Position numbers and translations under genes: made by a program
NCBI GenBank assembly: GCA_963971425.1
Contig: OZ020519.1
Coordinates: 5,782,028 to 5,846,027 of the forward strand
Length of the DNA: 64,000 bases
Source: Bryoerythrophyllum caledonicum
Lineage: Eukaryota; Streptophyta; Bryopsida; Pottiales; Pottiaceae
Reading direction: 5' to 3'
Notes under the pieces: model-generated
What the model saw: only the letters and a program-made list of their open reading frames with translations
The model's database searches: none
What the model was told of the DNA's origin: nothing
Shown here: one piece after another, positions 1-64,000 of the stretch
Position numbering within the stretch: the stretch's first letter is position 1
How the letters are laid out: the number at the start of each line of letters is the position of its first letter

Positions 1-324
1 CATATCACGTTAGGCGATGGCAACACGTGCAGCATTGATGGCAATTGGCAATCCGCCAACCTTCGATCATTTGGCGCAATTCATGGTGCACTTAGAGGTG
101 GAGTATGGGGGGTTCAGTTGTGATCAGATGTGGCACATCGAAGATTTCCATCTAGAAGGAGGATATCCCTTGCACTAAGAATACTCGGTTGGCACGGTTG
201 TTAGCGGAGGCCAGTGATGTGTTCCGGAGCGCCAACTAGTGAAGATCTTAATTTCAAAGCTCGATAAGTAGATCGTAGAGTTGATAAGTTCGCATTTTTT
301 TTAGTATCATGGGAACGCCACTTT

Positions 325-700
325 AGCGCAGGCGTTTACTGCGGTGGAGGCGCTTGATAGAACGTTGGGCGTGAGCAAGACCATAGATTTGGTCACGTTG
401 ATGATCGATGTTAAGCCCAAGAAGCTTGCCATCATGATCGGAAGCTTGGCGAAGGTATAATCTAAAAAAATTGTGCATTGTTGGGCTTGTGGAGAGGCGC
501 CTCACACCAAGGTAGATGCCAATTGGTCCAAGAAGCAAGAAACACGCACGGTAAAAGGCTAAATCCAAGATCGAGGCGGCGAAGACTGCAGAGAAGGCTG
601 GAGGTAAAGGGAAGAAGGTTGTGACATGCTCTCAGTATGGTAAGTTGGGCCACAGTGATGTAAAATGTTTTGTTCTTCACCCAGAGACACGCCTAAGATC
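325..700 (+). pseudogene. Decayed retrotransposon gag with two damaged zinc knuckles
   Basis: A gag-like reading frame is visible (AVEALDRTLGVSKTIDLVT), interrupted by a TAA near 458-460. It is followed by a first zinc-knuckle-like motif at about 479-530 (CWACGEAPH) whose last cysteine is replaced. After a frameshift a second knuckle appears at about 621-670 (CSQYGKLGHSDVKC) with its second cysteine changed to tyrosine, followed by FVLHPE, which resembles the tail after the knuckle in many LTR-retrotransposon gag proteins. The knuckles would bind RNA in an intact gag. Stops, a frameshift and two lost zinc ligands show it is dead. No pol or LTR was found, so the superfamily is not assigned. 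Confidence 0.5.
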
Positions 701-760
701 TTCGGCTGCTGAATCAGATGTCGTAAAGACACTTCAGACCAAATTCCGGGGTTGAAAAAG

Positions 761-1620
761 CAGATGATTAAAAAGTGAGCAACTAGTTATATTTGACAAC
801 CTATTTACATATTACTAACCCACATTAGTATAACTTGTTGATTCTCAATCGATTGTAACACTATAATATTCTTTAATCTTCATAACATTCAATGCAAACA
901 TGGCTTTCATTTAGAAGTATTTCTAAATGCTCTTTGAAGTTTTCGAAACCAAATTAGAATGTGAAATATAATGAAAATGGACTATTGAAGTGGCTATCGA
1001 ATACATGTAATAACATGCATTGTATCAATGAAGGAAAGGACAACAAGCTTTTATTAATGCATTTGCAAAGCAAGATAAAAAATGTGAAAACGCATTAAGA
1101 AGTTCAAGCAAAAAAAAAGTAATTTCTATAAAAAAATTCATACAAATGGGGAGAATGTACAGTACAAAGAGTATTCCAAAACTAATGCTAGGGCAATTTC
1201 TTAGGTTTAAGGAATCAGTCTTAAGAAATTTTCTACAGGTATTTATTTCTTTTCTAATGGACAATACTGAACACAACTCTTGTTCTTCCCTTTGATGGCC
1301 GTGAACACTGGGATTCATTAAAGATTTCAATCACCTACAATAATTACATCAAGCACAGGCATGTCAAATCCTGATTGGGTATTTGTCTTCAAGCAAGTGT
1401 GAACCAATCAACAATTGCATGAAAATTTCCAATTAGTAGTTGAATTAGTTTGGTCCACACTACATTCACTGAATAGTGTAGCTTCATTATTATTAGAGTT
1501 TTCATAAAAGTACTTCCGAAAGGAGTATGGAGCATTTTAGGTGTCATGCTCTCTTTCTTGCACCACTTCAATGCATGAATAATGATGGCAATCAATGTCC
1601 AATGCAAGCTAAAGCTCTAA
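761..1620. other. AT-rich stretch without a supported gene
   Basis: The short open frames here have no recognisable motif, low-complexity composition and no coherent start context. I see no RNA gene or clear repeat. Confidence 0.5.
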
Positions 1621-1633
1621 ACATGAATAAGCA

Positions 1634-1727
1634 ACAAACAAACAAACAAACAAACAAACACATGAATAAATAAACAAACAAACAAACAAACAAACAAACA
1701 AACACATGAATAAACAAACAAACAAAC
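1634..1727. repeat. (CAAA)n microsatellite with interruptions
   Basis: CAAA tetranucleotides run through the interval, broken by two short CATGAATAAA-like units. Confidence 0.9.
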
Positions 1728-1732
1728 ACCGC

Positions 1733-2200
1733 CATCGCCGATCGCCGATCACCAAACCCTAAACCCTAGAAAACTCGCCATTTCTCGTTCTAACTCAGCG
1801 TTTGAAGCAACAGGCTCTGTCAACAGCCCGAAGAGGAAAGGATATCACACTACAACGAGTCCAAGGCATTGCATTTTCCTACAAATTTTTCTCTTAACCT
1901 GAGCCAATGCAGCAACATACAAATCTCTCAGAAAAACAAGACCACCATCGCCGATTGCCAAACCCTAAACCCTAAAAATGCCGACATCTCTCGTTTCAGC
2001 ACACGATCTGTCTGAACACGAACCCGAAGCTCGCAGTCATCCATAAAACAAGCTCTGTCAAAGGCGCGCGAAGGGGAAAACCACTCCGACAGACTCAAGC
2101 AGAAACAGAAAGAATGCAAATCGAAAATCATACACAAGAATATTACAATTCCGGGAGAAGACACAACCCGAAGTCCTACAGATTTTCCTCCTAAAAATGC
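1733..2200. repeat. Two-copy imperfect tandem duplication with telo-box motifs, 3' of the ssSPT gene
   Basis: Copy one (about 1733-1935) and copy two (about 1947-2200) share, in order, a CATCGCCGAT motif, AAACCCTAAACCCTA, a CTCTCGTT-like stretch, GCTCTGTCAA, CGAAG/GGAAA and a TCCTACA-AATTTTTCTC-like end. AAACCCTAA is the plant telomere unit and also a promoter telo-box, but two units per copy are far too few for a telomere. The block lies downstream of the minus-strand ssSPT gene, in or beyond its 3' UTR. Confidence 0.6.
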
Positions 2201-2275
2201 ATACCTGCGAAGAATGGAACTCCTCCGCAAAGCAATATTCAAACCTTTGGAAGAAAAGAACGAGATCGTCAAACC

Positions 2276-2665
2276 CTAACCCGCAGCTCCATCGCGGAGG
2301 AGGAGGATCTCCTGCCCCTCGCCGCCGCCGCTCCACGCCCACGCCAGCAACCCGGCGCCGATGCGCTGCAAGTAGTGCGCGCTGTTGTAGCTCGCGACGG
2401 CGAAAAAGACGAGAAAAACCGCGTTGAAAACGCAGCGCTCCCACCAGTCTAGCATGTACAGCCCTGTGGTCACGTTGTACAGGAAGATCCACCGCTCCGC
2501 CTTCTGCACCGCGCGCTCGTGCCACCACCGCGGCGCCCGCGGCGAGACGTACTGCGCCCGCCGATCGTACTGCCTCGCTCCCGCCTTCTCCTCCTCCTCC
2601 TCCTCCGCCATCGCTACAATGTCACTCTCATCACTCACAATGTCGCCCTCCATCGCTCCTCTCAA
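2276..2665 (-). CDS. Small subunit of serine palmitoyltransferase (ssSPT-like, DUF3317)
   Basis: The 129-residue product has the ssSPT signature at about residues 58-82: ERWIFLYNVTTGLYMLDWWE, followed by RCVFN and a hydrophobic stretch to about residue 95. Family knowledge: ssSPTs are small ER-membrane proteins that bind and strongly activate the LCB1/LCB2 serine palmitoyltransferase heterodimer, which makes 3-ketosphinganine in the first step of sphingolipid synthesis. The usual plant protein is about 56 residues; this one has an acidic N-terminal extension (EEEEEE at 21-26) and a glycine-rich tail. The first ATG (2665) is used; Met5 is an alternative start. A further 3' exon replacing the glycine-rich tail cannot be excluded. 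It is divergent from the RER gene across about 1 kb. Confidence 0.8.
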   Translation of the reverse strand: MRGAMEGDIVSDESDIVAMAEEEEEEKAGARQYDRRAQYVSPRAPRWWHERAVQKAERWIFLYNVTTGLYMLDWWERCVFNAVFLVFFAVASYNSAHYLQRIGAGLLAWAWSGGGEGQEILLLRDGAAG

Positions 2666-3668
2666 CTCCTATGTCATTCTCGCTCTCTCGGTTCCCTCCA
2701 AATCCTGCCCTTCTCTCTCTCTCTCTCTCTCCCGATTCCGATCAATATTCTCTCGTAAGAATGTCGTCTTGAAGACGATGACATCTTTTCATAGATAATA
2801 AGGCTTGATCTACGGATGTGCAATCTACAAAATGCGAGCAGGTCACGTTGCATGTGGACTTTATGAAGGGTTGCTTCGTGCTTTTTACACGGAAGTAGGA
2901 AGTGTGGCGACATGCAAAGTGACGACGCTCTTGCTCTTTCGTGCGGAATTTGACTCGGTTCTGTCGTGTCGTGTCAAAGACGGCGGAGCAGTGGAGGTCC
3001 CTACACTTCCTAAAAAGAATTTAAAAAAAGACCCTTCACGTCGGCTCCGTTCAGAGAGTATGTGTCATGACGGCGGCAGCGATGAGACGTAAGATGGAGC
3101 GTGGTCAAAGTGGCACAGCATGGTGAGCTCTGCTCTGGTGCAGCACGGCAGCAATTGAGTGCGAGGACAATGGAATCCGCGGGGGTGGCTTTTATTAGCG
3201 CCTCGGTTTTCTATTCGGGATCTTTTCTTCGCCCGGGACTTTGATTAGCGCATCTGATTACCAGGTGAGATGCTCTGATGGAGCGGTTTCAGTGGAGAGC
3301 GCCATAGCCAGAACTATGGCGATCATTGATTTGGTCTTCGAGGGTTCAATAGTAGCGGCGAGATTTTTAGCGCTGTCGTGCAGTTTCTCTGATTGCTAGG
3401 CTTTACGATTTCGTTTCAGAGACGAAGTTCGAGGGGAGTTTTGTAATTTTATGGCGATGTGTTGAGAGCATTGAGTGGCGGCGAGGTTTTGTAGGTGATC
3501 GAGTTGGGGATTAAGAGATGGAGAGCTCCGGAGGCGCTGATTGTCGATTGTTTTGTTCGATTGCAGTTCTGTAGGTGCTGACTCTTGGTGGGGTTTTTTC
3601 TTTCGCGATTGCAGGGCCGATTCTCGATTCGTTGGTTCAATCACCGCGCGATTTGATCGAGCACAGCC
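2666..3668. promoter_or_regulatory. Divergent intergenic region between ssSPT and RER genes
   Basis: This 1-kb stretch separates two head-to-head genes and should hold both promoters and 5' UTRs. A (CT)n run at 2711-2731 lies just upstream of the ssSPT start; such runs are common in plant 5' leaders. No canonical TATA box stood out on either strand, and the short open frames inside have no recognisable domain. Confidence 0.45.
2711..2731. repeat. (CT)n microsatellite
   Basis: Ten uninterrupted CT units just upstream of the ssSPT start, probably in its 5' leader. Confidence 0.9.
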
Positions 3669-4703
3669 ATGACGCTTGCGATGATGGCCAGCGCGCGCGC
3701 GCCTCCGCTCGTCTTTGCCCGTGATATTCCTAATCCATCTCGCCACATGAGCGCTCCTCCTGCGGCGCTTTTCTCCTCATCAAAATTTCCATCCTCCGCG
3801 TATCCTCACATGACCTCGTTTCTGAGGCGCACCTCCGCGCCCTACACTTCCGGCTCGCTCGAGTTCACCAACGGAGGAGGCGGAAACTCTGGACGAGGAG
3901 GCGGTGGTGGCGGAGGCGGAGGTGGCGGAGACGATGACAACGACGGGAGAGCCGCATCGAAGGTGGCAGGGCTGCTCGAGGCTTTCAAGCGCGGATGGCG
4001 TCGGCGCGCACGCGCCGACCCGCAGTTCGCCTTCAAAGTATTCTCCGAGGTTGTGGTCGGCGTCGCTGCCTGCGTCCTCGGTGACATGGCCTCGCGGCCG
4101 AACTTCGGCCTCAACGAGCTCGACTTCGTCTTCTCCACCATCGTCGTCGGCTCCATCCTCAACTTCACGCTCATGTACATGCTCGCCCCGACCGCCACCG
4201 CGCAGCAGCTCCCGCTCCTGTTCGCGGCCTGTCCCCCGGGCCACATGTTCGAGCCCGGAAACTACTCCCTCCTCGACCGAACCGGCACCTTCATCTACAA
4301 AGGCGTGTTGTTTGCCGCGGTAGGCTTTCTCGCGGGGCTCGCAGGGACGGCGCTCACCAACGGCCTCCTCGCGGTGCGCAAGAAGCTCGACCCCGGCTTC
4401 GAGATTCAGAACAAGGCGCCTCCGCCGGTGCTGAACGCGCTCACGTGGGCGGGGCACATGGCATTGAGCTCGAACGCGCGCTACCAGGTGCTAAATGGAC
4501 TGGAATTCGCGCTCGCGGGCGCGCTGCATCCCACGGCCTTCAAGGCAGCGGTGTTCGCGATGCGAGGCTTCAACAATGTGTGCGGAGGCGTCACGTTCGT
4601 CATGTTGGCTCGCAAGACGGGGTCGCAGAGCGCCCCTGATGCTCTCGTGGACGCGAAGGAGGCCAAGGAAAGCTTGCATCTTCTCGCAGAGAAACCCGTT
4701 TAG
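3669..4703 (+). CDS. RETICULATA-related chloroplast protein (RER family, DUF3411), single exon
   Basis: The 344-residue protein starts with a Ser/Ala/Arg-rich region lacking acidic residues (about 1-65), as expected for a plastid transit peptide. A glycine run (77-87) and an acidic GDDDNDG segment follow, then the DUF3411 core from about residue 117 (DPQFAFKVFSEVVVG) to about 318. Core features are the NELDFVFSTIVVGSILNF membrane segment, PGHMFEPG and the terminal NNVCGGVTFVMLARKTG. I count four likely membrane spans (about 121-140, 152-172, 208-236, 280-312). Family knowledge: RER proteins are plastid-envelope proteins needed for normal mesophyll and leaf-vein patterning, with unknown biochemistry. 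The GC-rich coding sequence contrasts with its AT-rich flanks. No intron is needed. AATAAA lies about 220 bp after the stop. Confidence 0.9.
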   Translation: MTLAMMASARAPPLVFARDIPNPSRHMSAPPAALFSSSKFPSSAYPHMTSFLRRTSAPYTSGSLEFTNGGGGNSGRGGGGGGGGGGGDDDNDGRAASKVAGLLEAFKRGWRRRARADPQFAFKVFSEVVVGVAACVLGDMASRPNFGLNELDFVFSTIVVGSILNFTLMYMLAPTATAQQLPLLFAACPPGHMFEPGNYSLLDRTGTFIYKGVLFAAVGFLAGLAGTALTNGLLAVRKKLDPGFEIQNKAPPPVLNALTWAGHMALSSNARYQVLNGLEFALAGALHPTAFKAAVFAMRGFNNVCGGVTFVMLARKTGSQSAPDALVDAKEAKESLHLLAEKPV

Positions 4704-4789
4704 TGTCAGCAACATATGGACATGATCTTTGGAACTGTAGTATATCTGAAGGCCTGCGCTCGTCGGAAGTTTTGTTGCCGGAGCCCATT

Positions 4790-5075
4790 CATTGAGCTGT
4801 GAAGGTGCTCGGCTTTGCGATCGACAATATGCGTCGGAGGTTTAAAGACCTGCTTCACATCAGGTTTGTCGCAGAACCTGGCTTTTCTGGAAGCAGTGAA
4901 TTGCATTTAGGATGTGTACATACAATAAATTTCTGAATCAATAGAATTCCTGTCAGTTCGCCATTGAGCTCATCCAGACATTGGAGGTTTGGAGAGCTGC
5001 TTCAGATTGATTGACGGACATCAGGGTTGTCACAGAACCTGGTGTGTCCAGCAGCAAAGTGTGTGAAGAATCGTT
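4790..5075. repeat. Imperfect two-copy duplication in the RER 3' flank
   Basis: Two segments (about 4795-4905 and 4970-5070) share a GAGCT start, a GCTGCTTCA-like/CCTGCTTCA block, GTTGTC-CAGAACCTGG and AGCAGCA/AGCAGTG in the same order. Identity is moderate, so the duplication is old. Confidence 0.5.
4924..4929 (+). promoter_or_regulatory. Candidate poly(A) signal for the RER gene
   Basis: AATAAA 221 bp after the RER stop codon, in an A/T-rich stretch. Confidence 0.45.
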
Positions 5076-5475
5076 TATATTCTACAAATGGCAGGGCTTC
5101 GGTACTATGATGGGATCAAATTATGAAAGACTACGCACGAATTATAATGAATTACAACCCTTGCAAGGATTTGCGATAGACCAAGCAGATGATTCACACA
5201 GAATCCAACAAGTCTTTCTCAACAAAGAATGTGTATACATTGAATTCATAAACATCAAGATCTAGTTCCTTTGACTAGTTTCTGTGATAGGGGAGAGTGA
5301 ACAACGGAGTATCAAGAGTTTCCCTGCATTAATAGGACGTAATCAAAAGCTTATTGACAAAGAAAAACAAACTCCTCAAAGTGCAGAATAAGGAAACAAT
5401 GTGTGCAGATGTGTGGCTTACTTGCAGATTAATGACCAACTGCATTGCGCCAAATGTGAAGCATGTAATTACAAA

Positions 5476-5656
5476 CACTACAACGAAACCTGTCGTTTTT
5501 CATTTAAACAGTGTCGCTCTTCACTCACTAAATGTTGCTCTTCGCTCACTCACTGAAAATTGGAAAAGTGTTTACTTTTTTGGCTTAAGGAACTGACTTC
5601 CTCGCTTAGAAAATCCTCAGAATAGTAAATGAAAAACGACAGGGTTCGTTGTAGTG
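5476..5656. mobile_element. 181-bp CACTA-type MITE
   Basis: A 31-bp terminal inverted repeat (5476-5506 and 5626-5656) matches at 30 of 31 positions and begins CACTACAACGAAACC. It is flanked on both sides by AAA (5473-5475, 5657-5659), the 3-bp target duplication expected for CACTA/EnSpm elements. The interior has a short direct repeat of a GCTCTTC-CTCACT motif and no coding capacity, so it would need a transposase in trans. Confidence 0.85.
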
Positions 5657-5659
5657 AAA

Positions 5660-6480
5660 GCTTGCACCAAAACAAATCCTAATGAGAGACAAAGAAAGAG
5701 TGACTGGCCTCTACAGGACAAGATTTGTTCATACACTTCATGATATCACTACCATGAAAGGCCTCAGTCACAAAATTGGGTTGTAAGAAGAGTGTGAAGT
5801 TATCACAATTACTCTGAAAAAAATTCTGATGAGAATTTACTGACAATTTGTAACTCAACCCTTCAACCCTTTAGTGGCGAGGTGGTCATTTTGAGGTCGA
5901 TCTGGTGCTTTCCAGGGTATTGCTCCTTCTCTGTGAGATAGATGCATTTTTCCCGTTGGGAATGTATTTGGCACTAGTTCATACCCTTCAAACGGAACAA
6001 TTCCCGAGCGGATTGGTGCAAGCATTAGAGAGCTACAATGATTTCCGTGAAGGGGAGTCAATGTGAAATGTACCCTATGTATAATTATTGTTGTGCATTA
6101 TCTACTACCTAGAATCTATTAGTTGTTGTGCATGCTCTAGTACACTCATGGATTCTCCCATGCCTCATAAAGACCTCAAGCATTAAAGGGTTAAGGCCAA
6201 TGATCTTCTTTAGTCTGCAAGAATGTACGAGTATTCCAGACATGACATCTAGACAACAGGTGAATTTCAGCACAAAAACCTACTTCACAAAAATTCCTCA
6301 AGACTGCCAATGCTTGCACCAATTTTTGTGGCAATGGTCTCAATAAATCCCTATCTCTGTGTCCTCGAATAAATTTTTCATGGAGGTGACCGGTAGCGTT
6401 TGCTATTGAGATTACCATGCCAAAACGACACAAAAATGATATTTACACCTTAAAAGGATTAATCATGAAACTAAAAATTT
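5660..6480. other. AT-rich intergenic stretch, no supported gene
   Basis: Short open frames only; none has a domain, codon bias or splice structure I would defend. Confidence 0.5.
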
Positions 6481-6506
6481 CGGATGTCAGAAGCAGGTAC
6501 GTTGTT

Positions 6507-6579
6507 TGGAGACGCCGGGTATCGATCCCGGTACCTCTCGCATGCAAAGCGAGCGCTCTTCCATTTGAGCTACACCCCC
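6507..6579 (-). tRNA. tRNA-Ala (anticodon TGC)
   Basis: The minus strand folds as a full cloverleaf of 73 nt including discriminator A. The acceptor stem pairs GGGGGTG with CGTCTCC and includes G3:U70, the alanine identity pair. T8-A9, a TAGCTCAAATGG box A, an anticodon arm CTCGC-TTTGCAT-GCGAG with TGC anticodon, and a T arm with GATCGATACC are present. No intron. A T5 run for Pol III termination lies about 30 nt downstream (complement of 6473-6477). Flanking sequence forms an imperfect inverted repeat around the gene. Confidence 0.95.
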
Positions 6580-7620
6580 TCCTATACCCGCCGGGTAAGA
6601 AACCCGGGTACAAGCAGTCTGAAAAGTACATCTACTTCTGATGTCCATCGCCACCGTAAGTATTGGAGATATAGCGTCTGTTCTTTGTTTTAAACACGGG
6701 ATAAATAACAAATCACTCTCGATTATGGTACAGAAAGCACCTTTACTATACAGAATGTTACACTCTTCTCATTCCTAAATTAACTGTAAACAGAGAAACA
6801 TTCTGACAGTCACCACAAAGGTTGACCTCTGCAAAAAAAAAGGTCAAAGAGGCACACCAATGAAACAAGTCTCAACATCACTGTTCACCCTAAAGCACTG
6901 TTGTCATATTTAAAAAGACATCCCACGGAAGCATTCAGCAGCGTGGTTTCAACGCAACGAGTCAAAGTCATTCTCCGCTGACTCGAATCAACGACTTTTC
7001 ATTCCAAAAAAAGAGCAGAGAGGCAATCAAGCAGAGTTCAGGTACCGATGTGATACCTTTTCGTTGGCGCTTTTGGACCACCAGCCGATCACGCCTTTGT
7101 TGCAAGAGTCAAAGATGGAGGATCGACTTTCAACATATGAATCCGTGGAGTTGAGAGGACGCACACGTTCACATAAGAAGTGTGGGGATGGAAGCGTGAG
7201 AGTAGTAGCATCTTCAGTTGATCTTGTTGCAGGTTAGCCATCTCTCTCTTCGTTTTTCTGCTGATTCCTTGCTCCGTCCCTGGTTGCGACATTCGGTAGA
7301 GGTGAGTGTGTTTGTAGTCTGACCATTTGTGGAACTTAATAGCTCATGGCTTCCGAGTTTTTCGAGCCGACAGAGTTCTTAGGGTTTTGCTGGGTGGTTG
7401 AAGATTTTGAGTGGCAGTGAGAAGCGCTAAGAGAAATTAAAGACAGCTTGCTACTCTGAAGTGTTTGGGTTCATGTAGAAAATGATCTCCTGAAAATTTA
7501 CTATTGCTGATGGTCATGTTGCTCTGTTGTTTGGATCTCACAGCAAAGCGAACGCACTCTTAAGGAGAAGGTGATTGTTGAGAATTCTTGAAGGAGCTCT
7601 TACCAAGTGCCAGCGTCGAG
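6580..7620. other. Upstream region and probable 5' UTR of the CHI-like gene
   Basis: No other gene is supported. The last about 300 bp before 7621 contain GAGAAGG and similar leader-like sequence and probably include the transcription start, though I see no TATA box. A non-coding first exon with a donor near 7300 (GGTGAGTG) is possible. Confidence 0.35.
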
Positions 7621-9184
7621 ATGGGTCTCCCAGTTGTGAAGGTTGAAGACATTGACTTCACCACCACAATCACTCCGCCTGCAGCCTCGAGCTCCCTCGA
7701 CTTGATCGGCTATGGTGAGCACCTCATCCACTTTGTTTTCTTCATCTGCTTCGATTAAAACAAGTGGTTCATTAAAAAGTTATAAACTCTGTCACAGAAA
7801 TAAGCTGGTTTTAAAACAACCAATGAGTTGTTCAGTTGCATCACAGGTAAACATAACAGATTACAGAAGACTGAATTTTACCCGTGATGACTGATGTACC
7901 TCCTGTGAATCTTCATCCGACACTGTTCCACAAGTCAGATCGTCCCTAAGCTTGTTACGCTGTTGTAAAGTTCTCAGCTGGCTTTTAGACAACACAAGTT
8001 GCTTATTTAAGAAGCCGATTTTCTTACCTGTGACTGCCGTTCTTCATCCGCCATACTTTCTGCTCACAACTCTTCTTTCTCCTCGCTCGCTCACGCCCCT
8101 TCTTTGCACCTTCAGGCAACACAGGCATGGAGATCGAGACGGTGGAGATCCGGTTCACCGCGCTGGGGTTCTACGCCGCCGCGCCCGCGCTCAAGGAGCA
8201 CCTGAGCAAGTGGAAGGGCAAGCCCGCGAGCGAACTCGTGGAAGACGACAGCGGGTTCCACAAGGAGCTCATCCAGAGTCCGGGGGAGAAGCTGGTGCGG
8301 ATCTCCATCATCAAGGGCATCAAGGGGCTGCCCTACGGGAGCGCGCTGCAGTCGTCCTTGCGGGACAGGCTGGTGAACGACGACAAGTTCGAGGAGGAGG
8401 AGGAGGAGGCGCTGGAGAAGATGGTGGAGTTCTTCCAGGGCCATAATCTGCCCAAGGGCGCCAACATTCTCTACTACTGGCCCACTCCTGCAACTGTCCA
8501 GGTGCGTCAGTTTCACACTCTCAGCATCAATCTATACCCACTTCACACTTCCAGCGTCAATATGTCTCACTTCACTCTTGATATTTATTAAGTGAGGCAG
8601 AGAATGATACCGTGAGGTTCGACCTAGATAGCTCAATTTATCCATAACTTCCTCACAGAGGAGAAAGGCACATGAGATTCATGGTACAACATGACCTCTC
8701 ATTCTCCCTTCTTCAAGGCGGTTAAAACTACTTCTAACTTGAGTTTCAGAACCAGCAAGGATTCTGATTGAGAGGCCACCGTTAATCTAAGAGTGGAGAA
8801 AGAGTAGAAGTATTAATCAAAAGAGGGGGTAGATTATTGAAGCTATGGGTGACATTACAACAACCTCTAATACCTAAGAGTGAAGAATGAGACCAATACA
8901 AGCTGCCTTTCTCTCCTTTCAGTGATTTTTTGATGAGAAAAGAGGGGGTATCTTAATGACTTCACAAGTTGATCTTCCAAGCATCTGTGGAAATATGACA
9001 TTGTAATGCACCAAATTGTTTGCAGATCTCTCTATCTGAGGAAGTTGACAAAATACCTGAGGGAGTAGCATACACCATCGCGGATGCTAATGTGGCGGAA
9101 GCGTTGCTGGATCTCTACTTCGGCGAGAACACCGTCACGCCCTCCACTCTCTCCTCCGTCGCGGAAGCCATTGCCACTGCATAA
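7621..9184 (+). CDS. Chalcone isomerase-like protein (CHI fold, CHIL/type IV-like), three exons
   Basis: Exons 7621-7714, 8116-8501 and 9026-9184 join to 639 nt (212 residues) with GT-AG introns in phases 1 and 0. Diagnostic stretches are LGQG-like LIGYG (28-32), the motif MEIETVEIRFTALGFY (36-51), HLSKWKGK, SIIKGIKGLPYGSALQ and the acidic EEEEEEALEKMVEFFQ. These match the non-catalytic CHIL clade that acts as a rectifier of chalcone synthase in flavonoid synthesis, and also the fatty-acid-binding FAP clade of the same fold. The KIKG/YG and EEEEE pattern favours CHIL. The short spacing near 8114-8123 leaves a second possible exon-2 acceptor (8124) that would drop two or three residues. Convergent with LpxD. 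Confidence 0.85.
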
Positions 9185-9460
9185 GAGCAAAACATACATG
9201 ATTGTACTGTACATGAACAACTAGTTACTAGAACAGTAGACACATTATTCATGCTGAGAGGCTGACTATCTTACCTGCCTTTTCCGTAAGTATGTAAGGA
9301 CTATCACCTTTTGCATAGGTATTCAACCATCACTGGGATTGTTCCCAATGTTTTAGTATTTGTCGAAGAAAGCGCCTTTTAATCAAAGGAAAGATTATCC
9401 CATCACATCTGCATCTCCAACTGACAGATTGCTCTTGAATGGAGCTCACAACCACTCCAC
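9185..9460. other. 3' flank of the CHI-like gene, no gene seen
   Basis: AT-rich sequence between the two convergent genes; likely 3' UTR. Confidence 0.4.
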
Positions 9461-9799
9461 TTGATGTCATGTTCAGAACCCTAAACCCCAAACCCTCTGC
9501 AAGACTGTACAAAACCGAAGAACTGAAGCTCCACCTCAACGATCATGCTCACAGTTACTGCATGACTCAAACGCCATAAGGCTCAAACACAGGATTATGA
9601 TTGCATTTCCTGAGAATGAAGCACTTCAATTGATGTTGAGGTCAGACACTAAACCCTGAACTCTCTGGAACACTGTACAAAACGAAGAAGAATTGAAGCT
9701 CGACCTCAACGAGCATCTCCACCATCGAGCTGAGAGAACAATTCCATGACTCAAACGCCATACTTGCACTCAAACATAGATTCATGGTTGCGGTTTTCC
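9461..9799. repeat. Imperfect tandem duplication between convergent CHIL and LpxD genes
   Basis: Copy one (9461-9610) and copy two (about 9630-9799) share TTGATGT, AACCCTAAACC/ACTAAACCCTGAA, ACTGTACAAAAC, GAAGCTC-ACCTCAACGA, CATGACTCAAACGCCATA and ATTCATGGTTGC/TATGATTGCATTTCC-like ends. The block is the 3' flank of LpxD and probably part of its 3' UTR. Confidence 0.7.
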
Positions 9800-9821
9800 T
9801 ATGAAGAATTCCAGCATCTCC

Positions 9822-10754
9822 TCACTCCTCGTCTCCACCGTCGCTCTCCTTGCGGCCCATCCTGCGCAGCGTCACCCTCTGGCGGCGCCACTCGCGCACT
9901 GGCACCGCCGGGAAGCCCGCGTAGTCCCCCGCGACATCGATGTTCGAGATGACTCCGCTTTTGGCAGCGATCCTCACTCTGGAAACGACTGAGACGTGAT
10001 CCGAGACGCCGGCCTTCCCTCCGATGACTACATAGTCCCCCAGCGTGACCGAGCCCGCGATCCCCACCTGCCCGCACAGCATGCAGCCGCGGCCGACCCA
10101 GGCGTTGTGGCCGATCTGCACGAGGTTATCGATCTTGGTGTGGTCCCCGATGGTGGTGTCGCGCCAGCTGCCCCTGTCGATGCAGGAGTTGGCGCCGATC
10201 TCGACGTGGCTCCCGATCTGGACGTTGAGCAGCTGCGGCTTCTTCACGATTTCGCCCGAGTTGTTCTCCGTGAATCCGAAGCCGTCTTGGCCGATGGCGA
10301 CGCCCGGGTGGACGGTGCAGTGCGGCCCGAGCGAGCAGTTCTGGAGGGTGACGTTGTAGCTGAGCGTGGTGGACGGGCCGATGCGGACGCCCGGGCCGAC
10401 GACGCAGCCGGCCGCGACGTGGGCGTGCGCGCCGACGTGCGCGTGCGCGGAGATGAGCGCGCCATGCTCGATGGTGGCGCTGGCGTCCACGGTCGCCGTG
10501 GCGTGCACGGCGCCGCCGCCCGGGTGCCACCGGATGTACTCGGGGCTGGTTGCGGACTCGGCTTCGCTGCGAACTCCTCGCGAGTGGGAGCGTGGGAGCC
10601 GGAGCCTGATTGGTGAAGCTCTGAAGGTTTGATGGACTGGGAGGTGGTGCGAGAGCGGCGGTGCGAGGGGGCGCGTCCAGAGGGCATGCCGGAGGAGCGC
10701 TGTGACTCTTGTCATTATCATGGGCGGGCGAGCTCTTGTTGCGACAGCATCCAA
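9822..10754 (-). CDS. LpxD: UDP-3-O-acylglucosamine N-acyltransferase-like protein (plant LpxD), single exon
   Basis: The 310-residue product has an Arg-rich, acid-poor N-terminus (about 1-65) typical of a mitochondrial presequence, then a left-handed beta-helix of hexapeptide repeats (about 85-285). The conserved block DNLVQIGHNAWVGRGCMLCG (209-228) holds His216, the equivalent of the bacterial LpxD catalytic histidine, and GQDGFGF (155-161) is also present. Family knowledge: plant LpxD proteins are mitochondrial and acylate a UDP-glucosamine lipid-A precursor. They lack the bacterial N-terminal uridine-binding domain, and so does this one. Residues 1-13 precede another ATG (MTRVTALL), a better presequence start, so either start is possible. 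No intron is required, unlike the split genes I recall from seed plants. The 5' flank runs into the assembly gap 71 bp upstream. Confidence 0.9.
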   Translation of the reverse strand: MDAVATRARPPMIMTRVTALLRHALWTRPLAPPLSHHLPVHQTFRASPIRLRLPRSHSRGVRSEAESATSPEYIRWHPGGGAVHATATVDASATIEHGALISAHAHVGAHAHVAAGCVVGPGVRIGPSTTLSYNVTLQNCSLGPHCTVHPGVAIGQDGFGFTENNSGEIVKKPQLLNVQIGSHVEIGANSCIDRGSWRDTTIGDHTKIDNLVQIGHNAWVGRGCMLCGQVGIAGSVTLGDYVVIGGKAGVSDHVSVVSRVRIAAKSGVISNIDVAGDYAGFPAVPVREWRRQRVTLRRMGRKESDGGDEE

Positions 10755-10825
10755 GGCGAAATCACGACACCATTCAGAGTCTCAGTGTTCTCCTCGACAC
10801 ATCACTGTCCAGGCTCACGTTCGCT

Positions 10826-11025
10826 NNNNNNNNNNNNNNNNNNNNNNNNNNNNNNNNNNNNNNNNNNNNNNNNNNNNNNNNNNNNNNNNNNNNNNNNNNN
10901 NNNNNNNNNNNNNNNNNNNNNNNNNNNNNNNNNNNNNNNNNNNNNNNNNNNNNNNNNNNNNNNNNNNNNNNNNNNNNNNNNNNNNNNNNNNNNNNNNNNN
11001 NNNNNNNNNNNNNNNNNNNNNNNNN
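10826..11025. other. Assembly gap (200 N)
   Basis: Exactly 200 N, the usual placeholder for a gap of unknown size. The first bases after it are CGGACGGCC, the same GC-rich word that fills the ends of elements A and B, so the gap probably hides a repetitive transposon terminus. Confidence 0.95.
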
Positions 11026-11107
11026 CGGACGGCCTTCTCACGACAGCTCCCCCGTCCCCTATTAGATTGACAATGAATCGTCTCCCAACGGTCAGAATCA
11101 CCGTGAG

Positions 11108-11113
11108 TATAAA
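11108..11113 (+). promoter_or_regulatory. TATA box of the element A transposase gene
   Basis: TATAAA about 80 bp inside the post-gap CGGACGGCC word and about 200 bp upstream of the first recognised coding exon. Confidence 0.45.
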
Positions 11114-11311
11114 GAAAACTGCACATGGAGCCTCACTTCACTTCTGAACTTTTGTTTCCCAAGAGCTTTGAGCTGCATTATGTATCTATTGCTTGGTAAT
11201 CATCGAGTTCGGAAGTCTTGAATATCAGAGTTTCTTTCGGAACTCCTGATATTTCTTCCACATACTACCTATCACGTTTGTTCATTTCTCGATACTACAC
11301 CCATCAGTTAG

Positions 11312-14215
11312 GCTACCAAACCTTGGTCTCCTTGGTATTTCAAAATTGCTGATGTACAAGGCAGGAAGACCGACTCCGTCCGATGCAATCTTTGTCACCG
11401 CATTTTTGCAAGATGGCTAGAACGACAGCTAAGTCATCTCGGGTACAAAGAACTCCGTGGCAAGCGTAGTAGCGGTGTTGGCCTCTGTACCAAATTGACA
11501 CCCCACGTACAGACTTTGTTTAAAAATTGTCGTGGCCACTACCCGAAACACAATGGAGAACTTTTCTCCAAACATTGCCCCACCCCACCATTGAAATCTG
11601 CGCCTGCCTCAGGATATAGCACGCCCAAGTCCACCGGTGAAGATTCTTGTATAGGGTCCACTCAAGCCCCCCCCACCGTGATTTTACCATCAACCATGGT
11701 TGAACCGACCCCCACCTTCCATGACTTCACCGAACAAGGGAGTGTAGGTGCCACGTTCCCCAGATTGGTCAGGCAATCCGTGCTCAAAGAGGGCTTTCAA
11801 GAAGTGGAGCGGCGGGAGCTAGACAAAGTGTGAGCGAAGTTTTTCTACGAAGCAAACGTGCCATTTGCTATAGTACGGAATGCTGCATTCAAGGAAGCCG
11901 TGATGAAGACTGCCTCTTTCAAAAAACCATATGTCCCATCCTCTTACCATGACATTCGAACAAGGTTGTTGGGACAAACGAAGGCTGATTTGGAAGCACA
12001 ACTCAATAAAAGACTGTTCGAGAGTGTTCGGAAGTTTGGAGGCACTCTAGCCATAGATGGGTGGACATCTATGACTAGTCGCCCTTTGTGCAATGCAATG
12101 CTCGTGTCTCCTGTTGGAGAGCTCTTTTTGGGAGCTGTAGATACTACGGGCAATGAAAAAAACGTTGCGTACCTGGCATCCATCATGTTCAAGTTCATTG
12201 AACAAGTTGGCCCCCACAACATTGTTCAGGCGTGTACTGACAATGCTCCAGTCATGCTCAATACCTCAGCATTGGTCGTCAAGAAATATCCACACGTATA
12301 CATTCAAGGATGTGCCGCGCATGCCATGGACTTATTGTTGGAGGATTGGAGGAAGGCTACATGGGTAAAAGAAACTCTCGAGAAGGCCAAGTTCTTGGTT
12401 AAGTTTGTCAAGAATCGGCAAATGCCCCTCGCCCTGTTTCGTAAACACGAGGCGAAGTTCAGCCTATTACTCCCCGGGCAAACAAGATTTGCATGTAATT
12501 TCATTATGATAGATCGCCTGCTGAAGGTCAAGGAATCATCAGAGCACCGTCGTTGATCCTGAATGGCGGGCATACGCCTCCAAGAAGTCACTCTCGGCTA
12601 GAGATAAAGTAGTCATTTCTCGAGCCATCAAAAGAGTGGTTCTAGATGAGCGTTTCTGGGAGCGGTGCATGAACTTCCACGAGATGGTAGCCCCTGTAGT
12701 GTATGCGCTTCGGGAATTCAATGCCAAAGAACCTTGCATGCCCAAATTTTTACACATCCTTCGCGACCTCGAGAAGCATGTCCTAGCGTTGCGTAATGAA
12801 CCATTCAATCTCGATAGCGATTTAGCGTTGATTGCTGAGGACGAGTTCTACGCATGGAAACAGATGATGACCACGGATTTACATTCCGCCGGTGCACTTC
12901 TCAATCTTTATTTACTCCATGACGAATAGTTGGCTGATGATCCGGATGTCATCACGGCATGCAAACGAGTACTACAAAAGCTATGTAATCCTAAGATTTA
13001 TCCGGATGTGGTGAACGAGTTACTCGCATTTCGAAACAAGGATGTACCATTCCATGACATGTTGTATCCTAAGGACCAAAAATGTTCTCCGTATGCTTGG
13101 TGGGATTTTGAAGGTGTTTGTGGAAAGCTCCTTGCACCAATTGCAAAGAGAATAGTAGCGCAGACAGTGTCATCTTCTTCTTGCGAACGCAATTGGAGTA
13201 GCTACTCTTTCATCCACGACAAGAAACGGAATCGGTTATTATCGGGAAGGGCTGATGACTTGGTCTTTGTATATACGAACTCGAAGTCGCTTACGAATGC
13301 AAAGTTGACGGATGAGAAGAGGTGGTACGCGGATAACTTGGATTTAGAGGATCCACAACCACGTGAATCAAATGACCCGGACTACTCTGACGATTCAAGC
13401 ACCGGTGCCCTTGCCAATTACGATGCAGAGCATCTAGACGATGACATCGACAACAGCCCTTCTCAACGTATGGATCATACTCACGACGCCCCAATCACCG
13501 AGTATGATTTTGTCGATGACGACGTTCTTGCAGAGAAAGAATATGACTTGTTGCCCATAGCGCGGTACTTGAATGGAGACGGCATGGTCAATAGCAATAA
13601 TATCCTTTGTCGTAGACCGACTCTGCTTCCGGAAGACACGAAGGACAAGGGAGGAGAAGATTTATCATCCTCACGTGCAACGGCACTACACGGGCAAAAA
13701 ACGCAAGGGTCCTCAGTGAAGAGTGTTGAGGAAGGCGTCCACGGTCTCGCACTTGCGGACAACCGCGAGCAAACAACGAAAGAGCCATTCCTAGACGACA
13801 CAGTTGTTCTTGGGGAGAAAATTATGGAGGGCGGTACTTACGGCGGTACGCGGAGTCCCATTCACGTTACGGAGAAGAAGGCATCCTCCTCTTAGGATCA
13901 ACCGTCCTTGCAAGGTCGCGCGTCGCGGTCTCTATTTGCAACCCCTCTTGCAACGGTCACTACAACCAATTTGAAATCCTCCCACGGTTTGGTGTCCCTT
14001 TCAAAACATGTGCGACCCCGAACGCCGCAACACCAATCCGATGGCCTACTGTCATTGGAACTTGTAAAAGATTCAAAACCATTAAAACATTGTCGATCAA
14101 ACGGAGAATCAAACAAGAACCCGCCACGGATAATGAAGACGATCCTTCGGGATCTAGTGGAGCTGAAATCAAAGAAGACAGAGATTACGAACTTCCTACG
14201 GACGTAAATGAGTAG
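11312..14215 (+). pseudogene. hAT-family transposase, broken
   Basis: From an AG acceptor at 11310-11311 the frame encodes a BED-like zinc finger (CNLCH ... H, about 11360-11540), a linker, then a DUF659-like catalytic region with LAIDGWTSMTSRPLCNAM and VQACTDNAPVM (two acidic positions of the DDE-type RNase H fold) and GCAAHAMDLLLEDW. The C-terminal hAT dimerisation region is SSSCERNWSSYSFIHDKKRN, at about 13170-13230, followed by an acidic tail. Breaks: TGA at 11831-11833, a frameshift near 12540, TAG at 12927-12929, TAG at 13893-13895 with the natural tail then continuing in another frame to TAG 14213-14215. An upstream exon with the start codon probably lies before 11310. In life it would excise and insert hAT elements. 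Confidence 0.85.
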
Positions 14216-14730
14216 GAAAATTTGGCCCATTTACATAGTATGCATTCACCGCACCTATTTTGTATGTAAATACTGTAGTTCGAGTTTAGGGTACTTTATA
14301 GTTATTCAACGTATGCATTAAAAGCTTCTATTGTCTCAATTGATTTTTGGATTTATTCCGAATATCAATAAAGTTTTTTCATATATGCACAAGTTTTACA
14401 TCCATCTCTTTTGCTATTCTATTGTCTTGTGTTTTGTGTATGGATTTAGTCATCCCATACAAAATGACTTAAACATGATATTCTTGTTGTATGCAGAATG
14501 TAATTCGAGTTTGCAAACTTCTATTCATTTCACTGCTTCGCATCTACCTGATGCACCACAATATTTCTAACACCTACATACAATTAAAGAATTTAGAAGT
14601 TGACGAAATATATTACAAATTGTAAACCTTTATTTCAAAAAGTATGCCCCACCATGGCATGCTTCCGACTTCTTGCCACACCATTCCTTAAACAACAACT
14701 ACGCTAAACTTTACATTCATCTACCACATT
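14216..14730. other. Spacer between the two convergent element A genes
   Basis: AT-rich sequence with several AATAAA/ATTAAA-like words on both strands, suited to two 3' ends. No gene seen. Confidence 0.4.
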
Positions 14731-17700
14731 CTATTGCCTTGAAGAAAAAAGCTTGTCGGTATGATCCGTTCGAGTTCTACAACGAGTCCGCGGTCTCTGG
14801 CTTGGCCTAGCAATCCTCCCCCCCTCTTTGTACTCTCGATCCACGGCTGTAATTTCCCTATGTATCTCCGACCCCCAACTATCGTCGCTGTCATTGCCAT
14901 CATCCCTCTTCCGCTTCCCGCCAGGATCTACCTTCTTCGCCGCAAAGATTTCCATGGTCTTCTTTATTCGTTCCACCACATTGTTCACAAAAGCGTCATT
15001 CTGTGGGAATGACGCCAATAATTACCCTTCGGGTTTCTGTAGCACGTTCCGCCAATAGCCAATGATGTCCCCAATCCTCCGATCAAATGCTTGCACCACA
15101 TCCCAATAAGAACACTCTACGTCTTTAAAAGAATCCTCTTCTGTTGAACTCCGTAGCTTTGCGGCCTCTTTCAACTTTGCAAGGACAAGGGCTCTTCCCA
15201 CCAAAGTACGATTGTACTTCTTATACTCATCTCTGAACTCAATGCCATCGTTTACCTCATGCCATAGACCATCTTCTCCATTCTCAGCTCTCATTGGAGG
15301 AAATCGGAAGAAACGCTTGTGCTCAGTGCTCCAATGCCCCCCAAAGTTGCGGCAAAACAACTCTTGTTGCTCGCCATCTTCAATCTCTCCCGCCTGTATC
15401 TCCACCTCATAGTTTTGTGCCATCCAAAATAATGGATCAATTTCCATCCCATACTCCTCGTATAGTTGGTGACAAGAAAACTCATTATTCCACATAAGTG
15501 GTTTTCCCCACTCACGATAGTTCAGGGATTTCTTCGGAAGTTGATCCAAGGGGAGATTCCATCGGTTGAACTCGTGCCCCGGTGGCATGACATCTCTTAT
15601 CTCCATCACTTCGTGAAATCTTGTGCTAATAGGAGAGCCACACATAGGACACGCCGATTGTATCATAATAGCTACGGAAATGCAAATAATATGAAAGTTA
15701 TGGCCACATTGTCCCAATGTATACGCTTCCTCCGAACCGAAATAATTTTGGCACAAGCTGCATTTGTCATTGAAAAATGCCAGGACATGGTCGCAAGTAT
15801 GGATTACTCTTCGCTCCGATTTTACAAAATGTGATGAGAAGGTATCGTAGGGCACCCATCCTTCCTCCACTTCTAAAGCCCAGTCAATACCATGGCTCTT
15901 TCCCTTCCGATGATAGTTTGTGCGATCCATCATCTCCGGTATATCACCCCAAATAGTAACCTTCGTGGATTCATGTCCACATTGTCCAACAAATTTCCTC
16001 AATCTCTCCAATGAGGTATCCACGAGTTCACATGATTCTTGTGATTCGGCGGCAAATTTCTTGAGATCATGTTGTGCTTTGGAGACCATGGTCTCCATGT
16101 CCTCAAGGCGATGAACCCAACCCAACCAAGGCATTGTGTTCTCGTTCCATGGTGTCTCGTCCACCGATCTCAATGTCCTCCGCAGTGTCTCTAATTCCGC
16201 TTGTGCCACGTCCCTCTCCTTATTTGCCACCTCCAACTTCTGTGACATCGATTCCATCTCCCCCTCACCTTCCACTATCGCCTTCTTTTTCCAGGCGCTG
16301 ATGGTCGTACTTGGCTACTCCCAGCTGGTACTGCCAATTGAACAGAAGATGGCTCAGCCGATCTATTAGATTTGACCAGTATGGCATTCTCTGCATCGTT
16401 CCCTCCAAACTCGGAAAGAGAAAGGTCGTCAGAAGTTCCGGCGCTGTCATCAATGACTACCACATCCACCTCACGAACCTGTGCATTCATCTTCTCCGAC
16501 ATCTTTGTAACGAGTCTCCTACTGGACTCCAACATACGTTTGTTATCTTCTAATTCCCATTTAAGCTCTCTAGTCAGCATTTCATTTTTATGGACCTCCT
16601 CCACCATATCCATCACTTTCTGAGTTAGCGCGATCATGTCTTTTAACATTGGCGTTATAGAGGAAGCCAACGTGTCGAAGCTATCAGCGGCTAGTAGCAC
16701 ACTCGGAGTGATAGTTTAAAACGTATGAGCCATATCTAGAAGATGAGGAGCCATTGCTGCAAGAATTTCGGCCCCGTCCACCAAATTACGTGCCATTCTC
16801 ACTATTCCATGTATTTGTTCCCATTCGTTCAAATCACTTCGCAGATCGGCTGGATGACCAAATTTTTTTACTTGAGCGCACGCTTCAACCCACTTAACAC
16901 TCAAGTCGAGCAAGCCTTTCAACTTATCCTTATTTGGCATTGATCGAAGCATTTCTTCAATCTTGGAAATCAAAGTACCCTTGTCAATGATCGGGTCATT
17001 GGAATTTGGTTCCAATGCTTCCCGCGTTGAAGTGCTTGGCCCGGCATCCATTGTCTATGGTGCCATGCCTTCCAAAGTTTGAACGTTTGGAACAACAATT
17101 TCTTCTCCATTCATATTCTCCCCCCCTCATTCCGCGTTACCATGGTCTTCACCTCCTACAATCACAATATTTGGAATATCTGATTGTACAGGGTCTTCTA
17201 CCGTCGTTGTCTCCAAACTCTCTTTGGAAATTGTGGTTGACAATATATTGTCGGCCACAATATCCAAATGTTTGTCAGACTCCATCACAACGGCAACCTC
17301 CTCCACCGATGGTTGTATATTCGGCACGGTATCCACCACGGTCATCTGACGAGGTTTTTTCTTCAATTCCTCCAAAATAGCTTTGGTCAAGGTCGATTCA
17401 CGATTGAATAAATCAGGAATATGCTTTTGTTTTTGCCCAATCCTAAGCGGATATTGTTTTGCAGTCGGAAACGTGCTCCAATCCACCTTTTGTTTCAACA
17501 CGACCTCGGTGTATACCATTGATAGTAGAGTGAAATTTAAAAACCCTTTGCTTCTTGGGCAATTCCCAAACAAAGTCCGCCAAACCTCCTCCGCACGATA
17601 AATGAAGTGATCATCTTTGCACATCCACGGCTTGCAAGCAAAGTAAGTCGTATCACTTATGTGGCAATCTCTTGGCCAAATTTTATCGATGTGGTACATC

Positions 17701-17935
17701 TTCACGTATTTCTTGCATGTCTTGGATACCCAATAATCCTCCATTTCAACCTCCCAACCCCCTCCTCTTGAATGTCTTCATTGTCCAAAATCTCCCACCA
17801 TAGATCATGAGTAGCATTTTTCTGTTTGAACCATTTCTTCGACTCTCCCGTTCCAATTTCACTCACATCTTCCACCACAATCCCCTTCTCCGTCACCTTG
17901 ATAACGCTTGCTTTTAAAAAAACAAGCGTGGACAC
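14731..17935 (-). pseudogene. RING-H2 and coiled-coil protein of element A, broken; N-terminal domain shared with element B
   Basis: Read on the minus strand, one long protein of about 1,070 codons can be followed. Order: an N-terminal domain around 17760-17480 (CKKYVKMYHIDKIWPRD, later DHFIYRAEEVW and VYTEVVLKQKVDW); a low-complexity linker; helical segments; a Gln/Glu/Arg-rich coiled coil (16260-16150); and a RING-H2 finger at about 15770-15630 (CSLC ... CGHNFHIIC ... CPMC, all eight ligands present). The C-terminal part is acidic and basic. Breaks: frameshift near 17760, TGA 17127-17129, TAG about 17052-17054, TAA about 16713-16715, a one-base loss in an A-run near 16285, TAA 15022-15024. 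Apart from these the frame is continuous. RING-H2 domains usually bind E2 enzymes in ubiquitin transfer; the role here is unknown. Confidence 0.6.
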
Positions 17936-18104
17936 TCCGGTATTAATTTGTAAATGAATGGTTTGGGAAATTAAGAAACGGTTTATCCGGTCACACTAAA
18001 AGGACCCATGTCTCCTCACCTAGTAAGAGCAACAAGTACAAAAAACTGTACCTGCAGCACATCCGACTCGGCATGAGAGGAGAGGAAGTGAGGAAAAAAG
18101 AAGT

Positions 18105-18132
18105 GGTCGTCCGCATGTATATGCGGACGACC
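18105..18132. promoter_or_regulatory. Perfect palindrome centred on a TATA-like core, promoter of the element A RING gene
   Basis: Two perfect 12-bp arms (GGTCGTCCGCAT and its complement) enclose GTAT. Read on the minus strand this puts a TATA-like ATATACAT between two GCGGACGACC words, about 170 bp upstream of the RING-gene frame. The element B left promoter also has a TATA-like box followed by GCGGACGACC. Confidence 0.5.
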
Positions 18133-18245
18133 GCCTAACCTAACGGGTGGCCGTCTGAATCGGCGGCGGCCAATCGGACGGGCCCACCGGGCCAGCGGTT
18201 GGCCAATGGGTCGTCATCCAGCCAATGAGCCTAGCCAGGCCGTCA
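18133..18245. repeat. GC-rich terminal region of element A (right end)
   Basis: The block holds GGCCGTCTGAATCGG, CCAATCGGACGGGCC and two copies of CGTCATCCAGCC. CGGACGG/CCGTC words recur in both ends of element B and directly after the assembly gap. Confidence 0.55.
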
Positions 18246-18357
18246 TCCAGCCTCCTGGTATGGGTTTTTTTTTGGTTTTTTTTTCCTTTTTTTTCCTTCT
18301 TTTTACCATTTTTCCTCCTTTATTTTTTCCTTCGTTAAAAGTAATGTACGGTGTTAA

Positions 18358-19266
18358 TGTCAAAGTACCGTGACAGCTTTCCACCAAAAACACTTCAAAA
18401 GTATTGGATTATAGTGAAATGATCAAAGAAGGAAACAAGAACTTCAATTTTTAGTTTTGTACTCACAGAATTTCAGCTACTTTGAGCACACAGTTTGAAA
18501 GTTTATAATGTTTGAAGTCAAGCAAATGGTTCATTTTCTTACCTCCACTCAATGGATCACCAATCTTTGACCCACTTGTTGTTAAATTTTTGCACTACAC
18601 AAGGTCTAAATCCATTACCATCTTGATAAACATGATGATACTTCCTGATACGCCAATTTTTAGAGGTAAAGGACGAGTGTAGCATATTGAAAACAAATGT
18701 GCAAGTACTAGAGGTTCAAAATTTGCCAATTCACACTTCAATTTTTTGTGAGATAAATATGTTTTTGATTGATAATTTGAATGGTCAATAGGAAGGCTTA
18801 CACCAGATGTTGTTGTGGAAAAAATAAAACGTGAAAATTATGAACATCTCTACATTTTATCTCAAAAAGAAGAATTTATATTTCGTACCTTGCCCAACAA
18901 TGAGTGACAATATGTGAAAATGTTTGACTTGGGTTAGTATGCTATTTTTCAGTAAAGACAAGACTTGTTTCTTTACAATATCAAGGGAAGCAATATTACT
19001 TGCGAATATTGAAAATCACACTTTCAATAGAGTGTCGTAGCAAAAGTGTTTCTACGTTCCCGAGGTGCCCGCACTCCCCATTAGAAATTCAAAACCCTAT
19101 AACTTTTTCGTCAAATGTCCAATTTAAGAAAATGTTGTTTTTCCACTAAGGTATCAGTAATGCCTTTCTATACTAAAAATTTCAAAGAAGAATGTTCAAA
19201 ATTCATGCCATAGAAACCTCACCAAACATTCAAAAAGCCCACTTTTGACCCTTGATCCTTTAGGAG
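18358..19266 (+). mobile_element. TTAA-MITE, long form, old copy
   Basis: About 909 bp between TTAA at 18354-18357 and 19267-19270. The right end reads GATCCTTTAGGAG; the left end is decayed. Internal landmarks (CACCAAAAACACTTCAAAA, AATTTTTAGAGGTA, GGTGTAGCATATTCAAAACAA, GGTACCTTGCCC, TGTTTGACTTGGGTT) occur in the same order in the copy at 46734. No coding capacity. Presumed mobilised by a piggyBac-type transposase, because of the TTAA duplication. Confidence 0.75.
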
Positions 19267-19270
19267 TTAA

Positions 19271-22200
19271 GATGGACCTATATACCGTAAGATAATAGAG
19301 CTACATACTCTAAAAAACCAGAATATAAGAGGGAGAGACAGCAATTATAAGGGAGAGAGAGCAAATAACACAAATATATTTGAAATATATTAGCTAGGGA
19401 GAAGCTTTTCCAACTTCGTGGGAGAGTTGTCTTATATACATTATACTTTCCTCCCACCGTAGAAGGTAAAGTAAACTACAAGCTCACTTTACTTTGAGCG
19501 AATACAGAAACATAAGTTCATTTTACCTTATGCGGATATAGAATCTACTCATCATTTCTAAGTAGACTTTCACTTTAACAATAGGTACGAAGGCTTTCAT
19601 TTCTTTTTGCCAATTTAACCCCTGTTAGCCCAAGTGTCTCCATGGTACAGAAATGCATACTTTAACAAGCAATTAGCTTTCATTCCGTACAATTAGAATT
19701 CACAAAACTTTGACCACATAATCTCATATCAGTTTAGAAGGAAATCCTATAGTTACAATTTCAATAAGTTCTTCTTCGTAGTTATTAATCGACAAAGTAG
19801 AGATTAATCTAAGATCGCTTAGACCATTAGGGGTTAAAGGAGTCGGGATGAATTTAAAAAAACCAAAGAAATACAAAACTAATAAATAAATGAAGAGGAC
19901 AGAAGGAAGAGAGTGACAATCTACAAAATTCCAGATCTGAACTAAATCGGAAAGAGGAGGGAGGGAGAGAGAGAGGGACATTTATAAATGTAGATCTCAT
20001 TTAATTTAGATGGAGTGAGTGGAGACGAGAGAGATGGACAATCGTTCAAGAAGATCCTAGTAAAATTAGAAGAAGAGGATCCAAGGCAAAATAATTCCAC
20101 CTTCTTATTATTGGAAGGAGTGGAGAAGAATGCAAAAAATCATAAATACAAATAAAGAAGGTTCTTCAAAAATAAAAATAAATGGGAGGCAAGAACGAGA
20201 GATGGACAATAATAAAATGAAGTCTTCAGTAAATTAGAAGGGAAGGAAGAGGGTTTAGGCTTTAGGAATAATTATTGATTTAGATATCAAGTAATTTAGA
20301 AGGCATGAGTCTGGGAAGGAACATCCCTATTTTATTTTTAAAAGACAAAAAGAAGAGAGGAACAACCAAATAAAAATTAAACTGTCAAGTAAACTAGAAG
20401 GAGAAGAGAACCAGAGAGAGAGGGACAATTATAAATGTACACCTTATTAAATTTGAAACATCTTGTTTTCTCTTGTACAAGATGTGTTATAAATCTTCTC
20501 ATTGATTGTTTGGATAAACATTCTAAAAGATGCCGGGTGCACAAAAAAGTGAAATGTGAATTGGCCATGTTTGAACCTCCACTCCTTGCACAAATTTGTT
20601 TGAATATGCTACTCCCGTTTCTTACCTCTACAAATTGGTGTATATGGAATTATCATCAAGCTTCACAGAACAATATAAAGTTATGAACTTTTGGATTGGA
20701 TCAGGGTTTATAAAAAGCAAAGTCAAAGTCTAGAATCCAGTCAACGATGGAAGAAAATGAACATTTTTTTTTACTTTACACACTATAATCTATCAATCCA
20801 TGCGGTGGATTGCAACCATAAGAGCATGGTGTGTTCATATAGAAGTCTACTTTAGGATCTTACGGTTTAAATTCTAAAGATCACTTGAAAAATGTGATTG
20901 CTATGCCTCTTTTTCGATGTGACGGTTTTGGAATAATTTTTTAGCTAAATTGGCCATGTTCCTTTAGAGTTTCAAACAGGGGTAAAATATTTAGACCTTG
21001 CATATTACATAAATATGATACAAAGTGTTGTCAAAATCTCAGTGTCTCATGAATATGGATCAACGCAGGGAAGAGAATGAGTTGTTGTTTGGATTGTAAA
21101 CCCCATGATTTATCTATCCGTGTGGTCGATAGGAACCAAATATATGAACACGCCATATTGTATTAGTTGCAAACTATCGCACAAATCGATAGATTATAGT
21201 GTCTATGTAATGTTTGAAGTATAGAAGTTCAAAATCTTTTACCATTGTCTTAAAAGTTAGGCATCATGTTGATACCCAATACCCTAATTTCTAGAGGTAA
21301 AAGAGGGGTGTAGCATCTTCAAGAAAATTCAACAACAAGTGAAGGTTCAAGAATGGCCAATTCACGTTACAATCACTTGTGAACTTGTTAGAATGCTTAT
21401 CCATATTCCAATTGGTCAATAAAAGGGTGTACATCACATCTTTTAAGAGAACAAAAGAAGAAGTGAAAAAACAAAAAAAATTGTAAGTTTTATTGAGGAA
21501 AAGAAGAAGTTTTGTTGCACATTGCACAAAAAATGGTGAAATTATTTTACTTCAAATAAAATGCGAATTTACAATGAAGACCATCATTTTTTTGGGAAAT
21601 CTTGAAAGAAAAAAATATTTCAGATGAGTATGAAAAACCTCAATGAATGAATGTCAACAGACAATTCTATAAAAAGGATTTTAGATGCCCGTGCTTCCCA
21701 TTTTTTACTATGGGTGGTACTAAATTTGAAACCACAAATCTAAAAAAAAATTAAATTAATACATTCAAATAGCTCTTCCCAGGGACAAAGTAACATAAAA
21801 TTTTCGAAAGTTGTTTCTTCATATTCGCAATCTAGAAACCTGCCCAGAATTAAAAACTCGCCGCGAAGGAGATTTAGTCATGAAGAGGCCAAAAATCCTC
21901 CCATACAAAGTTATGCCTATGCCGTGGGCAATGTACCCTTGGCCCTTGGAACATTGTGCCCGTGGGCCATTCCAATTTCCTCCTGGTGAGTCAAACATAA
22001 AAAAACGAAACGAGCATCTCTTACATGTTATGTAAGATATTTTAAATAGAACCATTATTAAGAAACTATATAAATTTGTGCTTCCACGCGCACAATGGAA
22101 TATTCTCGTGAATGCGCATAAAATCTTCCCGACATTCTTCCGACCATTAATGCACGTGACTGGATCTCCAGATCTGGATTGCACTTGCAAAATCAACCGT

Positions 22201-22289
22201 CCCAGAAAAGGAAGTGGAGGACAAGGGAAGGGAGTTGAGAGGGGAGAGAGTTGGGTGGGGAGGAAGCGTAAGGAAGTGGAGGAGCGAAG
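19271..22289. other. AT-rich stretch of decayed repeats, no gene seen
   Basis: About 20560-20700 and 21240-21540 contain landmarks of the long TTAA-MITE in both orientations (TGAACCTCCACTCCTTGCAC, TCTAGAGGTAAA, GGTGTAGCATCTTC). 19900-20430 is purine-rich (GAGAGAGAGGGACA repeated at about 19965, 20025 and 20415). The open frames here are short and without domains. Confidence 0.5.
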
Positions 22290-22462
22290 AGGGGAGGCCG
22301 ACCGATTAGGGTCGGCCGCGGACGAACTCTGCGGACGGATCCGATCGGACGATCGAGACCGATCCGACAGCCGCGGCTGCGAGCGGTCGCCACCGTCCGT
22401 GGCGGCATCGTGGCCGTCCGATCGGGCGATACGCCCGAGGCCGTCCGCCACCCGCGATCGGC

Positions 22463-22470
22463 ATAAAAGG
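22463..22470 (+). promoter_or_regulatory. TATA-like box of the element B left gene
   Basis: ATAAAAGG followed directly by CGGACGACC, an arrangement close to the TATA/GCGGACGACC pair at 18105-18132. Confidence 0.4.
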
Positions 22471-22613
22471 CGGACGACCGACCATTCTTCCACACTTTAG
22501 TGGGCGAGCTGGTCGCTTTGGCATATTCTGCCAAATCGCTTGTGCCCCCTCGAGTGGCTCATTATTTCTTAATTCATTTAATTCTCATTCATTCATTTAA
22601 TTGTTTGTTCTAG

Positions 22614-22827
22614 CCCCTGAAGGACCAAAGTCTCGTTCGAGGGGATTTTTTGATTTTTGAGCAGGTTCCTAAAATTCGAAAAAAATCAATTTTCTCCAAA
22701 ATTTTTATTCTAGATTGCCTTTGATAAGAGCTTTGTGGACATATTTTTATTTTATTTTTTGGATTTGTGGTTTGAAAGTTAGTACCACTTATAGTTTTTG
22801 AGGGAAATTGTCAAGGAACTTTAGGGG
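22614..22827 (+). mobile_element. TTAA-MITE, 214-bp short form, flanked by CTAG, in the leader of an element B gene
   Basis: Ends are CCCCTGAAGGACC and GGAACTTTAGGGG. Both flanks read CTAG (22610-22613, 22828-22831) instead of TTAA. The interior is nearly identical to the 214-bp copy at 53369 and matches, in reverse, the end of the element at 61963-62882, so the short form looks like an internal-deletion derivative. It sits 13 bp before the ATG of the element B left gene, so it inserted in the leader. Confidence 0.8.
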
Positions 22828-22840
22828 CTAGTTAGGGAAG

Positions 22841-23911
22841 ATGCCAAGGTCCAACCGGCCCGTTGCTCCAAAGGGGAAAGCCCCCGAGATGGATTGGGTC
22901 GCAACAGACGATCCAGATGTTGTTGCGGAGTATGGATGGCAGGATGAGGAAGAGAGGTTGTGGACTTGCACCATGTGCAAGAGGTACGTCAAGATGAAGC
23001 ACCTCATGAAGTTGTGGCCCAGGGCACAAGCAAGGATATCGGGGCCGCGGCGCGAAGGTCTACCGAGCAATTGTCATAGCGACCATTTCTGCCATCGATA
23101 TCATGAGGTCACTGCTACGGTGGGTGTGCGCAACTCGAGGCCGGAGATCATCTTATATTCGAACATGGCTATGGTTTCGGCGGAAATTGTCCTACACAAG
23201 GATGTGGACTGGCACACCGTGGCGGGTCGTAATGTGAGCCTGATGGATCGAACCGCCCATTTTATACCAACCACCTAGAATCAACCGAGTGATTGTTGGG
23301 AACGTTGGTCAAACCGAAGATCCGGGGATGATTCCGATGCCCCCCAACAACGGCGGACACCTGCAGAAGAGTACGGGGGCCATAACTACAACGACTACAA
23401 CCGTGGCAATGATATGGGTTCCGCGCTTGTATCATTTGGTGGGAGGAGTGACAACCATTACTACGATGGCGGCCAATGTGGTACAGGGACCAACACCCCT
23501 CAGAGCTATACGCCAACGCATCCAAGGGATACGTACGAGTCTGGTCGTAATTCCCCCCGAAAAGAGGAAGAACATGACACTCCAAACCCTGGACACGTCA
23601 ATTACGACGGATGTGGCCATGCTTACGATGGATATGGCTGGAGCTTAGATGGGAGAGACAACACGCCTCCATCAACGTTTCCACCTCGTCAGAACGAAGA
23701 TGCCGAGTTTGAAAGACAAATGCATGAAGCCACAATACAGAGCCAGAACGAGTACATCGGCAGGCTCGAAGATGAATCTCGCTACATGAACAGGCAATAC
23801 AATAACTTCTATGATGTTTATTCAAGCGGGCCATACTCAAGTGGCGCTGGGCCAAGTAAAAGACGTGATACTAACTCAGATTCCAATTCATCATATATGG
23901 TCTTTGTGTAA
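22841..23911 (+). pseudogene. Element B protein sharing a novel N-terminal domain with the element A RING gene
   Basis: One frame runs 357 codons with a single in-frame TAG (23276-23278). The N-terminal third holds LWTCTMCKRYVKMKHLMKLW, then PRAQ, SDHFCHRYHEV and SNMAMVSAEIVLHKDVDWHT. These align in order with CKKYVKM-H-KIWPR, DHFIYRAEEVW and VYTEVVLKQKVDW of the element A gene. The middle is rich in Gly, Asn, Asp and Tyr and looks disordered. The C-terminal part (EFERQMHEATIQSQNEYIGR, RLEDESRYMN) is a likely coiled coil. After the TAG the same frame continues naturally (NQPSDCWERWSNRRS), so it is a nonsense change or readthrough, not an intron. Function unknown; a Cys-based metal site (W-x-C-x2-C) is possible. 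Confidence 0.55.
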
Positions 23912-24184
23912 TGTAATCCATGTGGATAATGTCTTCCTGCGAGAACAATGTTGATTATTTTGTAAATTTAGAAGGTCATTCTTTAAGATCTTCAAATTGA
24001 TGTTTATTAAATATTTATAGTTGCGGCCATGTCAATGTGGATGATGAATGTACAATGCAAATTACGCGTTTCCAAATGAATTTTATTCATAATTTTTTAG
24101 TATAAGTGGATGTGTGGAATGAGAAATTTTTATACATTCCAAGTTTTCATTCACCTCATATAAGTTCAAGCGTATTTCATATCA

Positions 24185-25690
24185 TTACAGGTTCAACAAA
24201 TTTCTTTTTACAACCTGTACCTCTAAAGTTCCTCGAGTATTTCTCACCCAAAAGTTAAAGCAAGAAGAGGAACGCCGGTCCGCGAAGGGGCCGGCGTGAA
24301 TAAAGGGTCTGTTCGTTCCATCACTAAGACCATGCCCACCAGACACCGTGTTGGGAAGGGCTTGGTTTGTTTTCAATTTTGCGTTGATGTAGTAGAATGG
24401 ACATGGCCTGTTGAATGGCAACGATGTTAATAATATTGAAAGTGTGTGAAATTGTTTTGATGGAGATTTTAAAGGTAATTCAAAGGATATTTATAGATGG
24501 GATAAAGGTGGTGGCACGAGCACCGCCAATGATTACAATAAGCGGGTCCATTTTCCATCCGAGGGCAACGATGTCATTAATAAGGGGTTGCTGGGTTGGT
24601 ATTCATTTATTTTGTTTTCAATTGTTTCCGGGGAGAATCTATCATTACAATATGTGAATTCGATGAATTGAATGGTATGTCTTGGTTAATGTGGTCGGGT
24701 GCAGGGTCATTGTATGGTAGGCCCCAAATGCAAAGTATGTCGGCTTTGAGTCTAGCGTTTCAGGGACAACGGTAAGTTGCGCATGTACATGGGACTCGGG
24801 AGTAGCCAAGGGGGGGACCGTATTTCCTTGTGGGTTGTAATTTTTTATTAAAGGTGCCGGCATTCATGAGGATAAATCATCGTGATTTGTTATGGGAGGT
24901 AAATAGTTTTCGAATTTCCCATACCGCTTTGTTATGTCTTTTGACAATTAAGGAGTGTATGTGATGGTTTTGGCATTTTGAGTAGAACATGGAGCGATAT
25001 GTCGAGGTCCGAGAAAGTGCATATGGGGCATGTTACATATGGGACTTTTTCTATTCCAAATAAGAGTTGTTTTCGGGCGTTTCCCATATATCGACTATTA
25101 CGGAATTTGGTGACGCATGTTATTTGTGAGTTCGGGATGATGGGATTCTTCCAAGAATTCGTAGAGAGTTCATAGTCTATTTTGTTGTTGCCAACCCATT
25201 ATTCTATATTAGGGAAGTTTTCTTCGATTGTGTCAAGGTTGTTATAGAGGTCTTGTTTCTTGAGATATTTGTTCAAGAATAAAACCGGAACCTTAATTGG
25301 GGGTATCCTCTTTAGGAGGCCAATCTTCTTTTTGGAAGTAGTATGGGGTAGCATGTGCATGTTTGTACGAGTCTTTGGCATTTTCATGCGTTTTTTTGCG
25401 GACCTCTTTTCCAAGTTTATTTGCTTGTTCGTTTCCATCGATATTTGCATGAGCAAAACTTTGTGAAGGATTGTTATATGTGTTCAGTTTTGTAACATGT
25501 GGACCAACGACATTAAAATAGTTTGGTCGAGATGGCTATTATAGAGGATAGGGTTTGTTATTTGGATGTTTAGTAGATAAAGTGCATTGATACAGTCAGA
25601 GAATATGTGTGCGAGTTCGTTGTTGTATTGTGTTGTGATGATTTGTCGTGTTTTGTGTATGGCCATAAGTTTAGCTCTAAGGACATTTTA
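24185..25690 (-). pseudogene. LINE remnant: RNase H domain and C-terminal zinc-knuckle region
   Basis: On the minus strand, across several frameshifts, an RNase H-like stretch is visible near 25680-25400: LRAKLMAIHKTRQIITTQ, HIFSDCINALYLL with the active-site Asp, and FAHANIDGNEQANKLGKEV, matching the conserved H-x-GNE-ADxLAK end. Further on come a Cys/His motif (CPICTFSDLDISLHVLLKC), KRHNKAVWEI and GWKMDPLIVIIGGARATTF, which resemble the C-terminal part of non-LTR retrotransposon ORF2. It would have encoded part of the reverse-transcription machinery. It is heavily decayed and 5'-truncated, and was probably inserted into element B. Confidence 0.65.
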
Positions 25691-26067
25691 ATGTGTGGAA
25701 ATTACTCCATAGAGTACACGAAATAGTAGACCAAATACATTATACAATATCAATGAATACAACAAAATCTTCCTATAAGAATTTTTGCTATTCATATTTG
25801 AATGCCTCTACATTTGAATGTATGCATGTTTGTATTCATGATTGCATATACTTCATTGCTTAAAATTGTTATGGTTCTAGATGTCCGAGTAAATATGTCA
25901 TAGCAATCTACCTACGGAGTTAGGCATTGAACTTCGTTAAAATGCTTTATAAACACTCACAAGAATGTGGTTTTTGGAAAACCTTCTACACAATTTATTT
26001 TTTCTACTAAATCAAAACCCTACTTAGAGAGCCGATATCCACTATTAATATAATCTCGCCAAATTAC
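25691..26067. other. AT-rich spacer, nothing recognised
   Basis: No coding frame or repeat with clear ends. Confidence 0.5.
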
Positions 26068-26717
26068 AGTTTCATCCACTGCGGATGAAACTAGTCAGAG
26101 GATGGAAAAGCAGTCTGTGGTTGAAAAAACAGTCCCTGGACGAAAAACGGTCTCCAGAAGAAAAATCGTCCACGAATGACTATGGCTAAGTGTTAAGAAT
26201 CATGACGAACACTATTAAGAAACACTTAATGTTTGTAACCCGCTCCTTCTAAACTCTTCCAATTTTTTTAAAGTAATTTTGAAATGAATCTTTTTCTTTA
26301 TATTCAGTAATATAGAAAATTCATTAAAATGGTTGTTATAATGCGTTGCAAAACAAGCGCGAACCACTTCTAAACTTCTATAGATGCAAACTAGCGGTTG
26401 GCGCTTGCTTTGTAGCGCATTAGTCCAACCATTCTAATGTAGTTTAATATTATAATTTGTTTTTCAAAATTTCATCCGCAGTCTAATTTTCATCCGCTGC
26501 AAAAATTCCATCCGCTGTCAAATTTTCATCCGCAGTCTGATTTTTAATCTGCAGTTTATTTTTTTCATCCGCAGCCTATTTTTCATACGTTGCGTTGTTT
26601 TTCATCCGCTATGGGAATTTTCATCCATTGTGGGAATTTTCATCCATTGTGGGAATTTTCATCCGTTGCGAGATTTTTCTTCCGCCGCATAGAATTTCAT
26701 CCACAGTGGATGAAACT
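26068..26717. mobile_element. Foldback-type element with TTTCATCCGC arrays
   Basis: Both ends (26068-26092 and 26695-26717) are themselves near-palindromes, AGTTTCATCC - 5 bp - GGATGAAACT, and are inverted to each other. The right half (26468-26700) is an array of about ten degenerate ATTTTCATCCGCAG units, and the left arm has (GAAAAACGGTC)-like units. An internal hairpin with about 43-bp arms lies at 26324-26367 and 26394-26437. No coding capacity. No convincing target duplication. Confidence 0.6.
26324..26437. repeat. Long imperfect hairpin inside the foldback element
   Basis: Arms 26324-26367 and 26394-26437 pair over about 43 bp with roughly eight mismatches; each carries ATGGTTG and CAAGCGC words. 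The loop is about 26 nt. It could be a nested MITE or a small-RNA hairpin. Confidence 0.6.
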
Positions 26718-28687
26718 AATTTTTTGGAAAAATTAACTTAACAGCGAGTTAGTAGCTTCCAAAATATTCATTTTCTTGGAATTCCGACTTCGGATTTGGG
26801 CTTTCTAGGTGTGTTTTCATTTAGTAGGTAAGCAAAAAAATTATTATAAAAGTTTTGAAAATTTGACATATTGGAGTGTATTTAAAAAGAACATTTCAGG
26901 GACTAAACTTTGGATGTAGATTATGGCTAGAGAATATGTTCATCACATTCGATCTCATGCATGTTTTTTGTGTGTTAGTGTTGGTTGTGTTTTCAAATTT
27001 GTTAAATTGTTATATATGGCGATATTCATTTACAAGACATGTAAGGTGTCTCATTTGAAATCTCATTTGAAACAATAATGTGATGATGGACACCAAAAGA
27101 ACACAATTGGATGGAAGGGGACGTCGCCAAAGCGTGCATGAACCCTAAACATGCCAAGTTTGAATCAAACTTTTAACTTTTCTATCCACCCGATTCAGGT
27201 GTAAATATTTAAAGAATGTATATGACAATGTCATGGAAAACCTCATGAGAAACAATGTTTTCCACCGTTCCCTTGAAAAAACAAGTCTTCTCTGTATTGA
27301 AAAATAGCATACCAACCCAAGTCAAACATTTTCACACATTGTCACTCATTGTCGGGCAAGGTACCAAAAGATCTTATTAAATTTCACATAAAACCTACAT
27401 ATCTTTGTATTTGTTACATTTTATTTTCTCCACATCAATATGTGGTGTAAACCTTCTTATTGACCATTCGGATTAGTAATCCAAAACACATGAAGTTCAC
27501 AAGAAATAAAAGTTTGAATTGGCAAATTTTGAACCTCCACTACTTCCACAGTTGTTTCGAATATGCTACACCTGTCCTCTACCTCAAAAAATTGTTGTCT
27601 TAGGAACTAACATCATGCTTAAGGTAGTGAATTTAGACCTTGTGTAGTTCAAAATTTTGACACCATGTAAAGTCAAAGTCTGCTGATCCACTAAACACAG
27701 TGAAGACCCTAAACCATTTGCTTCACTTCACACACTATAATCTTTCAATATGTGCGATCAAAGTTTTTGAAATATTGTAAACGTATTTTTTAATAAGTCT
27801 TAATTGAGATCCTACGGTCAGAACTAGAAATCAAACTTTTGGTTTCCTTCTATGGTCATTGCACTAGAATCCAACAACTTTGAAGTGTTTTCGGTGCAAA
27901 ACTGTCACGATAACTTTGGGGATATAGGAGACATGTTATATAAGTAGGAAGTCGGGCCTGAGGAGGCGTTTCAAATGGGGGTAATTTCTATAAATGCTAA
28001 ATTATATTCAAGAAACATAAAATGGTTGAGGTTATGTATGATTTAGTGCCATAGGCACTATGATCTATCCAAAAAATTCGAACCCAAACTCATAAAATTT
28101 GATATACGTCTTCTCTACATAAAACCTAGAGATCATCATATTTTACACATTTTGCTTTTTCAACAACATGTAGTGAACACTGAAAACCTTCCCAAACCTA
28201 GGTTTGGATTATCATTTGAAATCAAATTTAGTTTACAAAAAAATAAAACGTGGAATGGAAATTTTTAAACTCCAGTATTTGCGCACTTGATTTGAATATG
28301 CTACAATTCTTCTCTACCTCTAAAAATTGGTGTGTAGGAAAATATCATCATAAAGTTGGATTTGGATATTTTGAGGTAATTTAAAAAAAATCTGAAATAC
28401 AAGAATTCTGAAGTAGAACACATTGATAAGTTAAAAAATTGGAACTATGCCACAAGCAAAACCATGTAAAATACAAAAATGTCTGTCTTTGCACGGCTAT
28501 ATGAAAAAAGGTTTTTTTACTTCTTGTGCCCAAATTTCAAAACCATGCAGTACATATTAATCTAAGACTATTGCTATAGTCACTTTAAAATGTGCATGCT
28601 ATCTAGTACAGTCTAATAATCCGAAAGGAATAAAGTAAAACCTATGTATTACTAATACGTTGACCGAAAATTTTCATGAGGCGTGGG
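26718..28687. other. AT-rich stretch with reversed TTAA-MITE remnants, no gene seen
   Basis: About 27230-27915 carries the long TTAA-MITE landmarks in reverse order and complement (AAGTCAAACATTTTCACACA, GGGCAAGGTACC, CTCAAAAAATTG, TTTGAAGTGTTTTCGGTG, ending AACTTTGGGGATA). 28200-28350 holds a second partial copy. No open frame is convincing. Confidence 0.5.
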
Positions 28688-30140
28688 CTAGTTGTATGTG
28701 TCGTTGAAACGTGTAATGATATGAAACAACCTTCCAGTGCTTTCTCGGTTTTTGTTGCAGACTCTCTCCATGTACATATGAAATGTATCCGCAAATTCTT
28801 GATTTGAGAATACTACGGAACTCCGAGATTCGCGTTGCAGATTCTCGTAGTCTATGGACATTGTCCGCCCGTTGATTCGTTGCGCTATTCGGGCCGTAGC
28901 GAACTCCTCCGAAGCCATCGATAACTTCGGAATCATTTGCATATCCGCATCTGGTTTGTGTAAGTACGCAACCCGCGGATCCACCCACCATCGCTTTCGC
29001 AAAGTCTCGGCCATGTCTTCACGCTTTGTGAACGTATAAAGAGACTGCATTGGTTCGTTAACCTTCGTGGTCATGCCCCAATCGCATACTCCAATATACA
29101 TTCGCGATTCACCTGGACAGAAGTCGAGGAGGATATTGTCCGGAGACAAGTCGTTGTGGAGATTGTTGCTCTTGTGGACCTCGTTCATGATGCGCAACAA
29201 CGCCCACGCAAGCTCGGTCCGTTTTTTGCGAAAACAAACGAACTGATGAACTTGAATAATCTCATCCTCGGGGAATCTCCCATAGTTCAAATGTGCAATG
29301 ACATCGTCACCAAACTCGATATCCCGGTTCAACATCTCTCAAATTGTCCCGTCATTCCTCCAATATGCATAGCCTTCGTACCTGTCCGGATGAATGGCCA
29401 CGAAACGGATGACACCCAGATGTGGAATCCTCACCGCCATCGACTCGTTCTGATGCTCCACTTTAGCCAAATCCGGCCGTGTCTCCGATTGGTTGGACAA
29501 TTTGGCGGCAAATTCCCAGAATGGTTCGATGCCCGGAGCACCCTCAATGCGGACTTTGCGAATGGTGGCGTATCCATCTCTCCTATTCGCATTGTCCATT
29601 CGTATAACCGCAGCTGTTGGCGGAATGGCAATGAGATGAGCTTTTCGCAACAGGTCTTCTTGGTGCCCCTCTATCGAGTTCCACCATCCCACGGAGCCAT
29701 GCCTGTTTCGATTCTTGGAAAATGGCTTCATCTGGGCCACGAACAAATCCGCCTTCAACAGCACATCGTTGAAAACTACATCCTCCGCGTGATTGAACCT
29801 CCCAAACTTGGTCAACAAGTTCTTGGCATTCCAGAGTGAATCGTGCACTCTGGCATCCAAGAACTTCAAAAACCCCCCGCTTCTAGGTCTCCATATTCCA
29901 CATCGGGGCTTGAAGCGCGTCCATCATGTGCTGCCGCATGTCCGTCCAGAACTTCTCGGGGCCTTTATCTCGATATCTGACGTACTTGCTCTCCAATGAT
30001 CGAATAGAATTTGTCTCATAGAATCTAACAGTCAGTTCTATGAGGAAATTCTTGCAAGCCTCAGATGGAACGTCGTGGATTGGATGAAGTTTTACTCCGA
30101 AGTCCGCAACCTTCTGCTTCTTCTTGTCCTTCGGCATCAT
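28688..30140 (-). pseudogene. Element B protein-kinase-like gene, broken
   Basis: The minus-strand frame starts MMPKDKKKQK (30140) and runs to a TAA-type end at 28688, about 480 codons. The kinase catalytic loop is HNDLSPDNILLDF (about 29190-29130; HxD-x4-N pattern) and the metal-binding segment is CDWGMTTK, with DWG in place of DFG. Upstream, at about 29650-29600, AHLIAIPPTAAVIRMDNANR lies in the N-lobe region; I do not see a clear glycine loop. Breaks: a frameshift near 29880 and an in-frame TGA at 29339-29341. The C-terminal part (FADTFHMYMERVCNKNRE) is helical. Kinase-like domains are often carried by plant transposons, so function is uncertain; a fungal/viral-type atypical kinase is an alternative. 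Confidence 0.55.
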
Positions 30141-30184
30141 CTTAAAACCGCCGCCGTTCGAAGTTTTTTAAAAAAAACTTTTTA

Positions 30185-30296
30185 GAACAAGTTTTTAAAA
30201 AAACTTTAAGAAAAAAACTGTTTTGAACAAGTTCTTAAAAAAACTTTTAGGAAAAAACTGTTTGGAACAAGTTTTTAAAAAAACTTTCAAAAAACC
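30185..30296. repeat. Three 40-bp tandem units in the leader of the kinase-like gene
   Basis: Units begin GAACAAGTTTTTAAAAAAAC at 30185, 30225 and 30265. They lie between the kinase-like start codon and the GC-rich right end. Confidence 0.85.
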
Positions 30297-30439
30297 GCAA
30301 AACCTCCCCCCCATGTGAATCACTTTTTCAAATTTTCTCTCCCAAAGATGAGGAACCAATGGATGGAAAAATGCCAGCCAAAGCTACTCCGCATCCACTC
30401 AATAATATATTTTGAGAGAGGAAAGAAAAAGTGAGAGAT

Positions 30440-30745
30440 GAGGACAGCGGACGGCCTATTATAGGGTAGCGGATGGCCATGAGGCCGACCGCCACCGCGG
30501 CCATCCGATCGGCCGCCCAATCGGACGGTCGGGCAGCCGTCCGTCGATCGACCTTCCGATCCGACGGCCGCCCGATCAGACGGCCAAGCGGCCGTCGCCC
30601 TGATCGGACGGCCGTCGTGCGCCCGCGCGATCAAATCGCGGCCGTCCGATCGGTCCATCGGCCGTCCGATTAGGCGGATGGCCGAGGTGCCGTCCGATCG
30701 CTCCGACGGCAGAGACCGATCGGATGACCTATCGCATTTTGACAG
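30440..30745. repeat. GC-rich right end of element B
   Basis: At least eight CGGACGG/CCGTCCG words plus GATCGGACGGCC-like repeats occur in 300 bp. A TATTATA box (30457-30463), read on the minus strand as TATAATA followed by GGCCGTCCGC, would drive the kinase-like gene. Confidence 0.65.
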
Positions 30746-32877
30746 CTTCGGTCTCGCCGCGTGGCACTTCGTCGAATCTAACGGTCCAGAAAACTTACCA
30801 GGGCCTTCCGTAAATGCATTTTATCCCCCCCCGGACGGTGCGTCCGACGTGACGTCAGGACGTCCTCGTTCTAGGACGTCCTAGGATGCTCTCAGACCCC
30901 TAAGGACGTCGGATTGGTAACCTAATTCAAATATGAGCAGCGACAATGAACAGCAGTCATTGAACTAGAAATGTCTAGAAATGTCCACAACAGATGTGGT
31001 GTGGTAACTGACTAGTCTACAACAAGTGATGTAGCTCGGCCTGACGCAAAAGATGTCAAAACCTGGACCATCACAGCTAAAACTTAGCCACGTAACAATA
31101 AATAGCTCCAAATCAGTAGTAGGAAATACAATTGGTCTAGATTTGTATCGTGATACTGAACTTTAGATAGAGTCAGTGCTAGACTAGATGTGGTGCTTCC
31201 TTTCTAATAAATGATAGTACGTGGAGTGATCAATACAAGAGTTCCTACGTTCCTCGTAAACTTACAGATCTTTGTTCTACGTTCCTACGTTCTACGACGC
31301 CGTTTGGATCTCTATCTCCCTCGTCGTGGTTGCAAGTTGATTCTCTGGATCGACAAGATTGTGAGCGGGTTGAGTCAGCTTCTTATCGCCTGTCTCAGTC
31401 TTCTTCCTTCCCGCGCCGCGGAGTCTACGTATCCACTTTCTGACTTTGTGAAGAGCCATTGCCGAATTCCTCCGCTTCCGCTCCGCAAAAGCCACCTTCT
31501 TCCTTTTAAACCGTTTGACACACTACTTCACACCAAACCCGATAAAAAAAACCATCAAAGAAGTCAAAACCCCGCCTATTAAATTCCCCACTACATTTAC
31601 AACTACTGTGTGCCGCAAAACTGCCTGAGGAGCAAAAATGTCAACGTTCGAAGGAAAATGTCAACCACATTTATGACCAGAATGTGGCGCCACCACATCC
31701 ACGTGATTGGTATCCAAGTGTCCTACAAAACCTCAAAGCATGTTGGGAAGATATTGACAGGGGATTGCTATTTTGCGTGCCCAATTATGCGAGCTGCGAG
31801 CTGCGAGCCTAGGTTTGCGAGCGTAAAAAGAAAAAAATGTAAAATTTTGGAGCAAAAGTAAAAGTAACAAAACATTTAATAAGGAGGCCAATAAGAATGT
31901 ATAAAAATGTTTAGAAAAAAGTAAAAAGGAGAGAGAAATTCGTAGAAAAGGGTAAAAAAAGGAAGCAGTTAAAAGTGAAGATAAAAAAAGGTAGGGCCCT
32001 ATAGCCATGGGAATGCGCGAGAAATTGGCGTCAATGTGAACGAAACCTTATAATAATAAGGCGAGGGGTAAAAAAAATATAGGGCATCTTAACTACGAAA
32101 GTACCATAAATACCCTATAGCCGTGGGGTCAGAAACTGTGATCTGGGTAAACTGCAAAACATTTGGAAATACCATAGTTTTACAATGATATACCGACGTT
32201 TTTACACTTGACAAAATAGACTCGTGAAGTGGGATGAACTCTTAAGTATTTTGGGGCGCTTCAGTATGCAAAGGAGCCCAGTACACTAAAGATGATATTT
32301 AGTGTAACCACAGTAATATTTTTGGTTTAGCAATAACTTTTCTCTTTGGACGAAGATTTTTACCGAGGGCACAACTATCAATACTATCATATAGAGAGTG
32401 ATCATTGTTAACATAGTTAGAAAAAATAATCATGAAGAGTAAAAACGTATAGCACTTAAAATCTAGTTGGAGTGGTTTAGTCGTCGGTTTGAGGTATAAA
32501 TAATGGGAACGGATTCAGGCGCACATTCCTGAACCAAGTCTGAGAAGACATGGGCTTAGATCCAATGAGTAATAGATTTTATGATCAGAAGGATTGCCAC
32601 TGAATCATGTTAAGTAAAATATCATGAACTGGAGGCTACTGAACTACATATGAAGCTTTGAGGAATATACAAACCGAATATGAGTGTTTACTAAATTGTG
32701 CAAAAAAAACATGTTGAATAAAGGAAGTTCTGAAAAGTAAGCAGAGAAATAAAACACACAAAAGGTGCAGAAAATTATTGTGTACGCTTGTCAATATACT
32801 GTGTAGTAGGATAAAATCAAAACCAGATGATGTACATCAAATTCTAGTCCTAAACAGAGATGTAATCAAAAGTGTAG
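30746..32877. other. Intergenic stretch with repeat fragments
   Basis: Two pieces are recognisable. At 31606-31625 there is CTGTGTGCCGCAAAACTGCC preceded by TA, matching the end of the Tc1-type copy at 49393-49412. At about 31755-31840, TATTTTGCGTGC, AGCTGCGAGCTGCGAG and CCTAGGTTTGCGAGC are repeated in inverted orientation at about 47880-47960. The open frame at 31211-31582 has no domain and I do not call it a gene. The remainder holds nothing I recognise. Confidence 0.5.
31606..31625 (+). mobile_element. Orphan terminal repeat of the Tc1-type family
   Basis: CTGTGTGCCGCAAAACTGCC directly after TA, 19 of 20 identical to the reversed right terminus at 49393-49412. No matching transposase follows. 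Confidence 0.5.
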
Positions 32878-35800
32878 TCAGAAGTAGGAATCCTCGAAAG
32901 TGTTTGTGGAAGATGAGAGGCCAAAAATCTCCACGTCGGCTTCATCATCAATAAAACGACGAACACGACAGTCGAAATTTGGAACAGAAGAAGTCGATGA
33001 CGGAGAATAAGCCAGAGCCTGCGTAGTAGCAGCTGCCGCATCCCAAGGCGTCATGTTGAAGTCTCGTTCAGGAGATAACAAATGCGCAATCAATCTGAGC
33101 ATGTGAACCACAGAATAGTTATGGACAGAGTAAATAGTTAAAGTATTGTATATCATCGAATTATCAAACTTACGTACTCAATCTAGTTCTCTTTGCAACT
33201 CTCCGAATCGGGACATCCACTTCAATAAGCGGATGAGCATCAGCAACAGAGGAAACATGAGGAACGGGATGACGCCCTTGAAGAAAAGGCTTCAATTTTG
33301 CGTTGAAGACTGTAATGTCGTCGTCAAGGGCTACGATATGCCGGCCCGCTGATTTGCAAGCTCTTACGGAATTCCCTGTATTGAAAATACAAGATTCAAT
33401 GACCGAAGAGGAAGACGAAGTTCAAATTACCGACCAACAAAGCATCTTCAATGAGAAGGATTAGAAATTACCAACGGAAGCGAATGCATCGAGGACAATG
33501 CAGCCAGGTTTCGTGAGTGCCTCAATGAACATCTCAATGAATGCTACGTCTTTTTCACGGGGGCCCCTCCACGGAACCGAGCCATTCATCGATTGAGATT
33601 CTTTTGAAGTAAAGTTGAACACGACATCCGAATCCCCCACTCCCATGCCGAACTCGGTGTGGTCATCGATTACGGCAATGTGAAAGTTGTCAGCTCCAAG
33701 CTTCTCATGAATGAAGAGTTGTACTTTGAAGCGTCTGCTCTAGAAATGAGATAAGAGGGCAAAGAGTATAAAATCGAAGACCGAAATCCAAGAATGAAAC
33801 AGAACAGAAAATCGTGTTATACCTGGACAACAGGAGAGAAGAATGACGACAAGGGGAGGTCGTTAATTCCCCACCACTCACGAATCGGTTGAAAGCTATA
33901 AGCGGCCGCGAATGAGAGAACATCCGCTTTTATGCTGGGAACGTCGGGGACAAACAATAGAATAGCCCCCTTCGCTTGAAGAAAATGCTCCGCGAACTCA
34001 AAAAGCGTCTCCGTGTCCGCGACATCATACTGATTCCATATTGGGATGAAACCAGAGTTCTCGGAGACCCCGGGAACCATCATGCCATCCTTCAAATCTC
34101 CGATAATCAAATCGAAGCCGCTATGCGGGCACTTCGCAGAAAGAGAGAGTGTCCCAGTTTCATCCTTAACCTGAAAAACGAAGAGGCTCTAGTTTATAAA
34201 AAAGGCATGAGCTCGAACATCAAAAACCAAATAGAAGATAGCAAAGGATGAAACAAATAACAAAACAGATTGAAAGTAGAGTGAAAAAAATAATAACAAA
34301 ACAGAACGAGAGCGACAAACAGCGTATGAAATACAAGTGCCGACATCGTCAATGCTTGGGGAATACATGAAAGGAATACTTCCTCCCCATGAACGAGCTA
34401 CCGACATTGGCTTTGAAGAAAACAATATGCGAACAGATTGCATAATGAGTTGCGAATAGATTGCATGAAATCAATACGAAATAGTTGAATGGTAAGTGGA
34501 ACTGAATTCTAAGTAAATGAGAGGAGTACCTGGAGGGCAAAGTTGTTGAGTTCTTGAAGGTTTGGATGGACGTTGGGCAAATCCTCAATTATATTTCTTA
34601 TACTGGAGTTGGCAACAAAAACACGAGATCGAACAGAGGAGGATGGCTTGGTTTGGGGCTTCGTCGAAGCCGCACGTTTCTTCCGCTGTTCAGAGATGAT
34701 AGGGTCTGAATTCACAAGACCAAAGTCTACGTCCGTAGCCAATACCTCCGTGGAAGTTGAAGGCCGTGGTGGACAAAATAGCGGAGCGAACTCGGGGACG
34801 GCAACATCTACATCCATCTCGGTAGTGGCCGTTAATATTGGTTCCAGCGTTGTCTTCCGGCGGGAATCCACTGCCGCCGCCTCTGATAACAAGAGAATTC
34901 TCGCTTCTGCTTCAGCTGCCGCCTTCAGGGAAATTTCTGCAGCAGCTTTCTTCTTTGCCTCCTCTTCGGCTTTGCGCTTTGACACCCGGGCCTTCGAGGT
35001 TGTGGCGTCGGAGGCGGGGGGGTGCACAAGTACCTCCGTGCCAATCAAGGCTGGCTGTATCCCATTCCTTAGGGAAATCTCAAAAGACGGAGGGCATTTC
35101 AGTGGACAATCTAAATACCAACCGCAAGTTGCAAAATGCTATTGACCCCACCTCTTCGCAATCTCGTCAGTTATCATGCAATTGTCACTTCTTCTGTCCA
35201 AGTATCCAGGAAAGAATGCAGGAGTCTTCGACACTGCACTTCGAGGAAGGAGAACAAATTGGTAGTACCTGTATAGAACTCTAGAAACCGCCTCGGCCAA
35301 TCCGATCTGGTCCTCCGGTTGTTTATTCTTATGAGTTTTATTGACCTCGAAGTCCTGAACAAAAGCAAGATCCCATAGCTGGATCCGCATCTCCTCAACG
35401 TAATCAGGAAGACTCTTCACAGCGCATTGACCAGCCGGGTGATAGTCGATGGTGACATTGAGATCAGATAGCGAGGCAGTGAAGAGGTCCTGAACATCAC
35501 TGGCAATCTGGAAACATGGAACATATAAAATGAGGGAACAATAAACATAGTGTTTTGCAGCGAGTATGCAGAAAAATTGCATACCTGCGCCCACCAGGTG
35601 GCCTTGTGCAGCCATTCTGGAAATGAGTGGTCAGCGAACTTTGATCGAGGAAACCGCATAGCTGCCCGAAGCGATGTAGGCATATTCCAACGCTGCAACC
35701 ACTTGACCTTCGTTGAGGGGTCCATGGTTGATGTCGCAAGGTACCAAAGCTTCTCCTGGGACATTTCAGGGTCATCTTCGTGGTTCTCATAGTGCTTTCG

Positions 35801-38800
35801 CACCTCACCTAGAAAATGCGGCGTATGCTTCGGATCTGCAATGGGAAGCTGCTTCATTACTTCAGACCGCCGGTCCTTCCTGATCTTGGCAACCGCTTTC
35901 CCAATAACCTCATGAAGTTTCCCAGTGTTCCACTCGCTAGATTTCTCTGGAAACTGTTCTTTGAACTTCCTAGTAGCATGGGCGACGGCGTCACCTAACT
36001 CTTGCTGCAAAAACGAGAAAAATAGCATACACTCAGGGGACTATGTAGAGAAATGGTAATGAGGAAAAAATAATAACATGGAAAACACAAAACCAACAGG
36101 GTTCGGCAACTGCAAGATTTAGAGCTCCACTGAAGAGGCCTGCTCAAGGTGCCTACATCATCATCAGGAGATGAGCTGAACCAATGGAACCATTTCAATC
36201 AATAGACTATTCGATGTCGGAAAGGATAATGATGATCAATTCAGTCGATGGCACTTTAAAATCAAAGCTGATACAATGTACTGGAAGAATGAGATATAAG
36301 GAGAATTAATTTTACATGTACCTGATAGAGGACACCAATGAGAGCATCAACTGTCAATGTGTACCATGTGTGTTGATTTGCAGACTTTTGCTTCTTATCC
36401 GCACTTGCGAGGTCCTCTTTCGATACCAAATCTTCAAAAAACTTCAAAGGTTGTCCAGCGATTCCTTGCATGCGGTAGAGCTTGTGGACGAGGTTAAGTT
36501 TTACATGTCCAGTTTGGTTCCTCCTGCATTTTTAAGGAAAAATAGTTAGAAAAGTACAAAGCAAGAAAACTTATCACGAATTGGTCCTGAAGCGTACCAA
36601 TTCACTTGGTGAAGCGCGGTTTGTAGGCGCCCCACCTGTCCATCAACTTCTAGAATGATTGACTCAACCGCATAATGCCACGCTGGGTCACTACTGTGAT
36701 CTCTATTAATTATAGGTAACCACGCCGCGAGTCTGTGATTACCGTTCCACACAAAGAACATTTTTCCCGAGAACTGCATCCATACTTCTTCTTTCATTAA
36801 CTCAATCTCGAACTCTTCGTCAGCTTTAACCCACATTGGGCTCCATTTTGCTTTAATATCATGCGTCACTTCCTGCGATCTGCCCTCATTATCATGGATG
36901 GCAACGTAGAACACTCCGTGGCCGTCCATATAGCCTGTGGTCACAAATTGTGCTCCAAGTGCCATTACATCATTTTTTAGGTATGGTCTTACCGCAGCGA
37001 GAGGCAACATTCGGCATAGGGGAATACAAAGCTTCGACTTGTTTCTTGGCTTGAATCGCCGTTCGTCAAGGATTAGACTGGTGTTCGATGACTCCATGAC
37101 TACCAACTTATCCATTTCCCTCCCCAGCTCTTCTGCTGACATTTGAACAAGCGGTTCGCAATCACGCAGCTGATCTCCAACATCAGAAACTGGAACGTCC
37201 TCGATGATCAATGCATTGTCCAAAGTATGAGCCTCCCCGCCATCATCACCTAAGGATTCATAGCATGTCAGCCCGTAATCATGAATTCAGTATTGAAGCA
37301 ACTGAAGAATTACCTTCTTCAAAGATTTCAGGCTGTGACCGATGAAATAAACCAGCAGAAGCCGGAACTGTAGCCTCCGCTTCTCCTTCTTCCAATGCTG
37401 AACAAGGACAACAATTCAAAGATTATGAAGTACAACCGGGAGCAAAAGAGATTATGGAATGAATAGATCAGTCTTGATCTGGCGGGCATATCAAAGGCAC
37501 TCTTGGAAACAAGCGCCCCGGCACCTCGAGCCCCAGCATCGAGCCCCGGCATCTGGAGGCTGCCGACATCGGCAGCCTCCTGCTGGTGCCGCAACCAGTT
37601 GCGTGTCACGAGCCTGTGTAAGCTTGTGTATGCTTACAACATGTGTCAAGAGCCTGTGTAAGCTACGCTCTTTGCGGAGTCAAGAGCCTGTGTAAGCTTG
37701 ATAGATATCATAAGTTAGGAGTCATCATGCAGACCACTTCGCCAAGTCCAACTGCAGCTAAAAATGCGGCACAAACGATTGGACTTCGCGAAGTGTGGAT
37801 ATGCGTGTGCGAGCAGCATGCAGTAGTTTGTAGCGTGACCTTGCTATCCCTAAACCAGGACACTCAGAATGTTGATATTTATCTTCACCCTAAACCCGAA
37901 ACCTAGGGTCCGACCAAAGGTTTCTTAATCCACATGATTTGTGTATACACTGTCTCTTCGTTCGCATCAGACACTACTACAGTTCTACTGTCGCCTAGCT
38001 AGAGATCTATCATTTTTACGTGAATTACTTAATTCTCATGGATTTCGTAGACTTGGAAATGGTTTTAATATGGTACCTGAACTTGGTAATGGCATGAGTC
38101 AAAGATTTAAGCTCGAATCCCAGTGACTTGTAACAAAACTGGACCGACCAATTCTGTGCAAAAAAAAAATTCGAGATGATGAAAATGAGTTGGGATGCAA
38201 CAAGAGTTACATACCGTCATTGATGTCCTCCGAGCTCGTCCTATTTTCGGCGTCCTCCCCAGCCATACTATAAGGATCTCGTTCCTCTGCATTCACATCA
38301 ACGCACGTTTAGCATCCAAAACTCAGTAAGCCGCATACAATATGAAGAGCCTGGAGGCTGCCGATATCGGCAGGCCCCTGCTGGCGCCAAAACCAGCGCG
38401 GGTCGCGATGCCAACACTGAGCTGCCGATGTCGGCAGCCTCTCGGTGCCGGGGCTGGATGCGTTATCCTCAGCTTCAGCTTACACAATTTTCAGGAGATT
38501 TCTATACTCACTTGCAACTGACAACTCCATTGTCACGACTTCAAAGCTTTGGTGCGTTGGTGCACTGAAACGCCTACCTTGTTCAGGACCTGCTTATGGA
38601 GCCCTAACGTAGAATTCAGGGCTTGGCGCGCACAAAGGACATGCATAATCCGTCCCCCAGAAAACCGCCGGGAATTAGACGGCCTCGATTAGGACTGCTT
38701 CGGCTGACGTAAAATATCAAAAACTGTTGACTTATCCCCCGAAAATAGCTACCCTCGTTGGTTTGTCAGAAGCCTGTGTAAGCTTGATGGACATTATAAG

Positions 38801-41550
38801 CTGGTCCTAATCTTAGGTATCACCGTGCAGCTTGAGATATGCAGGGCTAGGCCACGAAGCAAAGCGGATTATGCATGTGCTAGCTGCAAGCAGCATGCAG
38901 ACCACTTCGCCAAGTCAAACTGCAACTTTAGACTTTAGTAGTCTCTCAACTTACTGGGTCAGGCTCTCAACTACTAGGTTTAGATCGTAAGAAGTTACAA
39001 TTTTGGAAGGTTGTAGAGTTTTCCCATACCTTTAAAATGACACCATTCATGCTTCAAAATTCCTCATACTTTAGGAGATATTCACGGTCAAAGTTTGAAT
39101 ACACTGTAAGGGCATGCTGAAATCTGAACAAAACTGCGGTATTTGCTTATTTATTCTCAAAATCTGCCCAAAATCAATTAGATCGCAGTAACTTCAAAAA
39201 TTCACCAAAAATAGAGAATTTACTTTTTTTCGAATTTCGTTTTTCGTACATGTAAAAGAGGTAGTAAAGCATGATCTCACCATTTGGATTTTCAATTCGA
39301 TAAATTTTTAACATGCCTTTTTAATTATTGAAAATGGGCTATTGTATTTGTATATCAGCAGACCTCCATGTGAAAAAATTTGCAGTTCTTTACGTTTTAT
39401 AGGTCCTATGAGGGTAAAAATTGTATGGACATGTTCCTTACTCACATAGTAACAAGAATATGAAGAGCCTCATGTCAAATTTCCTTTCAAAAATGGTTTT
39501 TATGGCCCCCAAAACATTAGTTTTCCATTCTACAACAAGGAAAAAATCTTTTTTTTCAACTTTGAACATTACGATCTCACAAATGGAGAAGAATTTGAAT
39601 CTAAGATTCGGAATGCATGTTCATGTTCAAGTTAGGTACTAGATCTTACGGTTATATACTCGAAAATTTAAATACTCGAAAGTTTTTAAATTTTCACCTT
39701 GCATTGAAAGAGGGCAGTTTTGAATCTACATGAATTGTGTATACAATGTCTGATCGTTCGCAACAGACACTACGACATTCACAACAGTACTACTCTCGCC
39801 TAGCTAAAGATCTATCATTCCTTCGTGAGTTACTTGTTACTCTAGAATTTCGTCAACTTAGAAATGGTTTTAGTATGGCACCTGAACTTGTAAATGGCAT
39901 GAGTCGAATAACGGATAAGCTCGAATCCCAGTGACAATTATCAACAGTCACTGTAACATCCTACGTGGAAACCGACCAAGATACAGAATGGATGCAGTTT
40001 TCAAATTCATCATGCACACACTGGAAAACTGGACCGACCGGCTTGGTTCTGTGATAATAAGAATTAATCGAGAAAGATGAAAATGAGTTGTGGTGCAACA
40101 AGAGTTACATACTGTCATTGACGTCCGCCGTAATCCTCCTAATTTCGGTGTCCTCCATCGCCATACTATTAGGATCTCGTTCCTCTGCATTCACATCATG
40201 ACAGGTTTAGCATGCAAAACTCTGTGTGGCGCTTATAGTATGAAGAGAAAGGAGGCTTGCGCGGGTCTGCAGCCCCTGTCGGCGTCGCGATCTGCGCGGG
40301 TCGCGACGGCAACAGGGGGCTGCTGATGTCGGCAGCCTCCTAGTGATGGCGCTCTCGCGCATGGAGCCCTGGCACCTGGGAGCTGCCGACATCGGCAGCC
40401 TCTTTTTGGCGCAGCAACCTGCGCGGGTCGCGACGCCAACAACAGGCTGCTGATGTCGGCAGCCTGTAGGTGCTGGCGCTCTCGCGCATCGAGCCCCGGC
40501 ACCTGGGAGCTGCCGACATCGGCAGCCCCCTGTCGGTGTAGCAACTTGCGCGGGTCGCGACGCCAACAGGGGGCTGCTGATGTCGGCAGCCTCCTAGTGA
40601 TGGTGCTCTCGCGCATGGAGCCCTGGCACTTGGGAGCTGCCGACATCGGCAGCCTCTTTTTGGCGCAGCAACCTGCGCGGGTCGCCACGCGAACAAGGGG
40701 CTGCCGACATCGGCAGCCTGTAGGTGCTGGCCCTCTCGGGCATTGAGCCCCGGCACCTGAGAGCTGCCAACATCGGCTGCCCCTATTGGCGCAACAACCT
40801 ACGCGGGTTGCGACGCCAACATGGGGCTGCCGATGTCGGCAGCCTTCAGGTGCTGGCGCTCCATGCGCGAGAGGAAGTAGCCTTAGGTAATCCTACTTCC
40901 AAGGAATGTGTTCACTCACTTGCAAAGACTCTGATGACTGAAACGGGTGTCATCTTCTACGGGGCATTAGGTCGATCACTGAAAGAAGAACGATGGTCAG
41001 AGCTATGATCTGAAACCCTAAGCACGAGAGTAGAAGCGTTGATTGTTGCTAATCGAGTACAGCTGAAATACCGCGTGTTATAGCTAACATGTCGATATGA
41101 CTGAGAAAGCAATTGCTGCAGTCAATTGAGACTTTCTGAACATTCAAGCTGTGAGTTCCACTTACCTAGGTGCGACAACTGCTCCGTCTCATTGGCACTG
41201 CCGCATTCACCGACGCCATCCTCACTTGTACTACCGCTGTGGATTTCCGTGAGACTATCACCTTTTACAATATTGCTCTCCAACAATCTCTGAAGGTCAG
41301 TCAAACATTCTCCTTCCTCCCCTACTCTGGCCTTCCCTGTCCCTTCAAACTCAAGTACTCTTGTTGTGTCCCCAACATCCGCCAATCTACTGCTGGATCT
41401 CATCGCTCTAATAAGCCTACAACGTTTCAGTTGTTTTCTATTCGTAAAGAAGAATGCTTGTTTTCGGCGTCTCTTCGGCATAGCCCTTGAATTGCAGTTC
41501 CCCTTCTCTGTCAATTCACCACTCCATTCTTGTCGAGACCCCCTACTCAT
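32878..41550 (-). CDS. ParB-like domain fused to a beta-class DNA-methyltransferase-like domain, 13 exons
   Basis: Exons (minus): 41550-41166, 40184-40113, 38286-38215, 37397-37314, 37249-36598, 36523-36322, 36004-35585, 35507-34530, 34410-34321, 34170-33823, 33739-33472, 33375-33174, 33094-32878. All introns are GT-AG, all phases agree, total 3,990 nt (1,329 residues). Exon 1 has an NLS-like PKRRRKQ. ParB/Srx-like segment about 278-385: IPLCRMLPLAAVRPY ... VWNGNHRLAAW. A helical middle and an Ala/Glu/Lys coiled coil (about 780-830) follow. Residues about 1000-1258 resemble an N4/N6 DNA methylase with motif IV before motif I: GFDLIIGDLKDG (DPPY position, degenerate), AKGAILLFVPD, then PGCIVLDAFASVGGN and GRHIVALDDD. 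One in-frame TAG (35139-35141, codon 752) lies in exon 8. Divergent from a MULE gene. Function is inferred. Confidence 0.7.
37925..38330. repeat. Duplicated intron/exon cassette, copy 1
   Basis: It carries a plus-strand 61-codon ORF and exon 3 of the ParB-methyltransferase gene. It matches copy 2 (39722-40225) over the whole length, including GTTGCATCC/GTTGTGGTGC spacers and the exon with its splice sites. Confidence 0.75.
37941..38126 (+). CDS. Small conserved ORF, copy 1, antisense within an intron
   Basis: The 61-residue frame (MYTLSLRSHQTLLQFYCRLA ... KLESQ) matches the ORF at 39737-39934 at protein level. Shared blocks include RLA-DLSFLRELL, FR-L-NGF-M-PEL-NGMS and KLESQ. The two differ by a 9-bp and a 3-bp indel, both preserving frame, which hints at coding selection. 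No start consensus or signal peptide is evident and I recognise no family. It may be an exon of a larger plus-strand gene or a relic inside the duplication. Confidence 0.35.
   Translation: MYTLSLRSHQTLLQFYCRLARDLSFLRELLNSHGFRRLGNGFNMVPELGNGMSQRFKLESQ
39722..40225. repeat. Duplicated intron/exon cassette, copy 2
   Basis: It carries the second small ORF and exon 2 of the ParB-methyltransferase gene. Both 72-nt exons are phase 1-1, so either can be skipped or used without a frameshift. Confidence 0.75.
39737..39934 (+). CDS. Small conserved ORF, copy 2, antisense within an intron
   Basis: The 65-residue frame (MYTMSDRSQQTLRHSQQYYS ... TDKLESQ) is homologous to 37941-38126. It is basic, Ser/Gln/Leu-rich and predicted helical in the centre. 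It lies in intron 2 of the minus-strand ParB-methyltransferase gene. Expression is unknown. Confidence 0.35.
   Translation: MYTMSDRSQQTLRHSQQYYSRLAKDLSFLRELLVTLEFRQLRNGFSMAPELVNGMSRITDKLESQ
40250..40860. repeat. GC-rich minisatellite of nested palindromes
   Basis: Nine near-perfect palindromes of the form GCTGCCGACATCGGCAGC (or its GATGTC variant) sit at about 40320, 40382, 40447, 40509, 40574, 40636, 40700, 40763 and 40827, giving a dimeric unit of about 127 bp. Linkers alternate between TGCGCGGGTCGCGACGCCAA and GCGCTCTCGCGCAT-GAGCCC types. Single units occur at 37553-37600 and 38349-38450 and a fragment at about 44386-44430. The open frames inside are artefacts. Confidence 0.9.
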
Positions 41551-42130
41551 TCTATTCCTACAAAGCGACCGCCACCAATAAATCTAACGTGTATATTCAT
41601 CTGACAATTATTCCTAATTACCAAGTCGAAATCCTAGGTAGAACCCACGTTCATTGATTCACTTACTGAGGTTTGCATCGGTCTCTGTGCTGACAGACCT
41701 GATACTTTCATGAAATATATTGAGTTCGCCGCCATTCTCTGAACTGAAGGATATTTAGGCTACAACTTGAGATGAATATTGACGGCCTCATTAATTCAAT
41801 ACTTGAATACACTATAAAGCTCTTTAGTGCTCTTTCCTGAGATTTTTTGAAACACTGTACTCTTCATGGATATTATTACTGAACACGTGATACTATAGCA
41901 TTATTGATAATCTTCTTTTTAGTTCAAAATCGGCGTCTCTTAACTACTCTGCTACGGAATTAGTTGAACTACATCTTCCTTGAACTTATGGCATTCTCAA
42001 AACCTACATTTAATCTTTAGTCCGTCCGCTCGGAAGATCTTGCCATTCACAGGCTTCACATCATTTTGCATCCTTAGCCTCTCCAGCCTCATCCTTCTTT
42101 TGAATCTGTTCACCACACATCTTGTATTAC

Positions 42131-45100
42131 ATGGCTGCATCACATGTTCTGAAATGTGGATCTGTTCTCCTTCGCGCTGCTGGTCAAGCTTAACCCATTT
42201 CTTTTCCTGTTTCAGATGATGGGTTTGCTACAGTTTCTGAAAGTCGTTTGGTTTCTCGTTTCCATTTCTTGGAACACAGTGTCCATGTTGATATGGATGT
42301 TCTCGATCCCGTCACAAACGAGGTCAGCCATATAGTTGCTCAAATGCCTTCCTCTGATGACGGTACAAAGACTTGGCTACTGCCTCCTGGAAACTATCGA
42401 GTTTATGGGACTGTGGATAATACACCGATTACCGGATCGTTAAACTTGACACCTGGTCGCTGTTCTACTGCAACTGATGTGACTCCACATCTTCGGAATG
42501 TAAAACTAGAGCCACCTGATGATGGAGTCGTCATTCTTAGTGACGATTCCAACAGCGAGTGCATCCCTTATGCTACCCTTCCGAGTGCTTTCCTTCTGAA
42601 CTCGGCAATCCATGTTTCTCAGTCCACACCGTCTCAGAGTGTTGGTCGCACCAATCTGAAACCCCCTCTTCCTCCTTCTGATAGTATTGTCCAGTATCTC
42701 CGACTTCTTAGCAGCCGACGTGGCTCGAAGTCTGTTTTGTCAAAACTAGATTACAATTCCATTCCAGTACGCAAGGTTGATTTTCTCCCTCCAGATTTCG
42801 ATGGAGATGTCATCTTTGAACTACCCCCTTTAGGAAAGTATCCTCCTTCCACAAAGGCTGGCCACCTGCACGGAATGGATAAACGGGATGACGGCCACGC
42901 TTGGACGCGAACTGCCACTTCGCACATCAAATCTGAGTTTCACCTCATCTTTCGAATGTCTTCATGTCTTGGCGACCTGAAGTGCGCCAATGACTCCTGT
43001 GATTTCATAAAGCGTCCGAACGGGTTGTCCTCACTTAATGAAACTGAGTGGGAGGGGAATTCTGCATCACCATTCGTGCCAGGCTGTGACCCTCCTCTTC
43101 ATTCCACTGTTGTCTGCGCTGTGTGTCACGTTCCGCCTACCTGTTATGGATGTTGTCCGGCAAAGATATATTACGTTCTTGGCGATAGCCATGTGACCCG
43201 AGCTTGCATTCACTTGGGTTCACATGGTCATGCTGTGAAGAAAGGGAACTACAGGGACTCCTCTGCAAAGCTTCGTTGCCTCATTGGCGACCAGGTGGAA
43301 CGAACTCCGGCTGGAACAAATTCCTCTATTGTCCTCGAAGCTAGCAAGGAGTTCCTTGGAGAATTACTCTTATGCCCAGATGGTGTTCCACACAGGACAT
43401 TGCCTTTGGAAGAACTTGTCCCCGTCTTGGACAAGTTCAAACTGATGTCCTCTCCTAGCATTCGGAATGAGGTGACAACGTTTCGTTACCTTCGCCGATT
43501 CGGTGTCATGGATAGCATCACCAAACTCAGGGGGTCAAGCAATTGGGCCTTCGTACAGGAGAATCGTTTCCCTGGTCAAGGAACAGAGTCTGATAAAGTC
43601 TTCATCTTCAAGATGGCCGAGGTAGGTCCTGGGAGTGGAGTTGATTTAGTGAAGCGAATGCAACAAGGGGGTGATTTGGAGGACTCCTGGATGATGTTTG
43701 ATCACGTCAAACGTGTCAAATCTTGGACCACAATGGCTTGCCATGTGTATGACTCTACTTACTGTCGGGTCATGACCATTGCTATTTGCGATATGCAGTC
43801 CGAAGATGTGGCAGCTCAGATTGTGTTCTGGCAGAATCTGAATGCAGTTTGTAACAGGCATGACCTTCTCAGTCCAAATTTCAAGGGATTCATGGCAGAT
43901 AGTGCCCAGGCAAACTGGAATGTTGTTCGAATAATTTACGGTAGTGGCGACCCTGCCGTTCCAATGGAGTCCAGAGAAAGAACTTGCCTCTTTCATTGGG
44001 CTCAGTCCCTTGAGAAGCACACGAAGGCAGATATTCGAAGCGACCTCCAAGATCAGCACCGAATGCTGTGTAAGCAATATAAAAATTCCATCTCTTTAGA
44101 GGTGGCCAAGTGTAGGTACTTGGCAATCAGGGCATGGTGGTTGTCCTCCGGGGCATCAACTGAGGAAGGGCTTCCGAGACTAGAGTTTTGGCTATCTTTC
44201 TGGCATTTCCGATATCGGCAATGGGGAGGATTCATGGAGCTTGTAAGTGCACTTATTTTTTCTTTTCCAGAATTACTTCAATTGGTGTCATTCGATAGCC
44301 TCACAAAGTTTGGCCTTGTAGGCACCCAGAAAGAACTGTAAGTTGCACATTCTGTATTTCCATTTCATATCATGCATTTAAACACTGCCGTCGTCGGCAG
44401 CCCCTTGCTGGCGACGATATCGGCAATACGGAAGTTGTGGCCCTGATTACGTTACATTAAATCAGTGTTCTCAACTTGCATTGCAAGATTTTCTAACATG
44501 TCCCTTCTCTGTTATTTAATTCACGTCTACATCACTACATTGCTTTTCTTTGCTGTTCTAAACGGTTCTAACAATTCAATCTTTCTCTTGAACTATGTTT
44601 TGTCCCATTCTCTGCAGAACCTCAGCAAAGCTGAACTAGCCGAGATGCCTTCCTGTAATTTGGCTGAGTCGGTTCATAATAAATGGTTGCAACAGTCGGG
44701 AAAACGAGGGAATGATTTATATGTTGCTGCAGTCGACGACATGGTTCGTGCTTTCATGCAAGTTGTCGCGTATTCTCAATTCCTGAAGGGTGAGATGCCA
44801 CGTACGGGTCCAGGAAAGGAAGAACTCCGGCTCCGTACTGCCCTTCGCACCGCCCAGCGTTCAGGAAATGCTAAGGTTCTTCATGCCGCCTTTGCCAACA
44901 TGCCCGGTGCAGTCGAATTCTGCACTCGCAATCCTCACCTAGAAGGAGAAGAGGAGTTCGTATCCTTGAAGAGAAAAGCTGATCTTCCTCCAGGTTCTGA
45001 ATTTGATTCACATCGCCCGGATAAGATTAGCATCTCCCGCCCCAGGGGTAAGGCACGTCGCATTGATGAAGTGATTGTGGATCTCACAGCTGATGATCCT

Positions 45101-46066
45101 TTGCCATCACCAAATCCCTCTCCGGAGGCTCCTGAAGCACTTCCTTTGTCTCCACCAAGAACTTCTTCCCGAGTTCCATGCGTGAGAGTTGTACAAGAGA
45201 CGGTCTGTCATGAGAATGACTGGCACATCGCAAGGCTTCCTAAAACATCTGCTAGGAAATGTTTCGCTCTTCAAGCCGATACAAGGAAGAAGTGTGTGGC
45301 ATCTATTGTACAGAACAACCGAGCAACAGCTGCCCCTACTTACACTGGCTTGATGGACAATTACAAAAAGACTAGATTAGAGAGACATCGGTTCTTCTTC
45401 TGCAACGATGACATTCATCGTTGTGTTATGGGCACACGGCGCAAGTGGGTTCAAAGCATGCCACCTCCTCCACAATTTCGGCCAGTTCAGATGGGCACAA
45501 ACCTGAGTAGAACAGAGATACTTGCCTTTGAAACTGCAGGGTTTTGTCTCGCTGAGCGTGAGGTTCTGTCCCGTAGACAGTTGTTTGGTGAAGGCGTCTC
45601 CGTCAACCTGAATGATTACCATGTGCCTCCTAACCCTACAGACCATCCAACCAAACGATACGGAAAAAACATCCGAAGAAACGAAGCTGCTCCTACTACT
45701 CGTCACCATAACAGCTGCGCCTCTGCTCACTCCGTAATGGGAAAACTCTGCACGATTCCAATGGTTCCGTCTCCAGCCCTTGGTTGCATTATCACTTTGG
45801 AGTCGCGGAACATTTCTACAGTTTCCCGGTATTTTGTAACAATCGGCCAGTTTCCAAGCTGCGACTGCCTCTCTTTTACAGAGATGTCGAAGAAATCGCT
45901 TGGCAAACGCGGTTCATGGACTTACTGTAAGCACCTCTACTACATATTCAACATTGTGTGTGGATTAGACCCGGAGGTAGATGTCTTTATTCACGCACCT
46001 AGTTTCAGTTGGAATGAAATCAAGCGAATTCTTCAGATTCTGCTCCTAAAATACTATTTTGCATAG
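42131..46066 (+). CDS. MULE-type transposase with SWIM zinc finger, two main exons
   Basis: Exon 42216-44242 and exon 44618-46066 join in phase 0 (GT-AG). The N-terminal half has Cys-rich motifs (LKCANDSCDF, CAVCHVPPTCYGCCP). The core looks like a Mutator-type DDE domain: HVYDSTYCRVMTIAICDM (first Asp), FKGFMADSAQANWN (second Asp), then ERTCLFHW (the C-x2-H that follows it in MULEs). The C-terminus ends in a SWIM finger, CDCLSFTEMSKKSLGKRG ... YCKHLYY (CxC ... CxH), which MULE transposases share with FAR1-type factors. The 5' end is not settled: exon 42216 needs a phase-1 upstream exon, and the only in-frame ATG nearby (42131) would imply a 33-bp intron, shorter than plant introns normally are. 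No internal stop in either exon, so it may be functional. Divergent from the ParB-methyltransferase gene. Confidence 0.7.
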
Positions 46067-46729
46067 CTACCATTCCCACTCGCTAGTCTTGTAAGAAGAG
46101 ACTCCTTCCATTTAAAAGATGGTGAGACTAAAAGGGCCACCTCCACAGCTTGTACTACATCTTGTCTACTCTATCTCTTCACTTGCATGAAAGAGGGGAC
46201 AGATGCCCTCTGTAGCTTCTAATTTTGCTTGTCCCTAAACCCCGAACGTGGTTGAATCTTGCATTATTCCAGTAACGCCTTCCGACTGTCTTTGTTTATC
46301 GTCTTTCGTAGTTGTCTTGAACTCATGAAGCTCCCCTACTACCCTAAACTGTGTTTGCTATAGACTTCACGTAAACCAAATCCAACTATCCATCTTCTTA
46401 TTGAACCACTTTGTATAGGACTCCCATGAGACCCTAAATCGTTTACTCTAACCGCATATCTTTTGTTATCCATCACTCTCGCCTAAACCTACATATCTCC
46501 ATCTTCCTCTCTATCTGCCACCAACGTTGTGTTTCTACAGCTCGATAAAACTGTGGACCCATGACCCTAAGTACCCTAAACCCTAAACCAGGAGTCCTAC
46601 ATCCTGAACCCTAAACTGAAATCTACACTACCACATGCCTCTCCTCCTCTCTTCCACTCCACTATTTTATACGTTGAACCCCTAAACCTAATGCTTCATA
46701 GCCACAGATATCCTATCTACCCGTTATTG
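46067..46729. other. 3' flank of the MULE gene with interspersed CCCTAAA words, no gene
   Basis: At least eight CCCTAAAC/CCCTAAA words occur, densest at 46558-46610, but only two are in tandem, so this is not a telomere tract. Confidence 0.5.
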
Positions 46730-46733
46730 TTAA

Positions 46734-47678
46734 CCCCTAAGGTACCAAGGCAGTTTTACACCAAAAACACTTCAAAATTAATGGATTTTAGTGCAATGAA
46801 TAAAGAAGGTAACAAAAACTTTTATTTTTAGTTCTGACCGTAGGATCTCAATAAAGGCTTATTAAGTAATACATGTACAAAATTTCATAAACTTTGGCCG
46901 CACGGATTGAAAGATTATAGTGTTTGAAGTTAATCAAATGGTTCATTTTCTTCCCTGCGTTTAGTGGATCAGCAGACTTTGACTTCAGTTGGTGTCAAAA
47001 AATTTCACTACACAAGGTCTAAATCTATTACCATCTTGTTAAGCATGATGTTAGCTCCTTACACACCAATTTTTAGAGGTAGAGACAGGGTGTAGCATAT
47101 TCAAAACAAGTGAGCAAGGAGTGGAGGCTCGAAATTTGTTAATTCACACTTAAATTTTTTTTGAACTTAATATGTTTTTGATTGATAATCCGAATGGTTA
47201 ATATGAAGGTTTACATTACATATTGTTGTGGAAAAAATAAAAAGTGAAAAATATGAAGATCTCTAGGTTTTATGTGGAAAAGAAGAAGTTTTTTTGGTAC
47301 CTTGCCCGACAATGAGTGACAATGTGTGAAAATGTTTGACTTGGGTTGGTATGCTACTTTTCACTAAAGACAAGAACTTTTTTTTGACAACATGAAGGGA
47401 AATAATATTACTTGCGAGTACTGAATATCTCACTTTCAATAGAGTGTCCTATCAAAAGTTTTTGGAGGTGCCCGAGGTGCCCGCCCTCCCCATTTGAAAT
47501 TAAAAACCGTATAACTTTTTCATCAAATGTCCAATTTAGGAAAAAATTGTTTTCCCACTAAGGTCTTGGTAATGCCCTTCTATGGTAAGAATTTCAAAGA
47601 TGAATGTTTGAAATTGACAGCATAGGAACCTGACCGAATTTTCAAAAAGCCCGTTTTGGACACTTGGTCCTTTAGGGG
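46734..47678 (+). mobile_element. TTAA-MITE, long form, best-preserved copy
   Basis: 945 bp flanked by TTAA on both sides (46730-46733, 47679-47682). Ends read CCCCTAAGGTACC and GGTCCTTTAGGGG. It has no open frame and carries all landmarks of the family, so it is the reference copy here. Confidence 0.85.
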
Positions 47679-47879
47679 TTAAACCATAGAATCCACAGCC
47701 ATAGATACATGTAGGAAAATATGAACTAGATTATCAAACCCTATAACCTCGCGCTTTGAACCCTTTCACCGTCCCCCACGGTCATAGGTCCCCCTATTTA
47801 TTGCGCCCAAACCTAGGTCACCAAAAACTAAACCGATTATACTTTTATGTTCTCTTATCTTTTTCAAATTGGGAACAAA

Positions 47880-47960
47880 ATATTTGCTCGCAAGGCTCGC
47901 AACCATAGGCTCGCAGCTCGCAGCTCGCAAAGTTGAGCACGCAAAATAGCTTGGTCCGAT
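47880..47960. repeat. Dispersed GCTCGCA-rich repeat
   Basis: GGCTCGCAGCTCGCAGCTCG and TGAGCACGCAAAATAG match, inverted, the sequence at about 31755-31840. Confidence 0.6.
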
Positions 47961-48090
47961 ATTGACAAGTGGCTAAGATAGGGAAGTTGAAATGTAGCTT
48001 GTTTAATGAAGAAGTTTTGCAGCCGCCTGTCTGTGTTCTATATCTTGGACCACAACTCAAGAGTTTTCAGTGAATTTGAGGTCGTAGTAA

Positions 48091-49182
48091 GTGCCGCTAG
48101 TGAGGAACAACTCTCGTGTATCTTCACCACCTTTCAGCTATCTTTGCATGATGAGACGCCCTTGCTGGTACCGATTGTCTCTTGAGATACAAAATGATAT
48201 TGTATCATTGCTGGAAAAGGGATGGAGCTCACGGGCAGTAGCGAGACACATTGGAGTTAGTCCTGCTTCTGTCCAAAGGATTTGAAAGAGTCGCTTACCG
48301 AACTTAAAATTATTGGTTGGAGGTAGTCCTAGTGAGATTTCAGTGTCTGTAAAGAGAGCATGTGTCCAAGCAGTTACGAGAGGGGGGCATGAAACTGCTG
48401 CGGATGCCGCTAGAGTTGTAAGGCGAGACTTTGGATGTGAGATTAGCGTGGATACTGTGCGAAGGGTGCTTAAGTCCGCAGGTTTACAAGCTTGAACGAA
48501 GCAAAAGAAACCATTGCTAAGATGAAAAAATATCACAGCTCGCTTAGAATTTGCTAGAGCTCATGAACATTGGACAATTGATGACTGGAAGAGGGTAATC
48601 TTCTCAGATGAGACGAAGATTAATCGCTTTGGCTCAGATGGGCGTTCTTGGTGTTGGGCTCCAGTCACTGAAGGTCTCACAAACCGTAGGGTGCAGAAAA
48701 CTATGAAACACGGCGGTGGATCGTTGATGGTTTGGGGATGTATGAGTGCAAGAGGTCCTAGTTTGATTTGTCAAGTAGAAGGATAAATGAATCAACATTT
48801 ATATCGTGAAATTTTACAGAGAGATCTCTACGAAAGTTTCATGAAGTTTGGAGTAAACCCACGAAGTGTCATCTTTCAGCATGACAATGATCCTAAGTAT
48901 ACGGCAAAGACGATGAAAGAGTGGTTGTTGAATCAACCTTTCAGTGTTATGAAGTGGCCTGCACAATCTCCCGATCTCAATCCGATCGAACACCTCTGGG
49001 CGACACTCAAACGGCGCTTGAACCAATACAATACGGTGCCAACAGGTTTAGTGGAATTGTGGGAGCGTGTCCTTCACACATTCAATAGTATCACTTCTGA
49101 TGAGTGTCATAGGCTCTATGAGAGCATGCCCCGGCGAATGAGGGCTGTTATTTATAGCCGGGGCAAGTGGACATCATTTTAA
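48091..49182 (+). pseudogene. Tc1/mariner transposase with four in-frame stops and no frameshift
   Basis: One frame spans the whole protein (about 363 codons). It has an HTH N-terminus (LSLEIQNDIVSLLEKG, SSRAVARHIGVSPASVQ), then the catalytic signatures VIFSDETKINRFG (first Asp), MVWGCMSARG, QHDNDPKYTAKT (second Asp) and WPAQSPDLNPIEHLW, whose Glu is the third acidic residue of the Tc1 D34E triad. Stops: TGA 48283-48285, TGA 48493-48495, TGA 48523-48525, TAA 48784-48786; no indel is needed. The three TGA stops fit CGA to TGA change by deamination of methylated CpG. Right terminal repeat at 49393-49412, followed by TA. Confidence 0.9.
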
Positions 49183-49392
49183 GTAGATTACAGACACATT
49201 AGTGCAAAACCGCTTCACAAAGGATGAAGTCAGTTGATGCTCTGTTACAAGGTTGCATTTTGTGTATTTCATATGTAATCCACATGTGCTTGAGATATAA
49301 AGGTTTTGCTTTCTAAAGCACTTCACCGCTTTTGCATTTGTTCATTGCATGTGACAGCATTGTTTGCCGAATGCAAAAGTTTTCACTCATGA

Positions 49393-49412
49393 GGCGGTTT
49401 TGCGGCACACAG
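49393..49412 (-). mobile_element. Right terminal inverted repeat of the Tc1-type element
   Basis: Read on the minus strand it is CTGTGTGCCGCAAAACCGCC after TA (49413-49414), and it matches the orphan end at 31606. A shorter related word (GTGCAAAACCGCTTCAC, 49202-49218) is inverted to it. The left end of this copy was not found. Confidence 0.55.
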
Positions 49413-49414
49413 TA

Positions 49415-50576
49415 TGTCAAATTCTTCATTGCCAAATCCTGAAAAATATCCGAAGGGCCCGCCACTACCAATTTTAACGCCATTCTGTTGCCAACAGTTG
49501 CCTAGTTGCCCAACACTAGTTCTGAGTTGCCCAACAGCCGCGCCCAGCTTATATTTTGTCCGTCCGCATTCCTGACATCGTGAAGCCGCGGTTGTTTTCG
49601 TTCCCAAGAGTTCCCACATTACCACACATAAAAAATTCTTTGATTTTGAAAATTTTATACTAGACTGCCGTTGGTATATCTATTTGGAGGTTTTTTTTGT
49701 TTTTTATTTTGTAAGATTTGTGCTTCGAAAGTTAAAACCACTCAAAGTGAAAAATGGGAAGTCCGGGCATCTAAAAACTTTTGCTAGAAGTTTCTATTGA
49801 CATTGAGATTTTCATACTTATGAAAAATATCACCTTCTATGAAGATTTCCAAAAAACACCTTGTGACCTTGTCTTTAGTGTAAAATCGCATTGTAATCCA
49901 AGTCAAAAAAATTCACACATTTTTGGGCAAGGTACGTAAAAACTTCTTCTTTTCCTCATAAAACTTAGAGATCTTTATAATTTTTCACTTTTTGTTTTTT
50001 CTACTACAAGATGTGATATATACCTTCTTATTGACTGTTTGGATTAGCATTCTAAAAGATATTTAGTTCAATAAAAAATAAAATGCAAATCGACCTTTTT
50101 TAAACCTCCACTCCTTGCACAAACTTTTTTAATATGCTACACCGTTTTTCTACCTCTAAAAATTGGTGTGTAGGGAAATAATATCATGCTAAGACAATGG
50201 TAAAATATTTGGAACTTGTGTATTGTAAAATTTTTGAAGAATGTGAAGTCAAAGTTTGGGGAGCCACTCAACAATGAAAAGAAAATGAAGCATTGTTTTC
50301 ATTTTAAACATTATATATCTATCAATCGATGCAGTGAATTGCAACCAAAAAAGTACATCATGTATATATATAGAAGTATATTTCAAGATCTTCCGATTCA
50401 AAATCCAAAATTCATTTTTAAAATGTGATTTCTATGCCACTTTTTGACGGTGACAGTTTTGGACTTGTTTTTGAGCGAAATTGGCTTAGACCTTTAGGAT
50501 GTTTAGAGAATATAACGTACTTCAATTCTTATTTAGGTGCATGGGATTAGAAAGGTGTGTTTGCCTCTCCAAATAT
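49415..50576. other. AT-rich stretch with a decayed TTAA-MITE in reverse orientation
   Basis: From about 49640 to 50500 the landmarks run in reverse (TTTGGGCAAGGTACG, ACTACAAGATGTG, AAACCTCCACTCCTTGC, CTCTAAAAATTGGTGTG), ending near GACCTTTAGG at 50490. No gene is seen. Confidence 0.5.
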
Positions 50577-51534
50577 AGTCTAACCTTGATAATATTACAC
50601 CCTCCCTTTCACCCAAAAGTGTGATATTATCAAGGTGTGATAATTTTGGTAATATCACATTTGATAATTTTAGGCATAATGAGATATTATCAAAAAAAGG
50701 TTGAAAAATTCTAATTTTTGTGAAAGAATTATATAATTAAAATAAAGTAACATACTCTCATAAAATTGATTTTCCAACCTAAATCAATCACCAGTAGATG
50801 CCATAATTCACCAAAACCAAAGAAATGAATCACTTTCAATTAGTGACCACTGACATCCCATATTGAGACATGACAAATTAGTAAATCGATTGAGACCCAA
50901 CATGATTTATCTCACCTCATGTAGGATGGTCATTGAGACCTAGCATGTGACACTCTCTAACTGGGTCACATTGCACAAAAGTATCATCAATCAAGCACCA
51001 CATACCTTTTCAAATTCAAACACCATGTCATACCAGATGACGAGCAATGCACCATGTAATACCATACAAGATGTCCAACAATGACCAACATTTCTACTAG
51101 TAAACAAATGACCATTGACCACTTTCCAGTGAAAACCCTAGTCTTTCACTGAAAAGCCTCCTCTCCCGGTGGAAAAACCATCAACCTCTCCCATTCAAAA
51201 CCCTCGCCGTCTCTCAATGCTGTGAGAACGATCTTTATTAAAATCCTCAACCAAAATCTACAAGAGACATAGACTTGTCATCCATAATAAGAACATTCTA
51301 GATACAATGATAAATTCCGACGAGATAGGCCATGGCTCATCATCCACAACTATTCATTCATCCATTTGTGATATTGTCACACTTACACTATAGGTTTTGA
51401 AAAAAAGCATTACATTATCAAGAATGATAGCGATATTAAAAAGGTAATTTTATACTAAGAAAATCCCTTTCAAGGTTTCGGGTGACAATATCAAGGTGTT
51501 TTAATGACAAGTGTGATATTAACAAGGTTAGACT
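50577..51534. mobile_element. Non-coding TIR element, about 958 bp
   Basis: Terminal inverted repeats of about 24 bp (50577-50600 and 51511-51534) begin AGTCTAACCTTG and match at about 21 positions. The ends are rich in TGATATTATCAAGG repeats. No coding frame and no clear target duplication, so the superfamily is unassigned. Confidence 0.6.
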
Positions 51535-53190
51535 CATGATTTGTTTTCTCAACTATAAACACTATAATCTTTTAATTGTGTCATCAAATCCTTCCTTACC
51601 AATTGCACTAGAATCAACAGTTTTGAAGTGTTATTGGTGTAAAATTGTAAAGGGATTAAGACGATCATTACGAATATCTTTAGTAACATTGTTGAAGCAA
51701 ATTCTTGAGATTTAATGCAAGAAATGGGAGAAATGGAGAAATGGAGAAATGGACCTTGACTTTTGGCCAACGCTAATGGGGGTACCTATTGGCAGAAAAA
51801 AGCTCAAGTTGTAGCACACTTCAAAAATTCATAAGTAATTCAATATTCATTGGAAAAATATGAAATCACTTATGTTGAGATTCAAAACTTAGGTTCTTTT
51901 TCTGAACAATGTTTTGAGAATACTTCAAAGTTTCTATTTCAACTTCTCCTTATAGTGGCACTCATAGGCTGGTATACCTATAGACCGCCCTTGTTTAATC
52001 ACTAAAGGCCCAAGTGTACCTACGAGGTGCAAAAATGTACACCTCGACCGCAATCATCTTTTTGTCCGTATAGTCAAAATTCACAAAATTTTGACATGTC
52101 TCATATGAATTAAAGAAGATCATACAGTTACATTTTCAATAAGTTCATACGCATATGGAGACATGCCTAGGCGTGAGCGGATATTAGGGCACACGGGTAT
52201 CAGAGGGTATCAAAGGGGCAAGATTGGATATCAAGATTTGGTGTGAGGTATGGGGCAGCCGGTGTGTGAACATTGTTTTTTTTTTAGAATCTTCTTTTTG
52301 AAGTTGAAGATGTAAATAGGTTAGTTTATCGAATTGCTTAGGAAATAGCTTGCATATGTGAACTAGAAACTCTTTGAGATACAGAAAGGTGCTAATGAGA
52401 GGATAATATTACTGTTAATAACCATGGGTAGCAAATTCTAATAGACCAAGAAGGAGAAGAGACACACTACAACATCAGAACATTATGAGAGTAGATGTCA
52501 AAGTAGCTATTTCCAGTATTGCATGTAATAGCCGAATGAATTAGGAAATATATGGTGAACTTTGCTCAAGTCGAGTTCATAAGCTTGAAGCAGTCAGATT
52601 TAATAAAAAAATATTCCACCTGCGGTGGTGTATGCAAGTTTTGTGAATTGTGAACCAAACTGGTATTTAATCCCCAAAGGACCAAAGTTCCCTTGGGGGA
52701 CATTTTGAGTTTGAAAAAGGTACCACATTCCCAACTCTAGGTATTATTTCTTGAGATTTTTTTATTGAATTGCAACTTTTTATTAGCTTCGCGTAGACAC
52801 AAATTTCGTAGAATTCCAACTTACAGTTCAAAAGTTACAATTTATTTTCACTTACGTATACAAATAGTGCAGCAGTTTGGTGTGACATATCACAAATATT
52901 GTCGCTAAACTTTAATAACTTCTAAATTCAATAGAAAGTCAAGGTTTTGTCCATTAAAAAAGAAAAAAGAAAATCCCTCTTTGAAAAGGAATTGAGATCT
53001 TTGCATTTACTGTACGGATTTGTGAATTTCAAAAATTTGAGAAGGTTAGGGTATATGCAAAATATAATTTGTATTGTTGATTTTCAGCACATAGTTGCAT
53101 TGCAAGATTTTTAAGAACATCTTCTGCACCTCTTCTACTTCTTAAATTTGGTGCATGTGTGCCTAACATGATCCTTTTCAAGTTTGGACA
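51535..53190. other. AT-rich stretch, decayed repeats, no gene
   Basis: 51540-51665 resembles a TTAA-MITE terminal half. 51990-52100 and 52655-52790 hold degenerate MITE ends (AATCACTAAAGGCCCAAGTG, AATCCCCAAAGGACC). Nothing coding. Confidence 0.45.
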
Positions 53191-53368
53191 ACATGATGAC
53201 TAAAAGAGCAGTATTGTAGTACTGGTCGAGAGGGAAGGTAACAATCATTTTTTAGGATGGTTCTCACAACATGAGAGGGAGGGTAACTAGGCTCTCAGTT
53301 ATTAGGATGCTTCTCCAATGGGGTTTCATAGGTGACAAATCCTTGGTACATAGCATGAGTGTACTTAA

Positions 53369-53582
53369 CCCCTAAAGGACCAGAGTCTCCTTCGGGGGGA
53401 TTTTTTTATTTTTGGGCATGTTCCTAAAATTCGAAAAAAAATCAATTTTCTCTGAAATTTTCATTCTAGATTGCCTTTGATAAGAGCTTTGTGGACATAT
53501 TTTTATTTTATTTTTTGGATTTGTGGTTGAAAGTTAGTACCACTTATAGTTTTTGAGGGAAATTGTCAAGGAACTTTAGGAG
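53369..53582 (+). mobile_element. TTAA-MITE, 214-bp short form, with empty-site match
   Basis: Flanked by TTAA (53365-53368, 53583-53586). The site reads GAGTGTAC-TTAA-element-TTAA-GGAATTGACTACAA, and the same repeat unit without it at 54348-54377 reads GAGTGTACTTAAGGAATTG. This confirms the TTAA duplication. Confidence 0.92.
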
Positions 53583-53609
53583 TTAAGGAATTGACTACAA
53601 TAGCAGTAC

Positions 53610-54255
53610 ACCGTTCCCTGAATATAGTGTAGACTAGACTATTTGAAATTTCCTACACTAATTTCATTAAACGCAAATTAAAGTGGTCCACTTCAATTTT
53701 CCATCCACATCAAATCATGTCCATTAGAAATAGTGTGGCTTGTTTCAAAATAAAAGACACGGGAATTGATGTGGATAAGTTTTTACAAGATGTACCCTAA
53801 AACCAAAATTATAATATAATAACATAATAATAACATAATAACATAATAACAACATAGTAACATAATAAAATAATAACATAATAATATAATAACATAATAA
53901 AATAATATAACATAATAATATAATAACATAATAATATTATTTTATAACATAAGAATATAAACATAATATTATAATATAATATAACAGAATATAATATTAA
54001 CATAATAATATAACATAATAACATAAGAATATAATAATAACATAATAATAACATATATGAATAACATAATAACATATATTATAATATTAATATTGTATAC
54101 AATAATAACATATATAATAATAACATATTAATACTATATTAATAACCAAAATTGATGTGGTCCACATCAATTGTCATCCAAAACTAGAATTGATGTGGTC
54201 CACCTCAATTTTCATCCACATTACCTATACCTCCACACTATATTCAGTGAACGGT
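53610..54255. mobile_element. TIR element flanked by GTAC, with an ATAATAACAT microsatellite
   Basis: TIRs of about 21 bp with one mismatch begin ACCGTTCCCTGAATATAG. GTAC lies on both sides (53606-53609, 54256-54259), and the uninterrupted unit at about 54382 has a single GTAC. The middle (about 53810-54145) is an (ATAATAACAT)-like microsatellite, and the long frame there is an artefact. Short inverted GATGTGGTCCAC words flank the microsatellite. Confidence 0.75.
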
Positions 54256-54642
54256 GTACTGTGGTACTGATTGAGAGGGAAGGTAACAATCCCTTTTTGA
54301 GATGGTTTTCCAATGAGGTTTCATGGGTGAAAAACCATAATACATAGCATGAGTGTACTTAAGGAATTGACTACAAGAGTAGTACTGTAGTACTGGTTGA
54401 GAGGGAAGGTAACAATCACTTTTTAGGATGGTTCTCCAATGAGGTTTCATCGGTGACAAACCTTGATACAAAGAAGGAGTAGTACTTAAGGAGTTGTAGA
54501 AGTGATGCATAATGATGATAAGAATTAGTGAGGCTAATGAAGAGTCATACATCTTGAAGTTTGATCACCTTTAAAGTCATAACGCTCTATAATTGCATGG
54601 ACATTAAAAAATATAATAACTTGTAAATTCATGGTAGGTTAA

Positions 54643-55838
54643 CCCCTAAATTCCCACAACACTTTTACACCAAAAACACTTCAAAATTGTTGATTCTTGT
54701 AGAATCTGTAAGGAAGAAATAAACCGATTGTATGTCCACTTCTAATCATAGGATCTCAATTAAGAAACAATAAGTAACATACTTACACAATTTTGACTTT
54801 GACCGCACAGATTAGAAAATTATGGTGTTTGAAGTAAAGAAATGTGTTCATTTTCTTCACTACGCTGTATGGATCAGAAGACTAACTTCTTTTGGTGTCA
54901 AATTTTTTCACTACACAAGGTCTAATTTTGATACCATCATGTTGATCATGAGATTAATTCCTTGTACACCAATGTTTAGAGGTAGAGTAGGTCCTAGGGA
55001 TGTAGCATATTCAAAACAATTGTGCAAGGAATAGAGGTCCAAAAAGTGCCAATTCACAATTTTTTAAATTATGAACTTAATGTGTTTAGGGAAGATAATT
55101 TGAATGGTCAATAAAAAGGTTTGCAACACATGTTGTTGTGAAAATAATAAAAAGTGAAGAAGATGAAAATCTCTCAGTTTCATGTGGAAAAGAAGAAGTT
55201 TTGTGTTTCCTTCCTTGACAATGTGTTGCGTTGTGTGGACATGTTTGATTTGGGTTACTATGCTATTTTTCACTAAAGATTGGAATTTTTTTGACAGTAA
55301 TAAAGGAAATTTTATCACTTGCTACTATTGAAAATCTCACATTCAACAAAGTGTCCTAGCAAAAGTTTTTGGAGTTGCCCACTATGTCCGCTCTCCCTAT
55401 TTAAAATTCAAAACCTTGTAACTTTTTCATTTACTGTTGGATTTAGGAAGAAAAACAAAAACCAGACTCGCTCATGTCCATCTACAGTAAAAACTTCAAA
55501 ACGGATGTTATATATTGACTCCATAGGAACCTACCAAACCTTCAAAAGTCCTGCGAGGGGACTTTTGGGAATTCAAGGGTCAATTAATCAATTATGGAGG
55601 AGAAATGGGAATATGTTGAGAAGAAAATTAATTGTTTTCCCTACTTCAAACACTATAATCTTTCAATAAGTGCGATCAAAGTCAATCAAATTCTATGAGT
55701 AAGTTCCTTATTAAGTCTTCATTGAGATCCTATGGTTTAAAATGTAAGAAAAACTTTTATTTCCTGCTTTACTTATTGCACTAGAATCAACAGTTTTGAA
55801 GTGTGTTTTGATGTGAAATTGAAAAGGAACTTTAGAGG
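54643..55838. mobile_element. TTAA-MITE variant with about 200-bp terminal inverted repeats
   Basis: 1,196 bp between TTAA at 54639-54642 and 55839-55842. The first about 200 bp (CACCAAAAACACTTCAAAAT ... TAGGATCTCAATTAAG) return inverted at the right end (TCATTGAGATCCTATGG ... CAGTTTTGAAGTG). The middle resembles the 945-bp copy. This looks like a foldback rearrangement. Confidence 0.65.
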
Positions 55839-55972
55839 TTAATGGTGGAAGTTCCAGGGATTACGGGATCATCCTCTCCATAAAAAAGACGATTTTGCTG
55901 AAAATTCATATTAATATGTCTACAGAACCACCAATGGGTTAGGGAGAATCCATCAACTTTATGAATAGGATT

Positions 55973-56350
55973 TTTATTTTTATTTTTAATATTTTTTTTG
56001 ACACAAAAGAAGAAAACTTCATGCAGGGAGAAAAGAGAACAAAAGAGAACACCCCGCCAGGGCCGGCGGAGCCGAGCAAGAGCTCCCGGGTTAGTGGTCA
56101 GTGCTAATGTTAGTGTTAGAAGGATTAATGGTACAAGGGGGAAGCAGATGCCAATGTGGTCTTTCATCCACACAGGACGCCAAGATGTTGTTGCAGCACC
56201 ATGAACCGTTTGGTGTGCTTTTCGCACTTCTCCGGCGCGTTGTTGCGTGTAGCCAGGCTCCTGTTCCACGCGGCGCGCCCGTGGTCAATGAGGCTCATCC
56301 AGAGTTTGGTCTGCAGCTTAGGGCGGGACCATCTGTTGTGAAGACCGTAA
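55973..56350 (-). mobile_element. 5'-truncated LINE insertion with A-rich tail and 15-bp target duplication
   Basis: The target duplication TTTATGAATAGGATT is at 55958-55972 and 56351-56365. On the minus strand the insert ends in an A-rich tail (complement of about 55973-56000). Its GC-rich body can be read as KLQTKLWMSLIDHGRAAWNR-like protein with stops. Truncation, tail and duplication are the usual marks of target-primed reverse transcription. The family is not assigned. Confidence 0.8.
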
Positions 56351-56365
56351 TTTATGAATAGGATT

Positions 56366-57564
56366 CATTTGTTCAACCAGATGTTCCTTGGGATATGAAA
56401 ACCACCTAAAATATCCTTCTATGATAATAGTTCTTGATTTTGAATCCTTATTTTCAAATCTAGTTTTTTCTATCTCTTTCATTAATAATTTAATGAGTTT
56501 AATTTCATGCCATTTTGCATCCCTGTAAAGTGAAAGTAACCTTCTCATTTGTACCCCTAAGTCATCTAATGACTCCATAAGTCAAATAAATAAAATTTGA
56601 AATTCATTTATTGGAATGGAGTCCTTTTAAAAGAAAAAAGGTTAGTAGTTCTTAATTGAAAATAAGATTCCCTATATTTGTGAATAGAGGTGTTTAGTGA
56701 TACATGAACCATTCATATGGTCTAAGGACGTTAACCAGGTTTTCGTTGTGAAAAACAGATTGAATCCCCATTCATTTGATAGTTGTTGACACAGAGGTTA
56801 GACAATTTCACCCTAGTTCCTACAACAGAAAATTCAGGACATCACGTTCTGGGTGATCCAGTTGAAGAAGCCAACGTCCTCAGACCTGGTTATTGTCCTT
56901 AGGCCTGGTTTAAGAACGCCGAAGGATTGTTAAAAAATAGAACATTTCCAAATACCGTACGCTACGGTTAGTTTCGGCAGGCAACTGCCGAAGCATTTAT
57001 TTTTTTCTGTCACATTGATTCGACACAATGGATATCACATAGGTATTGCATGAGTATCACCTAGATCTTGCACGGGTGTCACCTTGGTATTACATAGGTA
57101 TCGCCTAGCCAAATCTCTTGAAATTTCCAAAATTTTGGACAAGTCCCCATTTTGAATTAATTATGTACGAAACTGACCATAGCGTAGGGTAAAGTGGGAA
57201 ATTTGTGATTTTACATCACCAAAGTTTAATTGATGGCCGTTGCCATGTCACCATATTCCCACTAATGAACAACGGGGACTCCATCTTGTCACTAGAAAGA
57301 ATGTACAAATCTATTATTATAGACATGAAATCTCTAAGATGGATATTTGTGGAGAAATTTTGGTTTTGTTTGGTTTCAAGAGAGAGCCAGAAGTGCTACA
57401 GCTCCCTAGCCTCTGCAGCCACTGAGGCTATCCACTGTACCCCTAAAAGCCCAAGTGTATCCACAAGGTATGCTTTGGATTTTGGGCAAATACCTAAAAT
57501 TCAAAAAAATAAATTATTGTCTTTTAAAATTCTGAGACTAGATTTTACTAGTAAGAGCTTTGTG

Positions 57565-57613
<49 letters not shown>

Positions 57614-58246
57614 TGGATTCATCATTCAAAAGTTAGTACCATTTAAAAGTCAAAATGGGGAGTCCGGGTTGTTTGAAACACGCAATTATGCAATTATGCA
57701 CTTGGCCATTTAAAAGTGCACTTGGGTACAACGGCGGCCATTGCGAACAAAAGTGGCAAAATTGAAAAAAACAAAAAAAAACAAAAAAAAATTGTTTTCC
57801 AAAGGAAAAAAAATTGACCTTCTGCAACAATATTACGTACAATCATGGTTGTTCATTTTGGAAGCAATTTATTGGCATTTTCAACTAATTTGTGGTGGCC
57901 CCTCGTTAATACTAGATAAATGTGTATTTAATATAGTTTCACAATATTTCAAAGATAGATTTGAAGGATTGTAGTATATAAACAGGAGTAATTACAAAAA
58001 ATCATACTTTATGCAAGGGTTGGCAGTTGATTAAAAGATATTCTACGTAGTACATAATGCATACAATGGTGAAAACTAAATATAGATGCTTCAACAATTG
58101 GACTTAGCACCAATAGTAAACACAACTTTACTCTAAAGGATTAATGACATAACGTCTTACATCACCCTTAGAATATACTATTCTTACACATACACTATAT
58201 ATCAATTACCATACACAACTAGTATACTCTCAAAAAGGCATACTAT
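56366..58246. other. AT-rich stretch with a (TA)n tract, no gene
   Basis: (TA)n runs at 57569-57614. A degenerate TTAA-MITE end (ACCCCTAAAAGCCCAAGTG) lies at about 57437. The longer open frames have no domain. Confidence 0.5.
57569..57614. repeat. (TA)n microsatellite
   Basis: About 23 TA units, one interrupted by TT. Confidence 0.9.
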
Positions 58247-61200
58247 CTACTCCATAGAATTTAGGGCTGCTTGCAAACGGTCGTCATCGATAGCTTTGGT
58301 TTGTATTGCAATGTACTGTAGGATGTGAGCCTTTGCCGATTGAAGAATGCGAATCTTGCTTTCAACATGCACTCTAAATACATTGCGCTTTCTCCACCCG
58401 CTGGCCCCGGACATGGTTCTTTCCACAGTCTCTACCCATGAAAAAATGCATGCATCTTTCTCTATCCAACTATGGCTCTCCCCAGATGGCTCCCAGAATG
58501 AATCCATGCAATTTGCATACCTTTGTGTAAAAGACCCATGTCCGTCAGCAACCCCCCTTTGGATGATGGGCCAATACCAACAAACCTTAATCTTAAGTCT
58601 CCATCGGTTTTTTCCTTCCTCAATCACTTTCCCCACATAGAATGGTACACCGCCTTCTATCTCTGCTCGATCAACACTCAAAGCTACAAATTGTCCACAA
58701 CGGATATCAGATTGTGGATTAAATGGTGGAAATGGGTCGTGATTACCTTCATACATTGCTCCTTCTTCAGCGCGTTCCTCAACATAGTTGCGCTTTGTTT
58801 GTTGTGCCCTACGCACTGCTTGAACCAAAGTATCCTCGAACCAAAGTATCCTCGAGCCTCGGCATTTGGAAGCATGGCCACTACCTGCTCTACGACATTT
58901 ACCTCGCGATTTTCTTCACTCACACCATCCATTACATCCAAAGATGCGCTCCCTGTAGGTCCGGTGTTGGAGAACTCTGAAGGCCAAAACGGTGAAGTAC
59001 GATGCTCATTGCTACGATCTTTGTGTGGAAATTGAGCTAAATAGAGTTTCAATCTTTCAGCCTCTACTTTTGCCTCACGATTTTTGTCCTCATGCTGCAA
59101 CCTTTGAATGCACCTTTGTTTATATGCAATGAAGTCATCCAACGCCTTCAACTCCTGTTCGTCCGCTGCAAATATTTCCGCAAACGATGGTCGTTCATCC
59201 CTATTTGGCAACGACCTCAAAGTTTTCGTCCCTGCCTCCGGTCCCCATGGATCCTTGCAATAATGCTTGTATTGTACTCGAACCTCACCAGTCCCTTCTC
59301 GATTGTCCATATAGAATCGCATGTGGTGCGGAAATGTTATGTCCACCAATGAATCATGACCTGTCAGTAAGTGAGGAGTTATGAACAATTTCCAATCCCA
59401 TACATTCTCTAGCAGCCGGGCGCTAACACATGCCTCCGTAGGAGATGTTCCTCGTTCTATAAGACTAATCATTTCCTTCAACGAGTCCACGTCCGACCTC
59501 TTCAACGTATTTGATATACAACTGAAGCGTTGATCAATATCTTTGTGGGTATGGCCCACTATAAGAAAAGATAGTTCCACCTCCTGAAAATACCCCAATC
59601 CCACCAATGTAGCACATAGAGCAAACATATAAATGTTTTTGTTCTCACGCGTGCAGTTGTCGGCCTGAATTTGCAGTGTTGGTGGCAAAAAGCCCCTCCT
59701 CCGCAGCACATCTCCAATCACGTACAACAATGTACTCAGGACTTGATTGCTATCGTGTTTGTGGTGAGCCCCAAACCACACTTCGCAATATAAACCAATC
59801 CCATGTACAAGAGCACCACACAGATGGATCTTCACAAACCGGTGCTCAATGATCTTCACAGTCTGACGCATCCTCGGTACCATGGTCGTGTTTTGGTCCA
59901 TGCCATCCACTGTGATGCACATGTACAACTCAGGGCTAATATAACACAACCTCTTGAATATCCAATAATGCCTACGTTCTTCCATCTGGTTGCGCAGATG
60001 CAACATAAACAACTCCTTTATCTTTATCCTTGTATCCGCATTGGTGGTTCCTTCCATGACACATTTATACTCCCAACAATGATAACACTTTGAGAATCTC
60101 GAGAATGGAGGTACCTGAACGTGAAGATACTTGATGCGCCACATCCTTCGGAACGAACTCATAGAAATGGTTTCTCCATTACAAATTCTCTTGACCTCCT
60201 CGTTCACGTAGTTGAATATATCAAATTTGGCTGCATTCATAGGAAGTAGAATAAGAGGCACCACTTCGTTGTCACTCTTACGGCAAATACAACGATGAGG
60301 TTGAGGACAACCAGCTTATTCGACAAACGATTTAAAGCAAGCCTCTGCTGCAGACATTCTAGTACTCTCTCTTATCGGATCTGAAAGGGTATTGCCTTGA
60401 ATCGACGTCACTCTTCCGTATATTAGACAATCCTTCTTCAATTGCTTAAAGCGCCTCAGTGAATATCCAACCCCAAGAGCGTAGCAAGCATTGCAAACTT
60501 CTTTCCCATCTAACTTTGTTACAAACTTGTCTCGACGAGTTCCTTCCGTCCTTGTGTAAAAAGAAACCAACATATGTCTCATCCACGTACTTCGAACTGA
60601 AAAATCATTACCCCATGCACTATATCGCATGTCCAATAGATACCTTGCTGGAACGTCCCTCAAACAATTGCGTTTGCATCCTCCTTGTGCCATTACAATT
60701 TGCACGCTTCTAAACAATACCTTAGATGGTGTAGCTTCTATCAATGGTGGCTCCCTTGAATTTCTCCTTCTTCTATTTTGCATAGAATATGGACGACATG
60801 CTGGTCTAACATAAGCAAATCCATCTACATGGGGCAAATCTTGGATGTTTGAGAGAGTAAATTGGGAAAACGGCAAATTTTCATCTATGGCGTTTGAAGC
60901 ATGACTACTGCGTCGAGACCTCTGGGTGGATCCTGGTGTGTTGATGAACTCAGGAAAATCAAATTCTGGGGCCATCACTTCTGTAGGCGCTATATGTGAT
61001 CCAATCTTACCATTGACACCTGTGATATCAGGTTCTACAGCCACTACACGTAGCAAAGATCGATGCCAACGAATGATCAAGCCCATACACATGCCAAGGC
61101 GTTCTCCTACAATCTCTCCGGTCCAATGCAATGCATCATCTATCCTAGTGATACGCACCGCCACCTCCAATGGAAACAACTTCGACCCATTCAATTCCAT

Positions 61201-61470
61201 GCCACTATTGAATGCATGCTCCCTGGTTGCTAAGCCCACCACATCTCCTCTTTCTGAAAGCAATTCTACTGCCTTTTCCAATTCAGAAGTCATGATCCCA
61301 ACAGATCTCTGTTGAATTTGCCTTGCACGTGCTGCTCGTACTAATCGGGCCCCCACAGAGCTATTAGAAGGCATATTGTCCCTATCGATGTGTGGCCGTA
61401 TCAAAGGAGTCTGAATCGTGCGGCTCTCCATTGTCACTATCACAAAAATAGGAACATTATGGCTGCACAT
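58247..61470 (-). pseudogene. DDE-like domain protein (DUF7869-type), broken
   Basis: The first frame (61470-60316; probable start is the later ATG, MESRTIQTPLIRP) ends in an in-frame TAA but reads straight on in the same frame (AGCPQPHRCICRK, then the frame to 58684). The N-terminal half has Cys-rich pieces (GCKRNCLRDVPARYLL, VCNACYALGVGYSLRRFKQL). The central part has acidic residues in the order of an RNase H-like fold: CITVDGMDQNT, LQIQADNCTRENKN and VGHTHKDIDQRFS, which I associate with the DUF7869 family of transposon-like plant genes (from memory, unchecked). A frameshift near 58835, beside a 16-bp tandem duplication, carries the C-terminus into the 58828-58247 frame. Function unknown; a transposase of a poorly described element is the best guess. 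Confidence 0.6.
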
Positions 61471-61654
61471 TAGTCAAAATAGACGTACTAATTGTTAGCC
61501 TTCAAAGCACCATTCATCTGATAAAAGGTATGTTTCTAAACACATATTTACTGTTCAAAATATGATGATGATATTGGACCTTTTGATAAAAACTCCTTTG
61601 AGATGAAAAAATTAAGAATTTTTAGAACATGAACTCCTTGCATGGAGTCTTTAA

Positions 61655-63522
61655 CCCTGAAGGTACAATGACAGTGTTACACCAAAAACACTTCTAAATT
61701 ATTGGATTCCAGTGAAACGAACAAAAAAGGAAACAAAAACTTTATATCTAGTTTTGACCATAGGATCTTAATAAAGACTTATTAAAGACAACATAAACAA
61801 AATTTCATAATCTTTGACCGCACGGATTGAAAGATTATAGTGTTTGAAGTCAAGCATATGGTTCATTTACTTATCTGCGTACAGTGGATCGGCAGACTTT
61901 GACTTGACTTGGTGTCAATTTTTTTTTCTTCACAAGGTCTAAATCCATAACCATCTTGTTAACCCCTAAAGGACCACGACCTATTTCGCTCTAAAACCAG
62001 TCCAAAACTGCCACTATAAAAAAGAGACATGAAAATCATTTTTTAAAGTGAATTTTGGATTTTCAACCGTCAGATCTTAAAATAGACTTGAATATAAATA
62101 TGCCATCAAATTTTGGTTGCAATCCACCGCACGGATTGATAGATTTTAGTGTTTAAAGTCAAAACAATGGTTCATTTTCATCCCAGCGTTGAGTAGATCA
62201 GCTGACTTTGACTTCATTTTGTATCAAATTTTGGCATTGTTCAAGGTCTAAATCTTTTACCATTGTCTTAAGCATGATGTTATTTCCCAACACACCAATT
62301 TTTAGAGGTAAAAAAAGGGGTGTAGCATATTCAAAACAAGTGTGCAAGGAGTGGAGGTTCAAAAATTGCCATTTCACGTTTTATTTTTTTGTGAACTACG
62401 TATGTATTCAAATGATAATCCAAACGGTCAATAAGAAGGTGTTCACCATATATTGTTGTTGAAAAAAAAAAGTGAAAAATGTGAAGATCTCTAGGTTTTA
62501 TGTAGAAAAGATGAATTTTTTCCTTCGTTGCCCGACAATGTGTGAAAATGTTTGACTTGGAATAAAATGCCTTTTTACACTAAAGACAAGATTTTTTTTT
62601 GAAATTTCCAAAAAAGGAAATATTCTTTACATGTGTGAAAAATCTCAATGTTAATAGAAACTTTTGTCAAAAATTTTGGAGGTCCCCGAAGTCCCACTTT
62701 TGGCTTTCAGTGGTACTAACTTTCAAACCACAAATCCAAAAATAAATAAATAAATATCTCCACGCAGCTCTTATCAGATCCTATCTTGAAAAAAAAAATC
62801 AATTAAAAAGGATTTTTTTTGAATTGTAGGTACCTGCCCAAAATCCAAAATGATCCCGGGGGGACGTTTGGTCCTTTAGGGGTTAAGCATGATGTTAGTT
62901 CCTTGTACACCAATTTTTAGAGGTAGCAAAAGGGTGTAGCATATTCAAAACAACTGTGCAAGGAGTGGAAGTTCGGAATTTTCTTAATTCACACTGTAAT
63001 TTTATGTGAACTTAATATGTTTTAGATTGGTAATTCAAATGGTCAATAAGAAGGTTTACACCACATATTGTTGTGGAAAAAACAAAAAGTGGAAAATAAA
63101 TAGATATCTAGATTTTAATTGGAGAACAAGAAGTTTTTTTGGTACCTTGCTCAATATTGACTGACAATGTGTGAAAATGTTTGACTTGGGTTGGTATATT
63201 ATTTTTCACTAAAGACAAGAACTTATTTTGACAACATCTAGGGAAATAATATTACTTGCAAGTACTGAAAATCTCACATTCAACAAAGCGTCATAGCAAA
63301 AGTTTTTGGACGTGCCCGACTTGCCTACTCTCCCCATTTGAAATTCAAAACCCTAAAACTTTTTGATGAAATGTCCAATTGAGTTAAAAATTATTTTCCC
63401 ACTAAAGTCTTGGTAATGCCTTTCTATAGAAATTTTTTCAAAGAGAAATGTTGGAAATTGACACCATAAGAACCTGACCGAATTTTCAAAAAGCCAATTT
63501 TTGACACTTGATCCTTTAGGGG
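61655..63522 (+). mobile_element. TTAA-MITE, long form, interrupted by another TTAA element
   Basis: TTAA at 61651-61654 and 63523-63526. Without the inner element the copy is about 944 bp, like that at 46734. The right end reads TTTAGGGG. Confidence 0.8.
61963..62882 (+). mobile_element. TTAA element nested inside another copy
   Basis: 920 bp, ends CCCCTAAAGGACC and GGTCCTTTAGGGG, flanked by TTAA at 61959-61962 and 62883-62886. The host reads CCATCTTGTTAA-element-TTAAGCATGATGTTAG; the uninterrupted copy at about 47030-47050 reads CCATCTTGTTAAGCATGATG. Its right part matches the 214-bp short form in reverse, so the short form derives from this subfamily. Confidence 0.92.
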
Positions 63523-63526
63523 TTAA

Positions 63527-64000
63527 ATATGCTACACCACTTCTGCATTCCTAAACATTGGTGTAAAATGGAACTTCTATCATTTCTGACATGATGATAA
63601 TGAATCTAGATCATGTGTGATGCAATCTTTTGAATCCAAGTGAACTGAAACAAAAGGAATCCACTGAACCTTGGGATGAAAATGAACCATGTTGTCTACT
63701 TGTTAATACAGATACCATTGGAACTTGTTACAATCGCTAATAAAAGAAAGGGTTTGTACATCCACATAAAGGTTATTCTACAAACAACATAGTATAGAAG
63801 ATCAATGAACAATCAATCTTAAACTTGTATAAAAATAAATATTTACCTCAAGATACATTGCACGTATTAGCGGTACACCCAATGATGCTTGATGGCATTC
63901 AACAGTACATCACCATTCCATCGTTGTTGTTGAGCATGTTTTTCAACCCTTCCCACTTTACCTGCAACACATGCATAAAATTTATATGGTAAACTATGTG
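63527..64000. other. Window end, no supported gene
   Basis: AT-rich. An acceptor/donor-like pair on the minus strand at 63961 and 63847 was rejected as an exon because every frame has a stop. Confidence 0.4.

Follow-up and report, generated by a model that had tools for sequence, protein, structure and literature searches.

To our knowledge, the discrimination of an element's own copies by a protein of that element is understood in plants chiefly from VANDAL elements and their VANC proteins. VANC21 binds arrayed motifs, which evolve as tandem repeats in the introns of VANDAL elements and vary between related elements, according to the part of that work available to us (PMC5735166). Mutator-like elements are characterized, in the available text of a further source, by target-site duplications (TSDs) of 8–11 bp, SWIM fingers and antisense second genes (PMC6446971). 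In algae, a single long protein combines a ParB-like domain with an N4/N6 methylase domain; its gene runs opposite that of the transposase in a giant DNA transposon of 21.5 kb, and the accessible portion of the report suggests, for Ectocarpus, that the protein binds the element encoding it and modifies it. Both the fusion and its occurrence in transposons are already known from these algae, which overtakes the statement, in an earlier note on the DNA analysed here, that its author knew no named eukaryotic family with it. A literature search of incomplete coverage returned no report of the fusion in land plants, in Mutator-like elements or together with palindrome arrays. Here, we describe a moss transposon that encodes such a protein and its relatives in the same genome; what is new are the palindrome arrays in the noncoding parts of these elements.

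A two-gene transposon and its families

The window, that is, the whole stretch of 64,000 nucleotides that was analysed, comes from the moss Bryoerythrophyllum caledonicum, the genome of which comprises 437 Mb in 894 contigs. It contains a complete DNA transposon, the founding member of what we refer to as family A, with the following features:

31760–47957, no strand: complete two-gene DNA transposon (family A), 16,198 bp, with TSD and terminal inverted repeats (TIRs)
31750–31759, no strand: left copy of the TSD, GATATTGACA, an exact 10-bp repeat directly outside the element
47958–47967, no strand: right copy of the TSD, GATATTGACA, likewise directly outside the element
31767–31822, plus strand: left TIR with GCGAGC repeats, 56 nt, 91% complementary to 47895–47950
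47895–47950, minus strand: right TIR, pairing with 31767–31822
42194–44341, plus strand: transposase candidate, first long open stretch, with a conserved core at 43484–44236 and an approximate 5' end
44447–46066, plus strand: transposase candidate, second long open stretch, with a C-terminal SWIM-like CxC...CxH
32878–41550, minus strand: gene 2, encoding a protein with a predicted ParB/Srx fold and an N4/N6 methylase-like domain

The alignment of a 99%-identical copy on contig C4 to the window begins at 31760, and this boundary, the TIRs and the exact 10-bp TSD together place the element at 31760–47957. Its two divergent genes are the SWIM-like transposase candidate (plus strand) and gene 2 (minus strand). 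The suggestion of the earlier note that the gene might be carried by a transposon is borne out, as the TIRs and the TSD enclose both gene 2 and a transposase candidate; gene 2 is almost certainly a transposon accessory gene. The inverted repeats at 28109–28351 and 47045–47283 were considered as element ends and rejected, as they belong to another repeat that is present several times. A repeat family distinct from the element was noted at 27277–27924, 46731–47385 and 49868–50326 (83% identical as inverted and 71% as direct copies), with one member within the right end of the element. Elsewhere, the window contains pieces of a hAT transposase (11834–13895, plus strand; DUF659, 4.4e-34, and hAT dimerization domain, 2e-8), an open reading frame (ORF) with DUF7869 (58684–60315, minus strand; 6.2e-51) that adjoins other long minus-strand ORFs and is possibly part of another mobile element, an LpxD-like acyltransferase ORF recognized by eye (9822–10781, minus strand) and a RING-H2 finger ORF (15022–16314, minus strand).

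The other genomic copies that the earlier note had thought worth seeking form a large repeat family: a search of the genome with exon 5 of gene 2 raised 1,770 candidates at first look, of which 150 were scored as matches. At an identity of at least 92% there are 22 matches, the window included (21 others), of which 18 are free of stops in that stretch. The family A copy on C4 differs from the window element in its upstream half. One locus on this contig (L034, C4:13712356-13722350) combines a 99%-identical family A gene 2 with an upstream transposase that is about 52% identical to that of the window, lies in the opposite orientation and contains stops; by its sequence, it may be a nested or exchanged element. 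Family B, with an exon 5 identity to the window of about 40%, was found at eight loci, near-identical to each other in long pieces. Its two extended copies (on C3 and C4) share both ends, measure 19.7 kb and are flanked by duplications of 9–10 bp (TGTCGACTG(A) and ATATTACTG); the ends are imperfect, with a TIR of 75% over 60 nt. The two-gene layout is divergent as in the window element, and the counterparts of the two open stretches of the transposase, 44% and 33–46% identical, point away from gene 2. Families D (C11) and E (C1) are 67% and 69% identical to the window in exon 5 and likewise hold transposase stretches (61–71% identical), so that the pairing of transposase and gene 2 was seen at A, B, D and E loci. 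Seven family D matches on seven contigs have equal score (3.6e-83) and identity, a candidate case of very recent spread.

The core of the transposase candidate is 54–83% identical to its counterparts in families B, D and E and contains, across families, invariant acidic residues and a CxxHW motif, which we take to resemble MULE. A Pfam search with the candidate gave no MULE match, and the SWIM profile meets its relatives with E values of 0.47 (family D) and 0.93 (family B), below the Pfam cut-off. The TSD lengths, 10 bp in the window and 9–10 bp in two family B copies, fit the 8–11 bp range, and we call the element putatively Mutator-like on the basis of its layout and TSD length. Among public proteins, the ParB-like domain of exon 5 has 483 relatives, and among the 120 of these that were listed one bears an organism name, that of the moss Ceratodon purpureus; the methylase-like domain found only six relatives. 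The full-length gene 2 protein gave no match at E up to 0.01, and a low-complexity Ala/Lys stretch perhaps drew the candidates in that search.

Gene 2 and its ParB/Srx-like domain

Gene 2 is made up of the following parts, all on the minus strand:

41550–41166, 40184–40113, 38286–38215 and 37397–37314: exons 1–4, with GT-AG joins
37249–36598: exon 5 (predicted ParB/Srx-fold domain), with GT-AG joins
36523–36322 and 36004–35585: exons 6 and 7, with GT-AG joins, order kept in families D and E
35507–35152 and 35067–34530: one continuous exon in relatives, interrupted by a stop in the window copy
35139–35141: in-frame TAG, within an 84-nt 'intron 8' that is coding in relatives
34170–33823, 33739–33472 and 33375–33174: exons 10–12 (methylase-like domain), order kept in families D and E
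33174–34170: permuted (beta-order) N4/N6 methylase-like domain of exons 10–12, with matches to PF01555, phage methyltransferase families and PDB entries
33094–32878: exon 13, order kept in families D and E

When rebuilt from the sequence, the gene has 13 GT-AG exons in compatible phases, 3,816 nt including the stop and 1,271 amino acids. The multi-exon minus-strand gene of the earlier note (41550–32878) is thereby confirmed, with GT-AG joins in matching phases, apart from one join, that of intron 8, which spans a nonsense codon. The rebuilt exons give 1,271 residues and not the 1,329 of the note, and the 13-exon product is unsupported in view of that codon. The 84-nt 'intron 8' (35068–35151) had to be given up as an intron, as relatives have an open coding frame there and families D and E read through it. 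A stop at 35139–35141 is found in none of the 11 close copies that cover this place. With the TAG of the window copy absent from these 11 and read-through in D and E, 'intron 8' was created by a join that skipped a nonsense codon, and gene 2 of the window, judged by its sequence, is broken. The conserved DGNHR motif of exon 5, present in most relatives, also reads NGNHR in this copy. Counterparts of exons 6–13 (residues 423–1259) occur in the same order in families D and E, a comparison that concerns exon order and not single splice sites. Exons 2 (40113–40184) and 3 (38215–38286) are near-duplicates inside an 84%-identical direct repeat of 182 bp, which identifies them, at the level of sequence, as an exon duplication within the element.

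Both domains named in the earlier note, ParB-like and beta-class methylase-like, are found in this one eukaryotic protein. The ParB/Srx-like pattern is present in exon 5, and the domain very probably adopts a ParB/Srx fold, as predicted by a structure model in which membership of the superfamily was found at the level of the fold; a first model from 13 sequences was poor (pLDDT 56.6). Profile searches gave a different kind of answer: the gene 2 protein had no match to a ParB family in Pfam, PF02195 (ParBc) matched none of 13 relatives (E up to 10) and none of 61 (E up to 1), and two of the 61 touch CB_ParB_C at a chance-like best E of 0.089. A profile search against PDB chains found no ParB, its top match being a chance-like stretch of a ribosomal protein. 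Pattern scans for the domain found no relative in viral contigs or prokaryote genomes and, within their reach, lend no support to a recent entry from phages or bacteria; the earlier note had raised horizontal transfer.

Palindrome arrays and their possible binder

The noncoding parts of the element contain copies of one palindrome, located as follows (no strand):

40319–40843: nine GCTGCCGAnnTCGGCAGC palindromes with up to three mismatches, spaced 63–64 bp apart, in intron 1 of gene 2
38357–38438: two copies of the GCTGCCGAnnTCGGCAGC palindrome, in intron 2 of gene 2
37559–37576: one GCTGCCGAnnTCGGCAGC palindrome, in intron 3 of gene 2
44384–44401: one GCTGCCGAnnTCGGCAGC palindrome, in the gap between the open stretches of the transposase

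GCTGCCGAnnTCGGCAGC occurs, at up to three mismatches, 13 times in the element and not once in the rest of the window; exact copies number 252 genome-wide, against none for a reversed-pattern control. Among the 50 of the 252 that were listed (contigs C1 and C2), every one lies within 4.9 kb of an exon 5 copy, and they are distributed over nine copies that are 74–93% identical to the window in exon 5. One element that is 75% identical in exon 5 (L059) has 21 palindromes, three of them outside its array, where apart from these three only exon 5 matched the window element. Over the 34 units of the window and L059, the 16 core columns are conserved at 97.4%, the 2-nt spacer at 52.9% and the 44 flanking columns at 62.0%, figures that are biased toward the core, as the units were chosen by core matches (up to three mismatches); both arrays keep a regular spacing of 61–64 bp with no unit skipped. 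The conservation of the core holds although dS between lineages of like identity exceeds 1.6 or is saturated.

Other families have motifs of their own. In family B, one copy has the palindrome TGTTCTGTACAGAACA six times within its leftmost 8.2 kb (the largest cluster in 20 block shuffles was two), and in family D, for which a first short-spacer test found no palindrome cluster, GGGGTGCCGnnnnCGGCACCCC has four copies with up to three mismatches and has TGCCG...CGGCA in common with family A. Both palindromes are present, too, in the gap of the transposase gene and on the upstream side of exon 5 of gene 2. In family E, neither short-spacer test gave a palindrome, and the corresponding place contains repeated arms (CCACGGCGAGGAGG and others). 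Allowing up to three mismatches, the A pattern is absent from six family B loci and occurs three times in the D locus and twice in the E locus; the B pattern is absent from the A element and the D and E loci, and the D pattern occurs three times in the A element. By these counts, the palindromes of A and B appear cleanly distinct and unrelated, and those of A and D overlap like cousins. Family-specific motif arrays in noncoding parts are thus clear in A and B and weak in D, with repeated arms only in E.

Dimeric noncoding sites that are kept amid drift, and are swapped for another palindrome in a distant family, point to a dimeric binder encoded by the element itself. With its predicted ParB/Srx fold and methylase-like domain, the gene 2 protein would be the best candidate, and the transposase its rival. 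We propose, at a probability of about 45%, that the gene 2 protein is a sequence-specific self-recognition factor that acts on its own element; that the palindromes are what it recognizes has, in our estimate, slightly less than even odds. The protein would dimerize on the palindrome arrays of its own element, the ParB-like domain serving as a nucleotide-dependent clamp or loading part, and would act in trans on the chromatin of the element, keeping it expressible or licensing its transposition, as VANC does for VANDAL. The broken window copy would depend on intact relatives. The analysis shows the element, its two genes, a model of the fold, the palindromes and selection on exon 5; binding, dimerization, nucleotide use and effect are steps that we infer. 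The proposal that self-recognition leads to anti-silencing or licensing takes VANC as its closest working precedent, and this role is put forward tentatively, by analogy.

An alternative that we consider less likely is that the palindromes are transposase sites, or regulatory or satellite features, and that the ParB-methylase protein works elsewhere, e.g. at the TIRs or in the transposition complex. Palindromes in the gap within the transposase gene, the satellite-like similarity of the array units and the GCGAGC repeats of the TIRs would all fit such a view, whereas the core is better conserved than the rest of the unit, and three palindromes persist outside the array in the diverged element L059, the introns of which are otherwise without a match. 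Both points would fit either protein as the binder.

The methylase-like domain, selection and known systems

A beta-class N4/N6 methylase-like domain, as the earlier note had described it, is supported by the motif order and by PF01555 (N6_N4_Mtase), which matches the isolated domain at E 1.7e-6 (28.6 bits, above the cut-off of 26.7) and residues 1096–1150 of the whole protein at E 1.3e-5 (25.7 bits, under that cut-off). Phage DNA methyltransferase families and the PDB entries 5hek, 1eg2 and 6pbd match the same C-terminal stretch; among the 20 phage matches listed, coverage of the domain is 21–52%. The doubt about catalysis voiced at the time was well placed, as catalytic motif IV reads GDLKDG in family A, ADIPDG in D and ADLKDG in E. 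In family B, it is DQPF in seven of eight copies, the nearest of the four families to (D/N/S)PP(Y/F/W); the alignment of the eighth copy starts inside the motif and contains a stop. The Ceratodon purpureus relative (P0124) likewise has DQPF. Motif I (VLDAFASVG) is partly kept, with Ser or Thr for the first Gly of the canonical FxGxG, and an acidic residue is retained, which we take to belong to the SAM pocket. The methylase exons of recent family B copies have dN/dS ratios of 0.77 and 0.67, as expected for drift after insertion and no sign of selection on the methylase.

These domains bear on a further alternative, offered for the Ectocarpus protein, in which the product is catalytically active and marks the transposon that encodes it by N4-cytosine or N6-adenine methylation. 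The PF01555 match, DQPF in family B and in P0124, and the retained acidic residue, with its presumed role, speak for it, and family B may, by its motif, still modify DNA; against it stand the altered motif IV of A, D and E, the deviation of even DQPF from DPP(Y/F/W) and the substitution of the first Gly of FxGxG, and as a general account we consider it improbable. It is therefore improbable that the methylase-like domains of A, D and E work as ordinary methylases; they would more likely be a DNA- or SAM-binding part given the lack of the catalytic DPPY. Three of the four families examined would accordingly have kept the methylase fold but not its standard catalytic motif.

Exon 5 shows a different picture of selection. 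Among 32 sequences, pairwise dN/dS is 0.145 at dS below 0.05 (16 pairs) and, in successive bins of higher dS, 0.186 (33 pairs), 0.094 (33), 0.111 (2) and 0.065 (56); of the 496 pairs, the bins cover the 140 that have a dS below 2, the remainder being at dS of 2 or more or saturated, and the ratios are biased downward in that an open frame was the ground for selecting most of the 20 diverse copies. Despite this bias, the ParB-like domain appears to have been under purifying selection through repeated transposition. Such selection would also suit a domesticated host gene that chances to adjoin a transposon, a possibility raised in the earlier note, but enclosure by TIRs and a TSD together with a transposase, the 150 scored matches (from 1,770 initial candidates), the 21 others at 92% identity or more and the nonsense codon of the window copy point to a mobile element and make domestication very improbable. 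That there is no gene, and chance open frames were linked by a motif-seeking reader, has a negligible probability: one of 12 introns was indeed wrong, but copies, relatives and an exon order kept in diverged families stand against it.

The self-recognition reading could be carried further, to a ParB-parS-like system rebuilt in plant transposons, in which a nuclear ParB-fold protein would load at palindromes and spread or clamp, and a methylase-like reader would protect from silencing. We regard this as improbable; if true, eukaryotes would have an equivalent of the bacterial partition complexes that serves transposon self-recognition. The bacterial ParB/Noc/KorB N-terminal CTPase domain is only 7–17% identical to the gene 2 domain, which, unlike it, has no PF02195 match in 61 relatives and no identified helix-turn-helix. 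Beta-class N4/N6 methylases (PF01555; DpnA, RsrI, CcrM) have the motif order and the motif X-I region in common with the gene 2 domain, in which their (D/N/S)PP(Y/F/W) is altered. The retrotransposons of dinoflagellates and charophytes that bear DNMTs are likewise transposons with a DNA methyltransferase but, in the text available, hold C5 enzymes, whereas gene 2 is of the N4/N6 type and resides in a DNA transposon (PMC5890265). VANC of Arabidopsis VANDAL resembles the gene 2 protein in that an extra gene encodes it in a plant element, Mutator-like there and putatively so here, with short intronic motif arrays; the VANC21 motif YAGTATTAY has one orientation and is non-palindromic, unlike GCTGCCGAnnTCGGCAGC, the available part of the source mentions no ParB or methylase domain, and the action of VANC on silencing was shown, whereas that of gene 2 is inferred (PMC5735166). 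The moss elements would add an apparently unrelated protein type, in elements with palindrome arrays and with unrelated palindromes in two families, and these palindromes are named, cheaply tested candidate binding sites.

Some mosses are genetically tractable, and the algal suggestion, that an element is bound and modified by a protein it encodes, becomes directly testable in mosses. As far as the available text of the algal report allows a comparison, the proteins, likened by description only, have the same two domains and lie opposite the transposase in a giant DNA transposon, which measures 16–20 kb here. The algal carrier is Sola1, whereas the elements described here have a TSD of 9–10 bp and a SWIM-like transposase, and they differ further in their land-plant host, many copies, altered catalytic motif and palindrome arrays.
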